Of a DNA stretch of 64,000 nt, positions 1 through 64,000 are shown in pieces. The notes beneath the pieces are model-generated. The model saw only the letters and a list, made by a program, of their open reading frames with translations, had not been told where the DNA came from and did no database searches. The translations under genes and the position numbers were made by a program. This stretch comes from Senegalia massiliensis (lineage in GTDB: Bacteria; Bacillota; Clostridia; Tissierellales; SIT17): NCBI RefSeq assembly GCF_900626135.1, contig NZ_LR130785.1:901241-965240 (forward strand), in the 5' to 3' direction. Within the stretch, counting starts at the first letter, position 1; each line of letters opens with the position of its first letter.

Positions 1-122
1 ACAATAATACAAATACATTCAGTAAAAAAACTAATTCTCTTGATATTTTAAATGAAAGATATGCTAGAGGAGAAATAGATGATGAAGAATATAATAGAAA
101 GAAAAAAATATTAAAAGACTAA
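1..122 (+). CDS. SHOCT-domain protein, C-terminal fragment (cut by window start)
   Basis: An open frame enters from the left edge and stops with TAA at 120-122, so only the last 39 residues are visible. The tail (LDILNERYARGEIDDEEY, then a Lys-rich end) is a SHOCT motif, the short C-terminal oligomerisation helix pair common in small bacterial membrane proteins. The next gene starts 11 bases later and ends in a near-identical motif, so the two look like tandem paralogues in one operon. Nothing can be said about the N-terminus. Confidence 0.75.
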   Translation, partial: NNTNTFSKKTNSLDILNERYARGEIDDEEYNRKKKILKD

Positions 123-133
123 GAGGTGATTAA

Positions 134-394
134 ATGCATGGATATTGGGGTAATGGATTCAATGATATGATGAACTTTGGGAATAGAGCTAGTGAATGGT
201 TTATTCTATATGATGTAGTAAAATTACTGATAATAGTAGCAGTAGTAATAGTCATTGCTAGAATGTTTATAAAAAATTCTAGGAATAATAGTAATGTAGG
301 TTCAAGTAGAGCAATTGATATATTGAAAGAAAGATATGCTTCTGGTGAGATTTCAGAACAAGAGTATAAGGATAAATTAAAGAACTTAAAATAA
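134..394 (+). CDS. Small membrane protein with SHOCT domain
   Basis: 86 residues. The GAGGTGAT ribosome site lies just before ATG 134. A Gly/Asn/Met-rich N-terminus (starting MHGYWGNG) is followed by one membrane helix (about residues 27-47), a short basic linker and a C-terminal SHOCT motif (about 58-86, LKERYASGEISEQEY). The family's biochemical role is unknown; SHOCT proteins often sit in stress or envelope operons, and the neighbours here (DUF302, PspA) agree. It is probably cotranscribed with the partial SHOCT gene before it and the DUF302 gene after it. Confidence 0.75.
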   Translation: MHGYWGNGFNDMMNFGNRASEWFILYDVVKLLIIVAVVIVIARMFIKNSRNNSNVGSSRAIDILKERYASGEISEQEYKDKLKNLK

Positions 395-430
395 ATACTA
401 ATTGTATTTTTAATTTAAGGAGGCTAAACA

Positions 431-817
431 ATGAATATAGTTTATGAAAAAAGTACAAATAAAAATTTAAATGAAGCTATTAAGTCTTTAGAAGAAAATT
501 TAAAGGAAAATAATTTTGGAGTATTATGGCAATTAAACTTTAAGGATAAGCTTGAAGAAAAAGGATTAGAATTTGATAATGACTTTGTAGTACTTGAAGT
601 ATGTAATCCAAAACAAGCAAAAGAAGTATTAGAAAGAAATATTCATATAGGCTATGTTTTACCTTGTAAAATGGTAGTAAGAACTGAAGGTGATAAAACA
701 TATATAGGAATGACAAGACCAGAGGGTCTAATAGGTTTATTTGGTGAACCTGAGTTAAAAGAAGTTGCAAATAAAGTTGAAGAAACGCTTAAAAATGCAA
801 TTGAATCTTCAATTTAA
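431..817 (+). CDS. DUF302 domain protein
   Basis: 128 residues with a good AAGGAGG site before ATG 431. The whole chain matches the DUF302 fold: an N-terminal helix that begins with KNLNEAIKSLEENLK, a central VLEVCNPKQAKEVLE strand-helix segment and a C-terminal MTRPEGLIGLFGEPEL segment. DUF302 proteins are small cytoplasmic proteins of unknown biochemistry, frequently near metal- or envelope-stress genes. No signal peptide or membrane helix is visible. It is the last gene of the first operon; a strong hairpin terminator follows at 837. Confidence 0.8.
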   Translation: MNIVYEKSTNKNLNEAIKSLEENLKENNFGVLWQLNFKDKLEEKGLEFDNDFVVLEVCNPKQAKEVLERNIHIGYVLPCKMVVRTEGDKTYIGMTRPEGLIGLFGEPELKEVANKVEETLKNAIESSI

Positions 818-836
818 ATAATATATGAGTAGTAAA

Positions 837-870
837 ATAGTACAATTCTTAAGAATTGTACTATTTTTTT
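837..870 (+). terminator. Rho-independent terminator after the DUF302 gene
   Basis: A palindrome centred on the AATTCTTAAGAATT core (stem about 837-864) is followed directly by a run of T (863-870). It closes the SHOCT/DUF302 operon just before the pspA promoter. Confidence 0.85.
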
Positions 871-873
871 ATG

Positions 874-907
874 TCTTCATATTATCTTCAAACTTATATT
901 TTATAAT
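874..907 (+). promoter_or_regulatory. pspA promoter with 11-bp-spaced direct repeat
   Basis: Two exact TCTTCA hexamers at 874-879 and 885-890 have an 11-bp period and lie over the -35 region. A perfect TATAAT -10 is at 902-907. The same arrangement with identical spacing recurs at 2291-2324. Direct repeats one helical turn apart are typical of OmpR-family response regulators. No regulator gene is in the window. Confidence 0.7.
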
Positions 908-938
908 TTAGTTAAAGAAAGAGAAAGGGAGGAAATAA

Positions 939-1631
939 ATGAATATACTAAATAGGTTAAGATCAATATTTATGGCAAGAACAAATAAAGTATTAAACAA
1001 AATGGAAAATCCAGATGAAGCTTTAAACTTATCCTTATTAGAATTAAAAGAAAAAGTAAGAGAAATAAAGAAAGCATTATTAGAGGTAACTACAATAAAA
1101 AAATCTCTAGAAAGTGAGGTTTTAGAGTTAAAAGATAAAGTTAAGCTATCTGAAGAACAAGCAGAGCTTTCAATTAAAGCAAATAGAGAAGATTTAGCAG
1201 AAAAAGCATTAGAAAACAAACATGTATTAAATGAAAAATTAGAAAATAAAAGTGTTGAAATAGAGAATTTAAAAGAAAAGATAATAATTATAAAAGAAAA
1301 TAAAGAAAAAATACAACAGAAGATAAATGATTTAGAATACAAAAAAGATGAATTAAAAGCTATAGATAAGGCAGCAGATGCTGAATTAATGGTAAAAGAA
1401 GCATTAACTGGCGTATTTGAAGATATTTCAGATATTACAGATAGAATAGAGAGAGCAGAAAGTAAAATAAAAAATAAAACAAATAAAATAGCAGCAATAG
1501 ATGAATTAGAACAATCTGATTCATTAGATAATATAGATGAAAATGAAAAAATTCAAAATGAATTAGATAAAATAAGTAAAGAGTCTAGGATAAAAGAAGA
1601 ATTAGAAGCAATAAAATTAAAACATAAATAG
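939..1631 (+). CDS. pspA: PspA/IM30 family envelope-stress protein
   Basis: 230 residues, nearly all predicted coiled coil, matching the usual PspA/IM30/Vipp1 length of about 220-230. The N-terminus MNILNRLRSIFMARTNKVL is the amphipathic membrane-binding helix of the family, followed by the MENPDEALN segment and heptad-rich helices. PspA proteins bind stressed inner membranes and form ESCRT-III-like scaffolds. The start at 939 is set by an AGGGAGG site. It is followed after 11 bases by another coiled-coil gene, so the pair is an operon driven by the promoter at 874-907. Confidence 0.9.
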   Translation: MNILNRLRSIFMARTNKVLNKMENPDEALNLSLLELKEKVREIKKALLEVTTIKKSLESEVLELKDKVKLSEEQAELSIKANREDLAEKALENKHVLNEKLENKSVEIENLKEKIIIIKENKEKIQQKINDLEYKKDELKAIDKAADAELMVKEALTGVFEDISDITDRIERAESKIKNKTNKIAAIDELEQSDSLDNIDENEKIQNELDKISKESRIKEELEAIKLKHK

Positions 1632-1642
1632 GAGGATAACTA

Positions 1643-2275
1643 ATGGGATGTGGTGGAGGATATCGTGATTTATTTAGAGCAATAGATTATCATAGTCATT
1701 CGCATAATAATTATAGAAGTAATGACACAGAAGAAAAAATTACATTAGTAAAAAAAATGTATGCTGAAGGTTTAATAGATGATACGGAATATCAAAATTA
1801 TAAAAATAAAATTTATGATAGAATAACATCTTTTGATGATTTAGTATCACTTAGAAGTGAAAGAAAAAGAAATATAAGAAAATCACAAAATGATGAATAT
1901 AAAAAGGTAAATTCAAATGAATCCAACAATAAATATAAAATTAAATTAAGAAAGTTAAGAGAATCTAAGGAAAAAATTGATTTAGTTCAAGAAAAATTAG
2001 AAAACAATATAGAAGAACTAAAAAAAGAAAAAGAAAAAATGCAAAAAATAGCTGAACATATAGTGACAACTAGTGAAGAGAGCGCAGAAAAACATATAAA
2101 TAAAAGAATAGATATAGAAGAAAGTATACAAAATTTAATCAGAAGAAAAAAAGAACTAGATCAACAATCACAGAAAATTAATTCATCTATTAAAAATTTA
2201 AAATCAAAGGAATTAGAGTTAGAAGCAGTAAAACTACAAGAAGAAATATCAAATATTACTAAGGATTTTGAATAA
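1643..2275 (+). CDS. SHOCT-like coiled-coil protein, unknown function
   Basis: 210 residues, with AGGAGG before ATG 1643. The N-terminus is Gly/Cys/His-rich (MGCGGGYRDLF, then HSHSHNN), followed by a SHOCT-like helix pair (VKKMYAEGLIDDTEYQNYKNK, about 35-55) and a long Lys/Glu-rich coiled coil from about residue 90 to the end. There is no signal peptide. It lies directly after pspA in one transcript, so a partner or effector of PspA is a reasonable guess. I know of no assigned function for this architecture. Confidence 0.7.
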   Translation: MGCGGGYRDLFRAIDYHSHSHNNYRSNDTEEKITLVKKMYAEGLIDDTEYQNYKNKIYDRITSFDDLVSLRSERKRNIRKSQNDEYKKVNSNESNNKYKIKLRKLRESKEKIDLVQEKLENNIEELKKEKEKMQKIAEHIVTTSEESAEKHINKRIDIEESIQNLIRRKKELDQQSQKINSSIKNLKSKELELEAVKLQEEISNITKDFE

Positions 2276-2290
2276 GAATATTAAATAATT

Positions 2291-2324
2291 TCTTCATATT
2301 ATCTTCAAATTTATATTTTATAAT
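2291..2324 (+). promoter_or_regulatory. Second promoter with the same TCTTCA direct repeat
   Basis: TCTTCA at 2291-2296 and again at 2302-2307 (11-bp period), then TATAAT at 2319-2324, exactly 11 bases after the second repeat as in the pspA promoter. About 40 bases around it are almost identical to 874-913, so both promoters likely answer to one regulator. Confidence 0.7.
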
Positions 2325-2359
2325 TTAGTTAAGGAAAAGAAAAGGAGAGTGTAAATTAA

Positions 2360-2926
2360 ATGAAAAAAAATAAAACATTAATTAATATAATATCAGGTGG
2401 TTTAGCAATAACATTAATAGCAGGAGGAGTGGCATTTGCAACAAATACAGATGATGAGCTAAAACCAAATCAATATTATGCAGAGGAAAATAATCAACCA
2501 ATATCAAATGAAGATATAAATCAAGAAGAAAATAAAGATGTAAATCAACAAGAGAATAAAGACTTAAATAAAGAAGAAGATAAAGAGATAACTCAACAAG
2601 AGAATAGAAATAAAGACAATATTGAAAATGAATATAATGATGGTAGAGATAGAACATACGATGACATGATAGATATAATGGAGCAAAATGGATATAATGA
2701 TGCAGCAGAATATATGGAAAACAATGATTATGATGCAATGACTGATTATATGAATAATATATCTGATGAAGATTATAATCAAATGATAGATATAATGAAT
2801 GAAAATGGATATGAGTATATGGGAAGAATGATGGAAAGTATAGATAGAGAAGAGATGATAGAAATGCATAATTATATGCATGGAGATGATGATGGATATA
2901 GAAATGGTATGCATGGTAGATGGTAA
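2360..2926 (+). CDS. Exported acidic repeat protein with Met/His-rich tail
   Basis: 188 residues. A lysine-led hydrophobic segment (residues 1-27, ending GGVAFATNT) looks like a Sec signal peptide or N-anchor. Then follow short acidic repeats (ENKDVNQQ, ENKDLNKE, EDKEITQQ; about 52-80) and a C-terminal region with three related MIDIMEQNGY / MTDYMNN / MIDIMNENGY helical units. The end is rich in Met, His and Asp (MHNYMHGDDD, MHGRW), which could bind metal; that is inference. It is driven by the same type of promoter as pspA, so it is probably part of one envelope-stress regulon. No family is recognised with confidence. Confidence 0.65.
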   Translation: MKKNKTLINIISGGLAITLIAGGVAFATNTDDELKPNQYYAEENNQPISNEDINQEENKDVNQQENKDLNKEEDKEITQQENRNKDNIENEYNDGRDRTYDDMIDIMEQNGYNDAAEYMENNDYDAMTDYMNNISDEDYNQMIDIMNENGYEYMGRMMESIDREEMIEMHNYMHGDDDGYRNGMHGRW

Positions 2927-2940
2927 GAACATATAAAATT

Positions 2941-2983
2941 AAAATGAGACTAAGGAGAATTTTCCTTAGTCTCATTTTAATTT
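2941..2983. terminator. Terminator, likely bidirectional
   Basis: A 16-bp stem, AAAATGAGACTAAGGA (2941-2956) against TCCTTAGTCTCATTTT (2963-2978), is flanked by A and T tracts on both sides. Confidence 0.85.
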
Positions 2984-2988
2984 TATCC

Positions 2989-3017
2989 TTCAAAGAAATC
3001 TTATTTTCACATATAAT
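2989..3017 (+). promoter_or_regulatory. Vegetative-type promoter TTCAAA-17-TATAAT
   Basis: TTCAAA at 2989-2994, a 17-bp spacer and TATAAT at 3012-3017, upstream of the gene at 3049. Core and spacer closely resemble the pcrA promoter at 17644-17672. Confidence 0.6.
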
Positions 3018-3048
3018 ATAATTAGAAATATTTTCTAGGGGGATTACT

Positions 3049-3570
3049 ATGGGAAAAGTTAAAGTACTTATTTTTTTATTAGTTATAAGTTTGATTATTT
3101 TATTTATATTTTCAAAATATAATGAACTAAAAGAGTATGTTATAGCACAAAATTTTGATGAAATTGTACTTAAGTATTATGATGATACTGAATTTGACCA
3201 TATGTCAATGGAGATTAATGATTACGAAAGTGCTCGAAGTACTGATAAAGAAAAATTTAATAAGTTATTAAACCACTTTAAAACATTAGAGTATAAAAGA
3301 ATAAGTAGAGATAAATGGTATTCTTTAAGAGGGGATATAAAGAGAATATGGTTATCTACTGAGGATTCTGATAGCTTAGGGATAGAAATATATAATGAAA
3401 AGTATATTATGATAAGATTAGGATACATAATTGAGAAGAAATATGAAGAAAAAAATCTAACTAAAATATATCCAAATAATGAATATAAAGCATATAAAGT
3501 TATAGATGGCAAAATAGACATGGATTTAATAAAATTAATATATGATAGTATGGAAAAAGAAGAATATTGA
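3049..3570 (+). CDS. Membrane-anchored protein of unknown function
   Basis: 173 residues. The N-terminal segment (about 5-23, VLIFLLVISLIILFIF) is a single membrane helix or uncleaved signal; the remainder is a mixed alpha/beta, strongly charged domain with no motif I recognise. There is no lipobox cysteine. AGGGGG precedes ATG 3049. It is the first gene of a short unit whose second gene is a 37-residue membrane peptide; both end at the terminator at 3739. The topology suggests a small extracytoplasmic domain on a membrane tether. Confidence 0.6.
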   Translation: MGKVKVLIFLLVISLIILFIFSKYNELKEYVIAQNFDEIVLKYYDDTEFDHMSMEINDYESARSTDKEKFNKLLNHFKTLEYKRISRDKWYSLRGDIKRIWLSTEDSDSLGIEIYNEKYIMIRLGYIIEKKYEEKNLTKIYPNNEYKAYKVIDGKIDMDLIKLIYDSMEKEEY

Positions 3571-3609
3571 ATATGATTTTAAGAATAACTAAGGGGGAAG
3601 AGATTTAAA

Positions 3610-3723
3610 ATGATATTTTTTTTAGCATTAATATTTATACCAATTATTTATCTTATAGTCTTAGAAGCAGCAAAAGAAGGTACTAAAAAAGCATTACAAG
3701 AATTTAATCAAAATAAAGAATAG
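3610..3723 (+). CDS. 37-residue small membrane protein
   Basis: A short frame with a GGGGGAAG ribosome site before ATG 3610 and TAG at 3721-3723. It encodes a hydrophobic N-terminal helix (MIFFLALIFIPIIYLIVL) and an amphipathic basic/acidic tail. It lies 39 bases after the preceding gene and before a clear terminator, so it is likely translated as part of that operon. Function is unknown; small single-helix proteins often act as subunits or regulators of membrane complexes. Confidence 0.55.
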   Translation: MIFFLALIFIPIIYLIVLEAAKEGTKKALQEFNQNKE

Positions 3724-3738
3724 AAGAAACTATTAATG

Positions 3739-3775
3739 AAGAGACTTTGAAAATTTTCTAAGTCTCTTTTTTATT
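3739..3775 (+). terminator. Rho-independent terminator
   Basis: AAGAGACTT (3739-3747) pairs with AAGTCTCTT (3760-3768), followed by a T-rich tail. Confidence 0.8.
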
Positions 3776-3975
3776 TTAGACATGAGGCAAAGATCTTAAA
3801 TGTTATTTTTTAAAAATATTGGAATAAATAAAGGATATTGTAATGAAAAGTAGAATGTTATTTATAAGGAATATTAAGAATAGTCTAAAAGGTATAAAAT
3901 AATTATTTTAAGGAGGTGAGTTAAAATCAAACTCAAAATTGTATGACATAAAACTAAAATATAAGGGAGTAGATC

Positions 3976-5775
3976 ATGAATACAAGTACTAATGTTAGAC
4001 ATAAAAAAATAGGTATACTAAAAATTCCATTAATGTATGCCAGGAAATATGCAGTGATAATAGCAATTCAAAAGATTTTAGAAGGAATAGTTCCAACTCT
4101 TCAGATATTAGCAACAGCTAAATTTTTAGACACAGCTATAGCTATATTGGATAAAAACAAGAATTTTAATGATATATTTATACCTTTAGGATTAGTTATG
4201 TTGCTATTAATTTATTCCTTAATGTCTCAAAAACTTGTAAAATTTATAGAGGTAAAGTTGGAAATGGAATTAAGGGAAAAATTAAGAGTTAGTATTACGG
4301 AAAAGAGAGCAAAGCTAAAATATAGTCATGTAGAAAATAACTGTACATGGGACTTGATTTCGAGAGTTTCTAAGGATCCAGAAATTAGATTTAAGGATGC
4401 ATATAATGAACTTTTATCTATGGTAGCTATGTTCATTAGAATTATTGGGTTATTATTTGTTATTTTTATTCATGCTTGGTGGGCAGCAATAATAATTCTT
4501 TTAATATCTGTCCCATTATTTAAAGTAGCATTAAAAAATGGAACAGATAGTTATGGAGCAGATAGAGAGGTATCTAAATATAGAAGAAGGTTTGAATATT
4601 TAGGAAAGGTTTTAACAGGAAGGGAAAGTGCAGAGGAAAGAACTCTATTTGGTTATAGTAAAGAGATTAATGACAAATGGAAAGAGCAATATGAAATTGC
4701 AAGAAAGATTGAGTATAAAACAGTACTGAAAAATGTTATAAGAACACGAATTAGGGGGATAATTACAGCAATAATTTCTATAGTTATAATTATAATTCTA
4801 TTAAAGCCAGTACAAATGGAATCATTAAGTATAGGATTATTTATATCTATTGCAAATGGTGTCTTTGAACTTATTCAATTAATGTCTTGGCAGTTTACAT
4901 ATTATATTGAAGAACTGGCTAAAAACAAAGAATATGTTGTAGATTTTAATGAATTTTACAGTTTAGATGAAACAGAAGGTGCAATAGATAAGCCTTCAAA
5001 GGAAAATATAGATTTTGATTGCTTAGAGTTTAAAGATGTATCTTTTAAATATCCAAAAACAAATAATTATATATTAAAAAATCTATCATTTGTTATAAAG
5101 AAAGGTGGCCATTATTCTTTTGTAGGTGTTAATGGAGCAGGAAAAACTACGATAACTAAACTTATAACTGGATTATATGATAACTTTGAAGGACAAATTT
5201 TTATAAATGGTAAAGATATTAGAGAATATAAACAAAGTGAGTTAAAGTCATTCTGCTCAGTGGTTTATCAGGATTTTGCTAAGTATTTTATTTCATTTAG
5301 AGATAATATTGCATTAGGAGATATTAATAACATAGAAAATAATAATATGAAAGATAAAGTTAAATCTTCTATGAGAATTATGGGTTTGTATGATGTAGCA
5401 GAAAAGCTAAGAAATGGAATAGAAACGCAGCTTGGCAAAATTAAAGAAAATGGAGTTGACTTATCAGGAGGACAATGGCAAAGAATAGGAATGGCAAGAG
5501 CTATTAATAATAATGCACCAATTAGAATATTAGATGAACCAACAGCATCTCTTGATCCTATAAGTGAGAGTAATATCTATGAACATTTTGAGGAGATAAG
5601 TAAGGGTGGAACTACAATTTTCATAAGCCATAGATTAGGATCAACTAAGCTTGCTAGTGAAATATTTGTAATAGGTAATGGAACTATAATAGAGAAAGGG
5701 TCTCATGAGGAACTTATGAAGTTAAGAGGGATTTATGCAGACATGTATGAAAGTCAAAGGAGTTGGTATTTATGA
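3976..5775 (+). CDS. ABC exporter half-transporter, first subunit
   Basis: 599 residues: an N-terminal membrane domain with about six helices (about 20-310) and a C-terminal ATPase. Motifs: Walker A GVNGAGKTT, Q-loop region YQDFAKYF, signature LSGGQWQR, Walker B RILDEPTASLD, H-loop FISHR. This is the fused type IV (peptide/drug/lipid) exporter architecture. The stop overlaps the start of a paralogous subunit (ATGA), so the two form a heterodimer. The QWQR signature variant and weakly conserved membrane domain occur in Firmicute exporters of peptides or small metabolites. The substrate is unknown, and no precursor peptide or maturation gene is adjacent. Confidence 0.85.
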   Translation: MNTSTNVRHKKIGILKIPLMYARKYAVIIAIQKILEGIVPTLQILATAKFLDTAIAILDKNKNFNDIFIPLGLVMLLLIYSLMSQKLVKFIEVKLEMELREKLRVSITEKRAKLKYSHVENNCTWDLISRVSKDPEIRFKDAYNELLSMVAMFIRIIGLLFVIFIHAWWAAIIILLISVPLFKVALKNGTDSYGADREVSKYRRRFEYLGKVLTGRESAEERTLFGYSKEINDKWKEQYEIARKIEYKTVLKNVIRTRIRGIITAIISIVIIIILLKPVQMESLSIGLFISIANGVFELIQLMSWQFTYYIEELAKNKEYVVDFNEFYSLDETEGAIDKPSKENIDFDCLEFKDVSFKYPKTNNYILKNLSFVIKKGGHYSFVGVNGAGKTTITKLITGLYDNFEGQIFINGKDIREYKQSELKSFCSVVYQDFAKYFISFRDNIALGDINNIENNNMKDKVKSSMRIMGLYDVAEKLRNGIETQLGKIKENGVDLSGGQWQRIGMARAINNNAPIRILDEPTASLDPISESNIYEHFEEISKGGTTIFISHRLGSTKLASEIFVIGNGTIIEKGSHEELMKLRGIYADMYESQRSWYL

Positions 5776-7586
5776 TAAATAATAACAAGAATAATATTTC
5801 TCTTATGAAGATAATATTTAGAATATTCCCTATGGCTTTTGCTGCAAGTCCTCTTTATTTTATTTTAGGAAACTTAGTAGCCATTTTACATGGTATCTCT
5901 CATGGTTTCAGAACATTAATGACTCAGAAGCTTTTTGATTCTGTACCACTTTTAATATTAAATGATAATGTTTTTGGAGAAGTGATATTAATAGCAATTA
6001 CCTTAGCCTTAACATTTATTATGATTCAAATATTAAATGGAGCTGATAATTTTATGATTATTGATAATGGAAATATAATAATCGGATATATAGAGCAGAA
6101 AGTAAATGAGAAAGCAGGTAAAGTAGATATTATATCATTTGAAAATCCAGAATATTTAGATGATATAAGAAGAGCAAAAGAAGGAATTAGTGGTAGTGCG
6201 GAACTAGTATCTACATTAACAAGTTTGATAAGTCTTTATGTACCATATTTTATATTTATGGGAATTTATCTTTATAATTTAAAGCCGATTCTTATGGTAT
6301 CGCTTATTATTATATTTATACCTACATTTATAACTCAATTTATTAGGGTGAAAATTTTTACAGATTTAGCTGATGAATCAGGTCCTATAAGAAGAGAATA
6401 TGAATACTATGAAAAGTGCATAGTAGATAAACAATATTTCAAAGAAACAAGAATGTTAGGGGCATTTCATTACTTTAAAGAGTTATATACTTGTTCACTA
6501 AATCTACTTAACAAAGAAATATGGAAAGCAGAAAAGAAAATAGGTATTATAGAACTATTTATGAGATTATTAACTGTTTTAGGGTATATTGGAGTGTTAT
6601 ATTTACTTTTCATATCCCTTTTAAATGGAGAGATATCTTCAGGGGCTTTTGGAGCAGTATTTGGTTCATTAGGGTTTATGTTTAATGTAATGGAGCAAAT
6701 AGTATGTATACGCATAGGTGAAATTTCAAATAATCTTGGAACTATAAAAAATCTTATAAGATTTTTAGATATGCCTGAAAGAGGTGGAAAAGATTATAAT
6801 ATTGATGAAAAGCCTGATATAGCATTAAACAATGTAAGCTTTTCTTATCCAGGAGCAAAAAAACCTTCTCTAACTAATATTAACTTAGACATTAAATCAG
6901 GAGAAACTATAACTATAGTAGGAGAAAATGGAGCAGGGAAAACAACTTTAGTTAAACTTATAATGGGGTTATACACACCTATAAAAGGGAAAGTAACAGT
7001 TGGAGGAAAAGATACATCAGAGATTTCAACTAAATCAATATATAAAAATGTTTCAGCTGTATTCCAAAAATACCAGAGATATGAGATGACTTTAGGTGAG
7101 AATATTGAAATAGGGTCATTAAATAAGATAGCTAATAAAGATAGTATAACTAGAAATAAATTTTTAGATGAAGCTGTTTTAAAAGCTGATTTAGAAATTA
7201 GTGAACAAAAGCTTAAAAATGGCTATGATACAATGATTTCACGTGAATTTAATGGAATAGATTTATCAGGAGGTCAGTGGCAAAAAATAGCTATAGCTAG
7301 AGGATTTTATAGAAATCATAACATGATAGTTCTCGATGAACCAACAGCAGCTATAGATCCAGCTATGGAAACAAATTTATATAATAAATTTTCGGAGTTG
7401 GCTGAGGAAAAAACTGCTATAATAGTCACTCATAGATTGGGTTCAGCTAAGATTGGTGACATAATAATTGTTATGGATAATGGACAAATTGCTGAAATAG
7501 GAAGTCATGATGAGTTAATGGACATGGATGGGAAATATACAAGAATGTACAGTGCTCAAAGTAAGTGGTATTCACAAACGTGCTAA
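5772..7586 (+). CDS. ABC exporter half-transporter, second subunit
   Basis: 604 residues from ATG 5772, which overlaps the preceding stop codon as ATGA; AAAGGAG at 5756-5762 sets this start rather than an in-frame TTG at 5763. It has the same fold as its partner: membrane domain about 1-330, then the ATPase with Walker A GENGAGKTT, signature LSGGQWQK, Walker B VLDEPTAAID and H-loop VTHRLGS. Both ATP sites of the pair appear to keep the catalytic glutamate, so neither subunit is obviously degenerate. Translational coupling supports a one-to-one heterodimeric exporter. Confidence 0.87.
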   Translation: MINNNKNNISLMKIIFRIFPMAFAASPLYFILGNLVAILHGISHGFRTLMTQKLFDSVPLLILNDNVFGEVILIAITLALTFIMIQILNGADNFMIIDNGNIIIGYIEQKVNEKAGKVDIISFENPEYLDDIRRAKEGISGSAELVSTLTSLISLYVPYFIFMGIYLYNLKPILMVSLIIIFIPTFITQFIRVKIFTDLADESGPIRREYEYYEKCIVDKQYFKETRMLGAFHYFKELYTCSLNLLNKEIWKAEKKIGIIELFMRLLTVLGYIGVLYLLFISLLNGEISSGAFGAVFGSLGFMFNVMEQIVCIRIGEISNNLGTIKNLIRFLDMPERGGKDYNIDEKPDIALNNVSFSYPGAKKPSLTNINLDIKSGETITIVGENGAGKTTLVKLIMGLYTPIKGKVTVGGKDTSEISTKSIYKNVSAVFQKYQRYEMTLGENIEIGSLNKIANKDSITRNKFLDEAVLKADLEISEQKLKNGYDTMISREFNGIDLSGGQWQKIAIARGFYRNHNMIVLDEPTAAIDPAMETNLYNKFSELAEEKTAIIVTHRLGSAKIGDIIIVMDNGQIAEIGSHDELMDMDGKYTRMYSAQSKWYSQTC

Positions 7587-7647
7587 AATATAAAGTTAGT
7601 AAACTAGATGGATTTATTAAAATTAAAGATAATAAAAGGGAGATGTT

Positions 7648-8544
7648 ATGAATATAGTTAAATTAACTTCTGAAAGAAAAATAGAATTTATTAATTATTG
7701 TAAGAAGTATAGGCATGAATTTGATAGTACTTTTTTAGATGATCAAGAGTTGATGAGTTTTGAACCTAATGAAGAAAATCCAACATACATTTTGTTAGAT
7801 AAAAATAATAATATAATTGGAGCAGTTTCTCTAATTATTAATTCATACTATAGAAGATCAAGATCAGGTCGTTTTAGAATATTTCATACAATAGAATTTG
7901 ATAAAGAAGTATATAAAAGAATGTTAGAATCAGTATTAAATCATACAAAAGGACTTCATAAGGTATTTCTGTTTATAGATAGTGAAGATAAGAAAATGGC
8001 TGAATTATTAAAAATATTAAATTTTAATCTAAAAAGATATTCTTACACGCTTGTCAACCATGATTTAGAAGATATGCAAGCATCATTCCCTAGCGGTTAT
8101 GAATTAAGACAGTTTCAAGCTGGTATGGATGAATCAGATTGGTGTAAAGTAAGGAATTTAGGATTTTATAAAATTGCAGGTTGTGATACTCCCAAAACAC
8201 CAGAAATGTACTCTGAAATGGAAAAAGATTATGGTCATTTATCTGGTGGTATAATAATGCTATATCATGAAAATATACCAATAGGACAGGTTCGTGCAAC
8301 TAAAGAAGTAGAAGATAATATTGAATATGTATTTATTTCATCATTATGTGTTATTCCAGAATATCAAGGAAGTGGATTAGGAAGAAATCTTCTAAAAGCT
8401 GCATTAAGTTTTGGGAAAAGTAAAAATATCCATAAAGGAATGCTTTCTGTTAATGCAGAAAATGACAATGCAATTTCCTTATATTTAAATGAAGGATTTG
8501 AAAAAAAATCTGTTTCAATATGCTATGAATATTATTTAAGTTAA
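7648..8544 (+). CDS. Tandem GNAT acetyltransferase-like protein
   Basis: 298 residues, about twice a single GNAT domain. The C-terminal half has a clear acetyl-CoA-binding motif A (VIPEYQGSGLGRNLL) and motif B (NDNAISLYLNEGFEKK). The N-terminal half (about 1-135) has the GNAT-like strand order but no intact CoA motif, as in tandem GNATs of the mycothiol-synthase type. It would transfer an acyl group to a small amine or amino group; the substrate is not predictable. AAAGGGAG precedes ATG 7648. It follows the exporter pair by 61 bases without a terminator and may be cotranscribed. Confidence 0.8.
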   Translation: MNIVKLTSERKIEFINYCKKYRHEFDSTFLDDQELMSFEPNEENPTYILLDKNNNIIGAVSLIINSYYRRSRSGRFRIFHTIEFDKEVYKRMLESVLNHTKGLHKVFLFIDSEDKKMAELLKILNFNLKRYSYTLVNHDLEDMQASFPSGYELRQFQAGMDESDWCKVRNLGFYKIAGCDTPKTPEMYSEMEKDYGHLSGGIIMLYHENIPIGQVRATKEVEDNIEYVFISSLCVIPEYQGSGLGRNLLKAALSFGKSKNIHKGMLSVNAENDNAISLYLNEGFEKKSVSICYEYYLS

Positions 8545-8642
8545 ATCTTTATTTTAAGAAAATGTTTATATTTATACAAACTTAAAATTTATCATATTCA
8601 TTTTTAAATATATGTATAGTTGAGACGAACAGGAGGAATATG

Positions 8643-9353
8643 ATGATAGAAATGAGAGATCCAATTATTGTAGAGTTTCCGTTGATAGGTGAATGGCTTT
8701 CGCCTAATACTCCAGGAACGAAAATTCCCAGTCACGGAACAGACAAATTAGGCACAAGATACGCTTATGATTTCGTACAGGTAGATTGGGAAAGATTAGG
8801 ACATCCTGCATATAGTGGTAATGTATTGCAATATATTTTTTATGGTATTCCTTTAAAAGAATATTATTGCTGGGGTCAAGATGTATATGCACCTTGTAAT
8901 GGGATTATTGTTCAAGTGGAAGATAGTTATGGAGAATGCTCACGGACAAATCTGCTTTCTGATTTATCTAACGCATATAAAAATGCTCATTATTTTGACC
9001 CAACAAAAGATGATATACAATCTGTTGCTGGTAACTTTATCATCATACAATATGACAAAAATATATACGCAACTTTATGTCATCTTCAAACTGGTTCAAT
9101 ACAAGTTTCTGTTGGTCAAAGTGTAGAAAAGGGGGATGTTATTGGCAGAGTAGGACATTCTGGAAATTCTTTCGCTCCTCATTTACATTTTCACCTTATG
9201 GATAGTAGTGATATAACAACAGCAAATGGCTTACCATGTGCTTTCGAGCAATATGAAATATTTGAAGGTGACGAGTGGAAAACGATAGAAAATGGTATTC
9301 CAACAAAGAAGGATAGGATAAGATTTCAGAAAACCGATGTAGAAACAGAATGA
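8643..9353 (+). CDS. M23-like metallopeptidase, no signal peptide
   Basis: 236 residues from ATG 8643 (AGGAGG at 8631-8636; an ATG at 8640 is also possible). The C-terminal half is a LytM/M23 beta-fold: QDVYAPCNGIIVQVED, a GHVG-like segment GDVIGRVGHSGNS and the zinc motif HLHFHL. The upstream zinc ligands would come from SHGTDKLGTRYAYDF rather than the canonical H-x3-D spacing. Classical M23 enzymes cut peptidoglycan cross-links outside the cell, but no signal peptide or membrane helix is visible. A cytoplasmic or non-classically exported variant, possibly not a peptidase, is therefore open. Confidence 0.75.
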   Translation: MIEMRDPIIVEFPLIGEWLSPNTPGTKIPSHGTDKLGTRYAYDFVQVDWERLGHPAYSGNVLQYIFYGIPLKEYYCWGQDVYAPCNGIIVQVEDSYGECSRTNLLSDLSNAYKNAHYFDPTKDDIQSVAGNFIIIQYDKNIYATLCHLQTGSIQVSVGQSVEKGDVIGRVGHSGNSFAPHLHFHLMDSSDITTANGLPCAFEQYEIFEGDEWKTIENGIPTKKDRIRFQKTDVETE

Positions 9354-9568
9354 GAGGGATATCATTCTAAAATGAGTTGATACAATGCTAAATGAACAAT
9401 GGATAGTGATCAAGAATATAATCTATCCAATTTGGTTGCCACAAAATGTTTTTTACTATATGAGTATTTATTATTTACAACGAAAAGGTATAGATATTAG
9501 TTAAATAAAAAAATTATAATTGCTTTTAATAATATTATTAAATATAAACTATAAATGGGGTTGATACT

Positions 9569-10108
9569 ATGGAATTTAACTTTGTTCCAATGAACTTGGA
9601 TTACGCAAAAGAAATGATTGATAATTGGAAGTATGGGGAAGAATACTATATTTATGATTATGTTAATGAAGAAGAACTCTTATTAAATGAAGAGAGTTGG
9701 GGATATGGAAAATTTGCAGTATTAAATGAAAAAGGTGAACTTGTTGCAGAATTTACAATAGAGTTTTTCAAAGAAGGAGAAGAAGATTCGGAAGATGAAG
9801 GATATGTTGAGCACAAAGTAGTGAGAAGTAATCCTAAGAGCACATATGAAATGTGGGTTGGATGGGGACTAAAACCTGAGCTATGTGGAAAAGGACTTGG
9901 AGAACATTACATATCATCATGCATTGATTTTGCAATAGAAGAGTACAATTACAAAGGAAAATATGTTCATTTCGGAGTAGCTTCATTTAATAAAAGAGCA
10001 ATTAAAGTATATGAGAGATTAGGGTTTAAAACATTTCGAATATGTGAAGGTGAAATTTCAAATGAAAAATTTGAAATTTATCAGATGAGAAGGAAAGTTT
10101 CTATTTAA
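9569..10108 (+). CDS. GNAT family N-acetyltransferase
   Basis: 179 residues with GGGG before ATG 9569. It has the GNAT order: an N-terminal helix-strand region, motif A (LKPELCGKGLGEHYI, about 105-119) that binds acetyl-CoA pyrophosphate, and motif B (NKRAIKVYERLGFKTF, about 141-156). The substrate is unknown. The last 118 bases of coding sequence are repeated almost exactly at 17455-17572, so the gene's 3' end is a duplication boundary. Directly after its stop lies a 5'-truncated hydrolase pseudogene. Confidence 0.85.
   Translation: MEFNFVPMNLDYAKEMIDNWKYGEEYYIYDYVNEEELLLNEESWGYGKFAVLNEKGELVAEFTIEFFKEGEEDSEDEGYVEHKVVRSNPKSTYEMWVGWGLKPELCGKGLGEHYISSCIDFAIEEYNYKGKYVHFGVASFNKRAIKVYERLGFKTFRICEGEISNEKFEIYQMRRKVSI
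9981..10098 (+). repeat. 118-bp direct repeat, left copy (in GNAT 3' end)
   Basis: Matches 17455-17572 with three mismatches by eye (one each in the AAAGT(A/G)TATG, CGAA(T/C)ATG and AAAT(T/C)TCAAA stretches). The copies diverge sharply after 10098 and 17572. The repeat flanks a 7.3-kb region rich in gene remnants. Confidence 0.9.
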
Positions 10109-10109
10109 T

Positions 10110-10703
10110 GGCACACTCTTGGAGGGCTGTGTAGCTCTTCATTATGCTTCAGAGAATACAGAAAGAGTAAAGAAAATGATGCTATTAGATGGAGGATATC
10201 ATCTAAAACAATTTTCATATGAATATTTTTCTAACCTTGATAAAACAAAATTAAGTATTAAACCAGATTGTTCTTTAGAGGAAGAAATACAGTCATATGA
10301 TGAGGATTTTGAAGGGGATGTATTTTCTAATTGGGAAGATTTTTTAGAGGCAGAAAAAAACAGTTATTTAAGGTGGTCAGAGTTATTGAAGGAGGCTGCG
10401 AAAGATTTAATGAAAGTAGAACAGGATGGAAAAATAAAATTTTGTGCAAGTGGAGATACTGCAAGAGGTGCTATTAAATCTATGTATAATTTCCCTACAA
10501 ATGTTATATATAATAACTTAGATCTTCCTATATTATTACTACAGGCTACTTTACCTGAGGGATGGGATTAAAGTAGGACTTTACAAGTAAAAGAATTTCA
10601 AAAAGGAACAAATGATGTAGTAAAAAGAGTAGAAGCAACGCATTTACTTCATTGGGACAAGCCTAATTTGGTAGTAGAGGAAGTGATAGGTTGGATGAAA
10701 TAA
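10110..10703 (+). pseudogene. Alpha/beta-hydrolase pseudogene (5' truncated, internal stop)
   Basis: An open frame encodes the middle of an alpha/beta hydrolase, beginning in the nucleophile elbow region (EGCVALHYASENTERV, then MMLLDGGYH). Near 10115-10121 a one-base loss appears to have broken a CAC-TCT-TTG-GAG elbow (HSLEG). The frame runs to a TAA at 10569, then continues in the same phase with recognisable C-terminal sequence (VKRVEATHLLHWDKPNLVVEEV) to a final TAA at 10701-10703, including the expected late catalytic histidine region. Residues before the elbow are missing, and the junction abuts the GNAT stop. It is not expected to be functional. Confidence 0.8.
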
Positions 10704-10930
10704 TTATGTTTCCAGTAAATGGTAAATGATAGATTTAATATAAAATATCTATACCAAGTAATTGAACAACAAAATAAAGAAAATAATGATCTAAAAATCA
10801 AATTATATAATTTTTTAATATTCTGAGGCGTTCAGAGTTTCAGTAACATCAAAACAACTATAAGTGTACTACTTAGTAGTTTTATGGAATCAATTGATAA
10901 AGTAAAGAAATATAAAGAAAAAATATTTTG

Positions 10931-11080
10931 GATGTAGATATAGAAACATCGGCAATGTATACATTGGGACAATATAGAAATATTGGTACATGTAATATGC
11001 TTGTTGTAAGTTATGAATTGTGGAGAGAGTGGAATCCTAAATTTGGAGATAATATATTGAACGTAGAGATTAATGGTTGA
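10931..11080 (+). pseudogene. Nucleoside phosphorylase remnant (C-terminal part)
   Basis: A 49-codon stretch ending with TGA 11078-11080 reads DVDIETSAMYTLGQYR and then NMLVVSYELWREWNPKFGD. This is the end of a PNP/uridine phosphorylase-family protein, in which the (M/I)E(T/A)(A/S)A segment binds the ribose. No start, no N-terminal half and no ribosome site are present. The surrounding 10704-11184 has no intact frame; it holds only this fragment and short, stop-riddled stretches. Confidence 0.65.
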
Positions 11081-11184
11081 TTTGATAGGTTAGATGGTAT
11101 ATGTAAAAAAATAATTTCAAATTCAGATTTATATAAATTCTATAAAATGAATTATATTATTTAAATAATGGAGAGGAGAATTAA

Positions 11185-11988
11185 GTGAGAGTATTAAATG
11201 AATATATTAAAATGAATTTAAAAGTATTTTTTCAACATAAGAGAGCATTTTTTATTATGTTTGTAATAAATTTTGCAGTGGTATTAATATATTTCCCACT
11301 ATTTAAAAGTATCTATACCTATAATGAACTTAGTACAATTAAGGGTTATTCGTTAGGCCAAATGGTCTGGTATTTTGCAACCACCTCATTTGTAAATAGT
11401 TTTGTTCTTAATTACGCAGACATTCGAATATCCAACAAAATAAGGAATGGCAATTTAAGTATAGAGTTGTTAAAGCCATTGAAAATAATTCACATAGAAT
11501 TGGCACATGGGTTAGGGATTAAAATTCCTGCAATAGTAATACAGATATTGTTACCATTTGTGATCTATTCAACGCTGATTTTTCCGATTTTTATTACCAT
11601 TAGTTCTGTAGCTAAATTTATTGTTTTAAATATAGGAGGATTTTCAATTTCATTCTTTACTAATTATTTAATAGGATTAATTGCATTCTATATTAAAAAT
11701 AACAACTCCATAATGCGATTAAAAATATTTCTATTTAGTTTTGCAGGGGGAGCTTTTATACCATTAGAATTTTTTCCTGATTGGGCAAATAAAATTTTAA
11801 ATGTTTTGCCATTTAAATATGTATATTATTGGCCAATACAATTTTTTTTAAATACTGAGAAAAGTCAAGGGAGTTATATATTTTTAAAGATATTGTTTAT
11901 TCAAGTATTTTGGAGCGTAATCTTATTAGCTATTGGTAAAATATTATACAATAAAATGATAAAAAACTATTGCGCAGTGGGAGGTTAA
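11185..11988 (+). CDS. ABC-2 type transporter permease, first subunit
   Basis: 267 residues with a GAGAGGAG site before GTG 11185. About six membrane helices, an N-terminal cytoplasmic helix (EYIKMNLKVFFQHKRAFFI) and a late extracytoplasmic LEFFPDWANKILNVLPFKY segment mark the ABC-2/DUF990 permease family. The stop lies two bases before a paralogous permease and then an ATPase, forming a typical three-gene exporter (permease-permease-ATPase). The substrate is unknown; drug, cation or glycolipid efflux are known roles of relatives. Confidence 0.85.
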   Translation: MRVLNEYIKMNLKVFFQHKRAFFIMFVINFAVVLIYFPLFKSIYTYNELSTIKGYSLGQMVWYFATTSFVNSFVLNYADIRISNKIRNGNLSIELLKPLKIIHIELAHGLGIKIPAIVIQILLPFVIYSTLIFPIFITISSVAKFIVLNIGGFSISFFTNYLIGLIAFYIKNNNSIMRLKIFLFSFAGGAFIPLEFFPDWANKILNVLPFKYVYYWPIQFFLNTEKSQGSYIFLKILFIQVFWSVILLAIGKILYNKMIKNYCAVGG

Positions 11989-11990
11989 AT

Positions 11991-12785
11991 ATGAAGAACT
12001 TTATTAATATACTAAAATTATTCATTTGGAACAGTAATTTAGTTATATCAAAAGGTATTCACTATAGATTTGATTTTTTTTTAGGTTTAATAATTACGTT
12101 AATGTTTACATTAACTGGCCCACTAATTCAATATTTATTATTTACACAGACTAATGGGTTTCCAGGGTGGAATTTAGAACAAATAATTTTATTTCAAGGA
12201 ACAGTACTTATTTCTTTCGGGCTTAGAAACACTATATTTGGCAATTCTAAAAGAGAATTTATTGAAACTGTTATAAATGGAGAATTTGACAAATTTTTAT
12301 TGAAACCTTTTTCACCCATAGCATTAATATTAGCGTCATCATTTAGTATTGATGGTATAGGAACTTTTGTTGCAGGTATGGTTTTAACAATATATTCAGT
12401 CTTAAAAATCAAATTAACAATTACTATATGGAAGTTAATGCTTTTTTTATTATGTATATTATTGGGTCTTTTATTAAGTGCTGCTTTAGAAATAATACAT
12501 TCTGGATGTATTATTGTTACTGTTGCGGATGGAGGTATAAGAGGAATAATAGATGCATATTTGAGATTTTCAGAATATCCTCTTGATATATACCCTAAAT
12601 ATTTAAAACTTACATTTATAAGTTTTTTACCTATAGGAATATTTGCATATTTTCCATCTCAAGTTTTATTAAACAGAATAGATATTAAAATTATATTTTC
12701 TTTTATTAGTGTTATATCATTTTTTCTTATAAGTTTAGTATTTTGGAATTCAGTTCTTAAAAAGTATACAAGTGCAGGAGGGTAA
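11991..12785 (+). CDS. ABC-2 type transporter permease, second subunit
   Basis: 264 residues from ATG 11991, preceded by GGGAGG (an upstream in-frame TTG at 11970 is not needed). It has six predicted membrane helices and the DUF990-type pattern: an N-terminal FRYDF-like region (HYRFDFFLGLIITLMF), a cytoplasmic loop VINGEFDKFLLKPFSPI and a late FLPIGIFAYFPSQVLL segment. It pairs with the preceding permease; the next gene encodes the ATPase. Confidence 0.85.
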   Translation: MKNFINILKLFIWNSNLVISKGIHYRFDFFLGLIITLMFTLTGPLIQYLLFTQTNGFPGWNLEQIILFQGTVLISFGLRNTIFGNSKREFIETVINGEFDKFLLKPFSPIALILASSFSIDGIGTFVAGMVLTIYSVLKIKLTITIWKLMLFLLCILLGLLLSAALEIIHSGCIIVTVADGGIRGIIDAYLRFSEYPLDIYPKYLKLTFISFLPIGIFAYFPSQVLLNRIDIKIIFSFISVISFFLISLVFWNSVLKKYTSAGG

Positions 12786-12792
12786 TATAATA

Positions 12793-13776
12793 ATGAATAA
12801 TAATATAATTTGTATTAATTCTTTAAGTAAGAACTTTAAAGTCGCAAATAGAGTAGATTCAGGTTTAATGTCAGCTTTTAAATCATTATTTACTAGAGAA
12901 TATAAATATGTGGAAGCTTTGAAAAATATTGATTTTAAAGTTGAAGAAGGTGAAATAAGAGGACTTATAGGTCCCAACGGGGCAGGTAAATCAACACTAA
13001 TAAAAATTATGTCAGGAGTATTATATCCATCGGAAGGAAATGTTCAAATAATGGGATTCACTCCATGGGTTCATAGAAAAGAATATGTAAAAGATATAGG
13101 GGTTCTTTTTGGTCAAAAATCACAGTTATGGTGGGACTTGCCTGCAATAGACTCATTTGCGTTAAGTAAAAAACTTTATACTATTCCAGATAAAATGTTT
13201 AAAGATAATATAGACTTTTTTACTGATTTATTAAATGTAAGAGAAGTTATTACAAAACCAGTGAGACAACTTTCATTAGGGGAAAGAATGAAGTGTGAAT
13301 TTGTAAATGCCTTACTACATCAACCAAAACTAGTATATCTTGATGAACCAACAATAGGATTAGATATAGTTTCAAAAGAATTAATTAGAGAATTCATAAA
13401 AAATGTAAATAAAGAAAAAGGAACAACGTTTATAATTACTACCCATGATATAAGTGACATAGAAAATCTATGTAAGAAAATATCAATTATCAATAAAGGA
13501 GAAAAAGTTTTTGATGACTCATTAGAGGATTTAAAATTTTATTATGAAAATAAAAAGCTGATATCAGTTATTTTATCTAAGAAGGTTGATAAATATATTT
13601 TAAGAGAATTAGATGTTAAAAATATTAAAGGTAAAAAAATTCAAATTGAAATTGATTTAAGTGAAAAAAGCTTAAAAGGTGAAATTGTTAACCTATTTAA
13701 TAAATTACCAATCTATGACATAAATATAAATAGCATAAGTATTGAAGAGATTATTAAGCAAATTTATACAAACTAG
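12793..13776 (+). CDS. ABC-2 exporter ATPase subunit
   Basis: 327 residues from ATG 12793 (GGAGGG upstream; a GTG at 12772 would overlap the preceding gene). Motifs: Walker A GPNGAGKSTLIK, Q-loop LFGQKSQLWWDLP, signature LSLGERMK (the variant usual in the uncharacterised COG4586-type ATPases that accompany DUF990 permeases), Walker B LVYLDEPTIGLD, H-loop ITTHD. A C-terminal domain of about 90 residues follows. It powers the two preceding permeases. An ISL3 remnant begins directly after the stop, so the operon 3' end is a break point. Confidence 0.88.
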   Translation: MNNNIICINSLSKNFKVANRVDSGLMSAFKSLFTREYKYVEALKNIDFKVEEGEIRGLIGPNGAGKSTLIKIMSGVLYPSEGNVQIMGFTPWVHRKEYVKDIGVLFGQKSQLWWDLPAIDSFALSKKLYTIPDKMFKDNIDFFTDLLNVREVITKPVRQLSLGERMKCEFVNALLHQPKLVYLDEPTIGLDIVSKELIREFIKNVNKEKGTTFIITTHDISDIENLCKKISIINKGEKVFDDSLEDLKFYYENKKLISVILSKKVDKYILRELDVKNIKGKKIQIEIDLSEKSLKGEIVNLFNKLPIYDININSISIEEIIKQIYTN

Positions 13777-14146
13777 TGGAAAAAGCAAAAGATATCTCTT
13801 TAAATCAATTGGAATCAGTAATTGAAAAGTATCCAAATTTATCTATGATATATGACTTAGTTAAATTTTTTTAAGAAATTTGGTTTTATAAAAGCAATAT
13901 AAATTAGATAATTGGATTGAGGGAGCAAAATTATTGAATATTTTAGGTATCAATAGTTTTATTAATAGAATTCTTAGGGATATTGAATGAGTTAAAAAGT
14001 GAATTATACATGATTATAGTAACGGCTTAGTAGAAGATGGTGTAAATAAAATAAAAGTAATAAAAAGAATTATGTATGGTAGATGTAGTTTTGAAATCAT
14101 GGGGAAGAAAATTTTTATGCTTGAAGAAATACTTAAATTCAACTAA
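13777..14146 (+). pseudogene. ISL3-family transposase remnant (C-terminal part, frame-broken)
   Basis: Reading through several stops and frame changes gives consecutive pieces of an ISL3 transposase end: SLNQLESVIEKYPNLSMIYD, LDNWIEGAKLLNI, INSFINRILRDIE, then HDYSNGLVEDGVNKIKVIKR and MYGRCSFEIMGKKIF, ending at TAA 14144-14146. The YSNG-VE-NKIKVIKR block is the family hallmark around the final catalytic Glu. Bases just after (ACCCACTTTTAATTGACA) may be residual terminal sequence. It is not functional. The rest of the gap to 14316 shows no gene. Confidence 0.75.
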
Positions 14147-14316
14147 CTATGGAAAGCACCCACTTTTAATTGACAATCTACACTTAAATAAATTTAAAAA
14201 CAAAAACATCTTTTCTATATGTATATTATATCATATAATAACATAAAATTGTAGTCTAGTAGTTTCCTATATTGGATGATATACTTTTAACACTACTTAT
14301 AAAAGGAGATGTTTAT

Positions 14317-16608
14317 TTGAAAATTAATCTTGAGGAAAGGTATTTAGAAGAAAAATATCTTAAGAAAACACTTATTCAGGTTAAGAAAAATCTCAATGAA
14401 CAACAAAATTACTATAATAAATTTAAAAAAGAACTTATTGCAATTCAACGACAAATGCGTGAAGATATCGGAACATTTGAATTTAACCCTTGGGACATAG
14501 ATGAAGCCATTGAAGTGCTCCATTACGAAAAGACTATAGAACGAGAAGCTATTCGGTATAAATCTTCTAAAGAGCAAATTGACAAGCTTAAAAAGATAGC
14601 TTTATCTCCATATTTTGGTAGAATTGATTTTCAGGAAAGTGTAGAGGATACTAAGGATATTTACTACATTGGTATTGGAAATATTGTAGATGAAAAGACT
14701 GATGATTTTCTTGTTATCGATTGGAGAGCACCTGTAGCTAGTATGTTTTATGATTGTGAAGTTGGTAAATCCAACTATAAATCACCGAGAGCTTTAATAG
14801 AAGGTGAACTTCTTTTGAAAAGACAAATTAAAATTCATAAGGGACAGCTTAAATATGTAATTGATAGTAATTTGAAAATAAATGACGATTTATTACAAGA
14901 AATTTTGAGTGATACTACAGACTCAAAGATGAATTCTATAGTTACAAGTATTCAAAAAGAACAGAATGAAGTTATCAGAGATAAGAATCATCGCCTTCTA
15001 ATTGTCCAAGGACCTGCTGGTAGTGGAAAAACTTCTATCGCCCTTCATAGAATTGCATTTTTACTCTACAATTATCAAAAGACTATCAAAGCTAAAAATA
15101 TAATTATTTTTTCTCCAAATGCCATTTTTAACGATTACATTTCAGACGTTTTACCTGAGCTTGGGGAAGAAAACATGAAACAAATTACGTTCATAGACTT
15201 TGCAGAAAAATTTATAGGCAATAATATTGAACTTGAAGTTATGAGTGAGCAAATGGATACCTTTTTATCTTCTACTGACCCTAATTATTATTCTGATAGA
15301 ACTTTTTCAATACAATACAAATCTTCTAGTAAGTTTATTGATTTACTAGACATGTATGTGAATTATCTTGAAAATAATTATATCCATTTTGAAGATATTT
15401 ACTATAAACAGAATCTTATCATAAGTAAGCATAAGCTTTATAATCTCCTTCACAAGGAATACACTTATCTTCCATTGTTTCAGAGACTTGAAAAAATAAA
15501 AAATCGTGTATTTTATTTAATAAAACCTTATGAGAAAGAACGTTTAGAAGAGATTATTAATATGTTATTGAACTCAGATGTATCTCTTACGGAAAAAGGA
15601 GTGAAAGTAGAAGCTTTAAATTTAGTTAAAAGAGAATTTGAGCCTTTAAAAGATAGATTAACAGAAAAAACATCATTAGACCTTATAGTACTTTACACTC
15701 ATCTATTTGAAAATAAGAAACTTTTAGAGGAAATTAATACTGATCTATCACAAGATAATATAACAAACTTGAGGAAAACTACATTGGAAGGACTAAAAAA
15801 GGATAAAATACATTATGAAGATGTTGCACCCCTTGTTTATTTAAAACTCAAGCTTAATAGGACTTCAGAATCATTAGATATTCGTCATGTTGTTATAGAT
15901 GAGGCTCAAGATTATACTCCTTTACATTATAAAATATTTAAACAATTATTTTTATATAGTAATTTTACTCTATTGGGGGATTTGAATCAGTCTATCAATC
16001 CTTTTATGAATATAGGCCAATATGAACAAATTGCATCCATACTACAACAGGATGTATCTTTTACAACTGCCTTATTAACACTAACTAAGACTTACCGATC
16101 TACATCAGAAATATCAAACTTTACTAAGGCTTTACTATTGCAAGATATACATTACGATCATCTAGAGCGTCATGGACTTAAACCTCAAATTATACAAGTC
16201 ACAAAAGAAAATATACATAATAAACTTATCAATGATATCAAAATATTACAATCTGAAGGGTTTAAATCTATAGCAATCCTTTGTAAAACTATAAATGAAT
16301 CATTAAATGCTTTTAACGCTATAAAAAAGAATATATCTGTCCATATTATAAATCATGATACTATAAAATATCCTGAAGGTATTGTAGTTATACCATCCTA
16401 TTTAGCTAAAGGTCTAGAATTTGATGCTGTTTTAATTTATGATGGTAGTGCTAAAAATTATTGTATAGAAAGGGATAGAAAGCTTTTTTATACCGTTTGT
16501 ACGAGAGCTCTTCATAGACTATATATATATTTCGAGGATAACTTATCCTCTTTTATATTAGACATTGATCAAGATCTTTATGAAGTTGAAAAGAATACGA
16601 AGATTTAA
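14317..16608 (+). CDS. helD: HelD-like superfamily 1 helicase (RNA polymerase recycling type)
   Basis: 763 residues from TTG 14317, chosen because AAAAGGAG at 14301-14308 is correctly spaced; the in-frame ATG at 14272 has no ribosome site. A long N-terminal coiled coil (about 1-75) is followed by the IYYIGIGNI ... VIDWRAPVASMFYD block characteristic of HelD, then UvrD-like domains with Walker A GPAGSGKT (about 232-239), VIDEAQD (about 526-532) and a C-terminal FYTVCTRALHRLYIY motif VI. HelD proteins bind RNA polymerase and strip it from nucleic acid using ATP; relatives confer rifampicin tolerance in some bacteria. It is intact although it lies among pseudogenes. Confidence 0.88.
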   Translation: MKINLEERYLEEKYLKKTLIQVKKNLNEQQNYYNKFKKELIAIQRQMREDIGTFEFNPWDIDEAIEVLHYEKTIEREAIRYKSSKEQIDKLKKIALSPYFGRIDFQESVEDTKDIYYIGIGNIVDEKTDDFLVIDWRAPVASMFYDCEVGKSNYKSPRALIEGELLLKRQIKIHKGQLKYVIDSNLKINDDLLQEILSDTTDSKMNSIVTSIQKEQNEVIRDKNHRLLIVQGPAGSGKTSIALHRIAFLLYNYQKTIKAKNIIIFSPNAIFNDYISDVLPELGEENMKQITFIDFAEKFIGNNIELEVMSEQMDTFLSSTDPNYYSDRTFSIQYKSSSKFIDLLDMYVNYLENNYIHFEDIYYKQNLIISKHKLYNLLHKEYTYLPLFQRLEKIKNRVFYLIKPYEKERLEEIINMLLNSDVSLTEKGVKVEALNLVKREFEPLKDRLTEKTSLDLIVLYTHLFENKKLLEEINTDLSQDNITNLRKTTLEGLKKDKIHYEDVAPLVYLKLKLNRTSESLDIRHVVIDEAQDYTPLHYKIFKQLFLYSNFTLLGDLNQSINPFMNIGQYEQIASILQQDVSFTTALLTLTKTYRSTSEISNFTKALLLQDIHYDHLERHGLKPQIIQVTKENIHNKLINDIKILQSEGFKSIAILCKTINESLNAFNAIKKNISVHIINHDTIKYPEGIVVIPSYLAKGLEFDAVLIYDGSAKNYCIERDRKLFYTVCTRALHRLYIYFEDNLSSFILDIDQDLYEVEKNTKI

Positions 16609-16718
16609 AAACAGAAAATTTAAGAGAGAACTTAAAAATCAATCTTATATATTGACATCCAAATGGCAGTGATGAAAGTAATCTTGCAGAACAATGATAT
16701 GAAAGTCTATTAGAAAGT

Positions 16719-16775
16719 AAACCGTCTCCCAAAAGTTAGACTAAAAAAAGTAACTTTTGAGAGGCGGTTTTAATT
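16719..16775. terminator. Large imperfect inverted repeat (terminator or IS end)
   Basis: AAACCGTCTCCCAAAAGTTA (16719-16738) is nearly complementary to TAACTTTTGAGAGGCGGTTT (16751-16770), then TTAATTTT. It could terminate helD transcription or be a residual insertion-sequence end next to the decayed transposase region that follows. GC content of the stem is well above its surroundings. Confidence 0.6.
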
Positions 16776-17400
16776 TTCAAAAATATAGGTTCAAATATTA
16801 TTTTATAGTTTTCATATTTATTTAATATTATTTCAAACTCTTCAGATACAATGAGTTTTATTTTTTCTATAGATTTATATAGTAAGCTAATTAAATTATT
16901 TCTTTTTCTAGATTTTGTATCTATCGTTTCCTTTACATCAAGAGTTTCAGACTTAAAATCAGTAATAAACTTTCTTGAAATTTAATCACTATCTGTATAT
17001 CATTGGTTTTTAATTTGTATGTATATTTCCTTTGAATTCGATCTATATATATAATACATTCTTCTAACTGGATTTTTATAACCATCAAACTTATTTTTAC
17101 ACTTTATCTTTTTTAATCCATGCTCCCATTTCCCATCCAATTCTAAGTATTTCTTTATGTATCATAATAGTTGCATATTTATATCATTTTTTAAAAGTGA
17201 AATCATCTATACAGATCTTTGTAATTTTGCTTTTATCAAGTATTTATGCTTCTTTTTTCAAAATATTGTATACTGTACTTTTTCTACGATTGCAATATTT
17301 TGTTTTAGTAGTTTAGATGTTGATATTGAGCTCATGTTCTTTGATAAGTTTATTATTTCATATTCTAATATTTTAGTTTTTTCAGCTTCATAATTTATGA
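16775..17400 (-). pseudogene. Decayed mobile-element region, including ISL3-like transposase core
   Basis: No intact gene is present on either strand. On the minus strand, with frameshifts and stops, about 17340 down to 17130 reads NMSSISTSKLLKQNIA, STVYNILKK, then KITKICIDDFTFKK followed by YKYATIMI. This is the DDE-entry block of ISL3 transposases (CIDDFA-KK-YGTIM). From about 17120 down to 16780 another minus-strand frame (WEHGLKKIKCKNKFDGYKNP) is open for stretches but unassigned. This core is on the opposite strand from the ISL3 C-terminal remnant at 13.8-14.1 kb. Confidence 0.5.
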
Positions 17401-17454
17401 ACTCAAACTTGTCAGAAAAGGCTCTTATACTACAATCTTCATTATTACAAAAAA

Positions 17455-17580
17455 CTTCATTTAATAAAAGAGCAATTAAAGTGTATGAGAGATTAGGGTT
17501 TAAAACATTTCGAACATGTGAAGGTGAAATCTCAAATGAAAAATTTGAAATTTATCAGATGAGAAGGAAAGTCATATAAC
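17455..17580 (+). pseudogene. Duplicated 3' fragment of the GNAT gene (right repeat copy)
   Basis: 17455-17572 repeats 9981-10098 with three mismatches and encodes the same tail (FNKRAIKVYERLGFKTFRTC ... EIYQMRRKV) before a TAA at 17578-17580. There is no GNAT motif A, start codon or ribosome site, so it is an isolated gene end. It marks the right edge of the scarred region next to the pcrA promoter. Confidence 0.85.
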
Positions 17581-17604
17581 ATACTATAAGAGAATAAAGT
17601 TATA

Positions 17605-17636
17605 AAAACTTCTAGTTATTCTACTAGAAGTTTTTT
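17605..17636 (+). terminator. Rho-independent terminator
   Basis: AACTTCTAGT (17607-17616) pairs with ACTAGAAGTT (17623-17632), followed by TTTTT. It sits after the GNAT fragment, in the position expected for a terminator of a once-complete copy. Confidence 0.8.
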
Positions 17637-17643
17637 CTATGCC

Positions 17644-17672
17644 TTCAAATAGAACTTATTTTCGTATATAAT
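17644..17672 (+). promoter_or_regulatory. pcrA promoter TTCAAA-17-TATAAT
   Basis: TTCAAA at 17644-17649, a 17-bp spacer and TATAAT at 17667-17672, about 36 bases before the pcrA start. It is very similar in core and spacer to 2989-3017. I see no clear LexA-type dyad here. Confidence 0.6.
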
Positions 17673-17707
17673 AGAAATTAGAGTTTACTTTCGAGAGGAG
17701 AGAACAA

Positions 17708-20515
17708 ATGAGTTTTTTAGATGGACTTAATGATGAACAAAGAGAAGCTGTAAAGACTACTGAAGGTCCACTTTTAGTTTTAGCTGGAGCTGGAAGTGGA
17801 AAAACTAGAGTTTTGACACATAGAATAGCATATATATTAGAACAAAAGGATATATTTCCAGATAATATTCTTGCAATTACATTTACTAATAAAGCCGCGA
17901 AAGAGATGAAAGAAAGAATACAAAGATTGGTAGATATAAGAGTAGAAGATATGTGGGTTGGAACATTTCACTCAATGTGTGTAAGGATGCTTAGACGTGA
18001 TATTGATAAAATTGACTATAATAGAAATTTTGTTATATTTGATGGGTCAGATCAAAATACAGTTATAAAAGATACTATAAAAGAATTAAATGTAAATGAG
18101 AAAATGTATGAGCCTAAAAAAATGATTCATTTTATAAGTAGTTTAAAGGATAAATTAATAGATCCAGACACCTACATAAATGATAATTATAGTGATTTTA
18201 GGGAAAGGCAAAAAGGAGAAATATATAGACTTTACCAAGAAAAGTTGCAAAAAAATAATGCTCTTGATTTTGATGACTTAATTGGAAAGACTATAGAATT
18301 ATTTAGAAATAATCCTGATATACTTAAGTTTTATCAAAAGAAATTTAAATATATATTAGTAGATGAGTATCAAGATACTAATCGTGCTCAATATGAATTA
18401 GTGAAGTTACTTGGAAATGCTCATAAAAATGTATGTGTAGTGGGGGATGATGACCAGTGCGTTCTTCCAGATATGCAAATAAAAACTATTGACGGTTATA
18501 GTGAAATGAACTCCTTAGAAGATCAAAGTACTATAATATCTGCTGGTGGATGGGGAAAAGTACTTCAAGGAAAGTTTGATAAAAAGAAAGAAAACTATTA
18601 TAAAGGACCTATTATAGAAATTAAAACTAAAAAAGGTAAAATGATAAAAACAACACCTAATCATATGATGTTTGGAAAATTGAATATAGAAGAAAATCCA
18701 AATAAAAAAATATATATTGATTTCTTTGGGAGTAAGGAAAATAATAATGAAGGATATTATAATCATGTAGTTCAGTTTAATAATAAACCTACTTATATAG
18801 AAGAATACGACGAAGCCCTCACTTATTCCAAAAAAATAATATCATTAGAAGATGATATTGAAATAATAAAAAGAGCAAGACTTACAAAGGATACTACTTT
18901 TAATTATATGCCAGCATCTCATATAAGACCTAGTATGTCTATACCTATATATGAAGATGGTGAAATAGTAGATGACATTGTAGAAGAAGTTAATGTATTA
19001 GATTATGAAGGATATGTTTATGATATATCTGTACCTAATTTAAGACAGTATATATCTAATGATATAGTAGTTCATAATTCGATTTACGGATGGAGAGGCG
19101 CTGATATACGCAATATCCTTGACTTTGAAGAAGATTATCCAAATGCTAAAACTATAAAACTTGAACAAAACTATCGTTCAACTAAAAACATATTAGATGC
19201 TGCAAACAAAGTAATAGATAATAATATGGGTAGAAAAGGCAAAAATCTTTGGACTTCACAAAATGAAGGTACAAACATAGGATTATATAATGGTGATAAT
19301 GAGCATGATGAAGCTAAATTTATAGCAAGCAAAATAAAAGAAATAAAAAATACAGACCATAAAAATTATTCTGATTTTGCAATTCTTTATAGAACTAATG
19401 CGCAATCACGTGTACTTGAAGAATCCCTGGTTAAATCAAACATTCCTTATAAAATTGTAGGAGGTCTTAAGTTCTATGATAGAAAAGAAATAAAAGATAT
19501 TATAGCATTTTTAAGACTTATTCAAAATCCAGTAGATAATATTTCTTTAAAGAGGATAATAAATGTTCCAAAAAGGGGAATAGGTAAAAGAACTGTAGAA
19601 AAAATAGAACAATTAAGTATTGAAAAAGGCGAAAGCATATATAGTGTAATACTTGATATAGATGAAATGGCAAGCTTATCCCATAGAGCAAAATCAAAAG
19701 TAAAAGATTTTGTATCAATTATAAATAAATTCATAGCAATGAAGGAAATATTATCTGTAAAAGATCTAATAGAAAATGTAATTGAATCAACAGGATATAT
19801 AAAAGAACTTCAAAAAGAAGATACACTTGAAGCACAGAGTAGAATAGAGAATATAGAAGAATTTATATCTGTTGCAATTGATTTTGAAAATACAAGTGAA
19901 GAAAATACTTTGGAAGAATTTTTAGCTAACATTTCACTTTTATCAGATATAGATAGACTAGATGAAGATGATGACTTTGTAACACTTATGACACTTCACA
20001 GTGCAAAAGGTCTTGAATATGATATAGTGTTTTTAACAGGAATGGAAGAAGGCATATTCCCTATATCAAGAGCTATGGTAAGTGAAGATGACTTAGAAGA
20101 GGAAAGAAGACTTTGCTATGTTGGTATTACTCGTGCAAAAGAACATTTATTTATAACATATACAACACTTAGAACTATTTATGGTAAGACAAATTACAAT
20201 TCAATTTCAAGATTTATTGATGAGATTCCAGATAGTTTAATTGACAATATAAATGATAAAGCAAAAAAGAAGGCTAAAATATCACAACAAAAAAATAATA
20301 AATATTTTACTGGTTATACTCATGAAAATACAGGTATAAAAAGAAAAAATGATCCTAATATAAATATAGGTGACAAAGTAAAACATAAAACTTTAGGATT
20401 AGGAACAGTAGTAGGTATGAAAGGCAGTGGAGATAAAAAAGAAGCTACTATTGCATTTAATGAAAAAGGAATAAAGAAATTATTAATATCTCTTGCACCA
20501 ATAGAAAAAGTGTAG
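17708..20515 (+). CDS. pcrA: ATP-dependent DNA helicase PcrA/UvrD carrying an intein
   Basis: 935 residues, of which 207 are an intein; the 728-residue extein has the normal PcrA length. Walker A AGAGSGKT (26-33), VGTFHSMC, motif II LVDEYQDTN, motif III split by the intein (VVGDDDQ then SIYGWRGAD), YRTNAQSR, LMTLHSAKGLEY and YVGITRAKE follow in order, and the C-terminal tail has the polymerase/UvrB-binding VKHKTLGLGTVV segment. It unwinds DNA 3'-5' in nucleotide excision and mismatch repair and at stalled replication. The start at 17708 has GAGAGGAG. ligA follows after 13 bases, so repair helicase and ligase are cotranscribed, as is common in Firmicutes. Confidence 0.95.
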   Translation: MSFLDGLNDEQREAVKTTEGPLLVLAGAGSGKTRVLTHRIAYILEQKDIFPDNILAITFTNKAAKEMKERIQRLVDIRVEDMWVGTFHSMCVRMLRRDIDKIDYNRNFVIFDGSDQNTVIKDTIKELNVNEKMYEPKKMIHFISSLKDKLIDPDTYINDNYSDFRERQKGEIYRLYQEKLQKNNALDFDDLIGKTIELFRNNPDILKFYQKKFKYILVDEYQDTNRAQYELVKLLGNAHKNVCVVGDDDQCVLPDMQIKTIDGYSEMNSLEDQSTIISAGGWGKVLQGKFDKKKENYYKGPIIEIKTKKGKMIKTTPNHMMFGKLNIEENPNKKIYIDFFGSKENNNEGYYNHVVQFNNKPTYIEEYDEALTYSKKIISLEDDIEIIKRARLTKDTTFNYMPASHIRPSMSIPIYEDGEIVDDIVEEVNVLDYEGYVYDISVPNLRQYISNDIVVHNSIYGWRGADIRNILDFEEDYPNAKTIKLEQNYRSTKNILDAANKVIDNNMGRKGKNLWTSQNEGTNIGLYNGDNEHDEAKFIASKIKEIKNTDHKNYSDFAILYRTNAQSRVLEESLVKSNIPYKIVGGLKFYDRKEIKDIIAFLRLIQNPVDNISLKRIINVPKRGIGKRTVEKIEQLSIEKGESIYSVILDIDEMASLSHRAKSKVKDFVSIINKFIAMKEILSVKDLIENVIESTGYIKELQKEDTLEAQSRIENIEEFISVAIDFENTSEENTLEEFLANISLLSDIDRLDEDDDFVTLMTLHSAKGLEYDIVFLTGMEEGIFPISRAMVSEDDLEEERRLCYVGITRAKEHLFITYTTLRTIYGKTNYNSISRFIDEIPDSLIDNINDKAKKKAKISQQKNNKYFTGYTHENTGIKRKNDPNINIGDKVKHKTLGLGTVVGMKGSGDKKEATIAFNEKGIKKLLISLAPIEKV
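18458..19078 (+). other. In-frame mini-intein in PcrA motif III
   Basis: 207 residues from Cys251 to Asn457 of the precursor. Splicing signatures: N-terminal Cys (block A CVLPDMQIKTIDG), block B with TPNH (GKMIKTTPNHMM), block F YVYDISVPNLRQY, block G ending VVHN, and Ser as the first residue of the C-extein (SIYGWRGAD). Removing it restores an exact GDDDQ-SIYGWRGAD helicase motif. About 100 residues separate blocks B and F without LAGLIDADG or HNH motifs, so the homing endonuclease appears absent. All splicing residues are present, so it is expected to be active. Confidence 0.93.
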
Positions 20516-20519
20516 GTAA

Positions 20520-22523
<2,004 letters not shown>

Positions 22524-22587
22524 GTTTACAATTAACTTTAGTTATTATATTATATTATCAACAATCTATATGGAAGGAGAAATGTAA

Positions 22588-22878
22588 ATGAGTATTACTA
22601 AAGACCAAATAAAGCATGTTGCAAAGCTTTCTAGACTTGAATTTAAAGATGAGAATATTGAAGATTTTACTTCGAAATTTGATTCTGTAATAAATTATGT
22701 AGAAAAACTTAGGTCAGTAGATACTACAGGTGTAAAACCTACATATCATCCTCATTCTGATATTAAAAATGTTATGAGAGATGATGTGGTCAAAGAATCA
22801 CTTGAAAGAGATGAAATAATGAAGAATGCACCTGAAAGTGAGAATGGTTATATAAAGATAAAAAAAGTAATAGACTAA
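22588..22878 (+). CDS. gatC: Asp-tRNA(Asn)/Glu-tRNA(Gln) amidotransferase subunit C
   Basis: 96 residues with the standard GatC pattern (HVAKLSRLEF near the start, YVEKLRSVDTTGVKPTYHP in the middle, RDDVVKESLERDEIMKNAP near the end). GatC wraps GatA and GatB and stabilises the complex that converts Glu-tRNA(Gln) and Asp-tRNA(Asn) to their amidated forms. AAGGAGA precedes ATG 22588; gatA follows after 12 bases. Confidence 0.95.
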   Translation: MSITKDQIKHVAKLSRLEFKDENIEDFTSKFDSVINYVEKLRSVDTTGVKPTYHPHSDIKNVMRDDVVKESLERDEIMKNAPESENGYIKIKKVID

Positions 22879-22890
22879 AGAGGTGAGAAA

Positions 22891-24354
22891 ATGGATTATA
22901 ATGAACTTAGTATCACAATATTAAAAGATAAATTAGAATCTGGAGAAATAACATCTGTAGATTTAATAGAAGAATATTTCAAAAGAATAGAAAAATATGA
23001 TGATAGTATAAAAGCTTTTTTAACATTAAATAAAGAAGAAGCATTAAAAAAAGCAAAAGAAATTGATGAAAAAAGAAAAAATGGTGAAGGATTAGGATAT
23101 TTAGCAGGAATTCCTGTAGCAATAAAGGATAATATTTCTACAAAAGGACTAAAAACTACATGTGCTTCTAATATAATTAAAGATTATATTCCACCATTTG
23201 ATGCTACAGTTATAGAGAATTTAAAAAATGCAGATGCAATAATAATAGGTAAAACAAATTTAGATGAATTTGCTATGGGGTCTTCTACTGAAACTTCAGC
23301 ATTTCAAATCACAAAAAATCCTTGGGATATTTCTCGTGTTCCAGGGGGGTCTAGTGGAGGGTCTGCAGCAGCAGTAGCTTCTCAAATGGCACCTTTTTCA
23401 TTAGGATCTGAAACAGGAGGTTCAGTACGTCAACCTGCTTCTTTTTGTGGGCTTGTAGGTCTTAAACCAACATATGGACTTGTATCTAGATATGGCTTAA
23501 TTGCATTTGCATCTTCTTTTGATCAAATAGGACCATTTACAAGAAATGTAGAAGATGCTGCTATAGTTATGAATGTTATTGCAGGATATGACAAAATGGA
23601 TTCTACTTCAGTTAAAAGAGAAAAAGAAAATTATTTAGATGGATTAAAAAATGATATTAAAGGACTTAAAATTGGAGTACCTAAAGAATATTTAGAAGGT
23701 TTAGAAGGTAACGTTAAAAGTCAAATGGAACAAGTTATAAAAACATTTGAAAACTTAGGTGCAGAAGTTGAAATGATGAGTCTTCCTCATTCAGAATATG
23801 GTCTTGAGACATATTATATATTAGCTCCTTCTGAAGCAAGTTCAAATTTAGCTCGTTTTGATGGAATAAGATATGGAAATAGAGCTAGCGATTATAATAA
23901 TACTGAAGAGTTATTTGTAAAAACTAGATCTGAAGGTTTTGGAGAAGAAGTTAAAAGAAGAATTATGATGGGAACTTATTGTTTAAGTTCTGGTTATTAT
24001 GATGCGTATTATAAAAAAGCTCAAGAAGTTAGAACTCTTATAAAAAATGATTTTGATAAAGCATTTGAAAAATATGATATATTAATATCTCCTACTACAC
24101 TTTCTACTGCATTTAAAATAGGTGAGAAGAATGATGATCCTATTGCTATGTATCAGTCAGACAAATTAACTGTAGGAGTTAATATAGCAGGAGTACCAGC
24201 AATATCAATTCCTTGTGGATTATCAGATAATATGCCTATAGGACTTCAAATAATAGGTAAGAATTTTGATGAAGCTAAAATATTAAATGCAGCATATAAT
24301 TTTGAAAAGGAAATAAACTTTAAACAAACTCCAGATTTAGGAGGTGTGAAATAA
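22891..24354 (+). CDS. gatA: Glutamyl-tRNA(Gln) amidotransferase subunit A
   Basis: 487 residues, amidase-signature family. The Ser-cisSer-Lys triad regions are seen as VAIKDNIS (Lys near residue 79), [12 protein letters not shown] (cis-Ser) and [16 protein letters not shown] (nucleophile Ser). GatA releases ammonia from glutamine for GatB. It is in the gatCAB operon; its stop shares a base with the gatB start (TAATG). Confidence 0.97.
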
Positions 24355-25781
24355 TGTCATATAAAACTATAATAGGACTTGAAATACATTCAGAACTCTC
24401 AACAAACTCTAAGATATTTTGTTCATGTACTACAGAGTATGGTGGGGATCCTAATACACATTGTTGTCCAGTATGTCTAGGGCTTCCAGGTTCACTTCCT
24501 GTACTAAATGAAAAGGTAGTTGAGTATGGAATAAAAGCAGGTCTTGCTTTTAATTCAAAAATAGCAAATCATACAAAAATGGATAGAAAAAATTATTATT
24601 ATCCTGATTTAGTAAAGGGATATCAAATATCTCAATATGACAAACCTCTTTGTGAAGGTGGATATATTGAAGTAGATAGTGAAAATGGAAAAAAGAAAAT
24701 AAATCTTACTAGAATTCATATAGAAGAAGATACTGGAAAATCTATTCATTCAAAAGATGGAGGTACATTATTAGATTATAATAGAGCAGGTGTTCCATTA
24801 ATAGAAATAGTCTCAGAACCTGATATGAACTCTCCAGAAGAAGCAAAGCAGTTTCTAGAAAAGTTGAAATCTGTATTACAATATATTGAGGTTTCAGATT
24901 GTAAAATGGAAGAAGGATCTTTAAGATGTGATGTAAATATTAATATTGTTGATGAAGAAACTGGTAAAAAAAGTACTATAACAGAAATCAAAAACTTGAA
25001 CTCATTTAAATCAGCAGTAAAAGCAATGGAATTTGAGCAAAAAAGACATATTGAATTATTAGAAAAAGGTGAAGATACTGTTCGTGAAACTAGACGTTAT
25101 GATGATTTAAAAGGTGAAACTATATCTATGAGAACTAAAGAAGATGCAAGTGATTATAGATATTTCCCTGAACCTGATATAGTTGATATGGAAATAAGTA
25201 ATGAATGGATAGAAAATATAAGAAAAAGCTTACCAGAATTACCTGAAGATAAGATGAATAGGTTTATTAAACAATATGATTTACCAGAATATGATGCAGA
25301 AGTTCTTACATCTTCAAAAAGTTTAGCTTTATTTTATGAAGATACAGTATCTCATTCAGTAGATTTTAAAACTGCAAGTAATCTTATAATGGGTGATATT
25401 TTAAGAAGATTAAAAGATGAAGATATGGAAATTGAAGATATAAGATTTTCATCAAAAGAATTTGCAGATCTTATAAAGCTTATAGATAGTGGAAAGATAA
25501 GTAATAAAATTGGTAAAAAAGTTTTAAGAGAAATGTTTGAAGAAGGTAAAGATCCAAATAAAATAGTAAAAGAAAAAGGACTTATCCAAATTAATGATGA
25601 AGGTGAAATAGAAAAAATTGTTGATGAAACATTAGAAGAAAATCCTGAGTCAATAGAAGATTACAAAAATGGTAAGGATAGGGCACTTGGATTCTTAGTT
25701 GGTCAAGTTATGAAAAAGACACGTGGTAAGGCTAATCCTGGGATTGTAAATAAATTAATAAGTAAAAAATTAAATAGTTAA
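24354..25781 (+). CDS. gatB: Aspartyl/glutamyl-tRNA amidotransferase subunit B
   Basis: 475 residues with the GatB hallmarks: IGLEIHSELST near the N-terminus, the Cys-rich zinc site FCSCTTEYGG ... CPVCLGLPGSLP, RKNYYYPDLVKGYQISQY, and the C-terminal YqeY-like helical domain ending GKANPGIVNKLI. It phosphorylates and amidates the misacylated aminoacyl-tRNA. It overlaps gatA by one base, which suggests translational coupling. Confidence 0.97.
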   Translation: MSYKTIIGLEIHSELSTNSKIFCSCTTEYGGDPNTHCCPVCLGLPGSLPVLNEKVVEYGIKAGLAFNSKIANHTKMDRKNYYYPDLVKGYQISQYDKPLCEGGYIEVDSENGKKKINLTRIHIEEDTGKSIHSKDGGTLLDYNRAGVPLIEIVSEPDMNSPEEAKQFLEKLKSVLQYIEVSDCKMEEGSLRCDVNINIVDEETGKKSTITEIKNLNSFKSAVKAMEFEQKRHIELLEKGEDTVRETRRYDDLKGETISMRTKEDASDYRYFPEPDIVDMEISNEWIENIRKSLPELPEDKMNRFIKQYDLPEYDAEVLTSSKSLALFYEDTVSHSVDFKTASNLIMGDILRRLKDEDMEIEDIRFSSKEFADLIKLIDSGKISNKIGKKVLREMFEEGKDPNKIVKEKGLIQINDEGEIEKIVDETLEENPESIEDYKNGKDRALGFLVGQVMKKTRGKANPGIVNKLISKKLNS

Positions 25782-25787
25782 AATTAA

Positions 25788-25816
25788 AGCCTCTAAATAT
25801 TTAGAGGCTCTAATTT
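25788..25816 (+). terminator. Terminator after gatCAB
   Basis: AGCCTCTAAAT (25788-25798) pairs with ATTTAGAGGCT (25799-25809) with a minimal loop, then TAATTTT. The T tract is weak. Confidence 0.65.
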
Positions 25817-25850
25817 TAAAAAATATTAATATTGTTTTCAGAATATTGCT

Positions 25851-25879
25851 TTGAAATATTCAATAAAATGTATTATAAT
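25851..25879 (+). promoter_or_regulatory. Promoter of the oppBCDF operon
   Basis: TTGAAA (25851-25856), a 17-bp spacer and TATAAT (25874-25879). Transcription would start near 25886, leaving an unusually long 5' leader of about 345 bases before oppB. Confidence 0.75.
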
Positions 25880-25885
25880 ACAGAG

Positions 25886-26232
25886 ATAGATCTAATTTCA
25901 TCATCCACCTTATTAACAAAACGTAATAAAATATTAAAAAATATGTAATTGCATAAATGTTTAAAAAATTATATTATATATATAGCTTATCATTACTATT
26001 CTTCTAATCACTAATGGGATAGAATTTCTTTTCAAGATTAAAACCCTTTTTTGAAAATTATATTATAAAAGTTTATTTTTTTAAGGGGCATTTTTCTGAA
26101 AATTATAATCATTTGTAATTTTTGTTTTATTATATTTATACTTATAGTTTGTTTTTTAGGAGGTGGATAGACAAGTTATAAATCGGCAATACAGAAATTA
26201 TTTATTTCATAAAATTTATGGAGGTGTGTTAA
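25886..26232 (+). other. Long untranslated leader before oppB
   Basis: There is no credible gene in about 345 bases, and I recognise no known riboswitch core. It contains a second strong Shine-Dalgarno sequence (AGGAGGTGG near 26159-26167) followed by no sensible start codon, before the real one (GGAGGTG at about 26220). Regulatory RNA function is possible but not shown. Confidence 0.4.
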
Positions 26233-27156
26233 ATGGGGAAGTATATAATTAAACGTATATTTTTCATGATTATTAGTATATGGCTTATAGCTACAATTAC
26301 GTTTTTCTTGATGCATCAATTGCCAGGAGATCCATTAGCTAGTGGAGGTAAGAGATTAGAGCCAGAAATACGTAGAAACTTAGAAGCAAAATATGGTTTG
26401 GACAAACCTTTAGTTGTACAATATGGTTATTTTCTTAAAAATGCAGTAAAAGGTGACTTTGGTTTATCCATGGTGTATAAAACTAGAACAGTAAATGATA
26501 TAATTTTTGAAGCGTTTCCTAAATCAATGACATTAGGACTTTGGGCAGTAGGTATAGGTCTCTTCTTTGGACTGACCTTTGGTATAATAGCCGCCCTAAA
26601 TAATAAAGGATTTTTTGATTATTTTGTTATAATACTCGCAGTTGTAGGGGTTTCGGTACCTAACTTCGTATTTGCCTCGTTATTCCAATATGTTTTTGGA
26701 CGGGAGCTTGGATGGTTTCCAGTAGCAGGTTGGAATGGACCAATATATATGGTTTTACCAGTACTTGCATTAGGTCTTAGACTTATAGCTTACCAAGCTA
26801 GAATGATGAAGACAAATATGATTGAAATTATGGGTTCAGATTATGTGAAAACAGCTAAAGCTAAGGGGTTATCTAAGACATCAATAGTAATAAAGCATGT
26901 TATTAGAAATGCTATACTTCCAATAATTACACTTCTTGGACCACTTATTGCAGCAATAGTAACAGGTTCATTTGTTATAGAAAGGATATTTGCTATACCT
27001 GGAATGGGTAAATTTTTCGTAGATGCAGTTAACCAATATGATTATACGCTTATACTAGGTACTACACTTTTCTATGCAATGTTACTTATTTTCATGGTAT
27101 TCTTAGTAGATATAATATATGGCTTTGTTGATCCAAGAATAAGAATAGACGAATAG
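26233..27156 (+). CDS. oppB: Oligopeptide ABC transporter permease OppB
   Basis: 307 residues, six membrane helices. The N-terminus YIIKRIFFMIISIWLIATITFFLMHQLPGDP is typical OppB/DppB (quoted parts: YIIKRIFFMI, LMHQLPGDP). The cytoplasmic coupling loop has the DYVKTAKAKGLSK form of the EAA motif. It forms the membrane channel with OppC. GGAGGTG sets ATG 26233. First gene of an oppBCDF operon, followed by two binding-protein genes. Whether di- or oligopeptides are carried is not decided by the permease sequence. Confidence 0.93.
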   Translation: MGKYIIKRIFFMIISIWLIATITFFLMHQLPGDPLASGGKRLEPEIRRNLEAKYGLDKPLVVQYGYFLKNAVKGDFGLSMVYKTRTVNDIIFEAFPKSMTLGLWAVGIGLFFGLTFGIIAALNNKGFFDYFVIILAVVGVSVPNFVFASLFQYVFGRELGWFPVAGWNGPIYMVLPVLALGLRLIAYQARMMKTNMIEIMGSDYVKTAKAKGLSKTSIVIKHVIRNAILPIITLLGPLIAAIVTGSFVIERIFAIPGMGKFFVDAVNQYDYTLILGTTLFYAMLLIFMVFLVDIIYGFVDPRIRIDE

Positions 27157-27171
27157 AATAGGAGGTATATT

Positions 27172-28089
27172 ATGGCAGAATTAAGTAAAGATAAATTTGT
27201 TATAGAAGGAAAAACTGCTTCTGATGCTGAAGCTATTGTAAGACCATCTCTTACATACTGGGCAGATGCATGGAGGAGATTAAAATCAAATAAATTAGCT
27301 ATTATTTCTATGGGACTTTTAATTATAATTGCATTATTTGCAATATTTGCACCAATGTTAAGTCAATATGATGCAGTAACAGGTGACTTATTACTTACAA
27401 ATGAGAAACCAAATGCCGAACATTGGTTTGGAACAGATGAATTAGGAAGGGATTTATATGTAAGAGTTTGGGAAGGAACTAGAATATCACTATTTATAGG
27501 TATTGTTACGGCTTTACTTAACTTTACAATCGGTGTTATATATGGTGGTATTTCAGGATATACAGGTGGAAATGTAGATAATATAATGATGCGTTTTGTA
27601 GAAATTATATTTGCAATACCTTATCTTATTTGGGTTATACTTCTTACAACAGTATTACCTCCAGGACTTTTAAGTATTATAGTTGCGTTATCTATTGCTG
27701 GATGGGGTGGAATGGCAAGACTTGTTCGTGGCCAAATACTTCAAATAAAAGAAATGGAGTTTGTAATGGCAGCTAAAACTCTTGGAGCAGATGCAGGAAG
27801 AATAATTACAAAGCATCTTATTCCAAATACTATAGGTGTTATAATTGTTAGTATAACTTTTGCAATACCTTCAGCAATATTCTCTGAAGCATTCTTAAGT
27901 TATATAGGCCTTGGAATTCCAGTACCAGATGCAAGTCTTGGTGCTTTATCAAAAGATGGAACTCGTATGCTTTTATTAGAGCCATATCAATTAGTATTTC
28001 CATCGGTAGTAATAAGTTTAATAATGCTCGCATTCCAAATATTTGGTGATGGACTTAGAGATGCATTAGACCCAAGACTAAGACAATAG
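27172..28089 (+). CDS. oppC: Oligopeptide ABC transporter permease OppC
   Basis: 305 residues. The N-terminal tail (about 1-40) precedes helix 1, followed by the OppC marker GTDELGRDLYVRVWEGTRISL and a coupling loop MEFVMAAKTLGADAGRI. The late segment LSYIGLGIPVPDASLGAL is strongly conserved in the OppC/DppC family. It pairs with OppB; AGGAGG lies just before ATG 27172, 15 bases after oppB. Confidence 0.93.
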   Translation: MAELSKDKFVIEGKTASDAEAIVRPSLTYWADAWRRLKSNKLAIISMGLLIIIALFAIFAPMLSQYDAVTGDLLLTNEKPNAEHWFGTDELGRDLYVRVWEGTRISLFIGIVTALLNFTIGVIYGGISGYTGGNVDNIMMRFVEIIFAIPYLIWVILLTTVLPPGLLSIIVALSIAGWGGMARLVRGQILQIKEMEFVMAAKTLGADAGRIITKHLIPNTIGVIIVSITFAIPSAIFSEAFLSYIGLGIPVPDASLGALSKDGTRMLLLEPYQLVFPSVVISLIMLAFQIFGDGLRDALDPRLRQ

Positions 28090-28100
28090 GAGGAATATAT

Positions 28101-29129
28101 ATGGCTAGAGATAAAAGCAAGACTTTAATAGATGTTAAAGATTTAAGAGTATCCTTTGACACATATGCAGGAGAAGTGCAAGCAGTTAGAGGGGTATCAT
28201 TTTATGTAAATAAAGGAGAGGCTGTGGCTATAGTTGGTGAATCTGGTTGTGGTAAATCTGTTACTGCACAATCAACAATGCAACTTATTCCAATGCCTCC
28301 AGGAAGAATAAAAGATGGTCAGGTTATGTTTAATGGAAAAGATCTCACTAAACTTACTGATAAGCAAATGGAATCCATTCGTGGTAGTGAGATAAGTATG
28401 ATTTTCCAAGATCCTATGACATCCTTAAACCCTACTATGAAAGTAGGTAAACAAATTATGGAAGGACTTATAAAACATCAAAGACTTTCAAAAGCCGAAG
28501 CAAAAAAGAAGGCTATTGAAATGTTAGATGTTGTTGGAATTCCTAATCCAGAAAAACGTGTAGAGCAATATCCACACGAGTTTAGTGGTGGTATGAGACA
28601 ACGTGCAATGATAGCTATAGCATTATCTTGTGATCCTAAGCTTTTAATTGCCGATGAGCCTACTACTGCTTTAGATGTTACAATACAAGCTCAAATACTG
28701 GATTTAATGAAAGATTTACAAAGAGATTTTGATACAGCAATAATATTAATAACTCATGACCTTGGTGTAGTAGCTGATATTGCACAAAGAGTAGTTGTTA
28801 TGTACGCTGGACTTGTTATTGAATCAGGTACATTAGATGAAATATTCTATAATGGACAACATCCATATACTTGGGGACTTATGAGATCAATACCAAAAGT
28901 TAATACAGATCAAAAGGAAAGATTAGTTCCTATTGAAGGAACACCTCCAGATTTATTCTCTCCACCAAAGGGTTGTCCATTTGCAGCAAGATGTAAATAT
29001 GCAATGCCTATTTGTAAGGAGCAAATGCCAGAAAAAACTTACCTTTCTGAAGATCATTATGTGAAATGTTGGTTACAACATGAGATGGCTCCAGATGTAG
29101 AAAATCCTATCAAGAAGGGGAGAGAATAA
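28101..29129 (+). CDS. oppD: Oligopeptide ABC transporter ATPase OppD
   Basis: 342 residues. Walker A GESGCGKSVTAQ, Q-loop MIFQDPMTSLNP, signature FSGGMRQR, Walker B LLIADEPTTALD, H-loop LITHDLG. The C-terminal oligopeptide extension carries the Cys-rich PPKGCPFAARCKYAMPICKEQMP segment that in OppD/OppF relatives binds an iron-sulfur cluster. It overlaps oppF by one base (ATAATGG), so the two ATPases are translated together. Confidence 0.95.
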   Translation: MARDKSKTLIDVKDLRVSFDTYAGEVQAVRGVSFYVNKGEAVAIVGESGCGKSVTAQSTMQLIPMPPGRIKDGQVMFNGKDLTKLTDKQMESIRGSEISMIFQDPMTSLNPTMKVGKQIMEGLIKHQRLSKAEAKKKAIEMLDVVGIPNPEKRVEQYPHEFSGGMRQRAMIAIALSCDPKLLIADEPTTALDVTIQAQILDLMKDLQRDFDTAIILITHDLGVVADIAQRVVVMYAGLVIESGTLDEIFYNGQHPYTWGLMRSIPKVNTDQKERLVPIEGTPPDLFSPPKGCPFAARCKYAMPICKEQMPEKTYLSEDHYVKCWLQHEMAPDVENPIKKGRE

Positions 29130-30106
29130 TGGCAGAGAAAAAATTAAATAACAAAAAGAATTTAATTGAAGTAAAAAACTTAAAAAAGCATTTTAAAGTT
29201 GGTAGAAATCAAATTCTTAAAGCGGTAGATGGTATATCATTTGCCATAAAAGAAGGAGAAACATTAGGACTTGTAGGTGAATCTGGTTGTGGGAAATCTA
29301 CTACTGGAAGAACTCTTATACGTCTATATGAAGCTACTGATGGAGAGGTAATTTTTGATGGAATGAATGTTCATAAATTAAATAAAAAAGAAATGAAAAA
29401 CTTTGCAAAAGAAACTCAAATGATATTCCAAGATCCTTATGCTTCACTTAATCCTCGTATGACAGTTGGAGATATTATTGGTGAAGGAATGGACATACAC
29501 AATTTAAGAAAAGGCAAAGAAAGAATGAAGAGAATATATGAGCTACTTGAAACTGTAGGCCTTAATAGAGAACATGCTTCTCGTTTCCCACATGAATTTA
29601 GTGGTGGACAAAGACAGCGTATAGGTATAGCACGTGCTCTTTCTGTTGAGCCTAAATTTATAGTATGTGATGAGCCTATTTCTGCACTTGATGTGTCTAT
29701 TCAAGCACAAGTTGTAAATTTACTTGAAGATTTACAAAAAGAAATGGGATTAACATATCTCTTTATAGCTCATGACCTTTCAATGGTTAAACATATATCA
29801 GATAGAATAGCAGTAATGTATTTAGGTGCAATAATGGAACTTACGTCAAGTAAAGACCTTTATAATGAGCCATTACATCCATATACTCAAGCTTTGCTTT
29901 CTGCAATACCTATTGCAGACCCTGAAGCATCTAAAGGTAGAAAGAGAATTATACTTGAAGGAGATGTTCCAAGTCCGATAAACCCTCCTGAAGGTTGTAA
30001 ATTCCAAAATAGATGTAAGTATGCTAAAGATATATGTAGACAAAAAGCACCAGAATTAAGAGAAGTAAAACCAGGACATTATGTAGCCTGTCATTTAGTA
30101 AAATAG
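29129..30106 (+). CDS. oppF: Oligopeptide ABC transporter ATPase OppF
   Basis: 325 residues. Walker A GESGCGKSTTGR, Q-loop MIFQDPYASLNPRMTVGDII (OppF form), signature FSGGQRQRIGIA, Walker B FIVCDEPISALDVS, H-loop FIAHDLSMV, and the C-terminal PPEGCKFQNRCKYAKDICRQ cysteine cluster. It forms the ATPase heterodimer with OppD. Last gene before a strong terminator; the binding proteins downstream have their own promoters. Confidence 0.95.
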   Translation: MAEKKLNNKKNLIEVKNLKKHFKVGRNQILKAVDGISFAIKEGETLGLVGESGCGKSTTGRTLIRLYEATDGEVIFDGMNVHKLNKKEMKNFAKETQMIFQDPYASLNPRMTVGDIIGEGMDIHNLRKGKERMKRIYELLETVGLNREHASRFPHEFSGGQRQRIGIARALSVEPKFIVCDEPISALDVSIQAQVVNLLEDLQKEMGLTYLFIAHDLSMVKHISDRIAVMYLGAIMELTSSKDLYNEPLHPYTQALLSAIPIADPEASKGRKRIILEGDVPSPINPPEGCKFQNRCKYAKDICRQKAPELREVKPGHYVACHLVK

Positions 30107-30113
30107 TTTTTTG

Positions 30114-30147
30114 AAAGTATCAAGTTAATAACTTGGTACTTTTTCTT
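30114..30147 (+). terminator. Terminator after oppF
   Basis: AAAGTATCAAGTT (30114-30126) pairs with AACTTGGTACTTT (30130-30142), followed by TTTCTTTG. Confidence 0.85.
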
Positions 30148-30397
30148 TGCTTTTTTTTAACATTTGAATATTAAGATTATATTACAAAAGCGGAAAAAGT
30201 AATTAAATATAATGCTTGTGCATATAAATAATTTAGAGATATAAGAAAGAAAAATATATAATTTATATCTCTAAATAGCTTTTATTAGACAATTTACAAA
30301 ACATTATTATATAGTTAACAAAGTAATATTGTTGTAATATATATAATATTTAGAAAATAACAAACATACACACAAATGAAAAAAGCGAAATATATTC

Positions 30398-30426
30398 TTG
30401 ACATTAATTTAAAAATTCCGTATAAT
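30398..30426 (+). promoter_or_regulatory. Consensus promoter for the first oppA
   Basis: Perfect TTGACA (30398-30403), a 17-bp spacer and perfect TATAAT (30421-30426). It predicts a leader of about 220 bases before the ATG at 30655. Within it, CTATTAA (near 30437) and GTTAATAG (near 30478) can pair around an A/T-rich loop; its role is unknown. The 30148-30397 stretch has no gene. Confidence 0.85.
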
Positions 30427-30654
30427 TTAATTAATCTATTAAACAAAAGTAATATTTTAAGAGCTTTCAGAAATATTGTTAATAGATAATTTATATTTTT
30501 TTATTAGAATATTTAAAATATTTCTAAAATTGAGAAGGATTTTAAATATTCTTATAGAATATAAAATATAAGTTAATTAACATCAGAGGGGGTGGCACAA
30601 AAAATTTTCTGGTAGTAATTATTGATTATAAAATATGAAAGGGGAACAAATTTA

Positions 30655-32361
30655 ATGAAAAAAAATAAGTTATTAATAATGCTATTAATCTTTGCAATGG
30701 TATTTTCAGTAGCACTTGCTGGTTGTGCTGGCGATGATGATACAAATGAAGGTACAGATGATCCAGCAGCAGAAGGCGAAGGAGATAACAAAGGTGAAGA
30801 TACAGGCGAAGAGGAAATGGCTGAAGAACAAGTACTTAGAATAAACTGGACTTCAGAGCCTCCAAGTTTAGATCCACAAATATCACAAGATGCTACTTCA
30901 AGTAGAATACTTAATGATACATTAGAAGGTATGGTAAGATTAGATGAAGAAGGTGTTCCAAAAGAAGGTTCAGCAATGGCTGAAACTTGGGAAGTAAATG
31001 AAGATGGAACAGAATATGTATTTAATTTAAGAGATGCTAATTGGTCAGATGGGGAACCTGTAACAGCAGCAGATTTTGAATATTCTTGGAAGAGAGCGTT
31101 AGATCCAGAAACAGCTTCAACTTATGCTTTCATGCTTTATGCTATAAAGAATGCAGAAGCTTATAACTCAGGAGATATCGACAATGCTGATGAAGTAGGA
31201 ATAACAGCAGAAGACGAAAAAACTCTTAAAGTAACACTTGAAAGACCAGATCCAACTTTCTTAAGTAAATTACAAAATAGTACTTTCTTACCTGCAAGAG
31301 AAGATAAAGTTAAAGAGTGGGGAGAAAAATATGCTTCAGAAGTTGAATACTTAATGTCTAATGGACCATTTAAAGTAGTAGAATGGGAACATGAAAACAA
31401 ATTAGTTATGGAAAAGAATCCAGATTATTGGAATGCTGAAAATGTTAAGCTTGAAAGAGTAGAAGGTATTATGGTAAATGATCCTAATACTATAATGAAC
31501 CTTTATGAAACAGGAGAATTAGATTGGATAAATGTACCATCACAATATATAGAGCAATATAAAGATAAATTAAATACTTATCCAGAAGCATCAACTTTCT
31601 ATTATACATTTAATACTGAAAATGAGTTCTTTAAAAATGCTAAAATAAGAAAAGCGTTTAGTGTGGCAGTAGATAGAAATAAAATACAAGAAGCTAGAAC
31701 TCAAGGTGTAGTTCCGCCAGCATGGGCATTTGTACCACCTGGAATGCCAGGACCTGAAGGATCAACTTTTAGAGAAGCTAATGGAGAATTATTAAAAGAC
31801 TTAGGTAATGGTGCATCTGCTGAAGAAGCTAAGAAGTTATTAGAAGAAGGATTAGAGGAAATTGGTAAGACAGTAGAAGATATGAATGGAATCAAATTCC
31901 TTACTTTTGATAGTGAGAATTCACTTCAAAGAGCACAAATTTGGCAACAATATTGGAAAGAAAATTTAGGTGTAGAAGTAGGAATAGACACAGCTACATT
32001 TAAAGTTAAGATTGATAGAGAAAACAAAAAAGACTTTGCAATGTCATATTCAGGATGGATTGGAGATTACAATGATCCTATGACTTTCATGGATATGTGG
32101 GTTACAGATGGACCACAAAATACAGCTGGTTGGTCTAATGAAGAGTATGATGAGTTAATTAAAACAGCTCAAACTACTAATGATAGTGAAGAAAGAATGA
32201 ATGCAATGTTAGAAGCTGAAAAGATCTTAATGGAAGAACTACCAGTAGCTCCTCAAGATCATTCAGTAGCTGTATTGCTTGAAAACCCTAAATTAAAAGG
32301 CGTTGTAAGATTACCACTTCAAGTTACAGATGGATTATATAAAGCTTATTTTGTAAAATAA
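30655..32361 (+). CDS. oppA: Oligopeptide-binding lipoprotein OppA, copy 1
   Basis: 568 residues from ATG 30655 (GGGGAAC upstream; an in-frame ATT/ATG region earlier is not needed). A lipoprotein signal with lipobox LAGC (Cys near residue 23), an acidic Gly/Asp/Glu linker, then a family 5 solute-binding fold (SEPPSLDPQISQDATSS, NLRDANWSDGEPVTAADFEY, VEWEHENKLVMEKNPDYWN). It delivers peptides to OppBCDF. A second copy follows at 32674 with a stretch (31771-32160) about 97 percent identical at DNA level, although the first halves differ clearly. Its consensus promoter suggests it is made in excess over the permease. Confidence 0.95.
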   Translation: MKKNKLLIMLLIFAMVFSVALAGCAGDDDTNEGTDDPAAEGEGDNKGEDTGEEEMAEEQVLRINWTSEPPSLDPQISQDATSSRILNDTLEGMVRLDEEGVPKEGSAMAETWEVNEDGTEYVFNLRDANWSDGEPVTAADFEYSWKRALDPETASTYAFMLYAIKNAEAYNSGDIDNADEVGITAEDEKTLKVTLERPDPTFLSKLQNSTFLPAREDKVKEWGEKYASEVEYLMSNGPFKVVEWEHENKLVMEKNPDYWNAENVKLERVEGIMVNDPNTIMNLYETGELDWINVPSQYIEQYKDKLNTYPEASTFYYTFNTENEFFKNAKIRKAFSVAVDRNKIQEARTQGVVPPAWAFVPPGMPGPEGSTFREANGELLKDLGNGASAEEAKKLLEEGLEEIGKTVEDMNGIKFLTFDSENSLQRAQIWQQYWKENLGVEVGIDTATFKVKIDRENKKDFAMSYSGWIGDYNDPMTFMDMWVTDGPQNTAGWSNEEYDELIKTAQTTNDSEERMNAMLEAEKILMEELPVAPQDHSVAVLLENPKLKGVVRLPLQVTDGLYKAYFVK

Positions 32362-32370
32362 GATATATTT

Positions 32371-32404
32371 AAAGGATGAATCTTTTGATTCATCCTTTTT
32401 TTAT
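32371..32404 (+). terminator. Terminator after oppA copy 1
   Basis: AAAGGATGAATC pairs with GATTCATCCTTT around a TTT loop, followed by a T run. Confidence 0.9.
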
Positions 32405-32536
32405 GTTACGAAATGTTTAGAAATCATAAGAGGTTAAATAGAAATCATAAATCATATGTAATTCTGTAATTAATAAGAGTGTAGACTGTTAATGAAAAAA
32501 TAAAACTGAAACAATTTTTATAAAAACTTAACAATT

Positions 32537-32565
32537 TTGACTTTATTTTTTCACTATTCTATAAT
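32537..32565 (+). promoter_or_regulatory. Promoter for the second oppA
   Basis: TTGACT (32537-32542), a 17-bp spacer and TATAAT (32560-32565), about 105 bases before the ATG. The two oppA genes are therefore independently transcribed. Confidence 0.8.
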
Positions 32566-32673
32566 CTTAAATAAGCCATTTTTAGTTTATAGTTAAAAAA
32601 TATATTAAATATCCAGAAAATTTAAAACAAACTAAAATGACTAACTTTAATAACAGAATGGAGGACATAATTA

Positions 32674-34344
32674 ATGAAAAGAACCAAATTACTATCACTA
32701 TTATTAGTATTTGTTCTTGTAGGTTCATTAGCTCTTACTGCTTGTGGTGGAGAGGATAATGGCTCTACAGATGAAGGAAAAGATGATTCATCAAGCAAGG
32801 AACTAGCTGAAGAGCAAGTATTAAAAATGAATTGGAACTCAGAACCACCAAGTTTAGATCCACAAATATCACAAGATGCTACTTCAAGTAGAATACTTAT
32901 TGATACATTAGATGGACTAATAAGACTTAATGAAGAAGGATTACCAGAAGAAGGTTCAGCAATGGCAGAATCTTGGGAAATAAATGAAGATGGAACAGAA
33001 TATATATTCCATTTAAGAGATGCTAATTGGTCAGATGGAGAGCCTGTAACAGCTCAGGATTTTGAATATTCATGGTTAAGAGGTTTAGATCCTAAAACTG
33101 CATCAACATATGCATATATGTTATATGATATTGTAAATGCAGAAGCTTATAACTCAGGGGATATAAAAGATCCAGCTGAGGTAGGAATTAAAGCAGAAGA
33201 TGAAAAAACTCTTAAAGTAACATTAAAGGCACCAAATCCAGCATTTTTAAGTAAATTACAAAATAGTATTTTCTTACCTGCAAGACAAGATAAAGTAGAA
33301 GAGTGGGGAGAAAAATATGCTTCAGATGTAGAATACATGGTATCTAATGGAGCATTTAAAGTAACAGAGTGGGAACATGAAAATAAATTAGTTATGGAAA
33401 AAAATGACAATTATTGGGATGTTGAAAATGTAACTCTTGAAAAAATTGAAGGTATTATGACTAGTGACCCTAATACAATCATAAACCTTTATGAAACAGG
33501 AGAATTAGATGTTATAAATGTACCATCACAATATTTAGAAAAATATAAAGATGACTTAATTAAATCACCAGAAGCATCAACTTTCTACTATACATTTAAC
33601 ACTGAAAATGAATTCTTTAAAAATGCTAAAATAAGAAAAGCATTTAGTATGTCAATAGATAGAGAAAAAATACAAGAAGCTAGAACTGAAGGTATTGTTC
33701 CACCAGCATGGGCATTTGTACCACCTGGAATACCAGGACCTGGAGATAAGACTTTTAGAGAAGCTAATGGAGAATTATTAAAAGATGTAGGTAATGGTGC
33801 ATCTGCTGAAGAAGCTAAGAAGTTATTAGAAGAAGGATTAGAGGAAATTGGTAAGACAGTAGAAGATATGAATGGAATCAAATTCCTTACTTTTGATAGT
33901 GAAAACTCACTTCAAAGAGCACAAATTTGGCAACAATATTGGAAAGAAAATTTAGGTGTAGAAGTAGGAATAGACACAGCTACATTTAAAGTTAAGATTG
34001 ATAGAGAAAACAAAAAAGACTTTGCATTCTCATATTCAGGATGGGTTGGAGATTACAATGATCCTATGACTTTCATGGATATGTGGATTACAGATGGACC
34101 ACAAAATACAGCTGGTTGGTCTAATGAAGAGTATGATAAATTAATTGAAAAAGCTCAAACAACAACTGGAGAAGAGCGTATGCAAGCAATGATGGATGCT
34201 GAAAAGATTTTAATGGATGAAATGGTTGTATCACCAACAGATCATTCTGTAAAAATCTACTTACAAAATCCAAAAGTACATGGAATAGTAAGACTTCCAC
34301 TTGCAATTACAAATGGATATAAAACAGCTTATATAACAAAATAA
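32674..34344 (+). CDS. Oligopeptide-binding lipoprotein OppA, copy 2
   Basis: 556 residues. Lipobox LTAC (Cys near residue 24), short Asp/Ser linker, then the same family 5 binding fold as the first copy (SEPPSLDPQISQDATSS, LRDANWSDGEPVTAQDFEY). It is a tandem paralogue; positions 33757-34146 are nearly identical in DNA to 31771-32160, while the N-terminal half and extreme C-terminus have diverged. Two binding proteins for one permease commonly broaden the peptide range. Its own promoter and terminator make it a single-gene unit. Confidence 0.93.
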   Translation: MKRTKLLSLLLVFVLVGSLALTACGGEDNGSTDEGKDDSSSKELAEEQVLKMNWNSEPPSLDPQISQDATSSRILIDTLDGLIRLNEEGLPEEGSAMAESWEINEDGTEYIFHLRDANWSDGEPVTAQDFEYSWLRGLDPKTASTYAYMLYDIVNAEAYNSGDIKDPAEVGIKAEDEKTLKVTLKAPNPAFLSKLQNSIFLPARQDKVEEWGEKYASDVEYMVSNGAFKVTEWEHENKLVMEKNDNYWDVENVTLEKIEGIMTSDPNTIINLYETGELDVINVPSQYLEKYKDDLIKSPEASTFYYTFNTENEFFKNAKIRKAFSMSIDREKIQEARTEGIVPPAWAFVPPGIPGPGDKTFREANGELLKDVGNGASAEEAKKLLEEGLEEIGKTVEDMNGIKFLTFDSENSLQRAQIWQQYWKENLGVEVGIDTATFKVKIDRENKKDFAFSYSGWVGDYNDPMTFMDMWITDGPQNTAGWSNEEYDKLIEKAQTTTGEERMQAMMDAEKILMDEMVVSPTDHSVKIYLQNPKVHGIVRLPLAITNGYKTAYITK

Positions 34345-34345
34345 T

Positions 34346-34378
34346 AAAAAAACTCCGATTTAAATCGGAGTTTTTTTA
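34346..34378. terminator. Bidirectional terminator between oppA copy 2 and a minus-strand small gene
   Basis: AAAAACTCCGATTT pairs with AAATCGGAGTTTTT, with A tracts on the left and T tracts on the right. The stop codon of the minus-strand 47-residue gene lies inside its loop/stem (34360-34362). Confidence 0.9.
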
Positions 34379-34503
34379 TCCTCTTTATTTTTATAATCGA
34401 AATAAGGACAATTGTTCTTAACTATTCCAGTGGAAGTTACAATATAGTTTAGGTTACATACTCCATCTTCTTGATGTACACAATTTTCTGAGCAATTTAT
34501 CAT
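34360..34503 (-). CDS. 47-residue Cys-rich conserved small protein
   Basis: A minus-strand frame from ATG (complement of 34501-34503) with a GGTGGTGGGAT ribosome site, ending inside the shared terminator. The product begins MINCSENCVHQEDGVCNLNY and contains NNCPYF, four cysteines arranged C-x3-C-x7-C-x15-C. This matches a small Firmicute family (NCS-NC-Y/H-Q-DG-C-LN) that I recall from clostridial genomes and that lacks a known function. A metal site is a reasonable inference from the cysteines. It is too short for most gene finders. Confidence 0.7.
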   Translation of the reverse strand: MINCSENCVHQEDGVCNLNYIVTSTGIVKNNCPYFDYKNKEDKKTPI

Positions 34504-34648
34504 AAATTATCCCACCACCATAGAATATATTTAAGTTTAGTTTGCCCAAATATAATAATATAATTACAAAAAAATAAAGCTATGATATTATATAATATGT
34601 AGGATTAAATAAATCATCTTTGCGAATAATATTTAAAGGGTGATTTAA

Positions 34649-35269
34649 ATGATGTTTAATGATTTTACAAAAACTAATATGGTATATCATGTTGCTAGTA
34701 TAAATGATTTATCATTAATTTTAAAAAATGGGATTAAATTTAATGATAAGAATAGCTATAGACAAAAATATTTAGAGTTTCATAAATTTATTGATAATTA
34801 TAAACCATCCAATTATCCAAGTTGGGTAATTAGGCAAAAGGCCATATTTGCAAGTTTAAACTATAAAAAAAATCATCATTTTCACTCCCATAGTGTAATT
34901 CTTGGAGTGAAAATAAATCAAGATAGGTGTTTTATAGCTAATGAAAATTTAGTAAATCAAATATATGAACCTTTTATACTGAAAGATAATTTTGAATTTA
35001 AATTTATGAAAAAATATATAGAAACTATAGGGATAAAGAGCATTAAAGATTATTGGAATACTTCATTAAGTTTCAAAGAAAATTTAAAGCTTAGAAGAGA
35101 CAAATTACCTAATTATGATGCTGAAGTTTTAGTATTTCATAATATTTTGCCAGAAGATATATCTCCTATAGCGCTTATAAGTGATCATAAATATATACCA
35201 TATAATAATATTAAATATGTATATTCAAACAAAGGGGAGAAAATTAATGAAAATAGGGAAATTACCTAA
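34649..35269 (+). CDS. DarT-like (DUF4433-type) ADP-ribosyltransferase-fold protein
   Basis: 206 residues, with AAAGGGTGAT before ATG 34649. The N-terminal YHVASINDLSLILKNGI resembles the NAD-binding His segment of DarT proteins (HIT-IDNL-IL-NG), and PNYDAEVLVFHNILPEDI resembles the DarT catalytic Glu segment (AEFLV-D-IP). DarT enzymes ADP-ribosylate thymidine in single-stranded DNA and are normally paired with the macrodomain antitoxin DarG, which is not present here. It overlaps the next gene by 23 bases. The family assignment rests on motif resemblance only, so a diverged housekeeping relative is possible. Confidence 0.5.
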   Translation: MMFNDFTKTNMVYHVASINDLSLILKNGIKFNDKNSYRQKYLEFHKFIDNYKPSNYPSWVIRQKAIFASLNYKKNHHFHSHSVILGVKINQDRCFIANENLVNQIYEPFILKDNFEFKFMKKYIETIGIKSIKDYWNTSLSFKENLKLRRDKLPNYDAEVLVFHNILPEDISPIALISDHKYIPYNNIKYVYSNKGEKINENREIT

Positions 35270-36221
35270 TGAATTGCTAGAAAATTTAGTTTTCAAATTA
35301 CTAGAAAATAAAAGAACTGATATAATTACTAGAGGTGCAGTAGGTGAAGACTCAGCAGTGATTGATTTTGATAAATATGCATGTGTTGTATCTACTGATC
35401 CAATAACTGGGGCATCAAAAAACATAGGAAAACTAGCTATACATATATCAGCTAATGATGTAGCATCCAACGGAGCTGAGCCAGTAGGTATACTTCTTAC
35501 AATATTAGCACCACCAAATACTACTAAACAAGAGATTGAGACTATAATGATTGATGCATCAAACACTGCTAAAGAATTGAATATAGACATAATAGGTGGC
35601 CATACAGAAATAACAAATGCAGTGAATAAAATAGTTATAAACTCTACAGCTATAGGTAAGCAGCTTAAAGAAAAAACATTAGATTCAAAAAAAGTTGAAA
35701 GAGGATACAAAGTTATACTTACAAAAAAAATTGCAATAGAAGGCACATCAATAATAGCTGAAGATATAGAAGAAAGATTAAAAAATAATATAGAAGATAA
35801 TTTAATACAAGAAGCAAAGGGTTTAATGAAAAATATTAGTGTAGTAAAAGAAGGTATAATAGCAGGAAATATTGGTGTTGAATATATGCATGATATAACA
35901 GAGGGTGGATTATTGGGAGCTATATATGAAGCTTCTCAAGCTATAGATAAAGGAATAAAAATTTATAAAGATAAAATAAAACTAGAAAAATCTACTGAAG
36001 TTATATGTAATGAATTAGATATTGATCCATATAGATTGATAGCAAGTGGAAGTCTTATAATAATAACTGATAATGAAAAAGTAGAAATTATACTGGAGAA
36101 ATTAAAAGAAGCTAATATAGAATCAAGTATTATAGGTGAGGTTATAGACCATGGCGTGTTTTTAGATAATGAAAAAATAGATCCTCCAGAAAGTGATGAA
36201 CTTTATAAAGTTATAGAATAG
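35247..36221 (+). CDS. HypE/AIR-synthase-like protein
   Basis: 324 residues from ATG 35247 (GGGGAGA upstream; an upstream in-frame ATG at 35181 lies inside the preceding gene). It has the AIR synthase-related two-domain fold: RGAVGEDSAVIDF (substrate/ATP binding), STDPITGASKNIGKLAIHISANDVASNGAEP (HypE-like; quoted parts STDPITGA and ANDVASNGAEP), IIGGHTEIT and MHDITEGGLLGAIYE. Relatives include HypE, PurM and SelD. No other hydrogenase-maturation genes are near, so a role in NiFe-hydrogenase cyanide ligand synthesis is not supported; clostridial stand-alone members are of unknown substrate. Confidence 0.8.
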   Translation: MKIGKLPNELLENLVFKLLENKRTDIITRGAVGEDSAVIDFDKYACVVSTDPITGASKNIGKLAIHISANDVASNGAEPVGILLTILAPPNTTKQEIETIMIDASNTAKELNIDIIGGHTEITNAVNKIVINSTAIGKQLKEKTLDSKKVERGYKVILTKKIAIEGTSIIAEDIEERLKNNIEDNLIQEAKGLMKNISVVKEGIIAGNIGVEYMHDITEGGLLGAIYEASQAIDKGIKIYKDKIKLEKSTEVICNELDIDPYRLIASGSLIIITDNEKVEIILEKLKEANIESSIIGEVIDHGVFLDNEKIDPPESDELYKVIE

Positions 36222-36303
36222 GGATAAAATTATTTTTATATTTACTCATAGTATTACTTGTTGTCTAATATAATTATATATAGATAACTAAGGGGGTAAA
36301 TAT

Positions 36304-37320
36304 ATGGTTTCTAAAAAACTTATAAGTATATTTTTACTTTTGATTATTTTAGTATCCATTACAGGATGTGGAAAGATGCAAGCTATGAAAGAGATGGTTA
36401 CATCTGATGAAGATCAAAAAGATACAGCAGAAAAACCAACAGATTCAGTGGAAATAACAGTGGAGCAAGATGATGCAAGAGATACTGTTATTTACTATAA
36501 AAGCGACAAAAATTTATTAGTACCTATAAAAAGAAAAATATCTTGGGATACTGGAATTGCTAAAAAGACATTATCTTATATGGTAAACAATGATAAAAAT
36601 CAAACTGATATGGTTAAATCAGGATTAAATCCAGTATTACCTACTGGTAGCGAAGTAATAGGTATGTCAGTTGATGAAGAAACTGGTCTTGCTAAGGTTA
36701 ATTTTTCAAAAGACATATTAAATACTAATGACAAGGTTGAGGAAGTTAGTTTAGTTAATGCAGTCGTATATACCTTAACAGAATTTCCTAAAATTAATAA
36801 AGTTCAGTTTATGATTGATGGTGGAATAAAAGAAACATTAACTTATGGAACAGATATTTCTGAACCTATAGAAAGAAGAGATATAAATTTAGTAGACAAT
36901 AATGGAGATTCTAAAGTAGTAGTATACTATAAAGGAACTACAAATGGAGAGTATGAATATTATGTGCCTGTAACTAAAACAGTAACAGCACCTTCTCCAG
37001 ATATGTATACAGCTTTAGAAGAGTTATTTGAAGGTCCACCTGAGTCTAGTGGTCTTTATACTGATATTCCAATGGGAGTAGAGTTAAAAGGTGTTGAATT
37101 TAAAGATGGAGTAGCTATTGTTGATTTATCTGGTGATACAAAAGAAAGTATAATGAATCAACAAGCATTTGATTCAATGAATAAGAATATAGCTTTAACA
37201 TTATCTCAATTCGATGAAGTTGAAAAAGTAGAAATGCTTATAGAGGGTAAAACATTAGAAGAAGCTAAAATGAACTTATCTACACCTGAAGCTATACCAA
37301 CATTTGCAAATGAGTATTAA
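36304..37320 (+). CDS. GerMN-domain lipoprotein
   Basis: 338 residues. Lipobox ITGC puts the lipidated Cys near residue 22. Two GerMN domains follow (about 60-190 and 200-325); each has the sequence pattern of a DTVIYYKSD / KVVVYYKGT strand, a [11 protein letters not shown] / [11 protein letters not shown] strand and a late helix. In Bacillus the spore protein GerM and relatives act in sporulation and germination, and similar domains occur with the LpqB family. It sits outside the cell membrane. A hairpin follows at 37323. Confidence 0.85.
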
Positions 37321-37322
37321 TA

Positions 37323-37350
37323 AAGGGCATCTATAGATGCTCTTTTGTTG
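37323..37350 (+). terminator. Terminator after the GerMN gene
   Basis: AGGGCATCTA pairs with TAGATGCTCT, followed by TTTGTTGTT; short but plausible. Confidence 0.65.
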
Positions 37351-37409
37351 TTATAAAAACAAATATTTGGTATCATAATTATATTAGACAAATAAAGGGA
37401 AGTGAAAAT

Positions 37410-38144
37410 ATGAATAGAAACGATGGAAGAAAAAATAATGAACTGAGAAATGTAAAAATGACCAGGGATTATCTTTTACATCCTAATGGTTCAGTACTTA
37501 TAGAAATGGGAAATACAAAAGTAATTTGTACAGCTATGATAGAAGAAAAAGTACCCCCATTTTTAAGAAATACAGGTCAAGGGTGGATTACAGCTGAATA
37601 TTCTATGTTGCCAGCATCAACTATAACTAGAAAAAGAAGAGAAGCAACTAGAGGTAAATTAGAGGGTAGAACTCAAGAAATTAAAAGGCTTATTGGAAGA
37701 TCACTAAGATCAGTTGTAGAGTTAGATAAATTAGGTGAAAGAACAATTTGGGTTGATTGTGATGTAATTCAAGCTGATGGTGGAACTAGAACAGCATCTA
37801 TTACAGGGGCATTTGTTGCGGTTGCTGATGCATTAAACAGTCTTAAAGCAGAGGGGCAAATTGATGATATTCCATTGAAATCATTTATATCAGCTATTAG
37901 TGTAGGGATAGTAGAAAATGAAAAACTATTAGACTTATGTTATATAGAGGATTCAAATGCACATGTGGATATGAACATAGTAATGACAGACAAAGGAGAA
38001 ATTGTTGAAATACAAGGCACAGGAGAACAAGCACCCTTTAATAGAGTAGATTTAAATGAATTATTAGATTTAGCAGAAAAGGGTAATAAAGAACTTATAG
38101 AAATGCAAAAAGATATATTAAATGGAATTATAAAAGGAGAATAA
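37410..38144 (+). CDS. rph: Ribonuclease PH
   Basis: 244 residues, normal length. N-terminal [51 protein letters not shown] region (quoted part [16 protein letters not shown]), [20 protein letters not shown] with the phosphate-binding residues, and [21 protein letters not shown]. It trims tRNA 3' ends by phosphorolysis. rdgB starts one base after its stop; the rph-rdgB-phosphodiesterase order is common in Firmicutes. Confidence 0.97.
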
Positions 38145-38145
38145 A

Positions 38146-38757
38146 ATGAACAGAAGAAAAATAATAGTTGCAAGTGGAAATAAACATAAAATAAAAGAAA
38201 TAAAAAAAATTCTAGATGGACTAAATTTAGATATAATTTCAAAAAATGAAGTAGGATTAAAAGATATAGAAGTAATAGAGGATAAGGATACATTGGAAGG
38301 AAATGCTATAAAAAAAGCTAAAGAAATCTCTGAATTAGTTGATGGGATAATACTTGCTGATGATACTGGGTTGTTTGTAGACAAATTAAATGGGGAACCT
38401 GGAGTATATTCTGCTAGATATGCAGGAGAAGATGGTAATGACTTAAACAATAATAAAAAGCTTTTAAAGAAATTAGAAGGGTTAAATTTAGAAGATAGAA
38501 CTGCTGAATTTAGAACAGTGATAGCTATAGTATTAGAAGATAAAACTGTTAAAACTCTTACAGGTGTATGTAAAGGTAAGATTGCTTTAGAAAGAAAAGG
38601 AAATAATGATTTTGGATATGATCCATTATTTATACCAGAAGGTTATAGTGAAACATTTGCTGAGATGCCACAGAAAGTTAAAAATGATATAAGTCATAGG
38701 GCAAATGCATTAAAAAAATTAAGATTAAAATTAGAAGAAGTGCTAGATAATGAATAA
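38146..38757 (+). CDS. rdgB: Non-canonical purine NTP pyrophosphatase (RdgB/HAM1)
   Basis: 203 residues. IIVASGNKHKIKEIKKIL (N-terminal substrate loop), LADDTGLFVDKLNGEPGVYSARYAG (Asp catalytic region; quoted part ADDTGLFVD), FGYDPLFIPEG and SHRANALKKL near the end are the HAM1 signatures. It hydrolyses ITP, dITP and XTP to keep them from nucleic acids. GGAGAA precedes ATG 38146. It overlaps the following gene by 8 bases. Confidence 0.96.
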   Translation: MNRRKIIVASGNKHKIKEIKKILDGLNLDIISKNEVGLKDIEVIEDKDTLEGNAIKKAKEISELVDGIILADDTGLFVDKLNGEPGVYSARYAGEDGNDLNNNKKLLKKLEGLNLEDRTAEFRTVIAIVLEDKTVKTLTGVCKGKIALERKGNNDFGYDPLFIPEGYSETFAEMPQKVKNDISHRANALKKLRLKLEEVLDNE

Positions 38758-39241
38758 AGTAAAAATAGCAGTTATATCTGATAGTCATGGGATGAGTGAT
38801 GAAATTGAAACAATCATAGATATATTAAAGTCTATCAATGATTTAGATACTTTTGTACATTTAGGTGATTTTGCATTAGATGCTGAATATATTAAAGAAC
38901 AAACTAATATAGATTTTATATCAGTTAGAGGGAATTGTGATTTTGAATTACATGAAATAAATGAAGAAGAAATTTTAAACATAAATGATAAAAAAATATT
39001 ATTGACTCATGGACATAAATATAATATAAAGGGTGATCTAAACAATTTGTATTATAGAGCAAAAGAATTACAAGTAGATGCAGTTTTATTTGGGCATATT
39101 CATATGCCTGTTAATATTATTGAAGATGATATTTTATTATTTAACCCTGGAAGTATCTCAGAACCAAGAGGTGGAAGTACTAATAGTTATGGTATATTGA
39201 CTATTGAACATAATATAAAGTCGAATATAGTCGAAATTTAA
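38750..39241 (+). CDS. YfcE/MJ0936-type metallophosphodiesterase
   Basis: 163 residues with the complete calcineurin-like metal motifs: ISDSHG, HLGDF, RGNCD, THGHKY and FGHIHMP. This short form binds two metals and cleaves phosphodiesters such as bis-pNPP in vitro; the natural substrate is unclear. It overlaps rdgB by 8 bases and is the last gene of the rph operon; a weak dyad (AATATGAAAAT / ATTTTTCATATT) follows its stop. Confidence 0.93.
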   Translation: MNKVKIAVISDSHGMSDEIETIIDILKSINDLDTFVHLGDFALDAEYIKEQTNIDFISVRGNCDFELHEINEEEILNINDKKILLTHGHKYNIKGDLNNLYYRAKELQVDAVLFGHIHMPVNIIEDDILLFNPGSISEPRGGSTNSYGILTIEHNIKSNIVEI

Positions 39242-39262
39242 CTAATATGAAAATTTTTCATA

Positions 39263-39291
39263 TTGACTAAGATAATTTTCTGTGGTATACT
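39263..39291 (+). promoter_or_regulatory. tRNA operon promoter
   Basis: TTGACT (39263-39268), a 17-bp spacer and TATACT (39286-39291), 24 bases before the first tRNA gene. Confidence 0.8.
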
Positions 39292-39314
39292 TTTTATTGT
39301 TAAAGAACAATATT

Positions 39315-39391
39315 GCACCTGTAGCTCAGTAGGATAGAGCAATGGACTTCTAATCCATGTGCCGGGGGTTCGAATCCTCCCAGGTGCACCA
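39315..39391 (+). tRNA. tRNA-Arg (anticodon TCT), copy 1
   Basis: 77 bases including encoded CCA. Acceptor GCACCTG/CAGGTGC, D-arm GTAGCTCAGTAGGATAGAGC, anticodon stem-loop ATGGA-CTTCTAA-TCCAT giving TCT (reads AGA), and TTCGAATC T-loop. Confidence 0.97.
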
Positions 39392-39420
39392 TTATTTTTT
39401 AGCTTAATATAATAAAGTAT

Positions 39421-39497
39421 GCACCTGTAGCTCAGTAGGATAGAGCAATGGACTTCTAATCCATGTGCCGGGGGTTCGAATCCTCCCAGGTGCACCA
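39421..39497 (+). tRNA. tRNA-Arg (anticodon TCT), copy 2
   Basis: Base-for-base identical to 39315-39391, 29 bases downstream. This is a tandem duplication of the tRNA for AGA, the codon that dominates arginine usage in this AT-rich genome. Confidence 0.97.
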
Positions 39498-39501
39498 TTG
39501 T

Positions 39502-39527
39502 AAAAGGACTTTTTTAAGTCCTTTTAA
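39502..39527 (+). terminator. Hairpin between tRNA genes
   Basis: AAAAGGACTT pairs with AAGTCCTTTT around a TT loop; probable terminator or processing element after the two tRNA-Arg(TCT) genes. Confidence 0.65.
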
Positions 39528-39535
39528 TTATATAT

Positions 39536-39612
39536 GCGTCCTTAGCTCAGTTGGATAGAGTGGCTGACTTCGAATCAGTTTGTCGCGGGTTCGAATCCTG
39601 CAGGGCGCACCA
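39536..39612 (+). tRNA. tRNA-Arg (anticodon TCG)
   Basis: 77 bases including CCA. Acceptor GCGTCCT/AGGGCGC (one T-G pair), anticodon stem-loop CTGA-CTTCGAA-TCAG giving TCG (reads CGA), TTCGAATC T-loop. Confidence 0.96.
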
Positions 39613-39615
39613 TAT

Positions 39616-39650
39616 AAAAAAACACTTATTCTAATAAGTGTTTTTTTATA
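39616..39650. terminator. Terminator after the tRNA cluster
   Basis: AAAAAAACACTTAT pairs with ATAAGTGTTTTTTT. It also lies just after the minus-strand Spo0E-like gene and probably serves both strands. Confidence 0.88.
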
Positions 39651-39659
39651 TGTATTATG

Positions 39660-39836
39660 TCAATTAATTTTATGTTTTAATTTGTAATATTGATTTAAAG
39701 CTTCGTCTAGTTTCTGACTTGCGGTTACTACTTCAGATGTAGTGATAAAACTATTTTTGTGTATTAATTTATGCATTTGATTTCTAAGTGATGTTATTTT
39801 ACTTTCTACATTTACTAAATTTTCCATACTCACCAT
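39660..39836 (-). CDS. Spo0E-like aspartyl-phosphate phosphatase (small)
   Basis: A minus-strand frame of 58 codons from ATG at 39836 (or 55 from ATG at 39827), stop at 39660-39662. The C-terminal half TASQKLDEALNQYYKLKHKI carries the S-Q-x-L-D signature of Spo0E-family phosphatases; the N-terminal helix is ITSLRNQMHKLI. Spo0E proteins are two-helix hairpins that dephosphorylate Spo0A~P and delay sporulation. A TTGTCT-17-TATAAT promoter lies on the minus strand at 39870-39898. The ribosome site is weak for both ATGs, so the exact start is uncertain. Confidence 0.78.
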   Translation of the reverse strand: MVSMENLVNVESKITSLRNQMHKLIHKNSFITTSEVVTASQKLDEALNQYYKLKHKIN

Positions 39837-39869
39837 ACTTCCATCAAAATATTTTTCCTCACTTTTCCT

Positions 39870-39898
39870 ATTATATTACAAAAAGTTTAAAGAGACAA
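39870..39898 (-). promoter_or_regulatory. Promoter of the Spo0E-like gene
   Basis: On the minus strand: TTGTCT (39893-39898), a 17-bp spacer and TATAAT (39870-39875). Confidence 0.65.
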
Positions 39899-40025
39899 TA
39901 CAAAAAATACAAGTTTAAATATTGAGAAAATTCAATTTAATTAATCTGAAATCCTATTTATTTTAAAATTAATAAAGGATTTTTTAAACATATGTTGAAT
40001 ATATATTTTGGAGGTGAAATTTAAT

Positions 40026-40190
40026 ATGAAGTATAATCAAAATGACCTTGAAGAAATAACAAGAATATTTATTAAATTAGCCGATAAATTATTAAAAGAT
40101 AAAAAAATTGATAAGTATACTTACATAGAAATTACAAAGAGAAAAAAGGAATTTTTAAAATATATTGAAAGTAATAAGAGATTTAATTAA
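40026..40190 (+). CDS. 54-residue hypothetical protein
   Basis: From ATG 40026 with a strong GGAGGTGAA site (an earlier in-frame GAG/ATG region is not needed). The product (start MKYNQNDLEEITRIFIKL) is a highly charged two-helix protein without cysteines or membrane segments. It is divergent from the Spo0E-like gene. I recognise no family. Confidence 0.55.
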   Translation: MKYNQNDLEEITRIFIKLADKLLKDKKIDKYTYIEITKRKKEFLKYIESNKRFN

Positions 40191-40209
40191 ATTTTATGAT
40201 AATAAATAC

Positions 40210-40236
40210 TTACATGTAAATAAAAATTTACATGAA
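40210..40236. promoter_or_regulatory. Candidate activator (enhancer) site for the first sigma-54 promoter
   Basis: Perfect palindrome TTACATGTAA (40210-40219), followed by a related half site TTTACATGAA. It lies about 130 bases upstream of the -24 element, the usual range for a sigma-54 activator. A similar TTAACATGTAA lies near 42650-42660 upstream of the second sigma-54 promoter. Confidence 0.5.
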
Positions 40237-40347
40237 TATTTATATAATTTTAAAGTTGAAAAATTATACAATAATAGTAAATTACATAAACATTAGATGA
40301 ATACTCTATCATACTGAAATAATTAAATAAGATGTGAAATTTTTATA

Positions 40348-40365
40348 TTGGCACACATTTTGCTT
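40348..40365 (+). promoter_or_regulatory. Sigma-54 promoter of the MaoC-hydratase gene
   Basis: TTGGCACACATTTTGCTT: GG at 40350-40351 and GC at 40362-40363, the exact -24/-12 spacing, with the consensus TGGCAC and TTGC elements. Confidence 0.9.
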
Positions 40366-40409
40366 AAACAATTAGTATATTGCTTAATATATTATGAGGA
40401 GTGTGCTAA

Positions 40410-40826
40410 ATGAAGGGTAAAACATTTAATGAATTAGAAATGGGTCAAAAGGCATCATTTCAGAAAACGATTACAGAAACAGATGTATATTTATATGCAG
40501 GTATTACAGGTGATATAAATCCTGCACATATTAATGAAGAGGTATCAAAGGATACTATGTTTAAAGGAAGAATAGCTCATGGTATGCTTACTGCAGGATT
40601 AGTATCTGCAGTGTTAGGCGTACATTTACCAGGGCCAGGAACTATATATTTAGGTCAAGATCTTAAATTCACTGCTCCTGTAAAGTTTGGTGACACTATT
40701 AAAGCAGAAGTGGAAGTATCAGAAAAGTTAGAAGGTAAAAATATAATTAAACTTAAAACTACTTGTACAAACCAAGATGGGGATGTAGTATTAAAAGGAA
40801 CTGCTACTGTAATGCCTCCAAAATAA
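40410..40826 (+). CDS. MaoC-like (R)-specific enoyl-CoA hydratase
   Basis: 138 residues, single hot-dog domain. The catalytic Asp/His signature is seen in YAGITGDINPAHINEE (D-x4-H) followed by GRIAHGMLTAGLVSAVLG and PVKFGDTI. Members hydrate crotonyl-CoA-type enoyl-CoAs to (R)-3-hydroxyacyl-CoA (PhaJ type); crotonobetainyl and other acids are alternatives. It is transcribed from a sigma-54 promoter and ends at a terminator; the activator gene lies directly downstream. The regulon context (GntP permease, CoA-transferase) suggests use of a short hydroxy acid. Confidence 0.88.
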   Translation: MKGKTFNELEMGQKASFQKTITETDVYLYAGITGDINPAHINEEVSKDTMFKGRIAHGMLTAGLVSAVLGVHLPGPGTIYLGQDLKFTAPVKFGDTIKAEVEVSEKLEGKNIIKLKTTCTNQDGDVVLKGTATVMPPK

Positions 40827-40833
40827 TTTTAAC

Positions 40834-40870
40834 AAAAAGCTCTTAGTTTAAACATACTAAGAGCTTTTAA
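40834..40870 (+). terminator. Terminator after the MaoC gene
   Basis: AAAAGCTCTTAGT pairs with ACTAAGAGCTTTT around an eight-base loop. Confidence 0.85.
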
Positions 40871-40932
40871 TTATAATAAAAAATGATATAATAATATTGA
40901 TGGAAATAGAACTTATAGAGGTGATATAAAAG

Positions 40933-42645
40933 TTGAAATTAAAAGATATAGTATTACGCACAGTATTTGAAATTATGGATGAGGCTGTTATTGCTATTGA
41001 TAATAAAGGTAATATAATTTCCATGAACAAAAAAGCAGAACTATATTTAGATTTAACTTATGAAAGTAGTATAGGTGAAAATATTGTAAACATAATAGCG
41101 AATACTAAATTGTTAGATGTTTTAGATAAAGGTGAAAAACAATTAAATGAAGTTTTTAGATTTAATAATAAAGAGTTTTTAGTTAAAAGAATACCAATAA
41201 TAGAAAGTGGTAAATCAATTGCTGCCATTGCAATATTTAAAGATAGAACCGAAGTAAATAAAATGAATGAAAAGATAATGCAAGATGAAGGGTATATAGA
41301 AATATTAGATACACTTTTAAATACAGTAAATGAATGGGCTGTAGTAGTTGATAAAAATGGTATAATTACAATGATGAGTGAGGCATATAAAGAGTTTACA
41401 AATGAGCCAAATGCTGTAGGAAAACATGTAACAGAAGTAATACAGAATACAAGAATGCATATTGTTGCACAGACTGGTGTAAGAGAAGTTGGAGATATAC
41501 AAGAAATTCAAGGAAATAGAATGATTGCTATGAGAGTTCCTATAAAAAAGGATGATAAAATAATAGGTGCTGTTGGCAAGGTAATGTTCAAAGATATAAG
41601 AGATTTCCATACTGTAAAGCAAAAAGTATTAGAACTTGAAAAAGAACTTGAATATTATAAAAATGAAGTAATAGAAGATAGATCTGCTAAGTATACTTTT
41701 AATAGCATAATAGGTAATACTGAAAAAATGAAACAACTAAAGAAAATTGGAGCTAGAGTAGCAAAATCAAAATCAAATGTTATAATTACTGGAGAAAGTG
41801 GAACAGGTAAGGAGCTATTTGCACATTCTATTCATAATGCAAGTAATAGAAAATTAGGTCCGTTTGTAAGATTAAATTGCGCGGCTATTCCTTCTGAACT
41901 TTTAGAGTCAGAATTATTTGGATATGAAGAAGGAGCATTTACTGGCGCAAAAAAAGGTGGTAAGAAAGGTAAATTTGAAATAGCTAATGGTGGAACAATA
42001 CTTTTAGATGAAATTGGAGATATGCCTTTAAATATGCAAGCTAAACTTTTACGTGTTCTTCAAGAAAAGGAATTTGAAAGTGTTGGAGGAAATACAGTAA
42101 AAGGTTTAGATGTTAGAATAATTGCATCTACAAATAAAGATTTAAGAAAACTTGTAGAAGAAAAAAAATTTAGAGAAGATTTTTATTATAGATTAAATGT
42201 AGTAAGATTTGACCTTCCTCCACTAAGGGAGAGAAAAGAAGATATAAGAGAATTAGCAATATCTTTAAAAAATAAATTAACAAGAAAATTAGGTATATAT
42301 GTAGAAGATATATCTAAAAAATCAATAAAATATTTGGAAAATTATAATTGGCCAGGGAATATAAGAGAGTTAGAAAATGTTATAGAAAGGGCTATAAACC
42401 TATTAGATGCAGAGCTTACGATTGAACCACATCATTTACCACAAAGAATAACTAGTAAAAAAAATAAATGTATGTATTCTGGAGATAAAAAATTAAAAAC
42501 AGTATTAGATGATGTGGAAAAAGATATGATTATTGAGTATTTAAAAAGAAATAAAGGCAATAAAAATCAAACATCTAAAGCTTTAGGAATAAGCAGAGTT
42601 AGTCTATATAAAAAATTAGATAAACATGGAATACATGATGTATAA
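40933..42645 (+). CDS. Sigma-54-dependent PAS/AAA+ transcriptional activator
   Basis: 570 residues from TTG 40933 (AGAGGTGAT upstream). Two PAS-like sensor domains (about 7-110 and 115-225), a short coiled-coil linker, an AAA+ domain with GESGTGKE (Walker A), the sigma-54 contact GAFTGA, GGTILLDEIGDMP (Walker B) and NWPGNIREL, and a C-terminal Fis-type helix-turn-helix (NKNQTSKALGISRVSLYKKL). Both sensor domains are cytoplasmic, so it detects an internal metabolite. It very likely activates the two sigma-54 promoters at 40348 and 42828 that flank it. Confidence 0.95.
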   Translation: MKLKDIVLRTVFEIMDEAVIAIDNKGNIISMNKKAELYLDLTYESSIGENIVNIIANTKLLDVLDKGEKQLNEVFRFNNKEFLVKRIPIIESGKSIAAIAIFKDRTEVNKMNEKIMQDEGYIEILDTLLNTVNEWAVVVDKNGIITMMSEAYKEFTNEPNAVGKHVTEVIQNTRMHIVAQTGVREVGDIQEIQGNRMIAMRVPIKKDDKIIGAVGKVMFKDIRDFHTVKQKVLELEKELEYYKNEVIEDRSAKYTFNSIIGNTEKMKQLKKIGARVAKSKSNVIITGESGTGKELFAHSIHNASNRKLGPFVRLNCAAIPSELLESELFGYEEGAFTGAKKGGKKGKFEIANGGTILLDEIGDMPLNMQAKLLRVLQEKEFESVGGNTVKGLDVRIIASTNKDLRKLVEEKKFREDFYYRLNVVRFDLPPLRERKEDIRELAISLKNKLTRKLGIYVEDISKKSIKYLENYNWPGNIRELENVIERAINLLDAELTIEPHHLPQRITSKKNKCMYSGDKKLKTVLDDVEKDMIIEYLKRNKGNKNQTSKALGISRVSLYKKLDKHGIHDV

Positions 42646-42710
42646 AACATTAACATGTAAACATAAATTAACAGATCTTAAATATCACTATATATTAGTA
42701 TATAAAATTT

Positions 42711-42755
42711 AAAAGACCAATTATGTAAATTATAATTTACATAATTGGTCTTTTT
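42711..42755 (+). terminator. Strong terminator after the activator gene
   Basis: AAAGACCAATTATGTAAAT (42712-42730) pairs with ATTTACATAATTGGTCTTT (42735-42753), then TTC. The stretch 42646-42966 otherwise holds only a candidate activator site and a sigma-54 promoter. Confidence 0.9.
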
Positions 42756-42827
42756 CAACACTGAAAAAATATATTATTAAATGCTCTAAATAAGCTAAAT
42801 GCTTAGTAAAAGTGTACATACTTATTA

Positions 42828-42845
42828 TTGGCATATATTTTGCTT
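42828..42845 (+). promoter_or_regulatory. Sigma-54 promoter of the GntP/CoA-transferase operon
   Basis: TTGGCATATATTTTGCTT: GG at 42830-42831, GC at 42842-42843, identical spacing to the promoter at 40348. A candidate activator site TTAACATGTAA lies about 170 bases upstream. Confidence 0.88.
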
Positions 42846-42966
42846 AATAAATAGGTGAAAGAAAATATTATTATATTGCCATAGAAAAGGTTTTCAATTT
42901 TATAAGGAAATATAATGGTAAAGAGCAATTATAATATTTAAACAATAAAAACAAGGAGGTTTTTCA

Positions 42967-44322
42967 ATGTTAGGAGTTATATCAATTATTTTAACGTTAA
43001 TCGCACTTATGTATTTTGCTTATAGGGGTGTCACGGTACTTGTACTAGCACCACTACTTGCTATGTCAGCAGCATTAGTATCAGGAGAAATTCCTGCACT
43101 ATATGCATTATCTGAAATATTTATGCCAGCAGCAGCAGGATATATTAAAGATTATTTTCCAGTATTCTTGGCAGGAGCAATATTTGGAAAATTAATGGGG
43201 GTATCAGGAGCAGCAATAGCTATTGCTGAAAAGATATCTGATGTATTTGGACCAAAGAGAGCAATAGCAGCTATAGTTTTAGCTACAGCATTACTTACTT
43301 ATGGTGGAGTATCACTATTTGTAGTAGTATTTGCAATGTATCCAATAGGGGCTACATTACTTAGAAGAGCAAATATACCTAAAAAATTATTACCAGCAGC
43401 AATAGCTCTTGGTGCTTTTACATTTACAATGACAGCACTTCCAGGTTCTCCTCAGTATTTAAATACTATGCCTACAGTTTATTTTGGAACAACTACATTT
43501 GCAGCACCAATTCTTGGTATTATGGCTTCAGCTATAATGTTCTTTGGTGGAGTATATTATCTTAATAATAGAGCAAACAAGTATATGGCTCAAGGAGAAG
43601 GATATGGGGAACATCCAGATGAAAACTTTAAAGATATGGGAGAAAACGTTCCAGGATTTTGGTTAGCATTTACACCTATTTTAATAGTATTTGCTCTAAA
43701 CTTTGGACTTACAAAATTTTATTTTACTAGAGCTTCAGTAATTGATAAATATAAAGATTTAGGTATAAATGTAAATGGTACATGGCCAGTTGTTATAGGT
43801 CTTGCAGTAGCAGTAGTATTTATAATAATCACTATGAGAAAATACCTTACTGATACAAACAAAATTGTATTTGATGGAGCTGTAGGAGGATTACTTCCAA
43901 TATTTAATACAGCATCAGAAGTTGGATATGGTGGAGTTATTAAATCACTAGCTGCATTTAATACAGTTAAATTAGCAATTGTTGCACTTGCTATACCATC
44001 AGTATTTAAGGTTGCAATATCAACTACATTGCTTGCAGGTATAGTAGGTTCATCTTCAGGTGGTACTGCTATAGCTCTTGAAGTATTATCAGATGAATTT
44101 TTAGCTATGAATATAAATCCACAAGCTATTCATAGAATTATGCTTGTAGCAGCAGGCGGACTTGATACATTCCCGCATTGTGGAGCAGTTATAACTTTAC
44201 TTGCAGTAACACATATGGATCATAAGAGAAGTTACAAACATATTGCAATGGTAACAATGGGGATACCATTAGTTTCAGTTGTAGTAATATCACTTTTCTA
44301 TTTAGCAACTGGAATAGTTTAA
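42967..44322 (+). CDS. GntP family permease
   Basis: 451 residues with about 12-14 membrane helices and GntP-family signatures (AAGYIKDYFPVFLAGAIFGKLM region, TALPGSPQYLNTMP, SSSGGTAIALEVLSDEF and the late HCGAVITLLAVTHM). GntP transporters carry gluconate and short organic acids such as 3-hydroxybutyrate. The neighbouring CoA-transferase, the MaoC hydratase in the same sigma-54 regulon and the family's substrate range suggest a short-chain hydroxy or keto acid. AAGGAGG sets ATG 42967. Confidence 0.9.
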   Translation: MLGVISIILTLIALMYFAYRGVTVLVLAPLLAMSAALVSGEIPALYALSEIFMPAAAGYIKDYFPVFLAGAIFGKLMGVSGAAIAIAEKISDVFGPKRAIAAIVLATALLTYGGVSLFVVVFAMYPIGATLLRRANIPKKLLPAAIALGAFTFTMTALPGSPQYLNTMPTVYFGTTTFAAPILGIMASAIMFFGGVYYLNNRANKYMAQGEGYGEHPDENFKDMGENVPGFWLAFTPILIVFALNFGLTKFYFTRASVIDKYKDLGINVNGTWPVVIGLAVAVVFIIITMRKYLTDTNKIVFDGAVGGLLPIFNTASEVGYGGVIKSLAAFNTVKLAIVALAIPSVFKVAISTTLLAGIVGSSSGGTAIALEVLSDEFLAMNINPQAIHRIMLVAAGGLDTFPHCGAVITLLAVTHMDHKRSYKHIAMVTMGIPLVSVVVISLFYLATGIV

Positions 44323-44357
44323 AATATATGAACCTATAATATTCAGGAGGAATAAAA

Positions 44358-45911
44358 ATGAGTAAAATAATGACAGCTGAAGAGGCTGTACAATTAATAA
44401 AAGATGGAGATACAGTAGCTACAGGCGGTTTTGTAGGTAATATGCATCCAGAAGAAATTACTAAAGCAATTGAAGAATATTTTTTAGATAAGTCTATGCC
44501 AAAGGATTTAACTCTTGTATATGCGGCAGGGCAAGGGGATGGAAAAAATAAAGGACTTAATCATTTTGGACATGAAGGATTACTAAAAAGAGTTATAGGT
44601 GGTCATTGGGGATTAGCTCCTAAAATTGGTAAATTAGCTTTAGACGAAAAAATTGAAGCATACAATTTACCACAAGGTGTAATTTCACATTTATTTAGAG
44701 AAATAGCAGCAGGAAAACCTGGAAGTCTTACAAAGGTTGGACTTAAAACTTTTGCGGATCCTAGAGTAGAAGGTGGAAAATTAAATAATATAACAAAAGA
44801 AGATATAGTTGAAATAGTTAATTTAAGAAATGAAGAATGGATGCTTTATCATGCAATGCCTATAGATGTAGCTATAATAAGAGGAACTTATGCTGATGAA
44901 GATGGAAATTGTTCTTTTGAACGTGAATGTTTAAATCTTGAAATGTTATCTATGGCACAAGCTGCAAAAAATTCTGGTGGTAAAGTTATTCTTCAAGTAG
45001 AAAAAATAGTTGAAAATGGATCATTAGATTATAGCCAAGTTAAAATACCAGGAATATATGTAGATGCAATAGTTGAGGCAAAACAAGAAAATCATATGCA
45101 AACTTTTGCTGAGCAATATAATCCAGCATATTCTCAAGAAATTAGAGTAACTCTTGGAAGTATAAAACCTATGGATTTAGAAATAAGGAAGGTAATAGCT
45201 AGAAGATCAGCAATGGAGCTTGTACCTAATGCTATTACAAACTTAGGAATAGGTATGCCTGAAGGGGTATCAATTGTAGCTAATGAAGAAGGAATAAAGG
45301 GACTTAAACTTACGACAGAAGCTGGAACTATTGGTGGTGTACCAGCAGGTGGAAATAGTTTTGGAGCAGCTACTAATCCAGATGCAATAATAGATCAACC
45401 TTATCAATTTGATTTTTATGATGGTGGAGGACTTGATATTACATTCTTAGGTCTTGCGCAATGTGATAAAGAGGGAAATGTAAATGTATCTAAATTTGGT
45501 CCTAAAATACCAGGTTGTGGAGGATTCGTTAACATATCTCAAAATGCTAAAAAGGTTGTTTATTGTGGAACATTTACAGCTGGAGGATTAAAAGTTGAAA
45601 TAAAGGATGAAAAAATAAATATAATAAAAGAAGGTAAAGTTAAGAAATTCTTAGAAGAAGTAGAACAGATTACATTCTCAGGTGAATATGCTAGAGAAAT
45701 AAATCAACCTGTTATATATATTACAGAAAGAGCAGTATTTGAACTTACTAAAGAAGGCTTTACTCTTACAGAAATAGCACCTGGAGTTGATTTAGAAAAA
45801 GATGTAATTGGTCAAATGGGATTCAAACCAATTATTTCAGACAACTTAAAAATAATGGATATAAGATTATTTAAAGAAGAAAAAATGGGTCTTGAATTAA
45901 AATGTAATTAG
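44358..45911 (+). CDS. Fused alpha/beta CoA-transferase (YdiF type)
   Basis: 517 residues. The N-terminal alpha part has the [17 protein letters not shown] nucleotide loop. The beta part has [14 protein letters not shown], in which the Glu forms the covalent glutamyl-CoA intermediate, and [17 protein letters not shown]. Family I CoA-transferases move CoA between acetyl-CoA or acetoacetyl-CoA and short acids. In operon with the GntP permease (35 bases apart), it would activate the imported acid at no ATP cost. The exact acid is not predictable. Confidence 0.93.
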
Positions 45912-45916
45912 TTTAT

Positions 45917-45951
45917 AAAAAATCTATGGATAAATTCCATAGATTTTTTTG
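45917..45951 (+). terminator. Terminator after the CoA-transferase
   Basis: AAATCTATGGA pairs with TCCATAGATTT, followed by TTTT. Confidence 0.88.
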
Positions 45952-46108
45952 ATTTTTAAAGTCGAATATTGCCAGGGAAATATAATTTATTTTGTAGAAA
46001 AATAAAAGCATAATAAAAATAGTTAATGAATATAAGATACATAAAAGGGTAAATACTAAGTAGTAATTAAGGAAATTATAGAGATTTATTATAGGAGAGT
46101 GATATATA

Positions 46109-48733
46109 TTGAGTTCGGAATTGTGGTATAAAAAGAAACCTGAAGAAGTTATGGATATATTGAAAGTTGATCCTAAAATGGGATTATCAGAGGAAGAGGT
46201 AATAACACGAAGAGAGAAATATGGTTCAAATGAATTAGAAGGTAAAAAAAGCATAACTCTATTTCAACGATTTATAAATCAATTTAAAAATTTCATGGTA
46301 ATAATACTTTTAGTAGCAGCAATAGTATCTGGAGCATTAGGAGAATATAAGGATACTATAATAATAGCAGCAATAGTATTATTAAATGCAATACTTGGTT
46401 TAGTTCAAGAAAACAAAGCTGAAGAATCATTGAAAGCTTTAAAAGATATGTCTAAACCTACTGCAAAAGTTTTGAGAAATGGTAGCATATTGGAAATAAA
46501 CTCTGGAGAAATAGTACCAGGAGATATATTAATATTAGAAGCTGGAGATTACATAGCAGCAGATGGTATACTTATTGAAAGTGCAAGTTTAAAAGTAGAA
46601 GAATCAGCTTTAACAGGAGAGTCTGTTCCAGTAGATAAGGATTTAGAAATTCCAGAAGGAAAAGATATTCCTATAGGGGATAGAAAAAATATGGTGTATT
46701 CTACTTCTTTAGTAACTAATGGAAGAGGAAAAGTTATAGTAACTGAAACTGGCATGGATACAGAAATAGGTAAAATAGCTAAAATGATAGAAAGTCAAGA
46801 AGATTTAGAAACTCCACTTCAGAAAAAGTTAGATCAATTAGGTAAATATTTAGGAATAATAGCTCTTGCAGTATGTGGAGTAATATTTTTAGTAGGATAT
46901 TTCCAAGGTCGTGGAGTATTTGAAATGTTTATGTTAGCAGTATCCTTAGCTGTAGCAGCTATTCCAGAAGGACTTCCAGCTATAGTTACTATTGTACTTT
47001 CTTTAGGTGTTCAACGTATGATAAAGAAAAATGCAATAATAAGAAAACTACCAGCAGTAGAAACACTTGGAACTGCTTCAGTAATTTGTTCTGATAAAAC
47101 TGGTACACTTACACAAAATAAAATGACTGTAACTAAAGTTTATACTTATAATAAACTAATTGATTCAGAGGATGTTAATATAGAAAATACAGATGAAGAA
47201 CTAGCTGTTATGGCAGGACTTATGTGTAATGATTCATCTATTGAAGAAGATAATGGAGAAAAAAAGGCTATAGGAGATCCTACTGAAATAGCTTTGATTG
47301 TATTAGGTAGAGATAAAGGTTTATATAGAAAAAAATTAGAAGAAAAAATGCCAAGAGTAGAAGAAGTGCCATTTGACTCTGATAGGAAAATGATGAGTAC
47401 AATTCATGAAAAAGAAAATAACTATAGAGTATTTACAAAAGGGGCAATAGATGTAATATTAGATAGATGTAAAGGTATATTAATAGATGGAGAAGTAAAA
47501 GATATAACCGAAGAACATAAACAAAAAATAATAGAAGAAAATGAAAGTATGGCTTCAAGTGCTCTTAGAGTTCTAGGCTTAGCATACAAGGATATAGAAA
47601 AAATTCCTGACAGAATTAATAGTGAATCAGTAGAAAGTGATTTAGTATTTGTTGGTATGAGTGGTATGATAGATCCACCTAGAGAGGAAGTTAAAGTTTC
47701 TGTAGAGGAATGTAGACGTGCTGGAATTAAACCAGTTATGATTACAGGAGATTATAAAATAACTGCCATTGCAATAGCAAAGGAACTTGGAATACTAGAA
47801 GAGGATTCAGAAGCTATAGAAGGAAAAGAAATTGAAAAATTATCTGATAGTGAATTAGCAGCAAATGTTGAAAAATACTCTGTATATGCTAGGGTTTCTC
47901 CTGAGCATAAAGTGAAAATAGTAAAAGCATGGCAAAGTCATGAAAAAGTAGTTGCAATGACAGGAGATGGAGTAAATGATGCACCGGCACTTAAAAGAGC
48001 TAATATTGGTTGTGCTATGGGTATAACTGGTACAGATGTATCGAAAGAAGCAGCAGATATGGTACTTACTGATGATAATTTCTCTACAATAGTTTCAGCA
48101 GTAGAAGAAGGAAGAAGTATATTTGATAACATTAAAAAATCTATACATTATCTTTTATCTTGTAATGTTGGAGAAATCATTGCTCTTTTTGTAGCATTAG
48201 TTATAGGAATGCCAACTCCACTTTTACCAATTCATATATTATGGGTCAATCTTATAACAGATAGTTTCCCAGCACTTGCACTTGGAGTAGATCCACCAGA
48301 ACCTGGTATAATGGATAGGAAACCAAGATCTTCAGATGAAAGTATATTTGCAGGTGGACTTGGGGTCAGTATATTTGTAAAAGGTATTGTAATAGGTGCA
48401 GTAACTATAATTGCCTTTTATTTAGGTAAAGAAGTAAATATTGAAACAGGTAGAACTATGGCACTTGTAACACTTGCAGTTTCACAATTTGCAAACAGTT
48501 TAACAATAAGATCTATGGATAAAAGTATGTTTAAGGTAGGGTTATTTTCAAATAAATATCTTATAGGTGCAATAGCATTATCAGCAACACTTTTACTAAG
48601 TGTAGTATTTATTCCACCTCTAAGGGATATATTTGAACTATCAAGTTTAGATGGAGTTCACTGGATTTATGTAGGGTTATTATCACTCTTACCTATGACT
48701 ATATCTGAAATATTTAAGAAAATACGAAATTAG
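46109..48733 (+). CDS. P-type Ca2+-transporting ATPase (PMR1/SERCA-like)
   Basis: 874 residues from TTG 46109 (AGGAGAGTGAT upstream). Motifs in order: TGES (actuator dephosphorylation loop), AIPEGLPA in helix M4 (Ca2+-binding Glu), CSDKTGTLTQNKM (phosphorylated Asp), KGAIDVILDRC, MITGDYKITA, GDGVNDAPALKRANIGCAMG, and late helices with LWVNLITDSFPALALG (Asn/Asp of M6). Ten membrane helices. It exports Ca2+ (or Mn2+) from the cytoplasm. The next gene lies three bases away. Confidence 0.93.
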   Translation: MSSELWYKKKPEEVMDILKVDPKMGLSEEEVITRREKYGSNELEGKKSITLFQRFINQFKNFMVIILLVAAIVSGALGEYKDTIIIAAIVLLNAILGLVQENKAEESLKALKDMSKPTAKVLRNGSILEINSGEIVPGDILILEAGDYIAADGILIESASLKVEESALTGESVPVDKDLEIPEGKDIPIGDRKNMVYSTSLVTNGRGKVIVTETGMDTEIGKIAKMIESQEDLETPLQKKLDQLGKYLGIIALAVCGVIFLVGYFQGRGVFEMFMLAVSLAVAAIPEGLPAIVTIVLSLGVQRMIKKNAIIRKLPAVETLGTASVICSDKTGTLTQNKMTVTKVYTYNKLIDSEDVNIENTDEELAVMAGLMCNDSSIEEDNGEKKAIGDPTEIALIVLGRDKGLYRKKLEEKMPRVEEVPFDSDRKMMSTIHEKENNYRVFTKGAIDVILDRCKGILIDGEVKDITEEHKQKIIEENESMASSALRVLGLAYKDIEKIPDRINSESVESDLVFVGMSGMIDPPREEVKVSVEECRRAGIKPVMITGDYKITAIAIAKELGILEEDSEAIEGKEIEKLSDSELAANVEKYSVYARVSPEHKVKIVKAWQSHEKVVAMTGDGVNDAPALKRANIGCAMGITGTDVSKEAADMVLTDDNFSTIVSAVEEGRSIFDNIKKSIHYLLSCNVGEIIALFVALVIGMPTPLLPIHILWVNLITDSFPALALGVDPPEPGIMDRKPRSSDESIFAGGLGVSIFVKGIVIGAVTIIAFYLGKEVNIETGRTMALVTLAVSQFANSLTIRSMDKSMFKVGLFSNKYLIGAIALSATLLLSVVFIPPLRDIFELSSLDGVHWIYVGLLSLLPMTISEIFKKIRN

Positions 48734-48735
48734 GG

Positions 48736-49206
48736 GTGATTACTATTGAGGTAGGGAATAAAATATTTAATTTTAGTTTAAATAACTCTTATAATGATGT
48801 AATTAGTATAAATAAATTATTGTTAAATGGAAATTTAATAATTGTTTTTTATCCTGAAAAGTTATTTAAGCACAATATATTAGATCTACAATCTTATCAA
48901 GAATCACTTCCTGAGATTCATAAATTAAATACAGATTTAATTTTAATAACTACAGGGTCAAAAGAAGAAATTAGGAATATTATAGAAGAAAACTTTTTAC
49001 AATATGAAGTATTAATAGACAATGGTTATAAAATATACAAAAAGTTTGGTTTAGATAAATTATTATCTTCAACTACTACCTTTGTAATTAAAAGTAATGG
49101 AGAACTAGTATTATCTTATACTGATAAAGATAATACTAGCAAATTATCTCCTGAAGAGGCATTAGATGGATTAAGAAATGATAATATTAGACAAAATTTT
49201 AAGTGA
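48736..49206 (+). CDS. Peroxiredoxin-like protein without cysteines
   Basis: 156 residues if GTG 48736 is used. AGGGGTGAT at 48732-48740 is spaced better for ATT 48745 than for the GTG, which lies inside it, so the start may be a rare ATT. The thioredoxin/AhpC-like core is visible: VGNKIFNFSLNN, IIVFYPEKLFKHNILDL (where peroxiredoxins have FYP-x-D-FT-VC-TE), and a C-terminal LLSSTTTFVIKSNGELVLSY strand. There is no cysteine anywhere in the chain, so it cannot be a peroxidase by the usual mechanism. It is likely cotranscribed with the Ca2+ ATPase. Confidence 0.65.
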   Translation: MITIEVGNKIFNFSLNNSYNDVISINKLLLNGNLIIVFYPEKLFKHNILDLQSYQESLPEIHKLNTDLILITTGSKEEIRNIIEENFLQYEVLIDNGYKIYKKFGLDKLLSSTTTFVIKSNGELVLSYTDKDNTSKLSPEEALDGLRNDNIRQNFK

Positions 49207-49341
49207 AAATTATAGAAATTTGCTAAAATATAAAAAAAATTAAATTTACTATGGATTTTTATACAATTCATGATAAAATATACTTAAGTAGGTTTAAAAA
49301 CTATGAAACTAACTATACTATAAAATTTTTAGGAGGTACTT

Positions 49342-50283
49342 ATGAGTAGAATAGTAATTGCATTAGGCGGTAATGCCTTAGGAAAAACACCGGAAGAACA
49401 GTTAAAATTGGTAAAAGATACAGCGAAGCCAATAGTTGATCTTATAGAAGATGGAAATGAAGTAGTAATAGCACATGGTAATGGTCCACAAGTTGGTATG
49501 ATTAACTTAGCAATGGAAGTTGCTTCAAGTGAAGAAGATGCTGTTCCTTCAATGCCGTTCCCAGAATGTGGAGCTATGAGTCAAGGATATATAGGATATC
49601 ATCTTCAAAATGCAATAGGTGAAGAATTAAAAAAGAGAAATACAAAAAAACCTGTAGCTACAATAGTAACTCAAGTTGTAGTAGATAAAGATGATGAAGC
49701 TTTCAAACATCCTTCTAAACCAATAGGAAGTTTCTATACTGAAGAACAGTGTGAAATTCTTAGAAAAGAAAAAGGTTATGATATGGTAGAAGATTCAGGA
49801 AGAGGATATAGAAGAGTAGTTGCTTCTCCAAAACCTGTAGATGTAGTAGAAAAAGAAACTGTAAAAGCTTTAATAGATAGCGGTCAAGTAGTTATCACTG
49901 TTGGTGGTGGTGGAATACCAGTAGTTGAAGAAGGAAATTCTTTAAAAGGCGTACCAGCAGTAATAGACAAAGACTTTGCTAGTGAAAAATTAGCTGAAAT
50001 AGTAGACGCTGATTATCTATTTATACTTACAGCAGTAGATAGAGTTTCAATTAACTTTGGTAAACCAGATCAATTAGATTTAGAATCAATGAGTATAAAA
50101 GAAGCTAAAAAATATATAGAAGAAAAGCACTTTGCACCAGGAAGTATGCTACCAAAAGTTGAAGCTGCTATGAAATTTGCAGAATCAAAAATAGGTAGAA
50201 CTACTATAATAGCTTCACTTGAAAAAGCTAAAGAAGCTTTAAAAGGTGAAAGTGGTACTAAAGTATATAAATCAGAAGAATAA
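49342..50283 (+). CDS. arcC: Carbamate kinase
   Basis: 313 residues, normal length. ALGGNALG near the start, HGNGPQVGMI, PFPECGAMSQGYIGY, VTQVVVDKDDEAF, VITVGGGGIPVV and ASEKLAEIVDADYLFILTAVD (quoted part VDADYLFILTAVD) are the family signatures. It converts carbamoyl phosphate plus ADP to ATP, ammonia and CO2. No arginine deiminase or ornithine carbamoyltransferase is in the window, so its carbamoyl phosphate must come from elsewhere; the FdrA/DUF2877 genes at 61.8-64 kb are a candidate source. Single-gene unit with AGGAGGT before ATG 49342 and its own terminator. Confidence 0.97.
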   Translation: MSRIVIALGGNALGKTPEEQLKLVKDTAKPIVDLIEDGNEVVIAHGNGPQVGMINLAMEVASSEEDAVPSMPFPECGAMSQGYIGYHLQNAIGEELKKRNTKKPVATIVTQVVVDKDDEAFKHPSKPIGSFYTEEQCEILRKEKGYDMVEDSGRGYRRVVASPKPVDVVEKETVKALIDSGQVVITVGGGGIPVVEEGNSLKGVPAVIDKDFASEKLAEIVDADYLFILTAVDRVSINFGKPDQLDLESMSIKEAKKYIEEKHFAPGSMLPKVEAAMKFAESKIGRTTIIASLEKAKEALKGESGTKVYKSEE

Positions 50284-50287
50284 TATA

Positions 50288-50323
50288 TAAAACACTAGGA
50301 TTTTTCCTAGTGTTTTTTTTATT
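50288..50323 (+). terminator. Terminator after carbamate kinase
   Basis: AAAACACTAGGA pairs with TCCTAGTGTTTT around a short T loop, then a T run. Confidence 0.9.
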
Positions 50324-50338
50324 GAAAATGTTACGATT

Positions 50339-50378
50339 TTGTTATACAATGTTTTAATATTATATAATATTAAAACAT
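50339..50378 (+). promoter_or_regulatory. pyc promoter with a perfect 30-bp palindromic operator
   Basis: TTGTTA (50339-50344), an 18-bp spacer and TATAAT (50363-50368). The left arm ATGTTTTAATATTAT (50349-50363) and right arm ATAATATTAAAACAT (50364-50378) are exact reverse complements with no loop. The dyad is centred on the start of the -10 element, as for a repressor site. Its sequence does not match the BirA, FapR or Rex sites I know. Confidence 0.7.
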
Positions 50379-50419
50379 AATAATGATAGAATTAGAATTC
50401 CAATGAAGGAGGAAATAAC

Positions 50420-53400
50420 GTGAAAAAATTTAAAAGAGTTTTAGTTGCCAATAGAGGAGAAATTGCTATTCGTATATTTCGAGCATGCCATGAATTAGGT
50501 ATTAGGACAGTAGCAATATATTCTCATGAAGACAGAAAGAGCTTATTCCGTACAAAAGCTGATGAATCCTACTTGATTGGGAAAAATAAGGGCCCTATTG
50601 AAGCATATTTAGATATTGATGAGATTATAAATCTTGCAAAAAATAAAGGGGTAGATGCAATACATCCTGGTTATGGGTTTTTATCAGAAAACCCTGAGTT
50701 TGTAAGAAAGTGTAATGAGGCTAATATAGAATTTATTGGACCAAGTGAGGATATGATGAAACAAGTAGGAGATAAAATATCTTCAAAAATTGTGGCTAAA
50801 GAAGTTGGTGTTTCTACAATACCAGGGATAGAAAAACCTATTAACTCAGAAAAAGAATTATTAAAATTTGCAGCCCATTGTGGATATCCTGTTATGCTAA
50901 AAGCAGCTGCTGGTGGTGGAGGACGTGGAATGCGTATTGTTAGAGATAAAGATGAATTAGTTTCTTCATTTCAAAGTGCAAAAAATGAAGCTAAAAAAGC
51001 ATTTGGTATAGATAGTATTTTTATTGAAAAATATCTTGAAAATCCAAAACATATAGAAGTTCAAATATTAGGAGATAAATCTGGCAATATAGTTCATCTT
51101 TTTGAGAGAGATTGTTCTATACAAAGACGACACCAAAAAATTATAGAGTTTACTCCAGCTTTTTCACTTTCAGATGAAAAAAGAAAAGCTATATGTGAGG
51201 ATGCAATAAAGATAGGAAAAGCTGTAAATTATAGAAATGCAGGAACAGTTGAATTTTTAGTTGATAACAAAGGCAATCATTACTTTATAGAGATGAATCC
51301 AAGAATTCAAGTGGAACATACAATTACAGAAATGGTAACAGGTATAGACATTGTTCAATCTCAAATATTGATTGCAGAAGGATATAGTCTAGATTCATCT
51401 AGGATTAATTTACCAAATCAAGAGAGTGTTGATGTACGTGGATATTCTATTCAGTGCCGTATAACAACAGAAGATCCTAAAAATAATTTTGCGCCAGATA
51501 CAGGTAAAATTGATGTTTATCGTTCGGCAAATGGATTTGGTATTAGATTAGATGGAGGAAATGGGTATACTGGGTCAGTAATTAGCCCTTATTATGATAG
51601 CCTTTTAGTTAAAACTATATCTTATTCTAGAACATTTGAAGATGCTGCAAAAAAAGCTGTAAGGTCAATTAGAGAATTTGCTATTAAAGGTATAAAGACC
51701 AATTCAGCTTTTTTAATTAATATACTAATGCATGAAACTTTTTTAAATGGAGAATGTGATACGAATTTTCTAGATAGTCATCCTGAAATCTTCAATATTA
51801 AACCTACAAGAGATAAAGAATTAAAATTATTGAAGTTTTTAGGCGAAAAAATAGTTAATGAAGTTAAAGGAGATAAAAAGGATTTTGATGTTCCTATGGT
51901 TCCTAAGTTAGAAAGAATAGATAATTTAAAAGGAACTAAACAGATATTAGATAACAATGGACCAGAAGGACTTGTAAATTGGATTAAAGATCAAAATAAA
52001 TTACTAATAACTGAAACTACTATGAGAGATGCTCAACAATCTCTTATGGCTACTCGCCTTAGAACAGTTGACATGATAAAGATTGCAAATGATACATCAA
52101 TACTTGGAAAAGATTTATTTTCTTTAGAAATGTGGGGAGGAGCTACATTTGATGTATCTTATAGATTTTTAAAGGAAAGTCCTTGGAAAAGACTAATAGA
52201 ACTTAGAAAAAAAGTTCCAAACATTTTATTCCAAATGTTACTTAGAGGAGCAAATGGAGTAGGCTATGCAAATTATCCTGATAATGTAATTAGAGAATTT
52301 ATAAAAGAATCAGCAAATGCAGGAATTGATTTATTTAGAATATTTGACTCATTAAACTGGTTAGATGGAATGAAAGTTGCTATAGATGAAGTTTTAAAAA
52401 CTGGTAAAATAGCAGAAGCTTCTATTTGTTATACTGGAGATATATTAGATAAAAAGAGAACTAAATATGATTTGGATTATTATATAAAATTAGCTAAAGA
52501 AATTGAAAAAACAGGAGCTCATATTTTAGCTATCAAAGATATGTCATCCTTATTAAAACCTTATGCTGCTTTTGAATTAATTACAGAGCTTAAAAAAGAA
52601 GTATCTATGCCTATTCATTTACACACTCATGATACTAGTGGAAATGGAGTAGCTACTCTTATAATGGCTGCAGAAGCAGGGGTAGATATTGTAGATACAG
52701 CATTTAATAGTATGTCAGGGCTTACTAGTCAACCAGCTTTAAACTCTGTAGTAGCAGCTCTTGAAAATACTAATAGAGATACTGGTATCTGTCTAGATAA
52801 TATCCAAAAACTTGATGACTACTGGAGTGCAGTAAGACCTGTATATGGGAATTTTGAATCTGAATTGAAATCAGGTACAGCTGAAATATATAAATATGAA
52901 ATACCAGGTGGACAATACTCAAATTTAAAGCCACAAGTTGAAAGTTTTGGGCTTGGCCATAGATTTACAGAAGTTAAAGAAATGTTTAAAAAGGCGAATG
53001 AAATGATGGGTGATATTGTAAAAGTAACTCCTTCTTCTAAAATGATAGGAGATTTAGCTATATTTATGGTAAGAAATGATTTAACGCCTGAAAATATCTA
53101 TGATAAAGCAAAAGGAATGAGTTTTCCTGATTCTGTAGATAGTTATTTTAAAGGTATGATGGGTCAACCAAAAGGTGGATTTCCGGAAAAGCTTAAAAAG
53201 CTTGTTTTAAAAGATAAAGAGTCTATTGACTGTAGACCAGGAGAATTATTACCACCAGTAGATTTTGAAGAGATAGAGAAACATTTAAAAGAAAATTTCA
53301 GAGTGGAACCTACTAAAAGACAACTTTTAAGCTATGCATTATATCCAAAAGTTTTTAGCGAGTATTTAAAATATATAAAAGATGAAGGTGACTTTACCAG

Positions 53401-53848
53401 AATGGGAAGTGATATATATTTCCATGGTCTAACTGTAGGAGAGACTTCAGAAATAGAAATAGAAGAAGGTAAAATACTAGTAGTTAAACTTATTCAAATT
53501 GGCAAGTTAGATAATGAAGGCTATAGAAATTTATCATTTGAAGTCAATGGAAATGTAAGAGAAATAAAAATCAAAGATAAGGCAAATAATATAATTGCAA
53601 ATGAAATATTTACTCAAATGGCAGATGTTGATAATCCACTAGAAGTTGGTGCTAGTATTCCAGGGACTATTTATAAGGTACTAGTAGAGGAAGGTCAGCA
53701 AGTTAAAATAAACGAACCTCTAATTATCATTGAAGCTATGAAAATGGAAACAATCATAAACTCTCCATCTAAAGGAATAGTAGGTTTAATTTTAGTTAAA
53801 GAACAAGATCAAGTTAAAAATGGAGAACTTTTAATAAAACTTAAATAA
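50420..53848 (+). CDS. pyc: Pyruvate carboxylase
   Basis: 1142 residues, full length. Biotin carboxylase domain (1-450) with KAAAGGGGRGMR ATP loop and FIEMNPRIQVEHT; carboxyltransferase domain (about 520-820) with TETTMRDAQQSLMATRLRT (quoted part TMRDAQQSLMATRLR), EMWGGATFD and HLHTHDTSGNG metal ligands; PC tetramerisation domain (about 830-1050); and a C-terminal biotinyl domain with EAMKMET, where Lys is biotinylated. It makes oxaloacetate from pyruvate and bicarbonate. It has a GTG start at 50420 with GGAGGAAAT upstream. It follows a strict palindrome that may be its operator. Confidence 0.98.
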   Translation: MKKFKRVLVANRGEIAIRIFRACHELGIRTVAIYSHEDRKSLFRTKADESYLIGKNKGPIEAYLDIDEIINLAKNKGVDAIHPGYGFLSENPEFVRKCNEANIEFIGPSEDMMKQVGDKISSKIVAKEVGVSTIPGIEKPINSEKELLKFAAHCGYPVMLKAAAGGGGRGMRIVRDKDELVSSFQSAKNEAKKAFGIDSIFIEKYLENPKHIEVQILGDKSGNIVHLFERDCSIQRRHQKIIEFTPAFSLSDEKRKAICEDAIKIGKAVNYRNAGTVEFLVDNKGNHYFIEMNPRIQVEHTITEMVTGIDIVQSQILIAEGYSLDSSRINLPNQESVDVRGYSIQCRITTEDPKNNFAPDTGKIDVYRSANGFGIRLDGGNGYTGSVISPYYDSLLVKTISYSRTFEDAAKKAVRSIREFAIKGIKTNSAFLINILMHETFLNGECDTNFLDSHPEIFNIKPTRDKELKLLKFLGEKIVNEVKGDKKDFDVPMVPKLERIDNLKGTKQILDNNGPEGLVNWIKDQNKLLITETTMRDAQQSLMATRLRTVDMIKIANDTSILGKDLFSLEMWGGATFDVSYRFLKESPWKRLIELRKKVPNILFQMLLRGANGVGYANYPDNVIREFIKESANAGIDLFRIFDSLNWLDGMKVAIDEVLKTGKIAEASICYTGDILDKKRTKYDLDYYIKLAKEIEKTGAHILAIKDMSSLLKPYAAFELITELKKEVSMPIHLHTHDTSGNGVATLIMAAEAGVDIVDTAFNSMSGLTSQPALNSVVAALENTNRDTGICLDNIQKLDDYWSAVRPVYGNFESELKSGTAEIYKYEIPGGQYSNLKPQVESFGLGHRFTEVKEMFKKANEMMGDIVKVTPSSKMIGDLAIFMVRNDLTPENIYDKAKGMSFPDSVDSYFKGMMGQPKGGFPEKLKKLVLKDKESIDCRPGELLPPVDFEEIEKHLKENFRVEPTKRQLLSYALYPKVFSEYLKYIKDEGDFTRMGSDIYFHGLTVGETSEIEIEEGKILVVKLIQIGKLDNEGYRNLSFEVNGNVREIKIKDKANNIIANEIFTQMADVDNPLEVGASIPGTIYKVLVEEGQQVKINEPLIIIEAMKMETIINSPSKGIVGLILVKEQDQVKNGELLIKLK

Positions 53849-53852
53849 TAAC

Positions 53853-53920
53853 AAGATCCGTCGAAAGCTCAAAATGATATACATTTGTTATCCTGAGCTT
53901 GTGACGGATCTTTATTTTTT
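53853..53920 (+). terminator. Terminator after pyc, derived from a palindromic repeat
   Basis: AAGATCCGTCGAAAGCTCA (53853-53871) pairs imperfectly with TGAGCTTGTGACGGATCTT (53894-53912) around an A/T loop, then TTATTTTTT. The arms resemble the AGATCC-TTCG-GCTCAGGATGACA dispersed palindrome of many anaerobe genomes. Confidence 0.75.
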
Positions 53921-53993
53921 TCTATACCTATTAAAAGAAACTGTTATCTGATATAATGATGTAGCTATAAAAAGTAATTTTGGAGGTTTTGTT

Positions 53994-55610
53994 TTGGAAA
54001 GTACAGTAGCTAATATATTAAAATTAAAAGGGTTTAATGGAGCAAAAATAATAGGTGGAATAAATGGAATTCATAATGAAGTAAAAAATGGTTTTCTAAT
54101 GGAAGTTCCTGATGTTTTTTCATATATTGAAGAAAAGTCATTGCTTGTTACAACTCTATATCCAATATATAAAGATGAAAAAGCAAAAGATGAATTAATT
54201 CCTAAACTAGCATCTAAGAATTTAGCAGGAATTTGTATAAAGCCTCAAAGATATGTACCAAGGATTCCAGAAGTAATGGTTGAACAAGCTAATAAATTAG
54301 GTTTTCCATTGATAAAACTTCCACAAGACGCAAATTTATCTAATTTGGTTAATGAAATATTAGAATTATCATTAAATAAGCACATAGGAATACTTAAGTT
54401 TAGAAATTTTGTAAATGAGAAAATGATGGAACTTTTTTTAAAAGGGGAAGGATTAAACACACTTATTGAAGAATTTTCTAGAATTATAGATTCACCTGTA
54501 ATTTTGTTTGATAATGACTTTAATATAAAATTAACTTCAAAAAATATTAAAGATAAATTAATTTATTTGGAGAATGAGCAATTTGTTAATGCTGAGAATT
54601 TACAATTAGTTGTTGGTGGAATAAAAATAGAACAAGATAATTATATAATAAATAGAATTAAAGCTGGTAATAACTCTTTTGGATATTTAATGGTGGTAGA
54701 ATGTAATAGAAAAGATGAAAATATTCTAGTCGCATTAAATCAAGCTTCATTGTTGTTAGCATCTGAGTTTCATAAAAATAGAGCGATATTAGAAAAAGAA
54801 AAAAATTATTTAAATTCTTTTATAAGAGAGATGCTTGAAAACAACATAAGTTCTAAAACAGAAGCTGTAAATAAAGCAAAGTCATTTGGTTGGGAGCTGG
54901 AATTTCCACAAGTAATAATTGATTTAAAATTACTTGTTCAAGATGAAAAAATTAAAAGGGAAAATTATGAAAAATTAATAGAAGAAAAAACTTTAGAAAA
55001 TATTATAAGTAAAAAAATAAATATTGAGTTAAGAAAAATTAAATCAGCACATATTGATGATTCATTAATTATATTTGTAAATGTAGGTAGCTTTGAATAC
55101 AATAAAGAAATATTGATGAATATTGCTACAACAATATTAAATGAGTTAAAGTATATGGGGAAAATTGGAATAGGAATATCTAAAAGAATAGAAAAAATAA
55201 ATGAATTACCACTTGCATATAAAGAAGCTAAAAATGGTATAGAAATAGGAAAAGCACTAAATAAAGATTCATTTTTAATTCATTATGAAGATTTCAGAGT
55301 AATAAATTTAATTAAAGAAATAAAAGATATAACATTATTAAAAAACTATGTAAATGAAAAGTTAGGAAAATTAATTGAATACGATAATAGTCATGATTTA
55401 AGTTTGATGAACACTTTAAAAGGAGTACTTGATACAAATTTCAACTTACAAAAAACAGCTAAAAATATGTATATTCATTATAATACGCTTAGATATAGAA
55501 TGGAAAAATTAAGAGAACTAGGAATAAATATTGATGATGGATTTGAAATAGGTGAAATAGTACTAGCTTATAATATATATATATGGTTTAAATCAAAAGG
55601 TGAGATGTAA
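53994..55610 (+). CDS. PucR family transcriptional regulator
   Basis: 538 residues from TTG 53994 (TGGAGG upstream). N-terminal PucR domain (about 1-125, GGINGIHNEVKNGFLMEVPDVF, quoted part GFLMEVPDVF; IPEVMVEQANKLGFPLIKLP), a middle GGDEF-like CdaR region, and a C-terminal PucR helix-turn-helix (LDTNFNLQKTAKNMYIHYNTLRYRMEKL region, quoted part KTAKNMYIHYNTLRYRM). PucR regulators control purine, ureide and related nitrogen catabolism. It sits immediately before the ring-opening and deaminase genes, so it is probably their regulator. The inducer is unknown. Confidence 0.9.
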   Translation: MESTVANILKLKGFNGAKIIGGINGIHNEVKNGFLMEVPDVFSYIEEKSLLVTTLYPIYKDEKAKDELIPKLASKNLAGICIKPQRYVPRIPEVMVEQANKLGFPLIKLPQDANLSNLVNEILELSLNKHIGILKFRNFVNEKMMELFLKGEGLNTLIEEFSRIIDSPVILFDNDFNIKLTSKNIKDKLIYLENEQFVNAENLQLVVGGIKIEQDNYIINRIKAGNNSFGYLMVVECNRKDENILVALNQASLLLASEFHKNRAILEKEKNYLNSFIREMLENNISSKTEAVNKAKSFGWELEFPQVIIDLKLLVQDEKIKRENYEKLIEEKTLENIISKKINIELRKIKSAHIDDSLIIFVNVGSFEYNKEILMNIATTILNELKYMGKIGIGISKRIEKINELPLAYKEAKNGIEIGKALNKDSFLIHYEDFRVINLIKEIKDITLLKNYVNEKLGKLIEYDNSHDLSLMNTLKGVLDTNFNLQKTAKNMYIHYNTLRYRMEKLRELGINIDDGFEIGEIVLAYNIYIWFKSKGEM

Positions 55611-55704
55611 GGGTTTTTAAATAAAGGAGTCCACAGTTTTAGACATTTTTTTCAGGGTAAAAATAAGATGTAGAATATTATGATAAATAATAGGGGAGAT
55701 AAAC

Positions 55705-56565
55705 ATGCAAAAAGGTATGAGAAAATATGAAGAGTTTTTAAATAGAGGTAGAGAAAATTTCTTGAAGAAAGTTGAAGACGCATACGAAGAATTTAAAGAA
55801 ACTAAAACAATTAGATTCCCAGCTTGGCAATATGGTGAACCTAAAGGTAAAATAATTAAATTAGAAGTAGAAGATACTCCAAAATTCGGACAGAATGCTT
55901 TTATAGAATTAGACTCAGCAAGAACAGCATTTATCTCAATAGATATGCAAACAGATTTTGCAGGTGAAAAAGGATATGTAGATGTTATGGGCTATGATTT
56001 AGCTGCAACTTCTGCACCTATAAAACCTATAAAGAATGTATTAGATACTATTAGAGGAACTGATATAAAAGTAGTTCATACAAGAGAAGGACATTTACCT
56101 GATTTATCTGATGCTCCCTTTAATAAAGTATTAAGATCTAAAATAATAGGACATGGTGTTGGTATTGGAGAAACTCCTGAAGGAGGAATAGGTAAGCTTT
56201 TAACTAGAGGTGAACCGAATTGGGATATAGTAGATGAACTTTATCCTATAGAAGGTGAATATATAGTAGATAAAGAAGGTAAAGGTGCATTTACTATGAG
56301 TAACATACATCTATTATTAAAAAACTTAGGGGTAACTCATCTAGTAATTTCAGGTATAACTACAGATGTATGTGTTCACACTATTATGCGAGAAGCTAAT
56401 GATTATGGTTATTGGTGTATACTTTTAAAAGATTGTACTGGAGCAACAGATGAAGAAAACTATAAATCAGCAATAAAATCTATAAAAATGCAAGGTGGAG
56501 TATTTGGTAATGTTTCTGATTCAGAAAGGTTTATAAAAGCAGTTAAAGAAGCAGGATTAAAATAG
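55705..56565 (+). CDS. Isochorismatase-fold amidohydrolase, biuret-hydrolase-like
   Basis: 286 residues. The cysteine-hydrolase triad is complete: Asp80 (SIDMQTDF), Lys190 (VDKEGKGAF) and Cys223 (TTDVCVHTIMREAND). Spacing (Lys to Cys 33 residues) and the HTREGHLPDL, LTRGEPNWDI and MQGGVFG segments match, from memory, rhizobial biuret hydrolase BiuH (Asp36, Lys142, Cys175), with Gln263 at its Gln215 position. BiuH cuts biuret to allophanate and ammonia. An extra N-terminal helical segment of about 45 residues is absent from BiuH. Alternatives are ureidoacrylate-type amidases. It is a single-gene unit 94 bases after the PucR gene, with its own terminator. Confidence 0.82.
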   Translation: MQKGMRKYEEFLNRGRENFLKKVEDAYEEFKETKTIRFPAWQYGEPKGKIIKLEVEDTPKFGQNAFIELDSARTAFISIDMQTDFAGEKGYVDVMGYDLAATSAPIKPIKNVLDTIRGTDIKVVHTREGHLPDLSDAPFNKVLRSKIIGHGVGIGETPEGGIGKLLTRGEPNWDIVDELYPIEGEYIVDKEGKGAFTMSNIHLLLKNLGVTHLVISGITTDVCVHTIMREANDYGYWCILLKDCTGATDEENYKSAIKSIKMQGGVFGNVSDSERFIKAVKEAGLK

Positions 56566-56588
56566 AATTTTAAATATAGTATTTAAAT

Positions 56589-56625
56589 AAAAGATAGTAT
56601 AACTCTAGAGTTATACTATCTTTTA
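56589..56625 (+). terminator. Terminator after the biuret-hydrolase-like gene
   Basis: AAAAGATAGTATAACTC pairs with GAGTTATACTATCTTTT with almost no loop, then ATTTAATTT. The rest of the gap to 56811 shows no gene. Confidence 0.85.
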
Positions 56626-56811
56626 TTTAATTTATGATATTAAAACTTTAAACATAAATATACTAAATTTCAGGTATAGAAAATAGTATTAGCAAAGTTC
56701 GACAATATTTTTAAAAATGTTTATGACCTTTTTACAATGATAAAAACTATATAAATTGATACAATATTATCATAAAAGGAAAACGATTATTATACGAGGA
56801 GGAAGATATAT

Positions 56812-57915
56812 ATGATGGATGTAAATATTTACAGAGTACCAATGTCAGGACCAGAGGATGTTTCTGGACTTAAAAAATTAGTAGATAGTGGTGAAATAAA
56901 ACCAGAGGAAATAGTGGCAGTTCTTGGCAAAACAGAAGGTAATGGTTGTGTAAATGACTTTACTAGAGGATATGCTACTCAAAGCTTTAAACTTTATCTG
57001 TCTAGAGAATTAGATAAATCAATGGATGAAATAGGTGAAACTGTAGCATTTGTAATGAGTGGTGGTACAGAAGGTGTTATGTCACCACATGCAACTATTT
57101 TTACTAAAAAGCAAGTAGAGGCAGAGGAAAGAGATGAAAAATCATTAGCTTTAAGTGTTGGATTTACTAAAGAGTTCTTACCAGAAGAAATGGGAAGAAT
57201 GGAAATGGTAAAGGAAGTAAAAAGAGTTGTATTAGAATTAATGAAAGAAACAGGAATAGAAAATAAAGAAGATGTTCACTTTGTACAAATTAAAACTCCT
57301 TTATTAACTTCAGATAGAATAAATGATGCATATTCTAGAGGTAAAGATGTAGCTGTAGAAGATACTTATAAGTCTATGGGTTATACAAGAGGAGCATCAG
57401 CATTAGGTGTTGCCATTGCTTTAGGTGAAATAGAAGAATCAAAAGTTACAAATGAATCTATATTACATGATTGGAATCTTTATTCAAATATAGCTTCAAC
57501 TTCAGCAGGTGTTGAACTATTAAACTGTGAAATAATCCTTTTAGGAAATTCTAAAAAATCAGTAAGTCAATATAAAATAGGACATAGTGTTATGAAGGAT
57601 TCAATAGACTTAGAAGCAGTGATAGAATCTATGAATGATGCAGGTCTTGGAGTAGATAAACTTCCAACAGAAGAACAAAAAAATAGAATAGTAAATATAT
57701 TAGCAAAAGCTGAAGCATCTCCTGATGGATATGTAAGAAATAGAAGAACTACAATGCTTACAGATTCTGATATAAATCATACAAGACAAGCAAGATCTGT
57801 AGTAAATGCTGTAATATCTTCTATAGTAGGAGATCCTATGGTATATGTTTCTGGAGGAGCAGAGCACCAAGGACCTGCAGGTGGTGGACCAATAGCTACA
57901 ATAATAGAGAAGTAA
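56812..57915 (+). CDS. Cyanuric acid amidohydrolase/barbiturase family ring-opening enzyme
   Basis: 367 residues, the family length. The three repeated domains each supply a Lys-Ser pair: Lys40 (VLGKTEGNG) with Ser83 (MSGGTEGVM), Lys161 (QIKTPLL) with Ser231 (ASTSAGVE), and Lys299 (ILAKAEASP) with Ser347 ([15 protein letters not shown]). All six are present. The family opens cyanuric acid (to carboxybiuret, which decarboxylates to biuret) or barbiturate (to ureidomalonate). The neighbouring biuret-hydrolase-like and CodA-like genes favour cyanuric acid, but the sequence does not settle it. AGGAGGAAG precedes ATG 56812 (ATG 56815 also possible). First gene of an operon with the deaminase and a permease. 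Confidence 0.9.
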
Positions 57916-57942
57916 AAATACTTGAATAGAGGGGAGTATAAA

Positions 57943-59142
57943 ATGAAAGTTTTATTTAAAAATTGTTATATGCCTTTTAAAAACGAAATTCAAGATATAT
58001 ATATTAAAGATGGATATATTGAAAAAATTGATTCTAATATAGACAATATAACAGTAGATAAGATAATAGATGTAGATAAAAAGATTGTTATTAATGGATT
58101 TGTAGATAGTCATATGCATTTGGATAAAGCTTTAATCGGAGAGAAGGTTTCTAATCAATCGGGAACTTTAAATGAAGCCATAGAAATAATGACTAATTAT
58201 AAAGAAAATATGTCTGAATCTGATATAAAAGATAGAGCTAGAAAAACTTTAGAACTTGCATATGAAAATGGTACTAGATATTTAAGAACTCATGTAGATG
58301 TTGATGAAATAATAGGGTTGAAAGGTATTCATGCTATTTTAGAACTTAAAGAGGAATTCAAAGAAAAAATTGATATTCAAATAGTTGCATTTCCTCAAGA
58401 AGGGTTTATAGAAAATCTGAATAATTATAAATATCTAGAAGATGCTCTGAAGCTTGGAACAGATATAGTAGGTGGTATACCAGCTATAGAGAAAAAGCCT
58501 AAAGAACATATTGATATGATATTTGAATTAGCTAAAAAATATAATAAAGATATTGATATGCATATTGATGAGACTGATGATTCAGATACACTTACTGTTA
58601 AATATCTAGCTGATAAAACTATAGATGAAAATTATCAAGGCAGAGTAGTAGCAGGACATTGTTGTAGTTTATCAGCAAATAAATTAGAAGATATTAAAAA
58701 TATTTTATCTTTAATCAAGAAGGCAAAAATTGGTATAGTTACACTTCCCTCTACTAATTTATATTTACAAGGAAGAAATGATGATAAAAATTATAGAAGA
58801 GGAATAACAAGGGTAAAAGATTTACTTGAAAAAGGTATAGATGTAAGTATAGGTTCTGATAACATAAGAGATCCATTTAACCCTTTTGGGAATGGAAATT
58901 TATTAGAGGAAGCTCTTATAGGTGCTCATGGGTCACATATGGGTGGTATAGATGATTTATCTAATATATTTGATATGATTTCTATTATTCCTTCCTCTTT
59001 ATTCAATAATAATTATGAAGTCAAAGAAAAACAAAGAGCAAGATTTATTGTTATAAATACAAATAAAAAACACAAGGCAATAATAGAAAGATCAAATATA
59101 TGGGGTCATTTTAAAAAGGAGGAATTTAAATGGAATTATTAA
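57943..59142 (+). CDS. CodA-type amidohydrolase/deaminase (cytosine or aminotriazine class)
   Basis: 399 residues from ATG 57943 (GAGGGGAG upstream; an in-frame start at 57922 is less likely). Metal ligands of the cytosine-deaminase group are visible: VDSHMHLDK (H57, H59), DMHIDETDDSD (CodA HCDE-like, catalytic Glu), VAGHCCSLS and IGSDNIRDPFNPFGNG (metal Asp). Relatives deaminate cytosine, creatinine or ammelide-type triazines (AtzC). Downstream of a cyanuric acid hydrolase, ammelide to cyanurate is the attractive reaction; cytosine to uracil is the null alternative. It overlaps the following permease by 13 bases, so the two are translationally coupled. Confidence 0.8.
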   Translation: MKVLFKNCYMPFKNEIQDIYIKDGYIEKIDSNIDNITVDKIIDVDKKIVINGFVDSHMHLDKALIGEKVSNQSGTLNEAIEIMTNYKENMSESDIKDRARKTLELAYENGTRYLRTHVDVDEIIGLKGIHAILELKEEFKEKIDIQIVAFPQEGFIENLNNYKYLEDALKLGTDIVGGIPAIEKKPKEHIDMIFELAKKYNKDIDMHIDETDDSDTLTVKYLADKTIDENYQGRVVAGHCCSLSANKLEDIKNILSLIKKAKIGIVTLPSTNLYLQGRNDDKNYRRGITRVKDLLEKGIDVSIGSDNIRDPFNPFGNGNLLEEALIGAHGSHMGGIDDLSNIFDMISIIPSSLFNNNYEVKEKQRARFIVINTNKKHKAIIERSNIWGHFKKEEFKWNY

Positions 59143-60380
59143 TTAATGTTATACCTTTAGTAGTTATTTTAATATTATTATTTATGAGAAAGCATATGCT
59201 TTTTGCAGGCTTAGTTGGTGGAATACTGGCTATGATAATAGGAGGTATTGGCATAGGTGAAGCTACAGGGCTGTTTATTGGTGGTGTAGGTAATATGTTA
59301 GGTATTACAGTACCAATATTATATGCAGCAGCAGCATCAATGGTAGCAAAGGCAGGAAGCATAGAATCTTTAGTTGAACTTGCTAAAAGAGGATTAAAAG
59401 GAAAAATAGCTATACTTGGTGGAATAATGGTGTTAATTCAAGCTTTTGCAACATATACTGCAGGACTTGGTGCAGGAAATACAATGGTTACAGCACCACT
59501 TGTAGCAATAGCACTTGGAGCAGTTCCAGAAGTTATAGCAGGAATGGCAATAGCAACAGCAGTTGGTTTTACTACTTCTCCAGCTTCAACAGAAACAGTA
59601 ATAGCTGCAGAAAGTGCAGGACGTGATGTTGTAGCTCATGCAAATGCAATGTTACCTTATACAATAGTATTTTTTGTACTTGCAGCAGCACTTGCAGTTT
59701 ATGGAGTATATAGAAGAGGTTCTTTAGTAAGAGAAGGAAAAGATAAAAAACAAGAAGAAAATGTATCAACATCTATATTAGTAAAAAGAGCAATACCTTC
59801 TATAGCACTTTTAACATTAGTTGTACTTGGTAGTAATTTGAATGAGCTTATAGGGATAACTTTATTCACTCCAGCAACAGCAGTAATTTTTACAGCAATA
59901 TTAACTGTAATATGTACACCACTTAATATAGACAAAACAAGTGAAGCTTTAATTGATGGCTCTAAATTTATACTTACTACATTATTTTCTGTAGGAATAT
60001 TCTTATCATTTATAAACATGATAGGTGAACTTGGAACTTTTGAACAATTAGCGGGTCTTGTATCTAAAGCACCTGATGCTATAATCCTTCCTATGGCTAT
60101 GGTTGCAGCATTTTTAATAGCAATACCTTCTGGAGCATTTACAGCAGGAGTATTAACACTTATATTACCAACATTATCAGTACTAGGATTGCCATCAGAA
60201 GCTATGGGATTTGTTGCAATAGCTACTGGACTTGGTACTCAAATAAGTCCGGTTCAAATAAATGTAGCAGCTTTAGCAGATGGTTTTGATTTAGAAATAA
60301 TGGATGTTATAAAGGAAAATGTGAAATATGTTATACCTGCATTTATATTAGTTACAATAGTTGCTATAATATTTGTATAA
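59130..60380 (+). CDS. Membrane permease of ion-transporter type, unknown substrate
   Basis: 416 residues with about 11-12 helices. Paired hairpin regions are rich in Gly/Ala/Ser (TYTAGLGAGNTMVTAPLV and GFTTSPASTETVIAAES in the first half, IPSGAFTAGVLTLILPTL and ATGLGTQISPVQINVAAL in the second), as in ion transporter superfamily anion carriers (DcuC/GntP/CitMHS-like). It is coupled to the CodA-type deaminase and lies in the ring-opening operon, so it probably imports the substrate or exports a product. I cannot assign a family more closely. Confidence 0.7.
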   Translation: MELLINVIPLVVILILLFMRKHMLFAGLVGGILAMIIGGIGIGEATGLFIGGVGNMLGITVPILYAAAASMVAKAGSIESLVELAKRGLKGKIAILGGIMVLIQAFATYTAGLGAGNTMVTAPLVAIALGAVPEVIAGMAIATAVGFTTSPASTETVIAAESAGRDVVAHANAMLPYTIVFFVLAAALAVYGVYRRGSLVREGKDKKQEENVSTSILVKRAIPSIALLTLVVLGSNLNELIGITLFTPATAVIFTAILTVICTPLNIDKTSEALIDGSKFILTTLFSVGIFLSFINMIGELGTFEQLAGLVSKAPDAIILPMAMVAAFLIAIPSGAFTAGVLTLILPTLSVLGLPSEAMGFVAIATGLGTQISPVQINVAALADGFDLEIMDVIKENVKYVIPAFILVTIVAIIFV

Positions 60381-60386
60381 ACCATA

Positions 60387-60418
60387 AATAAAGGGATTAA
60401 GATTAATCCCTTTATTTA
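60387..60418 (+). terminator. Terminator after the permease
   Basis: AAATAAAGGGATTAA pairs with TTAATCCCTTTATTT. Only about 30 bases separate it from the next gene, so partial read-through is plausible. Confidence 0.85.
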
Positions 60419-60448
60419 CGAGTATAATAATGAGGAGATATAACTTAA

Positions 60449-61762
60449 ATGGAGAATAATACAACAGAAATCAATATTATTTATGGTATAAATGATAAAC
60501 CTAAGTTATCAAAAAGTATTCCTTTGGCATTTCAACATATATTAGCTATGTTTGCATCAAATATTACAGTCCCATTATTGTTATCAAATGCATTAGGATT
60601 AAATTCAAAGGAAACTACTTTTTTAATACAATGCGCCTTATTTATGGCTGGAATATCTACTTTCATTCAGATAAGTAAAAAGGGTAAAATAGGTTCAGGT
60701 TTACCTATTGTAATGGGAACAAGCAATGCTTTTATTGCAACAGTTTTAGCAATAGGAACACAATTTGGTATAGAAGCAGTACTTGGTGCAAGTCTTATTG
60801 GGGGATTATTTGAAATTTTTATAGCTTTAAATTTAGATAAACTCAAAAAAATTTTTACTCCATTAGTTTCTGGTATTGTAGTTTTGAGTATAGGGATGAC
60901 TCTCATTCCTGTTGGTATAAAACAAGCTGCAGGAGGAAATGGAGACATAGGTAGTTTCAAAAATTTATTTATATCTACTACTGTATTAATTACTATAATT
61001 ATATTTAATCAGTTTGGTAGTAAATTTACAAAATCTTCATCTGTATTAATAGGGCTTGTAGTAGGTTATATTTTATCTATTTTTATGAATTTAATTGATT
61101 TCACACCGGTTTTAGAAGCATCTTGGGTATCATTTCCAAGACCTCTAGCATATAAATGGGTGTTTGAACCTTCTGCTATAATAGCAATGGTATTTATGTA
61201 TATAGCTACTTCAATAGAAACTATTGGAGATATATCTGCTCTTACTAGTGCATCTGAGGGTAGAGATGCTACTCCAGAAGAAGTAAAAGGTGGAGTTTTA
61301 GCAGATGGAGTAGCAAGTGCAATTGCTTCATTTTTTAATGCTTTTCCAAACACATCATATACTCAAAATATTGGCGTAGTAAATTTGACTGGAGTATTTA
61401 GTAGATATGTGGTAAAGATAGGAGCAATTATACTATTAATATTAGCACTACTTCCAAAGTTTGCAGCGATTATTTCAATAATGCCAGAAGCTGTACTAGG
61501 TGGTGGAACAATTGCAATGTTTTCTATGGTAATGGTTTCTGGACTTACTTTACTTAAAAATATTAGATTTACTAGTAGAAATTTATTGATAATTGCTATC
61601 TCTATAGGTGTAGGTGTAGGGCTTAATCTAGTTCCAGAAGTTACTTCTCAATTTTCAACAAATATTCAATTATTTTTAACTTCAGGAGTTGTTCCTGCAT
61701 CAATAATTGCAATAGTATTAAATATTGTGTTACCAAAAGATGAAATTAAAGGTGAGGTATAA
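60449..61762 (+). CDS. NCS2 family xanthine/uracil-type permease
   Basis: 437 residues, 14 helices in the UraA fold. The N-terminal AFQHILAMFASNITVPLLL, the ATSIETIGDISALT segment in helix 8 and FNAFPNTSYTQNIGVVNLTG in helix 10 are NCS2 hallmarks; the TSYTQN form belongs to the xanthine/uric acid branch. It imports a purine-like or pyrimidine-like ring by proton or sodium symport; cyanurate or barbiturate are plausible in this cluster. Its stop abuts the next ATG (TAAATG), coupling it to the DUF2877 gene. Confidence 0.9.
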   Translation: MENNTTEINIIYGINDKPKLSKSIPLAFQHILAMFASNITVPLLLSNALGLNSKETTFLIQCALFMAGISTFIQISKKGKIGSGLPIVMGTSNAFIATVLAIGTQFGIEAVLGASLIGGLFEIFIALNLDKLKKIFTPLVSGIVVLSIGMTLIPVGIKQAAGGNGDIGSFKNLFISTTVLITIIIFNQFGSKFTKSSSVLIGLVVGYILSIFMNLIDFTPVLEASWVSFPRPLAYKWVFEPSAIIAMVFMYIATSIETIGDISALTSASEGRDATPEEVKGGVLADGVASAIASFFNAFPNTSYTQNIGVVNLTGVFSRYVVKIGAIILLILALLPKFAAIISIMPEAVLGGGTIAMFSMVMVSGLTLLKNIRFTSRNLLIIAISIGVGVGLNLVPEVTSQFSTNIQLFLTSGVVPASIIAIVLNIVLPKDEIKGEV

Positions 61763-62668
61763 ATGAGCACTAATAAAATTAAAGGATTATATTTAGATAG
61801 AGACTTCCAATATTTTTTAAAGGAAAAAAATATTCAAGGTGATATTCATAGTATATTTGACAAAGTAGTAAATATTCAATCTGATAATGGTACGCTTTAT
61901 ACAATTTCAAATAATAAAACAGATAATGCACCATATACTTTAAAAGTAGATTATAATGGTAGTTTTAAAGATATAGTATTTGAAGATCAAAATATAATTA
62001 AAAATAAAGATAATTTATTTATAGGAAATATAGAAATTGATTTATCTAGTGCAGAATTATGGAATGTAGAAAGAGAAAAAATACAAAGCTTTTCTACTGA
62101 ATATATAAAGAAAAATATAGGTATTTTTAATATGATGATACAAAGCATGGGCAGTAGTGGTGGATGTAAATATTATTATTTAAAAAACTTTTTAGGTATA
62201 GAAAATAATTCAGATAGTTTAATAGAAAGGGAACTTTCTAAAAAAATAGATGATTTTTATATGAAAATTAAACAAGATAATATCCAAGAGACAGATATTA
62301 GAGGATTAATAGGACTTGGAATGGGCCTTACTCCTTCTGGAGATGATTTTTTAACAGGATTTATGGCAGCTATAACCATATTTAATAAGAATAATGATTT
62401 ATTTCATAAAATAAAGGATTTAATACCTTTAGATACAAAATCTACAACTGATGTAAGTAGAGCAATGTTAAAAGCAGCAACTCAAGAAAAGTTTAGGGAA
62501 TATTTAAATGATTTTATATATTCATTTTTATATAACAATAGTGATAAATATTTGAAATCTTTTAAAAATCTTTTAACTATAGGATCTTCTTCTGGAACAG
62601 ATATGAGTATAGGCGTAGTATTAGGATTTTTATTTACAATTGATGAAAATGAAATGGAGGAATTTTAA
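61763..62668 (+). CDS. DUF2877 protein (AllH/YlbF-like carbamoyltransferase subunit)
   Basis: 301 residues. The DUF2877 signature GLGMGLTPSGDDFLTGFM is at about 186-203, with a C-terminal GSSSGTDMSIGVVLGFLF segment. In E. coli the DUF2877 protein YlbF (AllH) acts with FdrA (AllF) and YlbE (AllG) as an oxamate carbamoyltransferase in allantoin fermentation. Here it directly precedes fdrA (0-base gap), which supports the same complex. The natural acceptor could differ from oxamate, since the cluster is built around ring-opening enzymes. Confidence 0.85.
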   Translation: MSTNKIKGLYLDRDFQYFLKEKNIQGDIHSIFDKVVNIQSDNGTLYTISNNKTDNAPYTLKVDYNGSFKDIVFEDQNIIKNKDNLFIGNIEIDLSSAELWNVEREKIQSFSTEYIKKNIGIFNMMIQSMGSSGGCKYYYLKNFLGIENNSDSLIERELSKKIDDFYMKIKQDNIQETDIRGLIGLGMGLTPSGDDFLTGFMAAITIFNKNNDLFHKIKDLIPLDTKSTTDVSRAMLKAATQEKFREYLNDFIYSFLYNNSDKYLKSFKNLLTIGSSSGTDMSIGVVLGFLFTIDENEMEEF

Positions 62669-64000
62669 ATGGTATCAAATACAGTTATTAGACAAAATTC
62701 ATATTATGATTCTGTAACTCTTATGAGTCTATCTAGTAAGATTACAGATTTAGAAGGTATAGAAGATGCAGTTATATCAATGGGTACAGATATGAATAAA
62801 GAATTATTACAAAATGTAGGGTTAGATACAGAAGAATCAATGAATGCAAAAAGTAGTGACCTTATAATTGCAATAAAGGCAGACAACCAAGAAAATTATG
62901 AAAAAGCTTACGAAAAAGTAGATGAATTGTTAAATTCTAAAAGTTCTGATGAAGGAGAAAGGGAAAAGAAAAACCCTAAGACTATATCAGATGCTGTAAA
63001 TAGAATGGAACAAGCAAATATGGTTGTAATTTCTGTACCAGGAGAATATGCAGCAAGAGAAGTAGATAAGGCATTAGATAATAATCTACATGTAATGTTA
63101 TTTAGTGATAATGTATCAATAGAAGATGAAGTAAGACTTAAAGAGAAGGCACGTGACAAAGGATTATTAGTTATGGGGCCAGACTGTGGTACAGCTAGTA
63201 TAAATAATACTGGATTATGTTTTGCAAATAAGGTTAACGAAGGGAATATTGGACTTGTAGCTGCCTCAGGTACAGGCCTTCAAGAAGTAATGGTACAAAT
63301 AGATAGATTAGGTGGAGGGATTTCTCAAGCCATAGGTACTGGTGGACGTGATTTAAAAGAAGAAGTTGGTGGAATAATGATGCTCGAATCAATAAATGCA
63401 TTGGAAAAAGATAATTCTACTGATGTAATAGTGCTTATTTCTAAACCACCAGCAAAATCTGTAGAAAAGAAGATTTTAGAGAGGGTATCAGAAATAGACA
63501 CTCCTGTAGTAGTATCATTTATTGAAGGTGATAGTAAAGAAGTAGAAAAAGTAGGAGCTATTTTTGGATATAATCTATATGATACAGCTAAAAAAGCAGT
63601 AGCACTATCAAATAAGAACAAAAATGTAGATACAAATGAAAACAGTAATGAATTAAAACAACAAATTATAGATGCAAAAGAAAAATTAAAAGACAGTCAA
63701 AAATATGTAAGAGGGTTATATGGTGGTGGAACTCTTTGTGCAGAGACTTTAGCTATTTTAAGAGACAAATTAGATGGAATAAAAAGTAATGTAGCAAAAG
63801 GTGATGAAGAAAAATTAGAGAATGTAGAAGATTATTTAGGTAATGTATTATTAGATTTAGGTGAAGATGAATTTACGCAAGGTAGACCTCATCCTATGAT
63901 AGATCCTACTATAAGATTAAGTAAAATTAAAAAAGAAGTAAAAGATGAAAGTGTAGGAGTTATATTATTAGATTTTGAATTAGGTTATGGTTCTCATGAA
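62669..64000 (+). CDS. fdrA: FdrA-like carbamoyltransferase subunit (AllF), 3' end beyond the window
   Basis: Open from ATG 62669 (GGAGGAATTTTAA upstream) through the window end: 444 codons without a stop. Signatures of the succinyl-CoA-synthetase-like FdrA family: N-terminal RQNSYYDSVTLMSLSSKI, a GPDCGTASINNTGLCFANKV segment (about 170-189), AASGTGLQEV and AIGTGGRDLKEEVGG (about 220-234), then DVIVLISKPPAKSV. In E. coli it is the main subunit of oxamate carbamoyltransferase, which phosphorolyses oxalurate to carbamoyl phosphate. A YlbE/AllG partner would be expected just past 64000. Confidence 0.92.
   Translation, partial: MVSNTVIRQNSYYDSVTLMSLSSKITDLEGIEDAVISMGTDMNKELLQNVGLDTEESMNAKSSDLIIAIKADNQENYEKAYEKVDELLNSKSSDEGEREKKNPKTISDAVNRMEQANMVVISVPGEYAAREVDKALDNNLHVMLFSDNVSIEDEVRLKEKARDKGLLVMGPDCGTASINNTGLCFANKVNEGNIGLVAASGTGLQEVMVQIDRLGGGISQAIGTGGRDLKEEVGGIMMLESINALEKDNSTDVIVLISKPPAKSVEKKILERVSEIDTPVVVSFIEGDSKEVEKVGAIFGYNLYDTAKKAVALSNKNKNVDTNENSNELKQQIIDAKEKLKDSQKYVRGLYGGGTLCAETLAILRDKLDGIKSNVAKGDEEKLENVEDYLGNVLLDLGEDEFTQGRPHPMIDPTIRLSKIKKEVKDESVGVILLDFELGYGSHE

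Follow-up and report, generated by a model that had tools for sequence, protein, structure and literature searches.

PcrA is an essential DNA-repair helicase, and the glutamine of its motif III senses the gamma-phosphate. In the window, which is the 64,000-nucleotide stretch of Senegalia massiliensis DNA analyzed here (contig NZ_LR130785.1, positions 901,241 to 965,240), a 207-codon insert stands directly behind the codon for this glutamine. What is this insert, where does it come from, and can PcrA work while it is in place? It is very probably a class 1 intein within motif III of this genome's single PcrA, and one formed through deletion in a mobile intein that occupied this site and contained a GIY-YIG-like nuclease and an accessory module. 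The gene is divided as follows.

17708-20515, + strand: PcrA frame, 935 amino acids, open throughout
17708-18457, + strand: N-extein, PcrA residues 1-250, helicase motif I to the first half of motif III, ending in VGDDDQ (TIGR01073/PF00580, sequence)
18458-19078, + strand: PcrA intein, 207 amino acids, class 1, nuclease-free, predicted to splice in cis (PF14890, TIGR01445 and TIGR01443 above cut-off; HINT fold by AF2 and VIA-align)
18458-18685, + strand: N-terminal splicing half, intein residues 1-76, with Cys1, block A and the TPNH of block B (alignments, TIGR01445)
18686-18859, + strand: probable remnant of a lost insert, intein residues 77-134, in which a beta-beta-helix piece of the accessory module is left and the nuclease module is deleted (alignment with the 324-362 amino acid forms, AF2, dN/dS by segment)
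18860-19078, + strand: C-terminal splicing half, intein residues 135-207, with the YMPASHIRPSMSI strands, blocks F and G, and His206-Asn207 (gap-free alignment with Pho RadA intein 106-166; TIGR01443)
19079-20515, + strand: C-extein of PcrA from Ser+1 (SIYGWRGAD) through the stop codon (TIGR01073, PF13361, PF21196)

The first-pass annotation had placed a mini-intein at 18458-19078 in motif III, and this is borne out by the intein models, the HINT fold and the open 935-residue frame. The insert runs from TGC (Cys1) at 18458 to AAT (Asn207) at 19078 and lies between Gln250 and the following serine, GDDDQ/SIYGWRGAD. The splicing residues were all found where the annotation had listed them: Cys1, TPNH at residues 66-69 (block B), His206-Asn207 at the end of block F/G, and Ser+1. 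The features of a class 1 intein are thus present, namely a nucleophile at position 1, a block B TxxH, a C-terminal His-Asn and Ser at +1, while the deletion of the nuclease module relative to longer forms, seen in the alignment, makes it a mini-intein. On the intein alone, the bit scores are 57.4 for PF14890 (Intein_splicing; cut-off 35.8), 29.2 for TIGR01445 (cut-off 24.5) and 22.2 for TIGR01443 (cut-off 15.6); PF14890 finds no second intein in this genome. The host protein reaches 1007 bits against the TIGR01073 pcrA model (cut-off 911) in two halves that abut at model positions 246-250, with the insert between them. Removing the intein in silico yields VGDDDQ/SIYGWRGA, identical to the empty sites of relatives, and the earlier claim that excision restores GDDDQ-SIYGWRGAD is correct. 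That the insert is instead an assembly artefact, or a misannotated insertion tolerated by PcrA as a linker, is hardly conceivable, since four independent Anaeromonas assemblies contain the same insert, the curated intein models are passed and relatives have exact empty sites.

The AlphaFold model of the intein, built from 25 related sequences (pLDDT 87.6, pTM 0.85), superimposes on the HINT domains of RecA, NpuDnaB and Hedgehog with Z about 17 over 132-138 residues (VIA-align). Like the class 1 mini-inteins NpuDnaB and PabCDC21-1 (Z about 16-17 over 132-138 residues), it has the HINT fold and no endonuclease; the first-pass annotation had noticed no homing endonuclease motif, and no endonuclease family matches the 207 residues in Pfam, NCBIfam or PHROGs. 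Mini-inteins without large loop insertions measure 140-170 amino acids, whereas the window's intein has about 58 extra residues, which follow block B and are not at the C35 loop. As a mini-intein it is ordinary; what is unusual is the nuclease type and the insertion point of its relatives.

PcrA would be produced as a precursor with a computed mass of 107.8 kDa. The precursor is presumably inactive, as the first-pass annotation had reasonably argued, because the insert directly follows the motif III glutamine. Excision is predicted to take the standard route by an N-S shift at Cys1, transfer to Ser+1 and cyclization of Asn207, which would release the 24.0-kDa intein and leave PcrA of 83.9 kDa (computed masses); the product of the 81-kDa class expected earlier needs correction accordingly. 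As regards the window, the conclusion is modest: its PcrA is predicted to depend on protein splicing.

The distribution of the intein among relatives bears on its origin. The named genus mates of the window's genome are Anaeromonas gelatinilytica and A. frigoriresistens (Tissierellales), and all four Anaeromonas genomes, including that of the window, carry the short form (206-208 amino acids). Beyond the genus, 13 of the 60 nearest relatives have a form of 348-362 amino acids or a 324-residue form at the same site. The PcrA intein of one genome among these 60 (G057) is split over two contigs; the rest gave no intein match, and PcrA itself was found in 60 of 60. The scan of the order returned matches in 23 of 249 genomes, including a weak one in another gene (G246), and even draws from the class and the phylum returned 9 of 391 and 9 of 398 genomes, some of them matching weakly. 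Long forms at the same motif are also found in Elusimicrobia and a Rokubacterium. The weak matches of G246 in the order scan and G818 in the class scan were rejected as PcrA inteins: they are other inteins, in what appear by eye to be ribonucleotide reductase and DnaE. The ribonucleotide-reductase-like gene of G246, from the same order, has an intein (L069) that looks LAGLIDADG-type by eye. The DnaE-like gene of the class relative G818 (L160) seemingly holds two small inteins, CFTGDMM...VHN/C and CVTGDTR...VSN/S.

The closest counterparts are the long PcrA inteins of other Tissierellales (Clostridium sp. Cult2/Cult3, Anaerosalibacter and Sporosalibacterium). They share gene and site with the window's intein and are 46-56% identical to it over the shared part, but they have 361 amino acids with a nuclease and a complete accessory module, are patchily distributed and appear to have been recently mobile. 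Anaerosalibacter bizertensis carries the long form while a sister at 0.025 substitutions per site has an empty site, and such presence and absence between near-identical hosts argues for recent mobility of the long form. All 26 intein-bearing pcrA genes encode the +1 serine with TCN, whereas 7 of the 27 genes with an empty site use AGY (Fisher p 0.01, with rows that are not independent), a bias for which the nuclease target or co-conversion could be responsible.

What do the long forms contain that the window's intein has lost? At about 361 amino acids they comprise, besides the splicing domain, a GIY-YIG-like nuclease module and a second alpha/beta module. When short and long forms are aligned, the first module follows TPNHIMFGKLN and reads YVYLMYKKxxGYRIGxTQG...VRLNQEHGDKxWILKxC...EAxYYEQ, after which come two helices; the second contains WxSHRIxFNTSG...GFPVRxGKRxTWRVETERxxYDEA. 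In the AlphaFold model of the long form (pLDDT 88.8, pTM 0.87) the first module (82-148) consists of strands 82-89 and 93-98, helix 112-119, strand 124-131 and helix 134-148, and the second (212-282) is built strand-strand-helix-strand-strand-helix. The entire first module and one helix/hairpin of the second are missing from the window's intein, in which residues 77-134 remain. The first-pass annotation was right that there are extra residues between blocks B and F, but not that they are unexplained: judging from alignment and model, residues 77-134 would be an eroded accessory module and residues 135-166 ordinary HINT strands.

The insert of the 361-residue forms spans about 77-286, and 75 residues with three more HINT strands follow it. 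The stretch behind the insert, from YMPASHIRPSMSI to the C-terminus, aligns without gaps with residues 106-166 of the Pho RadA intein. The endonuclease of the long forms is not found at the C35 site, which lies some 35 residues before the C-terminal end of an intein; the 75 residues behind the insert and the gap-free Pho RadA match place it one beta-hairpin earlier, right behind block B. According to the study of the CDC21-1 intein, every intein endonuclease lies at the conserved C35 site, and absence elsewhere was argued as a steric rule (PMC6801210). The DNA recognition region of PI-SceI is a precedent for a DNA-contacting insert inside HINT, although not for the nuclease itself (PMC8966425). 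In the ancestor of the window's intein, a mobile intein, the nuclease and an accessory module that we infer to contact DNA would both have been in the HINT hairpin right behind block B.

GIY-YIG enzymes such as I-TevI and UvrC have a beta-beta-alpha-beta-alpha core whose strand 1 contains a Tyr, helix 1 an Arg and helix 2 a Glu. The model suggests that the first module likely has this topology, with the three catalytic residues at the corresponding places, in a register that is our own reading. Across 19 rows the Tyr and the Arg are invariant, and at least 90% of these rows have the Glu; Clostridium sp. Cult3 has Gln at this position. The second motif is YRIG, with Arg in place of the Y-I-G Tyr in all rows. 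PF01541 matches 9 of the 19 module members at E <= 1 (best 3.1e-4), the single-member scores inspected being below the gathering cut-off, and an unrelated family, YwpF, matches 13 members as weakly (best E 1.7e-3). No significant alignment with UvrC-type or YhbQ-type GIY-YIG sets was obtained by hhalign (probability below 5%; the YhbQ-type set had 18 rows, one of them, L115, in the wrong orientation), and in a control with 2,600 shuffles the Thermobispora plasmid sequence alone among those of the module beat all. A PDB profile search with the module alone gave no match at E <= 10, and Foldseek/VIA against the PDB with the whole long model listed HINT domains alone. We use the label GIY-YIG-like and refrain from assigning the module to the family, although membership is likely. 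The window's own genome has three GIY-YIG matches, which by size and sequence look like a YhbQ type (91 amino acids), UvrC (631 amino acids) and a 359-residue protein; from their sequences, none looks like a homing enzyme. A 2006 survey described GIY-YIG enzymes as absent from inteins (PMC1564403), and a split class 3 intein is known whose two halves flank a separate GIY-YIG gene (PMC7891396). Among the open-access papers listed, we found no GIY-YIG inside inteins beyond that split class 3 case, and no paper that joins GIY-YIG, intein, UvrD, phage and helicase. The relatives of the window's intein thus appear to break two generalizations, that intein endonucleases occur only at C35 and that inteins contain no GIY-YIG enzymes, and the interdependence of HINT and nuclease becomes testable with bacterial proteins.

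The direction of change is given by the intein tree. The Anaeromonas form is nested inside the Bacillota nuclease-bearing clade (97/99) and the nuclease-bearing phage relatives fall outside, so nuclease loss is derived. The reverse, a nuclease-less ancestor and later acquisition of the GIY-YIG-like module by other lineages, would fit the occurrence of nuclease-less forms in three separated families (207, 215 and 240 amino acids, the latter two being L146 and L159) and the position of the module at one point in all long forms. The nesting makes it very unlikely, although support at the deep forks of the tree is poor, and the phage, plasmid and Elusimicrobia/Rokubacteria relatives all bear the nuclease. 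A 324-residue PcrA intein in two MAGs (L011:946-1917 and L012) has a decayed nuclease in which the motif Tyr, Gly, Arg and His are lost (YVCLLY, YKIK); by its sequence it looks like a possible intermediate of nuclease loss. The accessory module is whole in L159, and the same hairpin of it is missing from L146, L011 and Anaeromonas, so that this damage is common to the decayed form and two of the nuclease-less ones, which also speaks against a nuclease-less ancestor. In the tree, L146 stands apart from the Anaeromonas form; a single nuclease-less clade, tested with five nuclease-less rows and L159 left out, is not the best tree and is not clearly rejected (p-AU 0.06). The best tree joins Anaeromonas and the decayed 324-residue form with weak support (68/68). 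The short forms are a natural deletion series that shows which parts splicing needs.

Selection within Anaeromonas differs along the intein. Residues 1-75 show a dN/dS of 0.04-0.16, residues 76-114 one of 0.31-0.64, residues 115-165 one of 0.06-0.16 and residues 166-207 one of 0.16-0.32, compared with 0.03-0.09 for the extein core (informative pairs). The C-terminal half of the remnant is under purifying selection and its N-terminal half drifts. F90, H103, Y117 and D118 are conserved in nuclease-less and nuclease-bearing forms alike, and in the MjaTFIIB intein the endonuclease has been proposed to act as a brace (PMC6801210). The beta-beta-helix remnant was probably kept for bracing one HINT subdomain against the other, although the fast drift of residues 77-114, half of the remnant, counts against such a role.

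Could the intein have been kept as a switch? The first-pass annotation had suggested that splicing responds to redox or temperature through Cys1, and a broader form of the idea is that redox, metal or temperature gates splicing of the precursor and so regulates PcrA post-translationally. The DnaB helicase intein of Mycobacterium smegmatis has been reported as an oxidative stress sensor (PMC6195587), and the position directly after the motif III glutamine of a repair helicase and the fixation in four of four Anaeromonas genomes would suit such a role. We nevertheless consider it quite unlikely, and neither redox nor temperature control has support: Cys1 is the lone cysteine of the 207-residue intein, and the nearest of the three extein cysteines, Cys243 at -8, lies in a helicase strand. 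Sister species have RQYICED, with a second Cys, where the window has RQYISND, so there is no conserved partner. The fast-drifting linker is not expected of a tuned sensor, and fixation is also expected where precise intein loss is rare. Most likely the window's intein splices constitutively and is an immobilized relic. Being nuclease-free, it would be incapable of homing, and it would persist because splicing-competent copies alone keep PcrA working.

The first-pass annotation had proposed looking up this insertion site in PcrA/UvrD, and it is already on record in phage UvrD helicases of the SPO1/CampHawk and phi92 groups. The site is known, and nuclease loss is what differs in the window's intein. 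In the Bacillus phages SPO1 and CampHawk, the UvrD intein (gp34.33) shares helicase family and motif III site with it (GDDDQ/C...HN/SMYSFRG in SPO1), and for CampHawk the site was reported as Cys292-Asn576 (PMC3868849). Like the long PcrA forms, the SPO1/CampHawk intein has a nuclease module of the same kind (YLMxxxxxFRVG...) right after block B, with low identity to them (27% over 46% of the insert). It differs from the window's intein in that the nuclease is present, and a second alpha/beta module is not apparent in its 275 amino acids. The UvrD/Rep protein of Justusliebigvirus/phi92-like Escherichia phages has an annotated intein at the same site (GDEFQ/C...HN/CIYQFRG), with nuclease and accessory module in the same order as in the long PcrA form and 28% identity over 94% of the insert. 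Unlike that of the window, it is 346-347 amino acids long, keeps the nuclease, sits in a phage host gene and has Cys at +1. Among viral structures (BFVD), the long model matches an unnamed 924-residue protein, the size of phi92-like helicases, with TM 0.85; two other whole-intein matches are a DNA helicase (0.62) and an adenine methyltransferase (0.61), and these three lie far above the remaining matches. A scan of IMG/VR for conserved peptide patterns returned no relative, and distant ones are present in phage GenBank records. Helicases with the same insert type, at related but non-identical junctions, occur in Vibrio phage RYC and on one plasmid each of Stanieria and Thermobispora. In adenine methylases of Streptococcus suis prophages and of a Providencia plasmid, the insert stands right before CLYGWK.

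L111:1367-3478 and L107 frame from 2113: intein-bearing phage/plasmid adenine methylases

On the Providencia plasmid (L107, NZ_CP077319.1 16100-22567) the intein-bearing methylase frame is without an entry in the PLSDB gene table. The helicase copies of the insert sit before (S/C)(I/M)Y.(W/F)RG and the methylase copies before CLYGWK. Such look-alike targets in unrelated genes suggest, on the basis of sequence, ectopic homing by target similarity.

The window's intein is a real mini-intein that adds one more member to a known insertion site, and it is what remains of an unusual family of mobile inteins. As to that family, we lean towards a distinct one made mobile by a GIY-YIG-like nuclease that was nested at the HINT block B hairpin and not at C35. 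It would have spread among PcrA/UvrD motif III sites of bacteria, plasmids and phages and among phage/plasmid adenine methylases, before look-alike (S/C)(I/L)YGW sequences, and would have lost the nuclease several times with the accessory module kept. In the window, a ligA-like gene at 20529-22523 starts 13 bases after the PcrA frame, and shortly upstream of pcrA, at 14272-16608, is a 778-residue UvrD/Rep-like protein that appears HelD-like by eye.

Follow-up and report, generated by a model that had tools for sequence, protein, structure and literature searches.

The locus described here raises the question of whether a bacterium may ferment the s-triazine ring, and by which enzymes. Triazine herbicides, melamine, and pool disinfectants leave cyanuric acid as a stable end product, and its degradation is taught as an aerobic pathway by which nitrogen is obtained. 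Its use as an energy source has reportedly been described by Jessee et al. in 1983. The title of that study, as cited in PMC12342508, refers to anaerobic cyanuric acid degradation. The locus lies at the end of a 64,000-nucleotide stretch of Senegalia massiliensis DNA, hereafter the window.

In a preliminary description, the genes from PucR to FdrA were listed on one strand, and every ORF named there is present on the forward strand with a matching family (Table 1). The locus is, however, larger than described. FdrA extends beyond the end of the window, the next and last gene of the operon being AllG. A carbamate kinase gene, overlooked earlier, is also part of the gene set. The full-length FdrA scores 523 bits against the NF004760 cut-off of 433, and the kinase 393 bits against the arcC equivalog cut-off of 358 (TIGR00746). 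AllF, AllG, and AllH are encoded together at 61763-65644 and make up a complete three-subunit AllFGH set. The kinase gene is set apart by pyruvate carboxylase, an arrangement shared with genome G160 of the same genus. A strong terminator-like hairpin (RNA fold −26.5 kcal/mol, z −6.4) divides PucR-BiuH from the AtzD operon, and PucR is found in the same position in nearly all related Bacillota operons. No RNA families were found around the locus.

Table 1 Features of the locus in window coordinates.
Feature	Position	Strand	Basis
Carbamate kinase, ArcC/AllK type	49342..50283	+	TIGR00746 arcC equivalog
PucR-family transcription regulator	53994..55610	+	PF07905 PucR + HTH_30
BiuH-type isochorismatase, 65-residue N-terminal extension, putative accessory step	55705..56565	+	
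Terminator-like hairpin	56584..56629	+	20-22 bp stem
Cyanuric acid hydrolase, AtzD/TrzD/MCAH type	56812..57915	+	NF052395 equivalog, 550.6 vs cut-off 360
CodA/AtzC-type deaminase	57943..59142	+	PDB matches incl. 1k6w, 2qt3
Secondary transporter, ion-transporter-superfamily fold (MleN/INDY/TRAP-M-like), no Pfam family	59130..60380	+	
NCS2 nucleobase:cation symporter (xanthine/uracil-permease family)	60449..61762	+	PF00860; TIGR03173 above cut-off
AllH (DUF2877), carbamoyltransferase subunit	61763..62668	+	PF11392 AllH, 92 bits
FdrA/AllF carbamoyltransferase subunit	62669..64000 (window end cuts gene; true end 64213)	+	NF004760
AllG/DUF1116	64226-65644 (window-equivalent, beyond window)		PDB 3clq, E 2e-138

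The ring-opening enzyme encoded from position 56812 had been credited with three Lys-Ser pairs, and all are present (K40/S83, K161/S231, and K299/S347) together with the substrate Arg (R52). Its seven active-site positions read KRSKSKS, the same as in AtzD, TrzD, and the Moorella cyanuric acid hydrolase (CAH). Specificity in this family has been assigned to Arg195, Thr321, Arg325, Gly345, and Gly346 in AtzD numbering (PMC3758960), and the enzyme carries the corresponding RTRGG of cyanuric acid hydrolases rather than the NHKVS of barbiturase. It is 65% identical to the crystal sequence of the Moorella CAH, for which cyanuric acid hydrolysis is proven (PMC6557486). Its residues place the enzyme among the cyanuric acid hydrolases and not the barbiturases, with ring opening demonstrated for close homologues only.

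The genes surrounding AtzD are widely conserved. AtzD, transporters, AllF/AllG (in part also AllH), and carbamate kinase are kept together in Tissierella, Amphibacillus, Halanaerobiales, Solobacterium, Chloroflexota, and one archaeal MAG. Among 398 Bacillota genomes, AtzD was found in 13, AllG in 60, and both in 11, i.e., AllG is present in 11 of the 13 AtzD genomes versus 49 of the 385 others. This association is far above chance (Fisher p = 2.4e-8). Of the 20 Bacillota loci that have complete flanks and a CAH-type AtzD, 18 carry the two genes side by side, and a kinase orthologue of 59-76% identity lies directly 3' of AllG in Tissierella, Sporosalibacterium, C. ultunense, and Proteiniclasticum. 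The preliminary description had made its proposal depend on conserved gene neighbours, and these are kept across phyla. In addition, Peptoclostridium acidaminophilum encodes a TrtA-like isochorismatase in place of AtzD ahead of AllH-FdrA-AllG-kinase, and its AllG is nested in the AtzD-linked AllG clade (99/97; sister 100/98). AtzD and TrtA have carboxybiuret as a common product (PMC7948467).

The hydrolytic tail of known triazine pathways is missing from these genomes. No allophanate hydrolase scored above the TIGR02713 cut-off in the window genome, the best matches being two amidases far below it. Urease was considered as a urea sink and rejected, as no urease alpha subunit scored above cut-off among 19 AtzD genomes; another model gave weak partial matches. 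AtzD genomes with AllG show neither allophanate hydrolase nor urease above cut-off. The exception is genome G465, the sole AtzD genome with an allophanate hydrolase, where AtzD is adjoined by BiuH and AtzF above cut-off and AllG is absent. AllFGH and the kinase would therefore appear to replace the hydrolytic tail.

Based on family membership, gene order, and conservation, we regard the locus as a likely operon for the fermentation of cyanuric acid, in which phosphorolysis by AllFGH feeds an ATP-forming carbamate kinase step. Cyanurate would be taken up or formed from ammelide by the CodA/AtzC-type deaminase, and AtzD would open it to 1-carboxybiuret, which would lose CO2 to give biuret. In loci of the P. 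acidaminophilum type, triuret may be an alternative start to carboxybiuret/biuret. AllF-AllG-AllH would then use phosphate to displace the terminal carbamoyl of an acyl-urea, like E. coli AllFGH acting on oxalurate, yielding carbamoyl phosphate and urea from biuret, or carbamoyl phosphate and allophanate from carboxybiuret itself. Finally, carbamate kinase would convert carbamoyl phosphate and ADP to ATP, NH3, and CO2, corresponding to about one ATP per ring. In the window genome, a BiuH branch may convert biuret to allophanate and NH3 and so free more nitrogen without urease. For E. coli AllFGH and AllK, oxalurate phosphorolysis and ATP synthesis are proven (PMC11326118). For the locus, we infer what AllFGH and the deaminase act on and how much ATP is gained. 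Biuret corresponds to oxalurate with NH2 replacing the carboxylate. The distinct AllG clade and its AtzD context argue for an acyl-urea other than oxalurate. The earlier suggestion that the ring serves as an energy source gains a candidate energy-conserving module, AllFGH with the kinase, which that description had missed, and no haem-copper oxidase was detectable in the window genome.

The isochorismatase encoded from position 55705 had been taken as a successive step of this breakdown. The protein is 58% identical to R. leguminosarum BiuH, its Cys-Asp-Lys triad is intact, and all biuret contacts checked are kept (D36, F41, Y47, K145, T171, V174, C175, and Q215). Yet, it falls below the NCBI equivalog cut-off (NF050097; 283.8 vs 370 bits) and carries about 65 additional N-terminal residues, and it may thus be described as a divergent, N-terminally extended form that is BiuH-like by its residues. 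A TrtA identity was rejected, as the second-shell residues Y47/Y53/D173/V218 are of the BiuH type (YYDV) and not Phe/Asn/Glu/Ile at BiuH positions 47/53/173/218; relatives in loci L022, L023, L047, L048, and L122 read FNHI, and that in L024 reads FNEI. A 510-aa ORF adjoining the isochorismatases of L022, L024, and L047 was considered as an amidase and likewise rejected, as no Pfam family matched it and its sequence looks like that of a membrane permease with multiple helices. An essential role for BiuH is not supported, as it is absent from most related operons, including those of Tissierella and Sporosalibacterium and the plasmids, and in G160 it has been deleted between 13-bp repeats (55653-55665 and 56552-56564 in window coordinates), with the remaining locus genes 92-99% identical to those of the window. 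As far as these comparisons tell, BiuH is dispensable to AtzD-AllFGH operons. With BiuH but no AtzF in the window genome, either allophanate may also be an AllFGH substrate, or it may break down unaided.

The deaminase encoded from position 57943 has E. coli CodA (1k6w) and AtzC (2qt3) among its PDB matches, CodA scoring highest. The amidohydrolase metal and catalytic residues are kept, and one loop reads SDNIRD as in AtzC, not HDDVFD as in CodA. The enzyme probably converts ammelide to cyanurate and NH3, a substrate suggested by its sequence. The transporter encoded from position 59130 matched no Pfam or NCBIfam family; its AlphaFold model (pLDDT 80.5) gave MleN (9a59; TM 0.69) as the best Foldseek match, followed by VcINDY and TRAP transporters, and the gene is kept in most AtzD-AllFGH loci.

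The preliminary description had presented the locus as a chromosomal version of the pathway. It is chromosomal here, but the gene set is not confined to the chromosomes of anaerobes, being also found on conjugative plasmids of enterobacteria and triazine degraders. About 50 near-identical enterobacterial plasmids carry an 8.9-kb cassette without BiuH or AtzF; no close copy was found in E. coli complete genomes, and PLSDB lists one E. coli plasmid. Crystallised TrzD (5t13) is identical at 366 of 366 residues to a protein that Aminobacter pSR8 and Klebsiella pKqs_SB610_3 encode between AllG and carbamate kinase. Similarly, the engineered crystal construct of the Moorella CAH is 96% identical to the AtzD of locus L049, which adjoins AllG-FdrA-AllH, permeases, and carbamate kinase. 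By these identities, both crystallised cyanuric acid hydrolases belong to the AtzD-AllFGH operon type. Some observations speak against the proposal: TrzD-type plasmid cassettes lack AllH, yet E. coli requires all three subunits; AtzF is also found near the TrzD-type cassette of one Klebsiella plasmid; and in Halolactibacillus, which has AtzD as well as the two transporters, no AllFGH genes lie within 10 kb.

Other readings of the locus should be considered. AllFGH could act on allophanate rather than biuret, with AtzD and BiuH making allophanate and AllFGH plus kinase standing in for allophanate hydrolase. This would be the same fermentation with a different entry point for phosphorolysis, the products being carbamoyl phosphate and carbamate. 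A BiuH-type enzyme with an intact active site adjoins AtzD in both the window genome and genome G410, and neither encodes AtzF above cut-off. Most AtzD-AllFGH operons, including the 50 plasmids and G160, nevertheless have no biuret hydrolase beside AtzD, and allophanate would therefore not be BiuH-made there, which leaves this reading a rather unlikely one. Plain nitrogen scavenging, in which AtzD and BiuH free ammonia hydrolytically without energy conservation, would rely on the very enzymes that Rhizobium uses in its hydrolytic pathway. The dispensability of BiuH, the lack of allophanate hydrolase and urease above cut-off, and the retention of AllFGH and carbamate kinase with AtzD across phyla make it improbable.

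AllFGH and the kinase might also be an ordinary oxamate carbamoyltransferase system of purine (allantoin/oxalurate) breakdown, lying beside AtzD by chance. AllFGH is known biochemically only as an oxamate carbamoyltransferase (PMC11326118), and PucR and NCS2 fit purines. Nevertheless, AllA-E genes are absent from the locus, unlike in E. coli, and the AtzD-linked AllG proteins form a clade of their own (99/94); the tree requires at least four label changes, which means that AllG became associated with AtzD repeatedly. Moreover, two members of the genus carry both AtzD and AllG and two carry neither, so that chance proximity has little probability. Fermentation of barbiturate, the alternative left standing earlier, would have the AtzD homologue form ureidomalonate, which is an oxalurate-like acyl-urea too, and AllFGH convert this to carbamoyl phosphate and malonamate. 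NCS2 permeases carry pyrimidines, and the enzyme family includes barbiturases. Yet, the window enzyme and all the CAH-type AllFGH-linked enzymes that were checked carry RTRGG rather than NHKVS, the NCBI cyanuric acid amidohydrolase equivalog cut-off is exceeded by 190 bits, and the operon has no amidase or malonate gene. The specificity residues thus rule against barbiturate, and very little weight is left for it.

Returning to cyanuric acid fermentation, we lean slightly towards the wider proposal that AllFGH enzymes of the AtzD-linked clade have an activity not yet described, namely as carboxybiuret/biuret carbamoyltransferases. They would form part of a substrate-level-phosphorylation pathway by which anaerobes ferment s-triazines and triuret, and to which the trzD and Moorella enzymes would belong instead of to nitrogen scavenging. 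Two ATP per ring would be gained if AllFGH acts twice, on carboxybiuret and then on allophanate. If so, anaerobes and gut-associated bacteria could gain ATP from cyanuric acid, and the anaerobic degradation in the title of Jessee et al. would have a genetic basis. The TrzD and Moorella enzymes, both well studied, would be put into their correct context, and a class of transcarbamylases discovered only recently would gain a new substrate. The presence of the cassette on conjugative plasmids of Citrobacter, Klebsiella, and Enterobacter would be explained as well. A search of the openly searchable literature found no description of the pathway and turned up only a study on nitrifiers and papers on the E. 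coli OXTCase.

Among known systems, E. coli allFGHK, the oxamate branch of anaerobic allantoin degradation with oxamic transcarbamylase and a catabolic carbamate kinase (PMC11326118), displays the same logic of acyl-urea phosphorolysis and ATP formation. All four proteins are homologous to those of the window set (FdrA 36%, AllG 45%, AllH 32%, and kinase 38% identity). However, the E. coli system is fed by allantoinase and AllC/AllD and the window set by cyanuric acid hydrolase, the AllG of the locus belongs to a distinct clade, and the presumed leaving group is urea or allophanate, not oxamate. The AtzD-AtzG-AtzE-AtzH-AtzF pathway of pADP-1 opens the ring to carboxybiuret with a homologous cyanuric acid hydrolase, but its amidases hydrolyse carboxybiuret and allophanate for nitrogen gain only, whereas in the window these amidases are absent and AllFGH and carbamate kinase are found instead. 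In the Rhizobium BiuH route (PMC5806882) and the G465 locus, AtzD adjoins BiuH with the same biuret-contact residues as in the window; G465, however, has AtzF and no AllG, while BiuH is optional in window-type operons. The triuret pathway trtA-trtB-biuH-atzF (PMC7948467) has the intermediates carboxybiuret and biuret in common with the route proposed for the locus. In comammox nitrifiers, biuH/trtA/atzF are co-located with allFGHK, read as a separate oxalurate degradation, and atzD was not found (PMC12625717); the window genome, by contrast, lacks the hydrolytic tail, and no candidate other than AllFGH is left for the downstream step. Finally, arginine deiminase and agmatine fermentations also turn a carbamoyl group into carbamoyl phosphate and ATP, but with an unrelated carbamoyltransferase family and a different substrate.

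The cyanuric acid hydrolase (AtzD) of this locus belongs to a gene run that continues into AllFGH, a three-subunit carbamoyltransferase (AllF, FdrA; AllG, DUF1116; AllH, DUF2877). All open reading frames listed in the preliminary description are present, and Pfam and NCBIfam matches identify a PucR regulator, a BiuH-type isochorismatase, a cyanuric acid amidohydrolase, a CodA/AtzC-type amidohydrolase, an NCS2 permease, AllH and FdrA. From AtzD to AllG, the majority of the genes abut or overlap, and the genes after AllG lie on the opposite strand. As a hairpin parts PucR and BiuH from AtzD, BiuH is probably transcribed together with PucR, apart from the AtzD operon. In the window and in the same-genus genome G160, pyruvate carboxylase separates the carbamate kinase gene from PucR; in other genera, the kinase adjoins the operon. 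A search of the window genome (2.87 Mb, 99% complete) for a haem-copper oxidase gave no match, which fits an anaerobe.

Features of the cyanurate locus (G000:C1:901241-965240; window positions)
Feature	Position	Strand	Remark
Carbamate kinase (ArcC)	from 49342	+	NCBIfam score above cut-off
Pyruvate carboxylase	50420-53848		
PucR	53994-55610	+	
13-bp imperfect repeats	55653-55665, 56552-56564		
BiuH	55705-56565	+	
Hairpin	56584-56629		20-22 bp stem, z -6.4; between PucR-BiuH and AtzD
AtzD	56812-57915	+	
Deaminase	57943-59142	+	
Transporter	59130-60380	+	
NCS2 permease	60449-61762	+	
AllH	61763-62668	+	
FdrA (AllF)	62669-64213	+	extends beyond window; end window-equivalent
AllG/DUF1116	64226-65644	+	outside window, 3' of FdrA; window-equivalent

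The AtzD protein, whose nearest named relatives are from Tissierella species, scores 550.6 bits against the NCBIfam cyanuric acid amidohydrolase equivalog (cut-off 360) and, over aligned columns, is 65% identical to the solved structure of Moorella CAH, 61% to TrzD, 51% to AtzD and 45% to barbiturase. In a structure-based alignment, it retains the complete set of catalytic residues and the specificity residues RTRGG defined for cyanuric acid hydrolases (PMC3758960), whereas barbiturase has NHKVS; barbiturate, left open as ring substrate in the preliminary description, is therefore unlikely judging from these residues. At three loci (L056, 3581; L057, 10195; L058, 9967), divergent homologues (~45% identity) have two Lys-Ser dyads that are no longer complete (Q/I and N) and KAKAG/KQKAG as specificity residues; they adjoin FdrA, AllG in two copies, AllH and a CodA-like gene, and probably open some asymmetric ring substrate.

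Cyanuric acid hydrolases with measured activity belong to this operon type. The crystallised TrzD (5t13) matches, at all 366 residues, the product of a gene on Aminobacter pSR8 and Klebsiella pKqs_SB610_3, located in both between FdrA-AllG and carbamate kinase, and the Moorella CAH crystal construct, itself re-engineered (PMC6557486), is 96% identical to the AtzD of a locus (L049) encoding AtzD, AllG, FdrA, AllH, two permeases and carbamate kinase in one run. The TrzD-type cassettes (L121, L123) encode FdrA and AllG without a recognisable AllH, whereas the E. coli carbamoyltransferase requires AllH; the third subunit may be diverged or dispensable.

Among named genomes, three Tissierella, C. 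ultunense, Sporosalibacterium and Proteiniclasticum share the order PucR-AtzD-(CodA)-transporter-NCS2-AllH-FdrA-AllG-carbamate kinase; the operon is incomplete or reordered in Amphibacillus, a Halanaerobiales MAG, Solobacterium MAGs, an archaeal MAG, Pelolinea, another Chloroflexota MAG and Melaminivora. Additional Bacillota genomes show the AtzD-AllFGH arrangement too, bearing out the expected conservation of gene neighbours in related genomes, although locus counts are not fully independent, as some genomes possibly represent the same species as others counted. Among 398 Bacillota genomes, 13 encode AtzD, 60 AllG and 11 both (p = 2.4e-8); within the window's genus, two genomes encode both and two neither. 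The AllG tree requires at least four label changes, so that AtzD and AllG probably became associated, or were exchanged, more than once; it places the window within one 12-member AtzD-linked clade (support 99/94). Halolactibacillus miurensis (L021) encodes AtzD and both transporters, with AllFGH, BiuH and AtzF not found within ~10 kb.

BiuH is an optional member. In the window protein, all biuret contacts checked are conserved, as is the second shell (Y47/Y53/D173/V218; reference residues from PMC5806882, PMC7948467), and a copy with 85% identity and the same N-terminal extension occurs in a genome from another family of the phylum (G410). The operon proteins of G160 are 92-99% identical to those of the window, yet BiuH is absent; its PucR-AtzD spacer matches the window spacer at both ends and retains the final BiuH codons (CAGGATTAAAATAG), consistent with deletion between the imperfect repeats.

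E. coli AllFGH interconverts oxalurate and phosphate with oxamate and carbamoyl phosphate, from which AllK makes ATP (PMC11326118), and biuret differs from oxalurate in an amino group replacing the carboxylate. We infer an energy yield in which cyanurate would be opened to carboxybiuret and decarboxylated to biuret and CO2, AllFGH would convert biuret and phosphate to carbamoyl phosphate and urea, and carbamate kinase would form ATP, NH3 and CO2 from carbamoyl phosphate and ADP. Alternatively, AllFGH may phosphorolyse carboxybiuret, giving allophanate, or allophanate formed by BiuH. Bearing on the substrate, the Peptoclostridium acidaminophilum cluster (PucR-permease-isochorismatase-permease-AllH-FdrA-AllG-kinase) has no AtzD in this stretch; in the tree, its AllG groups within the AtzD-linked clade. 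At the positions separating triuret hydrolase (TrtA; FNEI) from biuret hydrolase (YYDV), the isochorismatases of this cluster and of five further loci (L022, L023, L024, L047, L048) have F/N/(H or E)/I, while overall similarity does not decide; AtzD and TrtA both yield carboxybiuret (PMC7948467). The simplest reading that covers both entry points is that AllFGH acts on carboxybiuret or on the biuret left after decarboxylation. Next to the TrtA-like isochorismatases (L122, L022, L024, L047) lies a membrane protein of ~510 aa that matches no Pfam family; its annotation in P. acidaminophilum is 'xanthine permease', and it is possibly a triuret or biuret carrier.

The deaminase has the catalytic loop SDNIRD common to AtzC, not to E. 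coli CodA, and TrzD cassettes contain a related amidohydrolase; it thus probably feeds in ammelide, from which it would supply cyanurate. Pfam and NCBIfam have no matching family for the permease at 59130. Its AlphaFold model (pLDDT 80.5) adopts a fold of the ion-transporter superfamily, closest to MleN, INDY and TRAP transporters; such a fold would suit a cyanurate or product anion, and this transporter type is conserved in AllFGH operons across phyla. A second FdrA-AllG cluster of the window genome (L064, G000:C2:200001-220000, ~8491-17354), without AtzD, combines a PucR regulator and a 59130-family transporter with two CodA-like amidohydrolases that differ from each other, and reads as a sister system acting on some other N-carbamoyl substrate.

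On pADP-1 and in Rhizobium, AtzD is found alongside hydrolytic partners, with no AllFGH within the flanks read. One genome (G465) encodes AtzD without AllG; near its AtzD gene lie genes for BiuH and allophanate hydrolase that score above cut-off, while no other AtzD genome searched has allophanate hydrolase or urease above cut-off. Within this sample, AllFGH and the hydrolytic enzymes thus seem to exclude each other as the steps after AtzD, with one exception, a Klebsiella plasmid with AtzF near a TrzD-type cassette.

An 8.9-kb cassette (transporter-AtzD-NCS2-AllH-FdrA-AllG-kinase), without BiuH and AtzF, is present in 50 PLSDB plasmid records, 47 at ≥99% identity and 36 predicted conjugative, from Citrobacter, Klebsiella, Enterobacter, Leclercia, Raoultella, Serratia, Aeromonas, Shewanella and one E. 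coli. The cassette plasmids (L117, L118 and 48 more) come from clinical and shower-water enterobacteria, and on pEsco-36073cz the cassette adjoins a mercury-resistance operon.

The papers searched, mostly openly accessible ones, do not describe AtzD together with AllFGH. The nearest report places nitrifier allFGHK beside biuret/triuret genes, reads it as oxalurate degradation and did not find atzD there (PMC12625717). The parts are known; what appears new is their combination and the enzyme activity that it implies.
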